This document shows, piece after piece, positions 1 to 20,955 of a DNA stretch of 20,955 bases. The notes beneath the pieces are model-generated. The model worked only from the letters and a program-made list of their open reading frames with translations, did no database searches and was not told the DNA's origin. This DNA is from a virus: the IMG/VR virus record IMGVR_UViG_3300043466_003819, positions 1-20,955 of that record; one strand, given 5' to 3'. Position 1 is the first letter of the stretch; every line of letters starts with the position of its first letter. The position numbers and the translations under genes were made by a program.

Positions 1-174
1 CAATTACAAAATGGTATACCAACCCTATGGGCACTTGTAGATCCAGAGAATGTATTAGAGGATAGATTTATATCTACTGTTGGTACAGGATGGGAAGTAT
101 CGGATAATATGAAGTATATTTGTACATACATGGAAGGATACTTTGTATGGCATGTATTTGAAATGGTACTATAA
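1..174 (+). CDS. DUF7352-like phage protein, C-terminal part (5' cut by window edge)
   Basis: Frame 1 is open from the first base to TAA at 172-174, giving 57 residues with no start in the window, so this is the 3' part of a longer gene. The readable peptide includes a GIPTLWALVDPE segment, a GTGWEV turn and a C-terminal FVWHVFEMV. This layout (short sandwich-like protein, 'xxWALVDPxxxxExRxFxxxGTGxxI' then 'GxxVxHVFE') is what I recall of a very common phage/bacterial family of unknown function, DUF7352. No role is known. One base separates its stop from the next start at 176, so the two are probably translated from one message. The family match is from memory; the frame itself is clear. Confidence 0.75.
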   Translation, partial: QLQNGIPTLWALVDPENVLEDRFISTVGTGWEVSDNMKYICTYMEGYFVWHVFEMVL

Positions 175-175
175 T

Positions 176-418
176 ATGAAAATAGAAGACGTAGTATTGT
201 ACCACAAGAAGTATAGAGGTAATAAAGTAACCTTCAACTCTAGAAAAGGGGCAGGAAAGGTTATAGAAGGAATAGCCGTACAGGTGGTAAAGGAACAAGG
301 AGGACTAATAATACTCAGAGACTATGATAACTTCCCACATTGTATATCAATATTAACATTAGAAATCGCAGATCAAGAAGCAGGGCTTCTTTCAAGCTCT
401 GTCTTCGACGAGATATGA
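176..418 (+). CDS. Hypothetical protein, 80 aa
   Basis: I place the start at 176 (MKIEDVVLYHKKY), not at the longer in-frame ATG at 143, because 176 lies one base after the previous stop and avoids overlapping that gene. The product is a small mixed alpha/beta protein with a KVTFNSRKGAGKVIEGIAVQ core and no recognisable catalytic motif. It lies between two common phage small-protein families. Its stop TGA overlaps the next start as ATGA at 415-418. An oddity is that the last 14 or so codons (367-410) coincide with a copy of a 44-nt structured element that also occurs twice in non-coding DNA at 897-940 and 1026-1069. The C-terminus may therefore be element-derived. Function unknown. Confidence 0.75.
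   Translation: MKIEDVVLYHKKYRGNKVTFNSRKGAGKVIEGIAVQVVKEQGGLIILRDYDNFPHCISILTLEIADQEAGLLSSSVFDEI
367..410 (+). repeat. 44-nt structured element, copy 3 (inside a coding 3' end)
   Basis: This aligns without gaps to 897-940 and 1026-1069. It begins CGCAGA and ends TCTTCGACG like the others. The 8-bp helix GCAGGGCT/AGCTCTGT (380-387 with 395-402, 7-nt loop, two G-U pairs) matches ACAGAGTA/TACTCTGT in copy 2. Two of the base pairs are changed on both sides (T-A to C-G, A-T to T-A), so pairing is kept while sequence changes. The alternative hairpin AAGAAG/CTTCTT (375-380 with 386-391) also fits. Confidence 0.7.
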
Positions 419-636
419 AAACAATCATTCATGTTAACCAGCATATAATAAAAGCTAATAGAAAGAACGGAGATAATAAACCAGTACTTACTGTTAAGAC
501 TTATAAAGAGAATAGGTACGGTCATGAAGTTGAAATAAACGGACCAAGTAAAGTGGTGTATAGTCCAGATAAGCCATTAAGTTGCGGTGCACATGTTTGG
601 ATAGAGACCAATGGAGAGGTAATAGTAATAAGATAA
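415..636 (+). CDS. Conserved small phage protein, 73 aa
   Basis: The start at 415 overlaps the previous stop (ATGA), which favours it over an in-frame ATG at 340 that would run through the previous gene. The protein begins MKTIIHVNQHIIKANRK and contains a HEVEINGPSKVVYSPDKPL segment followed by a beta-rich CGAHVWIETNGEVIV tail. I recall this pattern from many phage and phage-like genomes, where it has no assigned function. There are no membrane segments. The frame stays open for 44 codons past its TAA (to TAG at 769-771), which may be chance. It closes the three-gene cluster; no terminator hairpin is obvious after it. Confidence 0.8.
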   Translation: MKTIIHVNQHIIKANRKNGDNKPVLTVKTYKENRYGHEVEINGPSKVVYSPDKPLSCGAHVWIETNGEVIVIR

Positions 637-785
637 GAAAGGAAGTACCATAGAGGTATAGGAGTAAATAATATAGAAGATAATATAATAGATACTCCAG
701 CAATCGTAAGAAAGAATAATAAGAAAGACATAGGCAATACTGTAGAGAATATAATAAAGAATATAGTATAGAAACCCATTCATAG

Positions 786-894
786 ACCCGTCTAAGAACC
801 CGGTCTATAACCCGTCTTGATACCCAATCCATACGGCGAAGCCCGAGTAGGCTTCTTAGTCTACGACCCGTTTCTCTACCCAATCGATACCCGT
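786..894. repeat. ACCCG repeat cluster A (12-nt period)
   Basis: ACCCG or ACCCA motifs start at 786, 798, 810, 822, 866, 878 and 889, so the spacing inside each run is 12, 12, 12 and 12, 11. A related GCCCG occurs at 841. The same motif and spacing recur in cluster B at 1261-1440. Intervening bases vary, so the motif rather than the whole unit is conserved. Confidence 0.7.
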
Positions 895-896
895 AT

Positions 897-940
897 CGTA
901 GATTGAGAAACAGAGTATCTCACCTACTCTATCTTCGACT
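897..940 (+). repeat. 44-nt structured element, copy 1
   Basis: Reads CGTAGA at its start and CTTCGACT at its end. ACAGAGTA (910-917) can pair with TACTCTAT (925-932) with one mismatch, and TTGAGA (903-908) can pair with TCTCAC (918-923) with one mismatch. The two helices interleave, so they form either an H-type pseudoknot or two exclusive hairpins. Its first bases also form part of an inverted repeat TCTACGA (860-866) / TCGTAGA (896-902). Confidence 0.7.
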
Positions 941-1025
941 TATACATACGTATCACATAGGGAAGATAACTGGAGAGACATAGAGAGAACTACTGAGAAA
1001 CATAGTAAAAGGTAAGGGACTTTAT

Positions 1026-1069
1026 CGTAGATTGAGAAACAGAGTATCTCAATTACTCTGTCTTCGACG
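1026..1069 (+). repeat. 44-nt structured element, copy 2 (perfect helices)
   Basis: This is the best-paired copy. TTGAGA (1032-1037) pairs perfectly with TCTCAA (1047-1052). ACAGAGTA (1039-1046) pairs perfectly with TACTCTGT (1054-1061). Flanks CGTAGA (1026-1031) and TCGACG (1064-1069) can close the structure with one A-G mismatch. Connecting loops are only 1 nt if both helices are full length, so a pseudoknot would need a few pairs open; otherwise the helices are alternatives. Confidence 0.75.
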
Positions 1070-1260
1070 GTTAAACATAAAGAGTAGAAAAAAGAAGGGA
1101 AGAGTATAAAGACATATAGTACTAGGTATGAAAAGGTACTATATAGTATATACGATGTGTAAAATGATAGGAAAGGGATAGTAAAATAAGAATAGGAAAA
1201 ATGTGGCGGGTGTGTCTCCCTAATAGTTTTTTCCTATAATAAGGAAAACCTATAGTAGAT

Positions 1261-1440
1261 ACCCGTTCTATAGACCCGTTTTATATACAAAGACCCGTCT
1301 AGTAACTCGATTCGATACCCAATTGAGACCCGTTCTGTAACCCGGGCTAGTTACCCGTTTTGTTACCCGACTTGGCACCCAATTGAGACCCGTTTTGTAA
1401 CCCGACCTCTTACCCGTTTTGTTACCCGATTGAGACCCGT
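1261..1440. repeat. ACCCG repeat cluster B (15 motifs, about 12-nt period)
   Basis: Motif starts are 1261, 1274, 1293, 1305 (ACTCG variant), 1317, 1328, 1340, 1353, 1365, 1377, 1388, 1400, 1412, 1424 and 1435. Spacing is 11-13 nt except for one 19-nt gap. A higher-order unit of about 60 nt (five motifs) is visible: 1317-1376 and 1377-1435 share order and most spacer sequence, including ACCCAATTGAGACCCGTT at both starts. The drift of 11 to 13 nt excludes a constant reading frame. Confidence 0.8.
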
Positions 1441-1493
1441 TTTAGTCCCCTGGTTACTTCCCCCTTCGGGGGTAAAAAAGTTGTTAAAAAAGT

Positions 1494-1523
1494 TGCCTAT
1501 ATGGCCTATGGTTCTTATCTTTA
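1494..1523 (+). promoter_or_regulatory. Bacteroidota-type promoter for 1548-1890
   Basis: TTG at 1494-1496, a 19-nt spacer, then TATCTTTA at 1516-1523. The following leader (GGTATAATCAAAAAAGATAT) is a variant of the GGTATCAATAATTAAAAC leader used by most later promoters in the window. Confidence 0.8.
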
Positions 1524-1547
1524 GGTATAATCAAAAAAGATATAGAT

Positions 1548-1727
1548 ATGTTTTCAAATAGAGTTAAGGGTAATTTAACTGTCTGGGGAGTATTGCTTAC
1601 TGTGTTATTCTTTCCTATTATAGTTCTTGGGCTAATCTTCGATATAAAAGATAGAGGATGGTTTTGGGGAATTGTACAAGTAATTATTACACTATGTATA
1701 TTAAACCTAGTATTTAACTTCTATTAA
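1548..1727 (+). CDS. Small two-helix membrane protein, 59 aa
   Basis: ATG at 1548 lies 24 nt after a clear promoter -7 element. The product begins MFSNRVKGNLTVW and has two hydrophobic segments, about residues 12-31 (WGVLLTVLFFPIIVLGLIF) and 39-57 (FWGIVQVIITLCILNLVF), joined by a short charged loop DIKDRG. This predicts a hairpin inner-membrane protein. No family is recognised; small phage membrane proteins of this form include holin-like and exclusion proteins, but nothing here supports either role. It is probably co-transcribed with the basic protein at 1741. Confidence 0.75.
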   Translation: MFSNRVKGNLTVWGVLLTVLFFPIIVLGLIFDIKDRGWFWGIVQVIITLCILNLVFNFY

Positions 1728-1740
1728 CCCTCTACAGGAT

Positions 1741-1890
1741 ATGAAAACAATTCAAGTTACTCTCCAGGAGAGATGGGCAGCTTCCAAGCACCAGGTTCAC
1801 AAGTCGAAAAAATCCTACACCAGGAAAGACAAGCATAAGAAAAAGGGCTCCAATCAAGGCCCTTCCTTTTTATCTAAAGCTTTCCTTTAA
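1741..1890 (+). CDS. Small very basic protein, 49 aa
   Basis: ATG at 1741 starts MKTIQVTLQERWAASKHQVH and continues into a Lys/Arg/His-rich segment (KSKKSYTRKDKHKKKG). It lies 13 nt after the previous stop and shares its promoter at 1494. The charge suggests nucleic-acid or ribosome binding, but this is inference. The last 15 or so codons are unusual because they contain a terminator-type hairpin (1843-1864) and the stop codon lies inside the first unit of a hairpin repeat array. The functional coding end may therefore have been nearer residue 36, with the tail being read-through of RNA-level signals. Confidence 0.6.
   Translation: MKTIQVTLQERWAASKHQVHKSKKSYTRKDKHKKKGSNQGPSFLSKAFL
1843..1871. 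terminator. Bidirectional intrinsic terminator
   Basis: AAGGGC (1843-1848) pairs with GCCCTT (1859-1864). Plus-strand transcripts then meet TCCTTTTTA; minus-strand transcripts meet the complement of AAGAAAAA (1836-1843), a U run. It can end both the 1548-1890 operon and the opposing minus-strand RNA. Confidence 0.75.
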
Positions 1891-1956
1891 GTATAATATT
1901 TAGTTAAAGCTTTCCTTTAAGTTAAAGTAACAGTTTAAGTTAAAGCATCACTTTAA
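1874..1956 (-). repeat. Tandem TTAAAG-N5-CTTTAA inverted repeats
   Basis: Four units begin at 1874 (CTAAAG variant left arm at 1874-1879), 1904, 1922 and 1940; the last three are exactly 18 nt apart. Each has arms TTAAAG and CTTTAA around 5 nt; the third has one mismatch (GTTTAA). As DNA they could be operators or iterons. As minus-strand RNA they form a string of hairpins. Confidence 0.75.
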
Positions 1957-2072
1957 GTAGTTATAAAACAGTAGTAGGTATTACTAACTACCAGGCAAGG
2001 CCTACCCTCCAGTCTACTCTTCCGACTCTCTTTCAAAGCCAGGCCCCTTATAATATTCCTTTCTAATGTACC

Positions 2073-2103
2073 TAAAGATACGAACTATATCTTTGTTAGG
2101 CAA
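2073..2103 (-). promoter_or_regulatory. Minus-strand promoter
   Basis: On the complement, TTG (2103-2101), exactly 20 nt, then TATCTTTA (2080-2073) followed by GGTACATTAG. The TTG is preceded by a run of A and G (AAAAAAGTTGCC) as in the plus-strand promoters. It diverges from the promoter at 2157. Confidence 0.8.
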
Positions 2104-2156
2104 CTTTTTTAGTAACTTTTTTTTAATTTATAATGAGTATAAATAACGTATAGAAG

Positions 2157-2187
2157 TTGGATCATATTAGATAAGTCCGTATATTTA
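2157..2187 (+). promoter_or_regulatory. Bacteroidota-type promoter for 2216-2590
   Basis: TTG 2157-2159, 20-nt spacer, TATATTTA 2180-2187, then the leader GGTATCAATAATTAAAAC. The -7 element differs from the usual TATCTTTA by one base. Confidence 0.8.
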
Positions 2188-2215
2188 GGTATCAATAATT
2201 AAAACGACATATATC

Positions 2216-2590
2216 ATGGTAAACAACATTAAAGGATTACAGCTTGTAAATTTCATTGGAGAAAGAAAAGGTATCTTCCAGGCCATAGTAAAGGTACCGG
2301 CAGGTTTTATGGTAGCATCTGAGATAGGTTCTGAATTACCTAGCCTTAATAGATGGAAGAAAGGAGCTCTTCAATCTATCCAGTTTAAAGCTCAGGGGGT
2401 AAATCACTGGGTAACAGTATTTGCTAAGAAAGGTACAAATATAATCTTATTAGATGAGAAGATAGCTGAGACGGTAGAGGTAGGTACAATCAATCAATTG
2501 TTCTATAACACCAATCTAATGGATCAGAATCAATATCAAGCAGTAAAGGCCAAGACATGGGCTGATAAGGCATTCTTATTAAACGAATAA
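2216..2590 (+). CDS. Hypothetical protein, 124 aa
   Basis: The start lies 28 nt after the promoter -7 element and just after the A-rich leader. The product begins MVNNIKGLQLVNFIGERKG and looks soluble, with alternating hydrophobic beta-type segments in the first 90 residues and a helical, Gln/Asn-rich C-terminus (NQLFYNTNLMDQNQYQAVKAKTW, split here as seen). There is no signal peptide, membrane helix or recognised motif. It has its own promoter, and a strong terminator hairpin follows at 2613-2635, so it appears to be monocistronic. It belongs to the block of small, probably early, phage genes. Function unknown. Confidence 0.8.
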   Translation: MVNNIKGLQLVNFIGERKGIFQAIVKVPAGFMVASEIGSELPSLNRWKKGALQSIQFKAQGVNHWVTVFAKKGTNIILLDEKIAETVEVGTINQLFYNTNLMDQNQYQAVKAKTWADKAFLLNE

Positions 2591-2612
2591 TTTTTGAAAA
2601 ATAAATAGGTAA

Positions 2613-2638
2613 AAGGGTTGGTTATTCCAATCCTTTTT
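2613..2638 (+). terminator. Terminator overlapping the next promoter
   Basis: AAGGGTTGG (2613-2621) pairs with CCAATCCTT (2627-2635) around a TTATT loop, followed by TTT to 2638. The -33 TTG of the next promoter (2618-2620) is inside the left arm, so termination and initiation signals share bases. Confidence 0.8.
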
Positions 2639-2648
2639 CTTATCTTTA
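2618..2648 (+). promoter_or_regulatory. Bacteroidota-type promoter for 2677-2868
   Basis: TTG 2618-2620, 20-nt spacer, TATCTTTA 2641-2648, leader GGTATCAATAATTAAAAC. The spacer is the right half of a terminator hairpin. Confidence 0.8.
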
Positions 2649-2676
2649 GGTATCAATAATTAAAACATATAAAAAA

Positions 2677-2868
2677 ATGAAAAACAGGAAGCAGGTTATG
2701 AAACATTTAGTAGGTAAGAAAGTTAGTGCCGTAGCAGATTGTGGTACATATAAAGGAAAATGCGTAGAAGGTATTTTATCTTTTTATGAAATAACAGGAC
2801 AGTATTTAGTAAAGACAGATACTCATACAGTATCAGTGAAGGAAGAAACAATTGAACTATTAAACTAA
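2677..2868 (+). CDS. Hypothetical protein, 63 aa
   Basis: The start follows the standard promoter and leader cassette. The protein begins MKNRKQVMKHLVGKKVSAV and then reads as short beta strands with glycines (CGTYKGKCVEGILSFYEI). That resembles a small SH3-like or KOW-like barrel, but no motif is strong enough to name it. Two cysteines (in ADCGTYKGKC) are too few for a zinc site alone. There are no membrane segments. The neighbours are similar small monocistronic genes; function unknown. Confidence 0.75.
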   Translation: MKNRKQVMKHLVGKKVSAVADCGTYKGKCVEGILSFYEITGQYLVKTDTHTVSVKEETIELLN

Positions 2869-2894
2869 GTGTTATGAAAAAAGTTTAAAAAAAG

Positions 2895-2925
2895 TTGGTT
2901 CGTATTATTTTATTTACTATCTTTA
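2895..2925 (+). promoter_or_regulatory. Bacteroidota-type promoter for 2953-3168
   Basis: TTG 2895-2897, 20-nt spacer, TATCTTTA 2918-2925, then the leader GGTATCAATAATTAAAAC. Confidence 0.85.
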
Positions 2926-2952
2926 GGTATCAATAATTAAAACATATATATC

Positions 2953-3168
2953 ATGACAAAAGAATTAAAAAACAAGATTATTACCTCAATGAACACTATG
3001 TTAAGAAATACTGAGGTAAGAGACTTAGTTAAACCTAAGAACAATAAGGATTGTTCAAGAATGACTTTTGGATATAATACAAATGACTATACCTTATTCT
3101 TTTCAAATGGAGAAGTGTTTGTAAATACAGACTCAGGGTTATTTGTAGCAGAGGTAATTAATTTATAA
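2953..3168 (+). CDS. Hypothetical protein, 71 aa
   Basis: Starts MTKELKNKIITSMNTMLRN after the leader. An N-terminal helix (about residues 1-22) is followed by a basic turn (VKPKNNKDCSR) and a beta-rich half that ends FFSNGEVFVNTDSGLFVAEV. This could be a small alpha plus beta fold. No motif or family is recognised. It is followed within 10 nt by the next -33 element, leaving almost no intergenic DNA, which is typical of this block. Confidence 0.75.
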   Translation: MTKELKNKIITSMNTMLRNTEVRDLVKPKNNKDCSRMTFGYNTNDYTLFFSNGEVFVNTDSGLFVAEVINL

Positions 3169-3174
3169 AAAAAG

Positions 3175-3205
3175 TTGCCTCTTCGGAGGCAATTCACTAT
3201 CTTTA
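3175..3205 (+). promoter_or_regulatory. Promoter with hairpin in spacer, for 3242-4634
   Basis: TTG 3175-3177, 20-nt spacer, TATCTTTA 3198-3205. TTGCCTC (3175-3181), loop TTCG, GAGGCAA (3186-3192) makes a 7-bp UUCG hairpin filling most of the spacer, probably the terminator of the previous gene. This cassette leads into three closely spaced genes. Confidence 0.8.
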
Positions 3206-3222
3206 GGTATCAATAATTAAAA

Positions 3223-3241
3223 CAATTTAAATCAGAATAAG
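3223..3241 (+). repeat. Duplicated translation leader, copy 1
   Basis: CAATTTAAATCAGAATAAG directly before ATGAA at 3242; the same 19 nt recur at 3490-3508 before the next start. Confidence 0.85.
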
Positions 3242-3484
3242 ATGAAAGATAAAATTTTTAAATACCTATTTCTAAAACAAGAAAACCAATATAAAGATGA
3301 TTTTGGTAATTTGTGGCATAAGTATAGAATCAATCCATACAATCCGTTAAGTTATTTTGTAATAATATTTGGATTAATCCTTGCTTTGATTCTATTTGGT
3401 GCATTAGGTATGTGGAGGGAAGTTGATATAAGAAATCCATTCAAATGGAACAGATACCAAATTAGTAATAACTTTTACTTTTAA
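3242..3484 (+). CDS. Small single-pass membrane protein, 80 aa
   Basis: The product begins MKDKIFKYLFLKQENQYKDD, then has one long hydrophobic segment at about residues 38-57 (YFVIIFGLILALILFGALGM), with an aromatic basic C-terminal tail. This predicts one membrane helix with the charged N-terminal half inside the cell. It is first in a likely three-gene operon with the 257-aa protein and the RlpA-like protein. The start is preceded by a 19-nt sequence, CAATTTAAATCAGAATAAG, that is repeated exactly before the next gene. Function unknown. Confidence 0.75.
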   Translation: MKDKIFKYLFLKQENQYKDDFGNLWHKYRINPYNPLSYFVIIFGLILALILFGALGMWREVDIRNPFKWNRYQISNNFYF

Positions 3485-3489
3485 CTGAG

Positions 3490-3508
3490 CAATTTAAATC
3501 AGAATAAG
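3490..3508 (+). repeat. Duplicated translation leader, copy 2
   Basis: Exact 19-nt copy of 3223-3241, directly before the start at 3509. No -33/-7 pair accompanies this copy, so it is likely a translation-initiation region rather than a promoter. Confidence 0.85.
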
Positions 3509-4282
3509 ATGAAAAACATACACGTACTACCAACAGACAAACCAAGTAGGTTAAGATACAATTTATCAAATGTACTTGTTTTAACAAAAGAATCTTATAG
3601 AGATTATGGTAAACAAGTTAATCAAAACATCTACATCACTTCTGATGAAGAAATTAAAGAAGGAGATTGGGTTATCGAACATAGTTTGAATTGGGTATTT
3701 AAAATACATAAACATGGTTTACCTAATTATACTCCAAATAAAAAGAAAATCATTCTAACAGACAATAAAGACTTAATAAAAGATGGTGTACAAGCTATTG
3801 ATGATGATTTTTTAGAATGGTTTGTTAAGAATCCAAGTTGTGAGGAAGTTGAGGTTGAGAGAGAGAAATCTATTGGTTATGCTGGAGATAGACAGAGAAC
3901 TTTTTATGGTGGTTACAAAATAATCATTCCAAAAGAAGAACCTAAACAAGTAGGGATTGACTGGTCAGGGTTTCCAATATCAACACAAGAAAAAGTTGGT
4001 TATGTAGAACCTAAACAAGAAACACTTGAAGAAACTAAATTAAATGAAAAAGAGTTCTATAAGTATATGGCAAAGCAAGATTCTTGGAAAAGTACTGGCT
4101 TAATTATTCAAGAGTTTATACAATTAAAACTTAAAGAACAAGATAAGAATAAATATAGTGAAGCAGATAAAATTATGAAGTTCTTAGATACAGAAGTAAA
4201 GTTAGGGCTTTCAGATATAAAAACTATTGAAAGGATAAAATGGTATTTTGAAACATACTTTGAACAATTTAAAAACAAATAA
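3509..4282 (+). CDS. Conserved Bacteroidota-phage protein (MKNIHVLPTDKPSRL family), 257 aa
   Basis: The N-terminus MKNIHVLPTDKPSRLRYNLS and the segments EEIKEGDWVIE, KKIILTDNKDLIKDGVQAID and DDDFLEWFVKNPSCEEVEVE are the hallmark pattern of a protein family I recall as very common in Bacteroidota phages and marine viral contigs, of unknown function. Family members share this first 150 residues and end in variable, linker-like tails with EEPKQE repeats, as here (EEPKQVGIDW and EPKQETLEE). The C-terminal third is helical and charged. It is cytoplasmic, with no catalytic motif. It lies between the membrane protein at 3242 and the RlpA-like gene, whose start is 1 nt past this stop. Family recognition is from memory. 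Confidence 0.85.
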   Translation: MKNIHVLPTDKPSRLRYNLSNVLVLTKESYRDYGKQVNQNIYITSDEEIKEGDWVIEHSLNWVFKIHKHGLPNYTPNKKKIILTDNKDLIKDGVQAIDDDFLEWFVKNPSCEEVEVEREKSIGYAGDRQRTFYGGYKIIIPKEEPKQVGIDWSGFPISTQEKVGYVEPKQETLEETKLNEKEFYKYMAKQDSWKSTGLIIQEFIQLKLKEQDKNKYSEADKIMKFLDTEVKLGLSDIKTIERIKWYFETYFEQFKNK

Positions 4283-4283
4283 G

Positions 4284-4634
4284 ATGAAAGTACTTTTTAT
4301 ATACTTCTTAATCTCTACAGTACCTCTATCCACTTACCTAGACGGTGTTACTAAAGCTTCTTATTATCATGATAAATTTAATGGTAGAAAAACAGCTAGT
4401 GGAGAGGTATTTGATAATACAAAACTAACAGCAGCTCATAAGTCTTTAAAGTTTGGAACCATAGTAGAGGTTACTAATATTAAAAATAGTAAGTCAGTTG
4501 AGGTAAGGATTATTGATAGGGGGCCCTTTGTTAGGGGTAGGGAAATAGATTTATCAAAAAAAGCATTTAATCAAATAGGTTGTATTAAATCAGGTATCTT
4601 AGAGGTTTCTTATACAGTTATTAAAAAAAGTTAA
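4284..4634 (+). CDS. RlpA-like double-psi beta-barrel protein (lytic transglycosylase-like)
   Basis: I start at 4284, 1 nt after the previous stop, instead of the in-frame ATG at 4248. This gives MKVLFIYFLISTVPLS, a plausible signal peptide or membrane anchor. The mature part carries RlpA-family motifs: ASYYHDKFNGRKTASGE, LTAAHKSLKFGT and VRIIDRGPFVRGREIDLS. Glu41, His52 and Asp78 occupy the positions of the E, H and D used by RlpA lytic transglycosylases on peptidoglycan (family knowledge). At 116 aa it is essentially the bare barrel, without the SPOR domain of cellular RlpA. It probably acts on host peptidoglycan or on septal glycan during lysis or host takeover; which of these is inference. 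A phage-encoded copy could also just bind glycan. Confidence 0.85.
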   Translation: MKVLFIYFLISTVPLSTYLDGVTKASYYHDKFNGRKTASGEVFDNTKLTAAHKSLKFGTIVEVTNIKNSKSVEVRIIDRGPFVRGREIDLSKKAFNQIGCIKSGILEVSYTVIKKS

Positions 4635-4642
4635 AGAAAAAG

Positions 4643-4673
4643 TTGCTCAATTGAATTAATGTTCTTATCTTTA
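4643..4673 (+). promoter_or_regulatory. Bacteroidota-type promoter for 4702-4995
   Basis: TTG 4643-4645, 20-nt spacer, TATCTTTA 4666-4673, then GGTATCAATAATTAAAAC. Confidence 0.85.
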
Positions 4674-4701
4674 GGTATCAATAATTAAAACATATAACAT
4701 C

Positions 4702-4995
4702 ATGGCTAAAAAAACTTACAAGGACACAGACGGAACGTCATTTCGTGGAATTACAATTCAAGCTTCAGTTGATCAATTAACAAAAGCTTTTGGGGAACCT
4801 GAGAATAATAATACGGGTGAGGACAAAGTAAATTTCGTATGGGATATGGAAACTGAGGATGGAGAAGTATTTACAATTTACGATTGGAAAGAGGGTCGTC
4901 CATTGAGATCGGATGAATTTGTAACGTGGCATATCGGAGCTAAAAGTGAATCAGATTCGAGAATTGCTCAAAGAGAATTACTAAAAGCCCTTTAA
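4702..4995 (+). CDS. Conserved small phage protein, 97 aa
   Basis: Starts MAKKTYKDTDGTSFRGITI after the leader. The core LTKAFGEPENNNTGEDKVNF, then FVWDMETEDGEVFTIYDWKEG and VTWHIGAKSES, matches a widespread phage family with the pattern 'lekaFGeP...DKv...W...dG.vftIYDWKe......w.HIG'. It has no known function (recalled, not searched). It is a small alpha/beta protein with no membrane segment. A 7-bp hairpin AAGCCCT/AGGGCTT (4985-5004) spans its stop codon and lies directly before the tRNA-like gene at 5011. Readthrough into the tRNA region is plausible because the hairpin lacks a T run. Confidence 0.8.
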   Translation: MAKKTYKDTDGTSFRGITIQASVDQLTKAFGEPENNNTGEDKVNFVWDMETEDGEVFTIYDWKEGRPLRSDEFVTWHIGAKSESDSRIAQRELLKAL

Positions 4996-5004
4996 TCAGG
5001 GCTT
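4985..5004 (+). terminator. Stop-codon hairpin before tRNA-like gene
   Basis: AAGCCCT (4985-4991) pairs with AGGGCTT (4998-5004), loop TTAATC. It is followed by ATAAATAG rather than T, so it may be a 3'-end or processing signal more than an intrinsic terminator. TATAAATA at 5004-5011 resembles the T4 late-promoter motif. Confidence 0.45.
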
Positions 5005-5010
5005 ATAAAT

Positions 5011-5144
5011 AGTCAGGTGGCGGAATGGTAGACGCTAAGAAGTTGGTTTATAGTTTCTCAAACAATGCGATGTTGTTTGAAACCAAGACACTTTAGGTGT
5101 AGAAAAATTTGAAACATACAGGTTCGAATCCTGTCCTAACTACA
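5011..5144 (+). tRNA. tRNA-Leu-like gene with about 45 extra nt in the anticodon region
   Basis: Acceptor arm AGTCAGG (5011-5017) pairs with CCTAACT (5135-5141), 6 of 7. The D arm GCG...CGC (5020-5035), with the GGTAGA loop, is typical of tRNA-Leu. The T arm ACAGG-TTCGAAT-CCTGT (5118-5134) is perfect. At about 132 nt it is some 45 nt longer than a tRNA-Leu. The excess lies between the D and T arms and forms a hairpin: TTGGTTT/AAACCAA outer (5043-5049 with 5080-5086) and TCAAACAA/TTGTTTGA inner (5058-5065 with 5073-5080). CTAA (5035-5038) could pair with TTAG (5093-5096) as an anticodon stem. I cannot fix an anticodon. It may be an intron-bearing tRNA, a non-canonical tRNA-like RNA or a decayed gene. 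Confidence 0.5.
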
Positions 5145-5164
5145 AACAATTAAAACTAAAAACT

Positions 5165-5257
5165 ATGGAACACGCTTATTATTGGGTATCTACATTTTTA
5201 CAACTAATTATGATTATCATTTTAGGTGGAATTTATGAAAATGTAAAAAAAAAATAA
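5165..5257 (+). CDS. 30-aa single-helix membrane microprotein
   Basis: ATG at 5165 follows AACAATTAAAACTAAAAACT, which resembles the leader used by most genes here. The product begins MEHAYYWVSTFLQLIMIIIL and ends in a basic tail NVKKK. It has one membrane helix (residues 5-22). The ORF lies exactly between the two tRNA-Leu-like sequences (20 nt after the first, 5 nt before the second). It may simply have arrived with a duplication of the tRNA, or it may be a real small membrane protein. It is short enough that chance is possible. Confidence 0.45.
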   Translation: MEHAYYWVSTFLQLIMIIILGGIYENVKKK

Positions 5258-5262
5258 AAAAC

Positions 5263-5342
5263 AGTCAGGTGGCGGAATTGGGTCAAGCTATGGTACTTTT
5301 TAACAATACTTAAGCATACAGGTTCGAATCCTGTCCTGACTA
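5263..5342 (+). tRNA. Second tRNA-Leu-like sequence, possibly degenerate
   Basis: Acceptor arm AGTCAGG (5263-5269) pairs perfectly with CCTGACT (5335-5341). The T arm ACAGG-TTCGAAT-CCTGT (5318-5334) is perfect and identical to the first copy. The D arm is weaker (GC/GC, 5272-5273 with 5287-5288). GTACT/AATAC (5293-5297 with 5305-5309, one mismatch) gives a 7-nt loop TTTTAAC. Read literally, the anticodon would be TTA, which matches the stop codon UAA. The long variable arm of tRNA-Leu is missing. It is either an atypical or suppressor-like tRNA or, more likely, a decayed duplicate. Confidence 0.45.
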
Positions 5343-5374
5343 CAAAAATAAATTAAAAAAAGTTACTAAAATAG

Positions 5375-5405
5375 TTGCCTCATAAAATTAATGTTCTTAT
5401 CTTTA
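5375..5405 (+). promoter_or_regulatory. Bacteroidota-type promoter for 5434-6219
   Basis: TTG 5375-5377, 20-nt spacer, TATCTTTA 5398-5405, then GGTATCAATAATTAAAAC. Confidence 0.85.
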
Positions 5406-5433
5406 GGTATCAATAATTAAAACATATAACATT

Positions 5434-6219
5434 ATGACAAGAGTTCAAATTTTAGAGAAAAAAGTTGAAGTATTAGTTTCAGAAAAACAATCTATAGCAT
5501 CTCAAAGATATGCTTGTAGAGAGAGATTTGAAAAAGCTTTAACAAGAGGATTTAATAGATACTTCAGAGGAATTGTTTCTGAGGATATTAGAATTGAATG
5601 TACTCAAACAGGAATTTACTTCAAGAAAATGAATGAAGAAGGTTCCTATGAGAAAGAATTATTTAGTATTTATCTTAAGGAGACTTATTTTTCTATAGAA
5701 AAAAGAGAGGAAATGTTTCGTGGTTGTGAATTATCTTACTATACAACCTCTTCTAATTCAGATTGGGAATTAGAGAGATTAACAAATTTGGGTAGAGTTG
5801 CTCAAGTATTAAAAGATTTTAAAGATGAAGTTGTAAATCAAGCAAATGAATTAGCAAAGATTTATAATGCTGAAATGGAAATAGAAAAGTTTTATGAGAG
5901 AGAATCTTTAGTTGAAAAGCAAATCTCAGAAATTAGATCTCAAATCAAAGCTTTTGAAAAAGAGAGAATAGTATTTGATTTAAAGAATGAAGGAATTACT
6001 TTTGATGTAGGTTGTAATATTCAATTGAAGTGGAATTATGCTCCTAGAATTGTAAGTTTAAAATTAATTGACTTTTCTAAATCAGGGAAGAAAGCTACAG
6101 CAATCTTTGAATGGGAGAGAGGGAGAGAGTCTAGAGAAGAAAATGTAAATGTTGATTCTATTATTGATCAAGTATTAGGATTTGCTAAAAATATTACTCA
6201 GTCCGTTTTAGCTGAGTAG
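5434..6219 (+). CDS. Hypothetical coiled-coil protein, 261 aa
   Basis: Starts MTRVQILEKKVEVLVSEKQS, a heptad-like helix over about residues 1-40. A mixed middle region carries FNRYFRGIVSEDIRIECTQ and FSIYLKETYFSIEKREEMF. A second long Glu/Lys/Gln-rich helical stretch follows (about 125-180, ending SEIRSQIKAFEKERIVFDL), then a beta-rich C-terminus (IQLKWNYAPRIVSLKLIDF). There is no catalytic motif, signal peptide or membrane helix. It is the largest gene of the promoter-per-gene block and is transcribed alone. A terminator-like hairpin (6196-6217) overlaps its last codons. Structural or scaffold-like roles fit the coiled coil but are only guesses. Confidence 0.75.
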   Translation: MTRVQILEKKVEVLVSEKQSIASQRYACRERFEKALTRGFNRYFRGIVSEDIRIECTQTGIYFKKMNEEGSYEKELFSIYLKETYFSIEKREEMFRGCELSYYTTSSNSDWELERLTNLGRVAQVLKDFKDEVVNQANELAKIYNAEMEIEKFYERESLVEKQISEIRSQIKAFEKERIVFDLKNEGITFDVGCNIQLKWNYAPRIVSLKLIDFSKSGKKATAIFEWERGRESREENVNVDSIIDQVLGFAKNITQSVLAE

Positions 6220-6225
6220 TTTTAA
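6196..6225 (+). terminator. Terminator at end of 5434-6219
   Basis: ACTCAG (6196-6201) pairs with CTGAGT (6212-6217), 10-nt loop, followed by AGTTTTAATTGTT. The hairpin includes the first base of the stop codon. Confidence 0.55.
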
Positions 6226-6308
6226 TTGTTGATACGAAGAGAGCTGCTATGAAAATAGCGGCTTTCCTAGGTGACCGCTAGGTCGGTTTTTAATTATTGA
6301 TATTGGAG

Positions 6309-6342
6309 CCTCTCTATTAATTTAGAGGGGTTTTCCTTTTTT
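6309..6342 (+). terminator. Intrinsic terminator in RNA-rich gap
   Basis: CCTCTCTA (6309-6316) pairs with TAGAGGGG (6323-6330, one G-U), followed by TTTTCCTTTTTT. Confidence 0.65.
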
Positions 6343-6370
6343 CTTGCTATTTATATATGTAATGACAATA

Positions 6371-6522
6371 GATTGGAGTCTTAGTCTTAACAGAGCATAT
6401 AGTTGGATACAGAGGATTATTTCCTTATATTTATTTTAGATTACTATTCTCTTTAGTGTGCACTCCAATCCACTTAAGAGATAATCATAAAGAGCTTCTC
6501 TTAATTGAGAGGCTCTTTTTTT
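6371..6522 (+). ncRNA. Candidate small RNA with long-range helix and terminator
   Basis: GATTGGAGT (6371-6379) and ACTCCAATC (6462-6470) form a perfect 9-bp helix enclosing 82 nt. A strong terminator follows (AGAGCTTCTC/GAGAGGCTCT, 6491-6516, then a T run to 6522). This is the layout of a terminated structured RNA. I see no clear -33/-7 pair upstream, so it may be processed from the preceding transcript. Confidence 0.45.
6491..6522 (+). terminator. Strong intrinsic terminator
   Basis: AGAGCTTCTC (6491-6500), loop TTAATT, GAGAGGCTCT (6507-6516) with one G-U pair, then TTTTTTT. This is the best terminator in the gap. Confidence 0.8.
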
Positions 6523-6784
6523 ATATGCCTTATTGTCTTATGACGATAATCCTTTAAGGCGTCTAATCCTTATAAAATCCATCTGATGGGACTTCGATTG
6601 TAATCTGAAAAGGATCAATCACCTTACCTAGACGAAGCAGCTAGGATAGGAGCTAGGTGAGAAGGGTGCTTTGGCTCACAAGAGTATGTTACATCAAACA
6701 TCAGGACAGTACCATGAAAAAGGAAGTAATGGGAATTAAAATCTTTATATGTATACTTATGTTTAATAATTAAAATAAAATAAT

Positions 6785-6988
6785 ATGGCTGGAAAATATT
6801 CTAAGATAAAATGGATGAGTAATCAAACCTTTGGAGACTATAACTTAGATAGAACTATCAAAACAGATAACTTATCTAAATCTCAGCTGGAAAGATATTT
6901 GAAGAAGAAAAGGTTAGAATCCCAGAGAAGGGAAGAAGAATTAAGAGAACCTAGAGTAAAAAGAAATGGTAAAATAATTAAAAAATAG
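6785..6988 (+). CDS. Small basic helical protein, 67 aa
   Basis: Starts MAGKYSKIKWMSNQTFGDYN. From about residue 30 it is an uninterrupted Lys/Arg/Glu-rich helix (SQLERYLKKKRLESQRREEE) ending in KRNGKIIKK. There is no membrane segment. It may bind nucleic acid, which is inferred only from its charge. Upstream is TTTAATAATTAAAATAAAAT, a relic or variant of the common leader, without a convincing -33/-7 pair, so transcription may come from the RNA-rich gap. Its stop TAG merges with the next promoter's -33 region (TAGTTGCC). Confidence 0.7.
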   Translation: MAGKYSKIKWMSNQTFGDYNLDRTIKTDNLSKSQLERYLKKKRLESQRREEELREPRVKRNGKIIKK

Positions 6989-7019
6989 TTGCCTCCTATT
7001 ATCTTTCTTCTTATCTTTA
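6989..7019 (+). promoter_or_regulatory. Bacteroidota-type promoter for 7048-7242
   Basis: TTG 6989-6991, 20-nt spacer, TATCTTTA 7012-7019, then GGTATCAATAATTAAAAC. The TTG is 1 nt after the previous gene's stop codon. Confidence 0.85.
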
Positions 7020-7047
7020 GGTATCAATAATTAAAACATATAAAACT

Positions 7048-7242
7048 ATGATGGACGTTAACTACTTTTTAGATCAAGCACAGAATTCTTATCAACATGA
7101 ATTCAACGAAGATTGGGCAGATGTTATAATGGAGATGACAGATGACTTTACAATGTTAATAACAGAAGATGGTTATGCAATGACTATCGACTGGACTACA
7201 GAAGGAGAATTTAATGGTTATAATTCTCACAATAATAGTTAA
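7048..7242 (+). CDS. Small acidic protein, 64 aa
   Basis: Two adjacent ATGs (7048 and 7051) are possible starts; both keep MDVNYFLDQAQNSYQHEFN. The protein is strongly acidic (NEDWADVIMEMTDDFTMLIT, EDGYAMTIDW) and short, without membrane helices. Small acidic phage proteins often mimic DNA or bind host regulators, but nothing here shows that. It is monocistronic, between two standard promoter cassettes. Function unknown. Confidence 0.7.
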   Translation: MMDVNYFLDQAQNSYQHEFNEDWADVIMEMTDDFTMLITEDGYAMTIDWTTEGEFNGYNSHNNS

Positions 7243-7250
7243 TAAAAAAG

Positions 7251-7281
7251 TTGCCTCACAAAGATAAAGTTCTTATCTTTA
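7251..7281 (+). promoter_or_regulatory. Orphan promoter cassette
   Basis: TTG 7251-7253, 20-nt spacer, TATCTTTA 7274-7281, then GGTATTAATAATTAAAAAT, i.e. a full cassette. Downstream there is no real gene: ATG at 7309 gives only MSELEKG then TAG. The transcript would end at the hairpin at 7389-7411, about 120 nt. Confidence 0.75.
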
Positions 7282-7287
7282 GGTATT

Positions 7288-7411
7288 AATAATTAAAAAT
7301 AAAGTGTTATGAGTGAATTAGAAAAGGGTTAGTAATATTTAGTGGAGAAAAAAGGGAGGAGAAAATAATTGTTATGAAAAAAAAAGTTAGCAGATTAGTT
7401 GCTAGTCTGCT
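7288..7411 (+). pseudogene. Short transcript or gene remnant after orphan promoter
   Basis: The reading frame opening at 7309 (MSELEKG) is closed by TAG TAA after seven codons; in the same frame YLVEKKGRRK follows and stops again. A second ATG at 7374 gives MKKKVSRLVASLLSFSYL (18 aa) running through the terminator and next promoter, which is unlikely to be a gene. The cassette therefore drives either a decayed gene, a seven-residue leader peptide or a non-coding RNA. Confidence 0.45.
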
Positions 7412-7418
7412 TTCTTTT
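7389..7418 (+). terminator. Terminator with the next -33 TTG as its loop
   Basis: AGCAGATTAG (7389-7398) pairs with CTAGTCTGCT (7402-7411), ten pairs with one G-U, followed by TTCTTTTTC. The three-base loop is TTG (7399-7401), the -33 element of the next promoter. Confidence 0.85.
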
Positions 7419-7429
7419 TCTTATCTTTA
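7399..7429 (+). promoter_or_regulatory. Bacteroidota-type promoter for 7458-7643
   Basis: TTG 7399-7401, 20-nt spacer, TATCTTTA 7422-7429, leader GGTATCAATAATTAAAAC. Its -33 element forms the loop of a 10-bp terminator stem. Confidence 0.85.
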
Positions 7430-7457
7430 GGTATCAATAATTAAAACAAACAATATT

Positions 7458-7643
7458 ATGACACAGGTTATTCAAAAAGGAGGTTCTATCGGAACAACTA
7501 ACAAAGTAGTTAAGGAATTTGAAAATCATGAAGAAGCAAAAGCATATGCTAAGCTAAGAAGATCTTATCTATCTCCAGGAGAAAAGAATTATTACGGTAT
7601 GTCTTATACTGTAAAAAAGATTAAAAAAAAGTTGCTTAATTAA
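7458..7643 (+). CDS. Hypothetical protein, 61 aa
   Basis: Starts MTQVIQKGGSIGTTNKVVKE. The middle segment FENHEEAKAYAKLRRSYLSP looks like the 'F....eA..ya..r...LspgEk.yYgmsY.v' layout of small phage proteins built as one helix packed on a beta hairpin, ending YYGMSYTVKKIKKK. It is basic at the C-terminus. The last codons (KKLLN) are encoded by the A-run and TTG of the next promoter, so gene end and promoter overlap. Function unknown. Confidence 0.75.
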   Translation: MTQVIQKGGSIGTTNKVVKEFENHEEAKAYAKLRRSYLSPGEKNYYGMSYTVKKIKKKLLN

Positions 7644-7662
7644 ATCCAATTTCTTATCTTTA
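7632..7662 (+). promoter_or_regulatory. Bacteroidota-type promoter for 7691-8041
   Basis: TTG 7632-7634 (inside the preceding coding end), 20-nt spacer, TATCTTTA 7655-7662, then GGTATTAATAATTAAAAC. Confidence 0.85.
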
Positions 7663-7690
7663 GGTATTAATAATTAAAACATATAAAATC

Positions 7691-8041
7691 ATGACAAAAG
7701 ATCAAACATTAGTAGCATTAGGAAATCAATTAGATTCATTCTATTCTTTACAACAAGTAATTGATATTGTAAAAAATATTGAAGTAGGTCCAAGTAGAAA
7801 GATTACAGTTACAGATATTCAAAGAGCAATTGACAATGTAGTTGATATTTTTGAAAGAAACACAGAAGATGTAGTTGAATACACAAATGTTGAATTCAAG
7901 ATTAGCTATGATAATAGAATTGAAGTAGAGAGTGTTAGATTGAGTATGGATTCTATCAGAGAAATACTTGAGAACAACTTTATGGATTTTGGTGAAGTTG
8001 AAGTAGAAGTTAAAGAAGAAAAAGAAGAAAATGAATTATAA
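7691..8041 (+). CDS. Hypothetical acidic protein, 116 aa
   Basis: Starts MTKDQTLVALGNQLDSFYSL. Residues 1-60 look helical (LQQVIDIVKNIE, TVTDIQRAIDNVVDIFER), followed by beta-type segments (NVEFKISYDNRIEVESVRLS), one helix (MDSIREILENNF) and a Glu-rich tail VEVEVKEEKEENEL. It has no cysteines, membrane helices or recognised motif. Monocistronic, with its own promoter and a UUCG-type hairpin after it. Function unknown. Confidence 0.75.
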   Translation: MTKDQTLVALGNQLDSFYSLQQVIDIVKNIEVGPSRKITVTDIQRAIDNVVDIFERNTEDVVEYTNVEFKISYDNRIEVESVRLSMDSIREILENNFMDFGEVEVEVKEEKEENEL

Positions 8042-8047
8042 ATAAAG

Positions 8048-8078
8048 TTGCCTCTTCGGAGGCTTCTTCTTATCTTTA
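8048..8078 (+). promoter_or_regulatory. Promoter with UUCG hairpin in spacer, for 8107-8763
   Basis: TTG 8048-8050, 20-nt spacer, TATCTTTA 8071-8078. GCCTC (8050-8054)-TTCG-GAGGC (8059-8063), then TTCTTCTTAT, is the probable terminator of the preceding gene and occupies the spacer. Confidence 0.85.
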
Positions 8079-8106
8079 GGTATCAATAATTAAAACAATA
8101 TAAACT

Positions 8107-8379
8107 ATGTCAAATTTATTATCAACAGCAAAAAATTTATTAAAAGATCAGGCAATTGAATTGTATGATATCTATGCAGAAGATATTCCTTTAAAGAAAG
8201 AAGACTACAGAAGTCATTATGCTAATCTAGGAGAACGATTATTTGAAATTGATTCAATTAATTTATTCTCAGAATTAATCGCTAAGCTTGAATCTAATTC
8301 CTTTTCTGAATTAGGTTATGATTCTGATGATGAAGATTTATTAGAAGAGTTTTTAGAAAAAGTGAAGAAATCTCAGTAA
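8107..8379 (+). CDS. Hypothetical protein, 90 aa
   Basis: Starts MSNLLSTAKNLLKDQAIELY. It is predominantly helical and acidic, with a DSDDEDLLEEFLEKVKK C-terminus. There is no membrane helix or motif. It is first gene of a three-gene transcript (8107, 8381 and 8611) with a 1-nt gap to the next start (TAATATG). Function unknown. Confidence 0.75.
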   Translation: MSNLLSTAKNLLKDQAIELYDIYAEDIPLKKEDYRSHYANLGERLFEIDSINLFSELIAKLESNSFSELGYDSDDEDLLEEFLEKVKKSQ

Positions 8380-8380
8380 T

Positions 8381-8614
8381 ATGTCATACGAGAGAAATAT
8401 AAAAGGAACATGGAAAGGAAAGGAGAGGAAGGTGTCTAAGCCTTCTTCTCCGATGATAGGGGTAGTGTATAAGGGGGTAGGTAAATCCTGTGGTAGGGAA
8501 GAGGTAGGAGTCTTAGTAGAGATGTTTGATCAGAACGATGAAGCAATCCTTAGAACAAAAGAAAATAAATTAATCTCAGTAGATAAAAGATCATTAAAAG
8601 CAATCACAGTATGA
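8381..8614 (+). CDS. Hypothetical basic protein, 77 aa
   Basis: Starts MSYERNIKGTWKGKERKVSK. After a basic N-terminus, the segments MIGVVYKGVGKSCGREEVGV and EAILRTKENKLISVDKRSLK suggest a small all-beta, SH3-like fold, but the match is loose. It is translationally coupled to the previous gene (1-nt gap) and overlaps the next by ATGA at 8611-8614. Local GC is higher than in its neighbours (GGAAAGG-type runs), which may indicate a different origin. Function unknown. Confidence 0.7.
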   Translation: MSYERNIKGTWKGKERKVSKPSSPMIGVVYKGVGKSCGREEVGVLVEMFDQNDEAILRTKENKLISVDKRSLKAITV

Positions 8615-8763
8615 AAGAACAAATATTAAATGAACTTACAGCAACAATGAATCGTCTAATGACTACAGAAGAGATCTTAGACTTCTTTGAAAACATATTA
8701 GGAGAGATGTCTGAGGATAGATTACAGAATATATTGGCAGAGGTAAGAGCTAACTATAATTAA
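8611..8763 (+). CDS. Small helical protein, 50 aa
   Basis: This short ORF starts in the ATGA overlap with the previous stop. The product MKEQILNELTATMNRLMTTE continues EILDFFENILGEMSEDRLQN and ends AEVRANYN, two amphipathic helices. Its tight coupling and clean end (TAA directly before AAAATAGTTGCC of the next promoter) support it as a real gene. It is of the size of small phage regulatory or anti-host proteins; no function can be assigned. Confidence 0.7.
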   Translation: MKEQILNELTATMNRLMTTEEILDFFENILGEMSEDRLQNILAEVRANYN

Positions 8764-8770
8764 AAAATAG

Positions 8771-8801
8771 TTGCCTCTTAGAATAATAGTTCTTATCTTT
8801 A
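8771..8801 (+). promoter_or_regulatory. Bacteroidota-type promoter for 8830-9012
   Basis: TTG 8771-8773, 20-nt spacer, TATCTTTA 8794-8801, leader GGTATCAATAATTAAAAC. Confidence 0.85.
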
Positions 8802-8829
8802 GGTATCAATAATTAAAACAATATAAATC

Positions 8830-9012
8830 ATGGAAGAAGTTAGAGAGTACTTTGCAAGCAATTATGGCCATATTGATCTTTGGTCTGTATCAGATGAGGA
8901 CATCACAGAGTTCTTAGAGAGAGTTTATTTAGAGGGTTTATCTTTTGAACAGAAGATGGATTGTTTTTGTGATTATTTAATGGCTAATCAGTTAGTTGAT
9001 TATGATGAATAG
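8830..9012 (+). CDS. Small acidic protein, 60 aa
   Basis: Starts MEEVREYFASNYGHIDLWSV. It is acidic and helical, with DEDITEFLERVYLEGLSFEQ and then MDCFCDYLMANQLVDYDE. Two cysteines (CFC) are close together. No motif is recognised. Monocistronic in the promoter-per-gene block. Confidence 0.7.
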   Translation: MEEVREYFASNYGHIDLWSVSDEDITEFLERVYLEGLSFEQKMDCFCDYLMANQLVDYDE

Positions 9013-9023
9013 TTAAAAAAAAG

Positions 9024-9054
9024 TTGCCTCTTCGGAGGCAATTTCTTATCTTTA
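9024..9054 (+). promoter_or_regulatory. Promoter with UUCG hairpin in spacer, for 9083-9346
   Basis: TTG 9024-9026, 20-nt spacer, TATCTTTA 9047-9054. TTGCCTC-TTCG-GAGGCAA (9024-9041) is the same terminator-like hairpin as at 3175-3192, and it includes the TTG. Confidence 0.85.
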
Positions 9055-9082
9055 GGTATCAATAATTAAAACAAGATACAAT

Positions 9083-9346
9083 ATGACAAGAGAACAATTT
9101 CTATCAGGAGTGAGCTTTAGAGTAAAAGGAGTTACTTACAAAGGAGCAAGGACTTTTTACTATGATGGATGTATAATGAAACAATCTAGATCTACTATAG
9201 ATGAGAGAGTAATCTACCAAGACTATCATGCCAATGTGATTAAGGTAGGAAGGGTTGGCTTTACAGCTTTTAGCTTTGTAATGAATAAGAAAGTAGTAGT
9301 TAAATATAGGTTTGAAGACTTAGTAGAATTTAAAGAGGAGGCTTAG
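9083..9346 (+). CDS. Hypothetical protein, 87 aa
   Basis: Starts MTREQFLSGVSFRVKGVTYK. It looks all-beta with repeated short strands (GARTFYYDGCIMKQSRSTID, VIKVGRVGFTAFSFVMNKKV, VVKYRFEDLVEF). There is no membrane helix or recognised motif. It is the last gene of the promoter-per-gene block, and its stop codon lies in the loop of a strong terminator hairpin (9338-9351 plus a T run). Function unknown. Confidence 0.75.
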   Translation: MTREQFLSGVSFRVKGVTYKGARTFYYDGCIMKQSRSTIDERVIYQDYHANVIKVGRVGFTAFSFVMNKKVVVKYRFEDLVEFKEEA

Positions 9347-9360
9347 GCCTCTTTTTTTTT
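9338..9360 (+). terminator. Intrinsic terminator closing the promoter-per-gene block
   Basis: GAGGC (9338-9342), loop TTAG containing the stop codon, GCCTC (9347-9351), then nine T. Confidence 0.85.
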
Positions 9361-9799
9361 ACCTGTAGGTCAAGGTGATGTCAAGGTGAGGGCAAGGTTA
9401 GAGAACACTGCTAGTTTATTTCCCTCAAACGGGTTCGCCGTCGGGTTCCTGCGCCACATAGAGAAGTATATTTCTGATGAAAATTGAGGTATGGGGGTAT
9501 ATATTTATATATACTATATAGCTTTAAGAAAGATGTTGTTATGGTTACTTTCCTTCCCTAGATCTCTCCAAGGCTAATTTCCCCAAGTTGTCCTCCTTCT
9601 CAAGTTTGGTCTATATAGCTGCTAAACCCTAGCACGGTTACCACCTATACCCCTTATCCTACCTCTATTGTTGTACTACTATGTGTTTATTTCTTATATT
9701 TAATATAGAACATTTCGTTTAATTTTCCAACTACCCCAGGATTTTTTTCCGGAAAATTTTTCGTTATATGAACATTATATATTTATATAAAAGAATAAT
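9361..9799. other. 440-bp gap without a gene
   Basis: No ORF of note on either strand. It contains CAAGGT at 9371, 9382 and 9393 (three copies, 11 nt apart), a relatively GC-rich patch around 9430-9462 (ACGGGTTCGCCGTCGGGTTC), a pyrimidine-rich stretch (9550-9660), a palindrome TTTTCCGGAAAA near 9745-9756, and a possible promoter at 9671-9702. I see no tRNA or clear structured RNA. Confidence 0.5.
9671..9702 (+). promoter_or_regulatory. Possible promoter for 9800-10225
   Basis: TTG 9671-9673, 21-nt spacer, TATATTTA 9695-9702. The spacer is one longer than usual and the standard leader is missing, so this is weaker than the others; the 5' UTR would be about 90 nt. Confidence 0.4.
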
Positions 9800-10225
9800 A
9801 TGAAAAAACTAGATACAAACCAACTCTTTAATATATTCCAGATGGGAGATGAAGAAGTGTACAGAGAACACCAAGTGGAGGATGTATTGGATAATTGTTT
9901 TGTACTCTTTGGTATGGTGGTTAAGGGTGTCGAGAATTACTACATAATTGATCAGTTATACCAAAAGAAGTATGGAGAACAGTATGACTGCGTAAGGGTA
10001 TCTATCAAACTAAAGTACTTTATAGGACTTGTGAGATACCTTGAGAGAATTAAGGAGATACCGGAAGATACATTACATATTATAGTAGATGAATTCGGAT
10101 TACAGGCTATAGTTTATGCTTTACAGCAAATGCTCGACCTATTTATAGAGGAGGAGTATTATGAAAAATGTACTACTATTACTAAATTTCAACAACTTTT
10201 TTCACTAAATCAGTTGGTAGAGTAA
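9800..10225 (+). CDS. Hypothetical protein, 141 aa
   Basis: Starts MKKLDTNQLFNIFQMGDEEV after an AT-rich leader (TATATAAAAGAATAAT). It is helical and moderately acidic throughout, with amphipathic segments LKYFIGLVRYLERIKEIPED and IVYALQQMLDLFIEEEYYEK. There is no signal peptide; hydrophobic stretches are too short for membrane helices. It is separated from its neighbours by its own possible promoter upstream and a clear promoter overlapping its 3' end. No family recognised. Confidence 0.75.
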   Translation: MKKLDTNQLFNIFQMGDEEVYREHQVEDVLDNCFVLFGMVVKGVENYYIIDQLYQKKYGEQYDCVRVSIKLKYFIGLVRYLERIKEIPEDTLHIIVDEFGLQAIVYALQQMLDLFIEEEYYEKCTTITKFQQLFSLNQLVE

Positions 10226-10244
10226 ATATAATTTCATATCTTTA
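10214..10244 (+). promoter_or_regulatory. Bacteroidota-type promoter for 10270-11115
   Basis: TTG 10214-10216 (inside the 3' end of the previous gene), 20-nt spacer, TATCTTTA 10237-10244. The leader differs from the standard one and contains TATAAATA (10254-10261). Confidence 0.75.
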
Positions 10245-10269
10245 TGTATAATTTATAAATAAAAAGGTT

Positions 10270-10467
10270 ATGGAGGAATTAATTTTAAGTATTTTACTAC
10301 AGTATTTACTGGTAGGTCTTATTTGTGCAGTATTTATAGACTTTTCCATTAGGGTATTTCGATCAAGTAATCCTTTTACTTTTCTTGAAATATTAATAAC
10401 AATACTAACATGGCCCATCATTGTGGGGAGTTTCTTACAGTCTTTTTTTCAAGATTTTTTCAACTAA
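10270..10467 (+). CDS. Small membrane protein, 65 aa
   Basis: Starts MEELILSILLQYLLVGLICA. Two hydrophobic segments at about residues 4-24 and 38-58 (FLEILITILTWPIIVGSFLQ), separated by a basic turn (SIRVFRSSNPF), predict a helical hairpin in the membrane. Its size and topology would allow a holin or exclusion role, but there is no endolysin next to it. It shares a transcript with the GIY-YIG-like gene 16 nt downstream. Confidence 0.75.
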   Translation: MEELILSILLQYLLVGLICAVFIDFSIRVFRSSNPFTFLEILITILTWPIIVGSFLQSFFQDFFN

Positions 10468-10482
10468 AAAACACAGACAGTT

Positions 10483-11115
10483 ATGTATAGAGATAAAATA
10501 AGCCTTCCCCAGGCCAAAGCCCTAGAATTAACAGGAGAGATTACAATTGTTGATTCTTCACCAGAATCTGTTTTGGCCTACCCCAAGGTAGGAAAGAAGT
10601 GGAAAGAGAACTACATTACACTACAATCTAAATATAGACATATATCTCCAGAAAAACTCCTTACCTTCCTATCGGCAAAATACCTTATAGAAGCACCTGA
10701 AGGATTAGTAGATGAAAATACCAATACATATTCCTGGAGATATTTCCATGGTGTGGAGAATTCTAAGATAAAAGAGAAATCTGTAGATAATATCGAATAT
10801 GTATATATCCTTGTGAATCCCGCCTACCCCTCTCTGGTTAAGGTAGGAATGACCATTCATGATGTTAATAGGAGAGTCACGTCGATAAACGCTACAGCCA
10901 CGGTTGAGGAATGGGTTCCAAAATTTGCTCTTCCTGTAAGGAAGGGTACGGCTATGAAAGTGGAAAAAGCCGTTCATAAACATTTTAGTTCTTCTAGGGT
11001 TTCCTCCGATAGGGGAGGTTCTAGAGAGTTTTTCAAAGTTACTCCTTTTGAGGCTTTTGATAAGATTCGTGAGGTAGGTGCATTATTCCAAGTGGGAGAA
11101 CCTGTTATTTATTAA
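10483..11115 (+). CDS. GIY-YIG superfamily protein with T5orf172-type domain, 210 aa
   Basis: The C-terminal half (about residues 105-190) reads YVYILVNPAYPSLVKVGMT, then NRRVTSINATATVEEW, KVEKAVHKHFSS and a REFFKV strand. That is the order of the T5orf172/Mug113 branch of GIY-YIG nucleases: paired Y-x-Y/V-G motif, Arg130-131, Glu161, His165, and the 'EFF' strand. The first 100 residues (KALELTGEITIVDSS, HISPEKLLTFLSAKYLIE) are of unknown type and may be a targeting domain. Family members are predicted DNA endonucleases; some phage copies are free-standing homing enzymes. No intron or split gene is visible beside it, so a free-standing or anti-competitor role is as likely. Activity is inferred. 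Confidence 0.8.
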   Translation: MYRDKISLPQAKALELTGEITIVDSSPESVLAYPKVGKKWKENYITLQSKYRHISPEKLLTFLSAKYLIEAPEGLVDENTNTYSWRYFHGVENSKIKEKSVDNIEYVYILVNPAYPSLVKVGMTIHDVNRRVTSINATATVEEWVPKFALPVRKGTAMKVEKAVHKHFSSSRVSSDRGGSREFFKVTPFEAFDKIREVGALFQVGEPVIY

Positions 11116-11201
11116 AGTTTATCTCGGAAGAACTGGGAGAGTTTTTAGGATATATATGTAAATCTTGCGCGGTGATTCTATAGAGATAATTGTTATTTTA
11201 G

Positions 11202-11232
11202 TTGCCTCTTTCCTTTTTTCTTCGTATATTTA
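11202..11232 (+). promoter_or_regulatory. Bacteroidota-type promoter for 11255-11908
   Basis: TTG 11202-11204, 20-nt spacer, TATATTTA 11225-11232, then GGTACAATCAAAAAATAA. Its form is closest to the promoter at 1494. Confidence 0.8.
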
Positions 11233-11254
11233 GGTACAATCAAAAAATAATGTT

Positions 11255-11908
11255 ATGAAACAGTTGAAAAATTTATTTCTTTTATTACTTTCTTTATTCG
11301 TTTTTAGTTGTTCTACTTCTGAATTAGACCAGAATGTATGTCTGAATGGAGATTGTTATGCTGAATTTTGGGTTGATACTATGGGACATCCTGGTACTTA
11401 TCAAGACGGGCAAGGGGTTTGGCATATAAAACATGTAGGGTTAAACTACTTTACAGTCAAAGGGCGGTTATCTCCTTTAGATCCTCATTACGTGGTTAAT
11501 AATATTCCCTTAGTTATTACTTCTTTTGATTCTAACTTTTTCTACCTACCAGGTAACGTAGTATGGACCTACCCTGTCTATTCGTACTTAGGACTGTGGT
11601 CAAGTAATCAGATGAATACTCCTATACCTATCGGTACTCAAACCTATACCTTTCCTCAACTCTCACAGCAGACCACCATTATGAATTTAGCAGGATATAC
11701 AATTCAACCCCATACGGACTTTTATGCCAATCAATCAGTATTACAGTCATATTTTAGTACTAATTCCAGATATACGTATACTCCTCAACAATCTATGGTT
11801 TTCTTTCCAGATTTTATAGGACAATCAGCAACTATCTACATTAATATCACTTTCGGAGAGAATAAAGAAACAGTATTAAAGGAGTTAAAAGTAGTATTTG
11901 AGCAGTAG
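11255..11908 (+). CDS. Predicted phage-encoded lipoprotein, 217 aa
   Basis: The N-terminus MKQLKNLFLLLLSLFVFSCS is a lipoprotein signal peptide: basic start, hydrophobic core, lipobox VFSC with Cys19 as the lipidated residue. The mature part is beta-rich and aromatic (GDCYAEFWVDTMG, VWHIKHVGLNYFTVKGRL, YPVYSYLGLWSS, YTFPQLSQQTTIM). A further Cys pair (VCLNGDC) follows the lipobox region. It should sit on the inner face of the outer membrane or on the surface. Phage lipoproteins commonly block reinfection by masking receptors or DNA entry, so superinfection exclusion is a reasonable but unproven idea. It has its own promoter. No family recognised. Confidence 0.8.
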   Translation: MKQLKNLFLLLLSLFVFSCSTSELDQNVCLNGDCYAEFWVDTMGHPGTYQDGQGVWHIKHVGLNYFTVKGRLSPLDPHYVVNNIPLVITSFDSNFFYLPGNVVWTYPVYSYLGLWSSNQMNTPIPIGTQTYTFPQLSQQTTIMNLAGYTIQPHTDFYANQSVLQSYFSTNSRYTYTPQQSMVFFPDFIGQSATIYINITFGENKETVLKELKVVFEQ

Positions 11909-11953
11909 AGTTGCTTCTTTAAAAAAAAGTTCATAACTTAACTATTAATAAAT

Positions 11954-12012
11954 AATTAATAAAATAATAATTAATAAAATAATAATTAATAAAATAATAA
12001 TTAAAAATAAAT
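11954..12012. repeat. AT-only 15-bp tandem repeat upstream of late operon
   Basis: Three perfect 15-bp units AATTAATAAAATAAT at 11954, 11969 and 11984, then a degenerate fourth. The stretch 11946-12035 is almost pure A/T and ends at the first gene of the operon containing the late sigma factor, where a promoter is expected; no -33/-7 pair of the usual type is visible. Confidence 0.8.
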
Positions 12013-12035
12013 AATATTAATATAAAATAAAAAAA

Positions 12036-12209
12036 ATGAGAAACAAGGATTTATTTCAACAGAAATTAGAGCGTTTTGAAGCAGAGGTTAAGAAAATGGG
12101 GTACCTTATCCACAAAAATGAACAGGATGTAGCTTATGATAAAGTTGAAGAGCTTTTAGAAAAAATAAGTGATATGCAAACATTATTAAATACAGAGCAT
12201 CAAGACTAA
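12036..12209 (+). CDS. Small coiled-coil protein, 57 aa
   Basis: ATG at 12036 follows an A-rich leader. The product begins MRNKDLFQQKLERFEAEVKK and continues to DKVEELLEKISDMQTLLN, two charged amphipathic helices likely to pair as a hairpin or dimer. Its stop overlaps the next start (TAATG at 12207-12211), so it is the first gene of the late-type operon and coupled to the HD-domain gene. I recall similar small proteins in T4-like phage genomes near late-transcription genes, but cannot name a function. Confidence 0.75.
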   Translation: MRNKDLFQQKLERFEAEVKKMGYLIHKNEQDVAYDKVEELLEKISDMQTLLNTEHQD

Positions 12210-12946
12210 TGAATCTTTCGGCAGAACAGTTACAGAGTAATTGGGATAGGCATCTAAAAATATTAGATACTTTTATTACAGGAGATCGTAAAGAGAAGTT
12301 AAAATCTCTATATGAGTCTTTAGCAGAAGAAATGATACTTGCTCCTGCCTCCGGTAAACCTTCCTTCCATAATGCCTTCCCGGGAGGGTATATTGAACAT
12401 GTTAACCGAGTTGTTCATTGTGCTTTTAAGACAAAAGAGTTATGGGAAACTATGGGAGCTAATATAGATTTTACAGAGGAAGAATTAGTATTTACTGCTC
12501 TTAATCACGACTTAGGTAAAATAGGGTTCAAGGGGAAGCCTAATTACTTACCTCAAACGGATGCCTGGAGAAAGGATAAGTTAGGAGAAGAATATATTCA
12601 TAATAAGGATTTATCTTTTATGCTTATTCAAGATCGCTCCCTCTTTATTCTTCAGCAAAACGGTATAGCTATGAATGAAAAAGAGTATCTAGCTATAAAA
12701 TTACATGACGGATTATATGATGATGTAAATAAACCTTACTATATATCATTCAATCCAGATTCTAAATTTAGAACAAATCTAGTATATATCTTACACCAGG
12801 CAGACTTTTTAGCCTCTAAAGTAGAATATGATACTTGGAAATCTTTAGGAGGAACTTCTAAACCTAAGGTAGAGAAAACAGTTTCCTCAACAGGTAAAAA
12901 AATAAATGGATCCCAAGGATTAATGGGGTTAGTAAAAGATATATAG
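12209..12946 (+). CDS. HD-domain phosphohydrolase, 245 aa
   Basis: The HD signature is visible in order: a His in FPGGYIEHVNRVVHCA (His64), the paired His100-Asp101 in LNHDLGKIG, His166 in IKLHDGLYDD, and HQADFLASKVEYD with Asp199. This set can bind one or two metal ions, as in HD-superfamily phosphohydrolases of nucleotides or cyclic nucleotides. The conserved FHNAFPGGYIEHVNRV lead-in is what I recall from T4-like phages of Bacteroidota. Residues after about 215 are a low-complexity Lys/Ser tail. Possible substrates include nucleotides or a host signalling nucleotide; neither can be chosen from sequence. It shares one base with the previous stop and lies 1 nt before the next gene. Confidence 0.85.
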   Translation: MNLSAEQLQSNWDRHLKILDTFITGDRKEKLKSLYESLAEEMILAPASGKPSFHNAFPGGYIEHVNRVVHCAFKTKELWETMGANIDFTEEELVFTALNHDLGKIGFKGKPNYLPQTDAWRKDKLGEEYIHNKDLSFMLIQDRSLFILQQNGIAMNEKEYLAIKLHDGLYDDVNKPYYISFNPDSKFRTNLVYILHQADFLASKVEYDTWKSLGGTSKPKVEKTVSSTGKKINGSQGLMGLVKDI

Positions 12947-12947
12947 T

Positions 12948-13247
12948 ATGATAACATTATCAGTTATTTTAGGAGTATTAGTATTAGTATTAGTATTCGG
13001 ATATACGACCTGGAACCTACACCGTAAGGTGATAAGACAAGAGGATATCATAGAATACCAAGTAGGTTATTTAAGAAAGGTTGCGTATCTTATTAGTGAA
13101 TCAAAAATTTATGTTGAACAATTAGATGAGAAAGGCACTTTTAGATCTGATGATGAAGTCGGAGTTTTCTTTAACTTTATGAAAGAAATACAAGACACTA
13201 TAAATGCCTACCGTCTCCCAGAAGATTATGGCAAAACCGCAAAATAA
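12948..13247 (+). CDS. Single-pass membrane protein with acidic cytoplasmic part, 99 aa
   Basis: The start is 1 nt after the previous stop. The product begins MITLSVILGVLVLVLVFGYT, an N-terminal membrane helix (residues 3-23), followed by basic residues (NLHRKVIRQ) that favour a cytoplasmic C-terminal part. The remainder is helical and acidic with a DEKGTFRSDDEVGVFFNFMK motif. That pattern ('GsFesDDEvGffF..lk.iq') recurs, to my memory, in T4-like marine phages next to gene 55, with no known function. Its last 20 bases overlap the sigma-factor start. Confidence 0.75.
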   Translation: MITLSVILGVLVLVLVFGYTTWNLHRKVIRQEDIIEYQVGYLRKVAYLISESKIYVEQLDEKGTFRSDDEVGVFFNFMKEIQDTINAYRLPEDYGKTAK

Positions 13248-13926
13248 AGACAATTATTACTTTACACAAGAAACAGAGGATGCAATAGTAAGATATAACG
13301 CATCCTCTAATCCTGTTTTACGAGATAAGATATTTCAACAAGAAATATATTTCCCTCTTTATAAGTTAGCAGAAAATATTATTCATACTTTTAAATTCTA
13401 CTACTTAGATGTAAATAGTATAGAGGATTTAAAACTAGATGTAGTAAGTATGTTAGTAGAAGAAAAATTACATAGATTTGACTCAACTAACGGGGCTAAA
13501 GCGTTTTCATACTTTCAGACAATAGTAAAGAGGTGGCTTATTAATTACAATAATAAGAATTATAAGAAATTAAAACAAGTAGGATCTTTTGAAGAGATGG
13601 AAGATTCTTATGAAGTAGAAGGTTTACTGGATTCTGAAAGAACAATACCTCTAGCGACAATAGTGAATTACTTTGTTGAAAGTAGTTACAAAAATATGGT
13701 AGAAATCTTCCCTAAAGAGCAGGATCAGAGAGTAGCAGATGCCATACTAACCCTATTTAAAACACGTCATGATTTAGAGATCTTCAGAAAAAAAGCTCTA
13801 TACATCTATATAAGAGAGATGACTGATTGTGAAACTCCTACACTTACAAGGGTACTATCTAGACTAAAAGAAGAGTTTTATAAAATATATAAAACCTACC
13901 AAGATGTAGGATTTACTATTCTATAA
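13228..13926 (+). CDS. 55: T4 gp55-like late-transcription sigma factor, 232 aa
   Basis: I choose ATG 13228 (MAKPQNKDNYYF) over the in-frame ATG at 13204, because the family N-terminus begins with the YYFTQETEDAIVRYN segment. Signature parts are LYKLAENIIHTFKFYYLDV, then LHRFDSTNGAKAFSYFQTIV and KRWLINYNNKNYKKLKQVG, which correspond to the sigma region 2-like core of T4 gp55. In T4 this protein binds host RNA polymerase with gp33 and the sliding clamp and directs late promoters (family knowledge). It is longer than T4 gp55 (185 aa), with a divergent C-terminus (about 125-232) that could hold the clamp or promoter contacts. It sits directly before the structural genes, as expected. Late promoter sequence in this phage is unknown. 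Confidence 0.85.
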   Translation: MAKPQNKDNYYFTQETEDAIVRYNASSNPVLRDKIFQQEIYFPLYKLAENIIHTFKFYYLDVNSIEDLKLDVVSMLVEEKLHRFDSTNGAKAFSYFQTIVKRWLINYNNKNYKKLKQVGSFEEMEDSYEVEGLLDSERTIPLATIVNYFVESSYKNMVEIFPKEQDQRVADAILTLFKTRHDLEIFRKKALYIYIREMTDCETPTLTRVLSRLKEEFYKIYKTYQDVGFTIL

Positions 13927-13959
13927 TATATCTTTCGATATTTATATAATAAATAGACT

Positions 13960-14310
13960 ATGGGATTAGATACAACAATTTTCGGGAAAAAGACAGTCTC
14001 TGATGTATTAAAAGAGATTTACGATAATTCTAAAAATAAAGAAAAGCAAATAAACGCTCTTATTGGAGAATTGAAACCTCTTGTTGAGAACATAGGAGAT
14101 GCAACTTTAGTTGTTCCTATGATTAAAGAGTATTTAGAGGTAGGAGTAAAGAATGATGAGCATCTTATTAAAATGGTAGCACTTGTTCAAAGACTTGAAA
14201 GTGGAGGGAAAGGGTCTGAAGCAGACTTCTTCAACCCAGAAGAGCTTGCAAAGCTAATGGAACAGAGTGAAGAGCTAGGAAAACAAATAGATAAAAAAGA
14301 CGAAGAGTAA
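13960..14310 (+). CDS. Hypothetical helical protein between late sigma factor and baseplate genes, 116 aa
   Basis: Starts MGLDTTIFGKKTVSDVLKEI. The pattern ELKPLVENIGDATLVVPMIK, EYLEVGVKNDEHLIKMVALV and ADFFNPEELAKLMEQSEELG matches, from memory, a conserved T4-like phage protein encoded beside gene 55 and the baseplate hub. It is entirely helical and has no membrane segment. It may be a small virion or assembly protein. Its stop TAATG overlaps the next start. The 33-nt space before it (TATCTTTCGATATTTATATA) is one of the few gaps in the operon and could hold an internal promoter. Confidence 0.75.
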   Translation: MGLDTTIFGKKTVSDVLKEIYDNSKNKEKQINALIGELKPLVENIGDATLVVPMIKEYLEVGVKNDEHLIKMVALVQRLESGGKGSEADFFNPEELAKLMEQSEELGKQIDKKDEE

Positions 14311-15464
14311 TGGCTGGAAGTTATTTTCTAGGGAACACTATAAACAGTGCTGCAAGAGGTAGTACATCCACACCTTTTAATAAATCATCTACGATTTATG
14401 GAAGAGTTCTTGATATAGTATTAGATAATAGTAAAATATTAGATGATACTCAGGGAAATAAATTACCTATAGGAGCTATTATATACCAAGACATAAACAC
14501 ACCAGCTGATCCTACAGGTATTAGTACTTTTGCTCTACCTTCTACAAATAGTGTAAAACAATTTCCACTTATTAATGAGATAGTAATTATACAAACAGGT
14601 CCTTCACCAGATTTTCAAGAAAATACAAGTCAGGTACTAAACTACTACTCTTCAGTGGTAAATATTTGGGGATCTCCACATCATAATGCTCTCCCAACAC
14701 AAGGAGTAGATTTTCAATTCCCTATAGGACAAGGAATCCCTGAATTAAAAGATATAAACCCTTTATTTCCATTCCCAGGGGATGTTTTAATAGAAGGAAG
14801 ACAGGGGCAATCAATTAGGATAGGAGGGTATTCATCAAAAGAAAATCCTATTACAAATAGTAGCAATAATGGACAGCCGTTTATTGTTATAAGTAACGGA
14901 CAAATTAAAACCACTAATGGAATAGATTATATCGTAGAAGATATAAATAAAGATTCTAATTCCATATATTTTCTCTCAAATCATAAAGTACCATTAAAAT
15001 CTGCAAACTCTAAAAGAAAATCATACGATACTGAACCTAAAACCTCAGATCAATATAAAGGAAATCAAGTACTTATAAACGGAGGAAGGTTATATTTTAA
15101 TGCAAAAGAGGAAAGTGCTTATATTTCTGCAAAAGAATCTATAGGATTAAATGCAAAGACATTAAATTTTGATGCTACAGAGTATTTCTGTGTAGATGCT
15201 AAAAAAATTCTTCTAGGGGAGAAAGCAAGAACTGCTTCTCCAAGTGTACAGCAACCGGTAGTACTCGGTAGACAATTAGAAAACTGGTTAGGAGCATTAC
15301 TAGACTCACTATCCACTGTAGCAGATGCAATGTCAACAGCTTCTGCTATCGGAGCAGGCCCTGTTACTCAACTAAATACAACAGGTCCAGCTTTAAAAGC
15401 AACGGTACAGTCTTTAAAAGCACAGTTTAAGTTATTTCAATCCAAAAAAGTATTTACAGAATAA
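14310..15464 (+). CDS. gp5-like baseplate central spike protein without lysozyme domain, 384 aa
   Basis: The N-terminal third (SSTIYGRVLDIVLDNSKIL, LPIGAIIYQDI, FPLINEIVIIQTGP) has the OB-fold feel of T4 gp5 and VgrG hubs. LFPFPGDVLIEGRQGQSIRI at about residues 150-170 is the gp5-type segment leading into the spike. Repeated short strands then follow (KGNQVLINGGRLYFNAKEES, AYISAKESIGLNAKTLNFDA), as in the triple-stranded beta-helix. The T4 gp5 lysozyme domain is not present. The C-terminus (residues 320-384) is helical and Ala-rich. It should form the membrane-piercing trimer under the tail tube. It overlaps both neighbours by one base of TAATG. Confidence 0.75.
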   Translation: MAGSYFLGNTINSAARGSTSTPFNKSSTIYGRVLDIVLDNSKILDDTQGNKLPIGAIIYQDINTPADPTGISTFALPSTNSVKQFPLINEIVIIQTGPSPDFQENTSQVLNYYSSVVNIWGSPHHNALPTQGVDFQFPIGQGIPELKDINPLFPFPGDVLIEGRQGQSIRIGGYSSKENPITNSSNNGQPFIVISNGQIKTTNGIDYIVEDINKDSNSIYFLSNHKVPLKSANSKRKSYDTEPKTSDQYKGNQVLINGGRLYFNAKEESAYISAKESIGLNAKTLNFDATEYFCVDAKKILLGEKARTASPSVQQPVVLGRQLENWLGALLDSLSTVADAMSTASAIGAGPVTQLNTTGPALKATVQSLKAQFKLFQSKKVFTE

Positions 15465-16255
15465 TGGCAAGACTACCGCAAATATCAGGAATTATAGCAA
15501 GACAAGTAGGTAGTATACAGGGTAAAGTATCTGCACAAGTTCAAGATAGGGTTTTAGAGATATTATCAAAATTTACAAGCCAATGCCCTACAGGTAGAGA
15601 GTTGCAAAATATAATTAAACAGAGAGCTAACCTGCTAAAAGTAATAAACTCCTTTGAAAAAAGAATTACTCCACTGAAAGCAACAGCAGATAAGTTAAGT
15701 ATTGCAATAACAGCAGCAAGAGTACTTACACGTCTATTAAAAGCCACACCACTACCCACTACCCTAGGTACACCACCAGGCCCAGCAGGAGGAGTTATTT
15801 TTAGTTTAAGTGTAGGTAAGGTAGTCACAGTAGGAGATAGGTTAGCAACAATAAACAAAATACTCGATTCCCTAGAGGCAGATAAGGTAGGCATACTAGG
15901 AGTTGTAGATTCAGTCTCTTCTACATTAACTTCTTTAAAAAACAGACTAAATGCAATTGATCTAGCAATTCAAGAATGTAGTAAAGAATCCCCAGACCTA
16001 CCAGAAATACTAGCAACTACACAACCAAAAGAAAACACAGGTTCAGAAGGAACACCTGATGCAAATTACGAATATAAAGGATATACCCTAGCAATTATAC
16101 AAGATCCAAACTCACCTCAAATAGCACCAAGAAGGTATGCTGTAGCAAGAGATAGAAGAGGAATTGTAGTGTTAAAAGGGCAACCGTCTTTTAGTTCTTC
16201 TGTGGACGTATTATTAGATGAAATTAAATTTAGGATAGATAATCAATTAGCATAA
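15464..16255 (+). CDS. Virion structural protein, likely baseplate/tail, 263 aa
   Basis: Starts MARLPQISGIIARQVGSIQG. Residues 1-180 are mostly helical with heptad-like stretches (LLKVINSFEKRITPLKATAD, VSSTLTSLKNRLNAIDLAIQ) around a Pro/Gly-rich turn (TTLGTPPGPAGG). A conserved beta-type tail follows: YKGYTLAIIQDPNSPQIAPR, RYAVARDRRGIVVLKGQPSF and DVLLDEIKFRIDNQLA. I recall this tail from structural genes of T4-like marine phages. Its position between the spike and gp25-like genes fits a baseplate component. Exact role unknown. Confidence 0.75.
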   Translation: MARLPQISGIIARQVGSIQGKVSAQVQDRVLEILSKFTSQCPTGRELQNIIKQRANLLKVINSFEKRITPLKATADKLSIAITAARVLTRLLKATPLPTTLGTPPGPAGGVIFSLSVGKVVTVGDRLATINKILDSLEADKVGILGVVDSVSSTLTSLKNRLNAIDLAIQECSKESPDLPEILATTQPKENTGSEGTPDANYEYKGYTLAIIQDPNSPQIAPRRYAVARDRRGIVVLKGQPSFSSSVDVLLDEIKFRIDNQLA

Positions 16256-16272
16256 CATAACTATTTATTAAT

Positions 16273-16692
16273 ATGAAGGTAGAACTTTTTATAAAATTGA
16301 TAAAGGAAGCAGTAAGAGAGGTAGTTCGAGAAGAACTTCCTACCCTTCTTTCTGAGAATTTTAGTCAAACAAAAACAACAGCACCAACAGTACAGCAGGT
16401 TACTAAGTACGAAAAGTATACACCGACTAGAACAAGACCTGTAAGAACAGGAGATCCAATTATGGATATCTTAAATGAAACAAGAGCTTCAATGACACAG
16501 GAATCGTATAGAGACCTAGTAAGTGCAACTTCTGATATAGTACAAGCACCAGGATTAGGTATGAACATAGAAACAAACTTTCCTTCAGGACCGGCACCAG
16601 GATTAGATTTAAGCAGTTTAAGTTTCGTTAAGAATGCAGGAGCAGTTTACAAAGCATCAGTAGAAAAAGATAAAGCAAGATTCGGAGGATAA
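16273..16692 (+). CDS. Hypothetical virion-associated protein, 139 aa
   Basis: Starts MKVELFIKLIKEAVREVVRE, an amphipathic helix of about 25 residues. A low-complexity Thr/Pro/Arg linker follows (KYEKYTPTRTRPVRTGDPIM) and then a more conserved-looking end (LSSLSFVKNAGAVYKASVEK). The architecture (helix, disordered linker, C-terminal peptide) suggests an assembly or internal virion protein. It overlaps the gp25-like start by one base (TAATG). No family recognised. Confidence 0.7.
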   Translation: MKVELFIKLIKEAVREVVREELPTLLSENFSQTKTTAPTVQQVTKYEKYTPTRTRPVRTGDPIMDILNETRASMTQESYRDLVSATSDIVQAPGLGMNIETNFPSGPAPGLDLSSLSFVKNAGAVYKASVEKDKARFGG

Positions 16693-17102
16693 TGGCATTT
16701 AACGTACAGCAGATAAATCCACTAGATCTACAACCAAGTGTTGGAGTAGGTGTAAGTATACCTTTTACATCAGATCAAGTATTTACAACCACTTATACAA
16801 CACGGGATGCAATAAAGGTAAATCTTATAAACTATCTCTTAACAGAACAAGGAGAGAGGTTTCTTAACCCAGAAGTAGGTGCAGGATTAAGGCAATTTAT
16901 TTTTGGACAAAATACAGAAGATACTTCTGAAAGTGTTAAAGAAGTTGTACAAGCAGGGATTGACAGATGGTTCCCTAACATAACAGTAAATCAGCTAACT
17001 ACACAACCATCACCAGATACAAATACGTTTACGTTATATATAAATTATAGTATAAACTTGACAAATATACAGGATGAATTGTTAATAAATTTTGAACAAT
17101 AA
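16692..17102 (+). CDS. 25: gp25-like baseplate wedge protein, 136 aa
   Basis: The core TTRDAIKVNLINYLLTEQGE and RFLNPEVGAGLRQFIFGQNT is the gp25/GpW family signature, seen in contractile-tail baseplates and type VI secretion (TssE). Length is close to T4 gp25 (132 aa). The C-terminal half (IDRWFPNITVNQLTTQPSPD, YINYSINLTNIQDELLINFE) forms the expected beta part. In T4, gp25 sits in the wedge core with gp6 and gp53 and contacts the sheath initiation ring. Here it lies directly before the gp6-like gene, the usual pairing, with a one-base overlap. Confidence 0.9.
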   Translation: MAFNVQQINPLDLQPSVGVGVSIPFTSDQVFTTTYTTRDAIKVNLINYLLTEQGERFLNPEVGAGLRQFIFGQNTEDTSESVKEVVQAGIDRWFPNITVNQLTTQPSPDTNTFTLYINYSINLTNIQDELLINFEQ

Positions 17103-18901
17103 TGGCTCAAGATAGAGATATAAAATATACAGGAAGGGATTTTACAGATTTAAGATCTGAGTTAATTGAATATGCAAAAAACTATTTCCCTAACACTTAC
17201 AATGACTTTACACCTACCTCACCAGGTATGATGTTTATAGAGATGGCTGCTTATGTAGGAGATATTTTATCTTTCTATCAAGATCTACAACTACAAGAGA
17301 CATATTTACAGTATGCAAAAGATCCTGTAAACTTATTTAATCTTGCATACATGATGGGATATCGTCCGAAAATAACTACAGCAGCTGAAGCTACTATAGA
17401 AGTATCACAAGTAGTTGGAGCTATAGCAGGTCAACCAGATTGGACAGAAGCTTTACAAATAAGTGCAGGAATACAGCTTAGCTCAACAACCTCAGGACAA
17501 ACTAAATTTTATATAGATACACCAATTGATTTTACTTTTTCAAGTTCATACGATACTACAGATATTACTGTTGAATCTATAAACGAAACATCTCCTGATC
17601 AATTTAGGCTAACAAAGACAAGAAAAGCATATTCAGGGGAAGTTAAAACAATTACTCAACAAATTACAACTGCAGAAAAATTTAAAACAATTGTAATTGA
17701 TGATGCAAATATAATAGGAATTTTATCGATAAAAGATAGTAACAATAATACATGGTACGAGGTGCCGTTTTTAGGTCAAGATACAGTTTTTGTAGATGAT
17801 GATAATAATTCATCGGATAGTAGATTAGTTCCATACAACCTAGTATTACAGAGGGTTCCTAGGAGATTTACTACAAGATTTACAGCAACAGGGCAATTAC
17901 AAATACAGTTTGGAGCAGGGATTACAGGTCAAAACGACGAAGTACTAACACCAGATCCTACTAATGTAGGGTTAGGAACATCTCAAGGAATCTCTAGAAT
18001 CGATTATGCATATGATCCTAGTAACTTCCTACACACCCAGACATATGGATTAGCTCCTTCAAATACAACTTTAACAATCACCTACTTAATAGGAGGAGGC
18101 GTGACCGCCAACGCACCAGCAAACACTATTACAGATCTAATTAGCGCAGTAGTTGATCCAACAAATTCACTAACATTTAATAACCCAGAAGCAGCATCAG
18201 GAGGAAAAGACGGAGATACAGTAGAGGAATTAAGACAAAATACTTTAAGAGCATTTAACGAACAAGGAAGGGCAGTTACTTTACAGGATTATACAGTTCG
18301 TGCTCTATCCCTACCATCTAAGTATGGATCGATAGGGAAAGTATATATCACTCAAGACCAGATAATGAACCCTAACTCAACAACAGACAGTATTATAGAT
18401 AGCAATCCACTTTCTCTATCACTATACGCTTTAGCATATGATATTAATAGAAATTTAATACAAACCTCACCTACTCTAAAAAACAACCTAAAGAAATATC
18501 TAGCTGAGTATATGATATTAACAGATACAATTAACATAAAAGATGCTTTTGTAATAAACATAGAAGTACAGTACGATATAATAACTAAACCTAACTTCCT
18601 AGGTAGAGATGTATTACTTCAATGTAACCTATTACTTCAAGACTATTTTAATATAAAGAATTGGAATATAAATCAACCGATAAATACTTCAAGGATATAT
18701 ACACTACTCGATCAAATACCAGGAGTACAGACAGTTCAAAAAATACAAATAAATAACCTATCAGGAGGAAACTACTCAGAATATGTATATGATATAAATG
18801 GAGCTACTAGAAACAATGTAGTATACCCTTCATATGATCCTATGATTTTTGAAGTAAAATTCCCAACCACAGATATCAAAGGAAGAATAACAACATTATA
18901 G
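17102..18901 (+). CDS. 6: gp6-like baseplate wedge protein (baseplate J superfamily), 599 aa
   Basis: The N-terminus has the typical gp6/J lead: IKYTGRDFTDLRSELIEYAK, then YNDFTPTSPGMMFIEMAAYV and GDILSFYQDLQLQETYLQYA, followed by NLAYMMGYRPK. A beta-rich middle (about 100-330) is followed by the baseplate J-like core (GGKDGDTVEELRQNTLRAFN, GRAVTLQDYTVRALSLPSKY) and a C-terminal part with VQYDIITKPNFLGRDVLLQC. Length is close to T4 gp6 (660 aa). In T4, gp6 dimers join neighbouring wedges into the inner baseplate ring that controls contraction. The gene follows gp25 with TAATG overlap. Confidence 0.9.
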   Translation: MAQDRDIKYTGRDFTDLRSELIEYAKNYFPNTYNDFTPTSPGMMFIEMAAYVGDILSFYQDLQLQETYLQYAKDPVNLFNLAYMMGYRPKITTAAEATIEVSQVVGAIAGQPDWTEALQISAGIQLSSTTSGQTKFYIDTPIDFTFSSSYDTTDITVESINETSPDQFRLTKTRKAYSGEVKTITQQITTAEKFKTIVIDDANIIGILSIKDSNNNTWYEVPFLGQDTVFVDDDNNSSDSRLVPYNLVLQRVPRRFTTRFTATGQLQIQFGAGITGQNDEVLTPDPTNVGLGTSQGISRIDYAYDPSNFLHTQTYGLAPSNTTLTITYLIGGGVTANAPANTITDLISAVVDPTNSLTFNNPEAASGGKDGDTVEELRQNTLRAFNEQGRAVTLQDYTVRALSLPSKYGSIGKVYITQDQIMNPNSTTDSIIDSNPLSLSLYALAYDINRNLIQTSPTLKNNLKKYLAEYMILTDTINIKDAFVINIEVQYDIITKPNFLGRDVLLQCNLLLQDYFNIKNWNINQPINTSRIYTLLDQIPGVQTVQKIQINNLSGGNYSEYVYDINGATRNNVVYPSYDPMIFEVKFPTTDIKGRITTL

Positions 18902-18902
18902 T

Positions 18903-20021
18903 ATGGCAGTATATAGAATATTTCCCGAGAAAGATACATTTATCTTTAGCGAAGTTTCCTCATCAAATGCAGGATTAGATGAAATAATCGAAGTAGGAGG
19001 GTACTACGATGTTACCGGAACAGGGGAAGCAAGCCGTATTCTTATACAGTTTAGTTCTACTGAAATTGCTGATATTGTTAACAATAAGATAGGGGATGAT
19101 AACTATAGTGCATCATTAGGTATATACCTTGCTGATGCTTATCAAATCCCTGTAAGTACTACTATATATACCTATCCGGTATATTCCTCTATAGGAGAAT
19201 GGGATAACGGTACCGGTAAATACGGAGATACACCGGTAAATACATCAGGAGTTTCTTGGTCTTATCAGAAATCAGGATTAGGAACACCTTGGCTAACATC
19301 CTTCTACCCAGTAGGAGTAACTGCATCATTCTCAGGATCAAGACCAGGAGGAGGAAACTGGTATACAGCTTCAGGAGCAACCAGTCTTGAATTCACTCAA
19401 TCAAATCCTATGAATTCTACATATGATATTGATATAAATGTAACACCAGTTGTAAAGCTATGGACATCAGGAACAATTGATAATAGCGGATTTATAGTAA
19501 AACTGCCTAATAACTTAGAGTTTAATACAACTTCCTCTATAAGACTAAAATACTATAGTGCAGACACAAATACAATATATCCTCCTTATTTAGATTTTAA
19601 ATGGGATGACAGTGTTTATAGTACAGGAAGTCTTTCTATCCTCACAAATAGTATATCAACTATTAACATTACAAACAATACTGGGAAGTATACAAACTCA
19701 GGAAAACAAAGATTTAGAATTTCAGCAAAACCAAAATACCCGGTAAGAACATTTACAACTTCTTCAGTATATTTAACAAACTTTGCTCTACCTTCAGGAT
19801 CATACTGGGGAATAAGGGATGAAAATACAGAGGAGATGCTTATAGATTTCGATACTAGTTTTACAAAGATAAGTTGCGATAGTCAAGGAGGGTATTTTGA
19901 TGTATATATGGATGGCTTGCAACCTGAAAGATATTATCGTATATTAATAAAAACAATTTTAGACGGAAGCACTACAGTAGTAGATAATCAAAATATATTT
20001 AAAGTAATAAGAAATGGCTAA
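18903..20021 (+). CDS. Baseplate/tail structural protein with DNRLRE-like N-terminal domain, 372 aa
   Basis: The N-terminus reads VYRIFPEKDTFIFSEVSSSN, AGLDEIIEVGG, then ASRILIQFSSTEIAD. This is the 'D.ti.......nyG....l.vg.......r.llkFd' layout of DNRLRE/CBM96-type beta-sandwich domains, found in surface-binding proteins (inferred match). A Ser/Gly/Tyr-rich middle (TPVNTSGVSWSYQKSGLGTP, SGSRPGGGNWYTASGATS) and later WTSGTIDNSGFIVKLPNNLE support a jelly-roll fold. The C-terminal 100 residues are another beta region ending FKVIRNG. It follows gp6 with one base between, so it is probably a wedge-peripheral or fibre-attachment protein. The 3' end overlaps the next gene by 8 nt. Confidence 0.75.
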   Translation: MAVYRIFPEKDTFIFSEVSSSNAGLDEIIEVGGYYDVTGTGEASRILIQFSSTEIADIVNNKIGDDNYSASLGIYLADAYQIPVSTTIYTYPVYSSIGEWDNGTGKYGDTPVNTSGVSWSYQKSGLGTPWLTSFYPVGVTASFSGSRPGGGNWYTASGATSLEFTQSNPMNSTYDIDINVTPVVKLWTSGTIDNSGFIVKLPNNLEFNTTSSIRLKYYSADTNTIYPPYLDFKWDDSVYSTGSLSILTNSISTINITNNTGKYTNSGKQRFRISAKPKYPVRTFTTSSVYLTNFALPSGSYWGIRDENTEEMLIDFDTSFTKISCDSQGGYFDVYMDGLQPERYYRILIKTILDGSTTVVDNQNIFKVIRNG

Positions 20022-20352
20022 CGATGTGCAAATACAAAAGACAGTCTTTAATTCAACTGAGTTCGGAAAAGTAATAAATAGAAATTTCACTACATTTACA
20101 CAACCTGTACCAGAAGAGGATACAGATACTGTAGATGAACTTTTTAGATTATATGAAAAATTATACTTCGTTATAGATATAGAAGGAGAAACAAACTCAC
20201 ACGAATACCTAATAAGAAGAAGTTCAGAATTAGTAAATTTTGAAGCAAATACAGAAGAAATACAGCCATTATTAGATGAAATTGCGCAATTAAGAGAACA
20301 GCTTTTACAAGCTAATCAACAAATTTTAGATTTAGAAACAACTACTACATAA
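20014..20352 (+). CDS. Small virion protein with C-terminal coiled coil, 112 aa
   Basis: Starts MANDVQIQKTVFNSTEFGKV inside the last codons of the previous gene. N-terminal part mixed (NRNFTTFTQPVPEEDTDTVD, ELFRLYEKLYFVIDIEGETN). Residues 80-107 form a heptad-type coiled coil (IAQLREQLLQANQQILDLET) that would trimerise or dimerise. Position in the baseplate cluster suggests a connector or fibre-attachment protein. The stop overlaps the next start (TAATG). No family recognised. Confidence 0.75.
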   Translation: MANDVQIQKTVFNSTEFGKVINRNFTTFTQPVPEEDTDTVDELFRLYEKLYFVIDIEGETNSHEYLIRRSSELVNFEANTEEIQPLLDEIAQLREQLLQANQQILDLETTTT

Positions 20353-20955
20353 TGGCAAACATTACATATACAGTCAATCAAGATACACCTCAAAGTATAC
20401 CAACTGTAGAAACGTTTTCACAACAGGATAATAACTTAGTAAGTTCTTTTCAGATTAACCAACTATTTGATAGTACGAAAAATACTGTCGAACTACATAT
20501 ATACAATCTTGCAGGAGAACTACAGCAAAGTGTTTACCGTTATACTAATTATAAAGAGTTAGGTAACGCAGCATCAGCAGGAAGAGAAGGAGCTTCAGTA
20601 TTAACTATAGATCCTATTGCAGATGTAGAATTATATGGATACGATACAGGAGAAGTTAAGTTATTCTACAACTTTATAAACAACCTATTCTCAGAAGACA
20701 AAACATCTCCACAATTTTTTATTGATTCGATATCAGCAGATAGAACAGAATTAAAGTTAAACACTTTAGAGAGAAGTCCTGAACAATTAATTAATTATGT
20801 AAATAGAATAAAAGATAGTTTACAGAATCGATCTTATTTCGATGGATTTAGATTAAATTTTGGACTCAATCTACTTATTATAGGATTGAATATCGATATT
20901 CTTCAAGAGAATGGGAATACATTTGTAGTAGTTAAGTTATATGAATCTCTGCCGG
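20352..20955 (+). CDS. Structural protein, N-terminal part (3' cut by window edge)
   Basis: The frame opens at 20352 with MANITYTVNQDTPQSIPTVE and stays open to the window end, giving 201 residues. Visible segments are SFQINQLFDSTKNTVELHIY, NLAGELQQSVYRYTNYKELG, DVELYGYDTGEVKLFYNFIN and NNLFSEDKTSPQFFIDSISA, then LQNRSYFDGFRLNFGLNLLI. It is beta-rich with an Asp/Asn/Tyr composition like its upstream neighbours. I recall this opening from structural genes of T4-like marine phages, where it is unassigned. The TAATG overlap keeps it in the same translationally coupled operon. Confidence 0.8.
   Translation, partial: MANITYTVNQDTPQSIPTVETFSQQDNNLVSSFQINQLFDSTKNTVELHIYNLAGELQQSVYRYTNYKELGNAASAGREGASVLTIDPIADVELYGYDTGEVKLFYNFINNLFSEDKTSPQFFIDSISADRTELKLNTLERSPEQLINYVNRIKDSLQNRSYFDGFRLNFGLNLLIIGLNIDILQENGNTFVVVKLYESLP

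Follow-up and report, generated by a model that had tools for sequence, protein, structure and literature searches.

GTAG-type repetitive extragenic palindromes (REPs), the elements of the REP/RAYT system, are non-autonomous hairpins of 20-45 nt that carry a GYAG tetranucleotide just 5' of the stem and can occupy genes or gene ends (PMC3733652, PMC8266576). Rickettsia palindromic elements are CGTC-tagged palindromes inserted in frame within ORFs of a bacterial genome (cited in PMC3733652). The mitochondrial hairpin elements of sponges (RHE) and Allomyces consist of short adjacent hairpins that are inserted intergenically and are present or absent between close relatives, target duplication being absent in Allomyces (PMC2800124). 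The spread of REPs and of mitochondrial hairpin elements is still largely inferred from genome comparison. Hairpin segments of about 45-50 nt also occur in phage or organelle genes as the phage T4 gene-60 bypass segment and the mitochondrial byp elements. The 33- and 45-nt element presented here is shorter than Rickettsia palindromic elements and, if mobile, would rank with the smallest mobile DNA units so far described. A search of open-licence papers revealed no account of such elements from phages, which is weak evidence of novelty.

The window, the whole stretch of 20,955 nt that was analysed, is a contig of a Flavobacterium phage related to Immutovirus immuto (77% identity across 48% of the window in a BLAST comparison), whose genome of about 160 kb includes T4-like baseplate genes. 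The element copies lie in a region of short genes and non-coding DNA to the left of a small-gene array, with the following features (slashes mark insertion points):

176..418, plus strand: ORF without known function from the ORF list, with copy 1 close to its end; the element is missing from the ends of the homologues in relatives
365..409, plus strand: copy 1 (site 1), 45 nt; gap-free empty site ggaa/GAGATATGA in L005, L006, L007, L008, L012, L014 and L019; filled in L109
770..894, no strand: array of ACCCG-containing units of ~11-12 nt flanking the short form and copy 2; direct repeats, kept in relatives
835..867, minus strand: short form GTCGTAGACTAAGAAGCCTACTCGGGCTTCGCC, 33 nt, inside an ACCCG unit (AC/CCG); one 12-nt gap in alignment with the 45-mer; empty in immuto, L005, L006 and L008
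895..939, plus strand: copy 2 (site 2), 45 nt, non-coding; empty in L005-L010 and L019; filled in immuto (66417-66461) and L126
940..1250, no strand: conserved non-coding stretch containing copy 3; about 73-79% DNA identity to relatives in alignments
1024..1068, plus strand: copy 3 (site 3), 45 nt, within the conserved non-coding stretch; empty site GGACTTT/GGTTAAAC in immuto, with equivalents in L005-L010
1255..1450, no strand: second array of ACCCG-containing units; direct repeats D1-D3, also seen in alignment

The long form comprises 45 nt, starting with ATCGYAGA and ending with TCTTCGAC. The initial annotation had described three ungapped copies of a 44-nt unit, and all three copies were recovered: copy 1 is identical to the others at 30-31 of 44 positions and copies 2 and 3 to each other at 40 of 44, while the best non-copy match in the window reaches 23-24/44 and the copies' own reverse complements 23-27/44. 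The bounds did not hold, as empty sites place the start two bases earlier and the end one base earlier. The position of one copy inside the end of a coding region was correctly recognized: copy 1 adds exactly 15 codons in frame before the last two codons of ORF 176-418 (LE-IADQEAGLLSSSVFD-EI-stop), for which no match was obtained in Pfam or PHROG. This in-frame insertion of a palindromic element into an ORF resembles that of Rickettsia palindromic elements. Unlike the T4 gene-60 segment and byp elements, the site-1 element is open in frame, so that no bypass is needed; furthermore, the majority of copies lie outside coding sequence, with no endonuclease gene next to them.

Excision of the element in silico reconstitutes the sequence of element-free relatives. 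Joining the flanks of 365-409 gives a gap-free match (cattggaa/gagatatga) in seven relatives, the joined flanks of 895-939 were found in four relatives and in three more by multiple alignment, and those of 1024-1068 in six relatives including immuto (ggacttt/ggttaaac); L006 and L008 are near-identical at the locus and count once rather than as independent empty sites. The insert at site 3 cannot be slid in either direction, which fixes its ends as ATCG and CGAC and leaves no target duplication, and the ends at sites 1 and 2 are the same. Wherever element-free relatives could be aligned, the insertions are thus precise: their ends are constant, the target is not duplicated and the flanks have lost no bases. 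A fourth long-form site was identified in phage contig L131 at the end of another ORF, in a reading frame different from that at site 1; the element is absent there in L006, L010 and L126, and the boundary is only approximate. Duplicated coding sequence was rejected as a source of the copies, as homologous genes lack the element and the reading frames at sites 1 and 4 differ. Compared with the immuto copy at site 2, copy 3 differs at two positions and copy 2 at one, and copy 3 is therefore most simply read from these sequences as derived from the site-2 element and placed in site 3.

The initial annotation lacks a shorter relative of 33 nt, which lies at 835-867 of the minus strand and first surfaced as a weak covariance-model match; more copies were identified in L005 and L007. 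This short form aligns end to end with the 45-mer across a single 12-nt gap, the 12 missing bases being those of the middle. When the 45-mer template without its middle was scanned across 908,530 positions of related phage sequence, scores of 25-26/33 were confined to the three short forms and the 5' parts of the 45-mers themselves, with unrelated sequence reaching at most 22/33. Gap-free empty relatives exist for the short form in the window and an empty counterpart of the L007 short form is present in L019, whereas no relative is cleanly empty at the L005 position. Each of the three short forms is located within ACCCG units and points in the opposite direction to the long form.

In total, seven positions are occupied by the two size classes, all inside one locus of ~1.2 kb. 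Each size class has so far been observed in one direction only, the long form at four positions and the short form at three in the opposite direction, and this orientation bias is indistinguishable from chance or common descent. Either a local mechanism or the tolerance shown by non-coding DNA may account for the restriction to a single locus. Beyond the related contigs, immuto was the only match among the phage records searched; plasmids contained no copies, a pattern scan of genome contigs revealed no long form, and 39 further-related records yielded no convincing additional long-form copies. Neither the long form (covariance model with strict filters) nor the short form (pattern search) was found in 397 Flavobacteriaceae genomes; these negatives are limited by the strict filters and by sampling at the level of the host family. 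Weak matches in L246 and L248 and nearly all matches of one search were judged by sequence and context to be due to chance, as were those of another search except L247 and L249.

Two hairpins can form in both size classes: a small one on the 5' side (TCG-YAGAT-CGA or GTC-GYA-GAC) and, after it, the main one, with CTTC at the end of its 3' arm. Single-stranded DNA folding predicts the main hairpin ending in CTTC in the long forms except copy 2, which folds weakly, and adds the small 5' hairpin in L126, L131 and the three short forms; in these predictions, two adjacent hairpins are favoured in most copies. Across the six distinct long forms, the two-hairpin structure pairs in 97.6% of cells, compared with 32-43% for slid controls. 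The main helix had been described as covarying, which is modestly supported by two compensatory pairs among six distinct rows, with the observed score reached by 5 of 500 shuffles; covariation in the main stem is suggestive but weak, as the six rows are related. Details of that description require revision. The helix GCAGGGCT/AGCTCTGT is that of copy 1 rather than of copy 3, to which it had been assigned, and the helix of copy 2 is not perfect, its 3' arm being TACTCTAT with a C-A mismatch, while the perfect arm TACTCTGT is found in copy 3. Two pairs are indeed altered on both sides, and the change from A-T to G-T affects two others instead of one.

The same annotation had proposed that a second helix (TTGAGA/TCTCAA) interleaves with the first to form an H-type pseudoknot or a two-state switch. 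All 6 bp of this helix form in copy 3 alone; copy 2 has 5 bp, and copy 1, L126 and L131 have 4 bp, so that half of the distinct sequences are limited to 4 bp, and 0-1 nt would be left to span it. A pseudoknot is not favoured because the interleaved helix is short and almost no loop remains; both it and the switch were rejected on grounds of geometry and conservation, and DNA folds favour adjacent hairpins.

Exact empty sites for three copies and the short form, together with further copies in related phages at both the same and new sites, strongly support the earlier suggestion of a small mobile element, and mobility is well supported by genome comparison. The repeats probably represent a very short mobile DNA element of Immutovirus-like phages that is non-autonomous, with forms of 45 and 33 nt that would move in trans as a single-strand hairpin. 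With fixed ends and without evident coding capacity, the element would need an enzyme supplied in trans; it brings the phage no obvious benefit. We infer both this mobilizing enzyme and a single-strand intermediate. The enzyme, from phage or host, would recognize the folded single strand, cut at the hairpin-defined ends and join the element to a new site during phage replication, and copies would persist where harm is least, namely in non-coding DNA and at small-gene ends. The hairpin plan, together with insertion that leaves no target duplication, agrees with the single-strand (HUH-type) chemistry of REP/RAYT and IS200/IS605 systems. The lack of a linked transposase and the few copies in one locus, unlike those of a free-roaming transposon, count against this reading. 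If the proposal is true, the phages would offer a small, tractable system for the movement of a hairpin-only element, with immuto as a cultured member growing on Flavobacterium sp. LMO8.

The element shares the absence of target duplication with IS200/IS605-type elements but has no fixed short target 5' of the long-form insertions, the left flanks GGAA, CCGT, CTTT and AAAA having no tetranucleotide in common. Its quasi-inverted ends (TCGNAGA/TCTTCGA) are not accompanied by the target-site duplication of a MITE of a DDE transposon. Adjacent hairpins, duplication-free insertion and variable presence are shared with the mitochondrial hairpin elements, a comparison of how the elements work that implies no claim of common descent; unlike these, the element resides in a phage genome and has two defined sizes and conserved ends fixed by empty sites. 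It is conceivable, though doubtful, that the 33/45-bp hairpins constitute a phage-specific class of mobile elements of one repeat-rich locus, moved by an enzyme of the phage itself that is unrelated to RAYT or IS200/IS605 transposases.

Alternatively, the copies could be REPs of the Flavobacterium host moved by a host RAYT (TnpA-REP), which we regard as unlikely. The plan of the element, 33-45 nt with a hairpin preceded by G(T/C)AG, fits that of REPs (PMC3733652, PMC8266576), both forms are single-unit palindromes that, in predicted folds, form hairpins within or close to the 20-40 bp typical of REPs, and RAYT genes occur widely in the host family (35 of the 199 Flavobacteriaceae genomes lie above the NF047646 cut-off). 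However, the tag is neither invariant nor terminal: two short forms, copy 1 and L131 have GCAG in place of GTAG, and the tag lies three bases inside the insertion boundary rather than at one end beside the stem. The boundary dinucleotides likewise are not CT or CA, at which TnpA-REP is reported to cleave. REPs are dispersed in high copy number in bacterial genomes, whereas the phage element is restricted to one phage group with 1-4 copies per phage record, and neither form is present in the 397 Flavobacteriaceae genomes. Furthermore, inspection of the flanks of 30 RAYT loci revealed no such element, and no Y1_Tnp domain was detected in 13 related phage records.

Spread by homing endonucleases, in which double-strand breaks made by GIY-YIG, HNH or T5orf172-type enzymes are repaired with a hairpin patch, appears improbable. 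Such repair has reportedly been proposed for the phage T4 gene-60 bypass segment and for mitochondrial hairpin elements. Homing nucleases are encoded by these phages (T5orf172 at 10483-11115 of the window, GIY-YIG in L131, HNH in immuto), every insertion is clustered in one locus, and the Allomyces hairpin elements are likewise free of target duplications (PMC2800124). Against this, no endonuclease gene lies beside the insertion sites in the window, no common recognition sequence is visible in the flanks of the seven positions, and repair-patch insertion alone does not explain identical ends at unrelated sites.

A role of the 45-mer as a structured RNA, or as one that processes itself (pseudoknot, switch or ribozyme), with copying into new sites via reverse transcription or reverse splicing, is very improbable. 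The compensatory changes in the main stem and the location of all four long-form sites on the strand of the neighbouring genes would agree with such an RNA, but the short form is inserted antisense, the pseudoknot helix is short and sterically strained, and an Rfam scan gave no match at the element, in line with the initial statement that it is no known riboswitch or ribozyme. Nothing indicates the regulatory or RNA-level role that had also been considered. Precise loss of several immobile ancestral copies from most relatives is formally possible but barely credible, as each site is empty in most relatives examined (with joined site-3 flanks in six, immuto among them) and a history with three scarless removals of 45 bp and a further one of 33 bp is much less parsimonious.

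Several additional features were noted. The ACCCG arrays (window 775-894 and 1255-1450) have a unit spacing of about 11-12 bp, are kept in relatives, with an AACCG version in L131, and could represent a phased protein-binding array or an origin-like region. No ORF is evident in the conserved stretch at 940-1250, which has about 73-79% DNA identity among relatives, and a non-coding RNA or cis site is possible. Directly past the site-1 gene, the junction GAGATATG (window 410-418) marks a gene-swap point that is followed by various genes in relatives, and a second small palindromic repeat (GTTAAAGC...CTTTAAGT) at 1870-1960 differs in copy number among relatives. Further downstream, ARAGORN identified a tRNA (window 5263-5343) with anticodon TTA, which would read UAA stop codons, a leucine-like body and an Rfam tRNA score of 32.4 bits; no such TTA-anticodon tRNA was present in 15 related loci. 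The immuto isolates 2-6A and 3-5A (L261 and L262) differ at about 22-29 kb by several small-gene gains and losses, yet their total lengths are only 44 bp apart; a fresh insertion of the element was rejected as the cause, as both isolates have the copy and the difference is the net result of several gene changes. Many small genes are preceded by a promoter-like module (AGTTG...TATCTTTAGGTATCAATAATTAAAA), with sites in the window including 2053-2131 (minus strand), 2154-2219 and 2586-2684, and one copy of this module is directed leftwards into the non-coding locus.

Follow-up and report, generated by a model that had tools for sequence, protein, structure and literature searches.

Small RNAs are known among phages as a kind of transcript; phage non-coding RNAs are, to our knowledge, rarely annotated. 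The trans-acting small RNAs of bacteria and phages have their own promoter, lie between genes, and occur as several diverged paralogous copies that keep one constant segment; most base-pairing small RNAs, as far as we know, are not conserved in sequence across distant phages. Two more specific precedents are the Racrs, phage-encoded RNA anti-CRISPRs that mimic CRISPR repeats (PMC10651486), and the put element of HK022, which works in cis on the transcript it is part of (PMC9378689).

The stretch of DNA analysed as a whole, hereafter the window, is a 20,955-base IMG/VR virus record. The 160-kb Flavobacterium phage immuto matches it from 4636 to 20389 at 77% identity, with a coverage of 48%, and 14 loci from IMG/VR are syntenic with the window, giving a set of 15 sequences together with it. 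Positions 770-1460, some 700 nt with little coding content, contain numerous short ACCCGT-type repeats of approximately 10-nt period. A tRNA-like gene is located at 5263-5343 on the plus strand; its anticodon, UUA according to ARAGORN, would read the UAA stop, its anticodon stem contains a C-A mismatch, and no counterpart was found in a 32-kb stretch of immuto. Possibly this gene is a tRNA-Leu that has drifted.

On its minus strand the window carries a predicted transcription unit (Table 1). A preliminary description had proposed that the only minus-strand promoter seen in this DNA reads through an ORF-free stretch into a terminator that works in both directions, and each of these elements was recovered. 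The promoter, which we take to be of the Bacteroidota -33/-7 type, has its TTG, its 20-nt spacer and its downstream box in place. Exact copies of TATCTTTAGGTA occur 13 times on the plus strand and once on the minus strand, as part of this promoter, which can be aligned to the phage promoters of the plus strand (89% over 55 nt for positions 7231-7285); the same box precedes the motif in all 15 syntenic sequences. Between 1838 and 2103 the minus strand contains no ORF of 50 aa or more. The terminator hairpin, flanked by T-rich tails on both strands as read from the sequence, lies inside the 3' end of the convergent gene. The predicted RNA has a length of about 230 nt. That gene had been drawn as 1548-1890, whereas the actual gene is the 49-aa ORF 1741-1890. 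Its product matches PF23876 with an E-value of 6e-4, which is below the cut-off, and is weakly DUF7230-like.

Table 1. Features of the minus-strand transcription unit and of the convergent gene in the window.
Feature	Position	Strand	Basis
Promoter: TTG (2103-2101), 20-nt spacer, TATCTTTA (2080-2073)	2073..2103	-	sequence
Conserved RNA core (covariance model R2)	1995..2048	-	matched by R2 with 50.5 bits and E 4.3e-13
Hairpin P2 within the core, stem formed by 2040-2036 and 2028-2024	2024..2040	-	covariation
Invariant strand GGAAGAGUAGAC adjoining P2	2012..2023	-	conservation of 90% or more, up to invariance, over 75 sequences
Accessory array, four TTAAAG-N5-CTTTAA-like hairpins (1940-1956, 1922-1938, 1904-1920, 1874-1890)	1874..1956	-	pattern search
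Hairpin of an intrinsic terminator for both directions, predicted to end the RNA and the mRNA that faces it	1843..1864	both	hairpin predicted on +
Convergent gene, 49-aa basic protein, 3' end overlapping the RNA tail	1741..1890	+	ORF; homologues in 14 relatives

The preliminary description had singled out a hairpin array in the 3' part of the RNA and overlooked a conserved core at its 5' end. Within the syntenic set, the minus strand contains a near-fixed stretch, GGGGCCUGG-N-CGGAAGAGUAGAC, next to which the array is variable. The core comprises about 50 bases, GGSC(CU)G followed by the hairpin P2 and by GGAAGAGUAGAC(UCC), and occurs in two types according to its 5' flank, RGCCUG-P2-C and GGGCG-P2; in both types GGAAGAGUAGAC comes next, mostly continued by UCCRNCCURC, and the copy of the window has drifted 3' of GAC. 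The covariance model R2 was built from 75 sequences, the window copy among them. In these aligned cores all five base pairs of P2 display compensatory changes, with a covariation of 0.664 compared with 0.255 (sd 0.025) after shuffling, and 100 cells changed on both sides compared with 35 in the shuffles. As related sequences inflate the shuffle test, more weight is given to the slid controls, in which the partner strand was moved by one to three columns and covariation did not exceed 0.238 in any of the six. The compensatory change in P2 thus goes beyond both kinds of control, and the other helices are unsupported: individual sequences such as L056 can plausibly form a closing stem, P1, and a small P3, but neither shows covariation in the aligned cores, and the two flanks pair only slightly better than permuted flanks (8/200). 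The strand 3' of P2 is uninformative on pairing because it is invariant. For the whole RNA of the window, folding was no better than for shuffled sequences (z -0.40), and energy is uninformative here. The proposal of the preliminary description that a structured RNA has a complete transcription unit here finds good support in conservation, in the position of the promoters and in covariation. In nine loci (L061, L062, L066, L072, L077, L079, L084, L116 and L168) the 3' strand of P2 reads TGCTATACACC, which resembles a promoter-like element found elsewhere in the same phages.

With search patterns that ignore genes, the core was found in at least about 150 stretches among the IMG/VR matches listed, representing at least 128 distinct sequences. 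Scanning for the core alone returned 22 stretches, a relaxed pattern 58 (three of them chance matches in GC-rich DNA), and the 3' half by itself at least 120, partly the same as in the other scans. The carrier contigs range from approximately 4 kb to 344 kb and are diverse, including immuto-type phages, Cbastvirus, elemo-like phages and contigs of more than 200 kb. Phages of the L052 type have a short stretch in common with elemo phages and no DNA match to immuto; the core was not found in the elemo record searched. Among cultured phages, immuto has one copy, Tenacibaculum phage Larrie two and a weak third, and Cellulophaga phages phiST and phi13:1 three each (weakest E 0.013). Copy number according to the model is one to five per phage, and near-exact sites reach about 13 on a 128-kb contig (G019, between 101.9 and 127.6 kb; loci L261 and L262 cover 100500-128170) and about eight on G010 (L263, L264). 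Most of these sites stand behind a promoter box and differ in their P2 sequence, and the copies are mostly directed against the genes. Tandem pairs of the RNA, each member with its own promoter box, are present at L036 5683-5867 and L057 401-606. In a 634-kb uncultured phage (LR745206.1; L246), a drifted look-alike with a TATCTTTA promoter, GGGCUG and UAGACUCCAACCUGC is located near position 3000; it was not recovered by the covariance model.

Model matches were found in one of 395 Bacteroidota genomes, three of them within 20 kb of one contig, using stricter filters by which weak matches could be lost. A 15-mer of the invariant strand occurs on either strand in three of the 395, and the one occurrence that looks genuine is in the same genome. 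Since matches are limited to 1/395 genomes, the core RNA is, on sequence evidence, not a common host RNA. The pattern scan of genomes gave six matches. The promoter and the neighbouring gene are present only at L089, which is a phage-like contig assigned to a bacterial bin; the other five look like chance. No further core was found in 380 genomes around this bin, and as these are mostly small, the bin probably belongs to a phylum other than that of the hosts. For carriers other than the named isolates, the promoter type suggests Bacteroidota as the host phylum.

A small basic protein with the motif VHKSKKxYxRKxKHK recurs in many carriers (window 1741-1890, L049, L143, L150, L170 and L237). Its gene is a direct neighbour of the RNA in the immuto group and in L150, and lies 1.3 to 5 kb from it in L049, L143, L170 and L237. 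Given the distance in the latter four loci, the 49-aa protein as the partner of the RNA is no more than an idea.

The copies resemble independent small RNA genes in having their own promoter, as judged by consensus match. A promoter box on the RNA strand precedes 83 of 125 copies by at most 65 nt, compared with approximately 10% of control windows; the box TA[TC]CTTT[GA] accounts for 42/125 (2% of controls) and was found once in 125 on the opposite strand, TGCTATAC being the exception with equal frequency on both strands. Seventy copies have clear neighbours and could be placed, and 65 of these are intergenic with respect to ORFs of at least 80 aa. In compact copies, with a predicted length of about 60 nt, a U-run follows the core, but over all copies a T5 run shortly 3' is not enriched (28/125 versus 20/108 control windows). 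In immuto, an annotated 32-aa hypothetical protein, gp146 (NC_055915.1 67454-67552; L093 1455-1553), overlaps the core on the opposite strand and is probably a spurious gene call.

We propose that these RNAs form a new phage-encoded family of small structured RNAs that act in trans, in which the invariant strand binds a partner that is itself conserved and is probably a protein of the host, and we give this reading a probability of roughly one half. P2 would serve as a scaffold that presents GGAAGAGUAGAC to the partner; a conserved partner is suggested because a fixed strand stands beside a helix that drifts while remaining paired, in phages that otherwise differ. A host protein, e.g. of transcription, RNA decay or defence, is favoured because the carriers differ widely while the strand hardly changes, and the RNA may recruit, sequester or mislead it. 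Additional copies, and tails such as the array of the window, could provide tuning. A bolder version, that a family present in unrelated phages of one phylum, in up to about 13 copies per genome, seizes or blocks a conserved host protein through its fixed strand, is put forward tentatively; if true, it would represent an RNA-based device for host takeover or counter-defence of a kind so far undescribed.

The invariant stretch is long and possibly single-stranded, and an own promoter together with several paralogous copies per phage resembles the trans-acting small RNAs, features that would suit a base-pairing RNA in which P2 is the scaffold and the invariant strand, GGAAGAGUAGACUCC, the seed for phage or host transcripts. 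The search for targets makes this the less probable reading, though one to be taken seriously: complementarity to one 16S and one 23S rRNA was no better than for shuffles, the rarity of the 15-mer in the Bacteroidota genomes argues against a conserved perfect host target, and the sites in carrier phages with at most one mismatch were the RNA copies themselves or lay among them. A host protein would be preferred over a base-paired target for two reasons: these comparisons revealed no complementary site that is conserved, and any target RNA would need the same degree of conservation from host to host.

The position directly after a promoter, and the 43 of 70 placed copies that are co-directional with both neighbours, would also fit a cis element of the nascent RNA, for instance an antiterminator of the put kind or a leader regulator, acting on its own transcript. 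Against this, 21 copies are opposite to both neighbours (the remaining six are divergent), as suits an independent unit better than a leader; the RNA of the window runs into a terminator, past which the genes have the opposite orientation; and the copy at 3827 of L265 (G012) has its own promoter and U-run, with a second promoter before the next gene. We regard a cis function as unlikely.

According to the preliminary description, the array could titrate an RNA-binding protein, or the RNA could act antisense to the 1548-1890 mRNA. The array is indeed non-random, with no shuffled window of 300 containing three units in 100 bp (mean of 0.46 hits); its four hairpins, three of them at 18-nt spacing, stand as described, but only two are exact TTAAAG-N5-CTTTAA and two carry one mismatch. 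The RNA tail and the 49-aa gene do overlap, at the 3' end of the latter, and the immuto group preserves this convergent layout. The array is not conserved with the RNA, however: immuto-type relatives have between zero and five units, the array is missing from L013, L019, L034, L036, L038 and L057, and it was not seen in those copies from other phages that were read, being confined to the phage group of the window. For these reasons the array is rejected as the function of the family, and the core, not the array, is by comparison of the copies what selection holds. The antisense placement is not general either, given the predominance of co-directional copies, and in the window the overlap involves the 3' tail only, so that both proposals appear improbable. 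Least probable of all is an element acting as DNA (a protein-binding site, an origin or a mobile repeat) with the RNA incidental, for although the 18-bp units are palindromic and some phages contain many dispersed copies, the promoter is placed strand-specifically (42/125 versus 1/125), and P2 diverges with its pairing kept, even between neighbouring copies in one genome.

At gathering scores, none of the 4227 Rfam 15 families searched matched the core; the tRNA at 5263-5342 was the sole match in the window, and in 23 carrier loci no family was found, the low-threshold matches being far below the cut-offs. Nothing relevant was found in the open-access literature on the core sequence or on phage RNA families. 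The family, its spread and its multiplicity therefore appear, as far as these searches reach, to be new. It is widespread, with a clear consensus and a hairpin supported by covariation, and its occurrence in the cultured phages immuto, Larrie, phiST and phi13:1 makes expression, partner and phenotype directly testable. Similar to the trans-acting small RNAs, the core copies are promoter-borne, intergenic, and diverged around a constant segment; they differ in that no target was found and in that the core sequence is conserved across distant phages. With the Racrs the core shares being a small non-coding RNA in viral genomes, whereas Racrs mimic CRISPR repeats (PMC10651486), and the parallel is a lead only. 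The put element of HK022 is likewise a phage RNA element of conserved structure near a promoter (PMC9378689), but the core copies often run against the genes beside them and can have a termination signal of their own.
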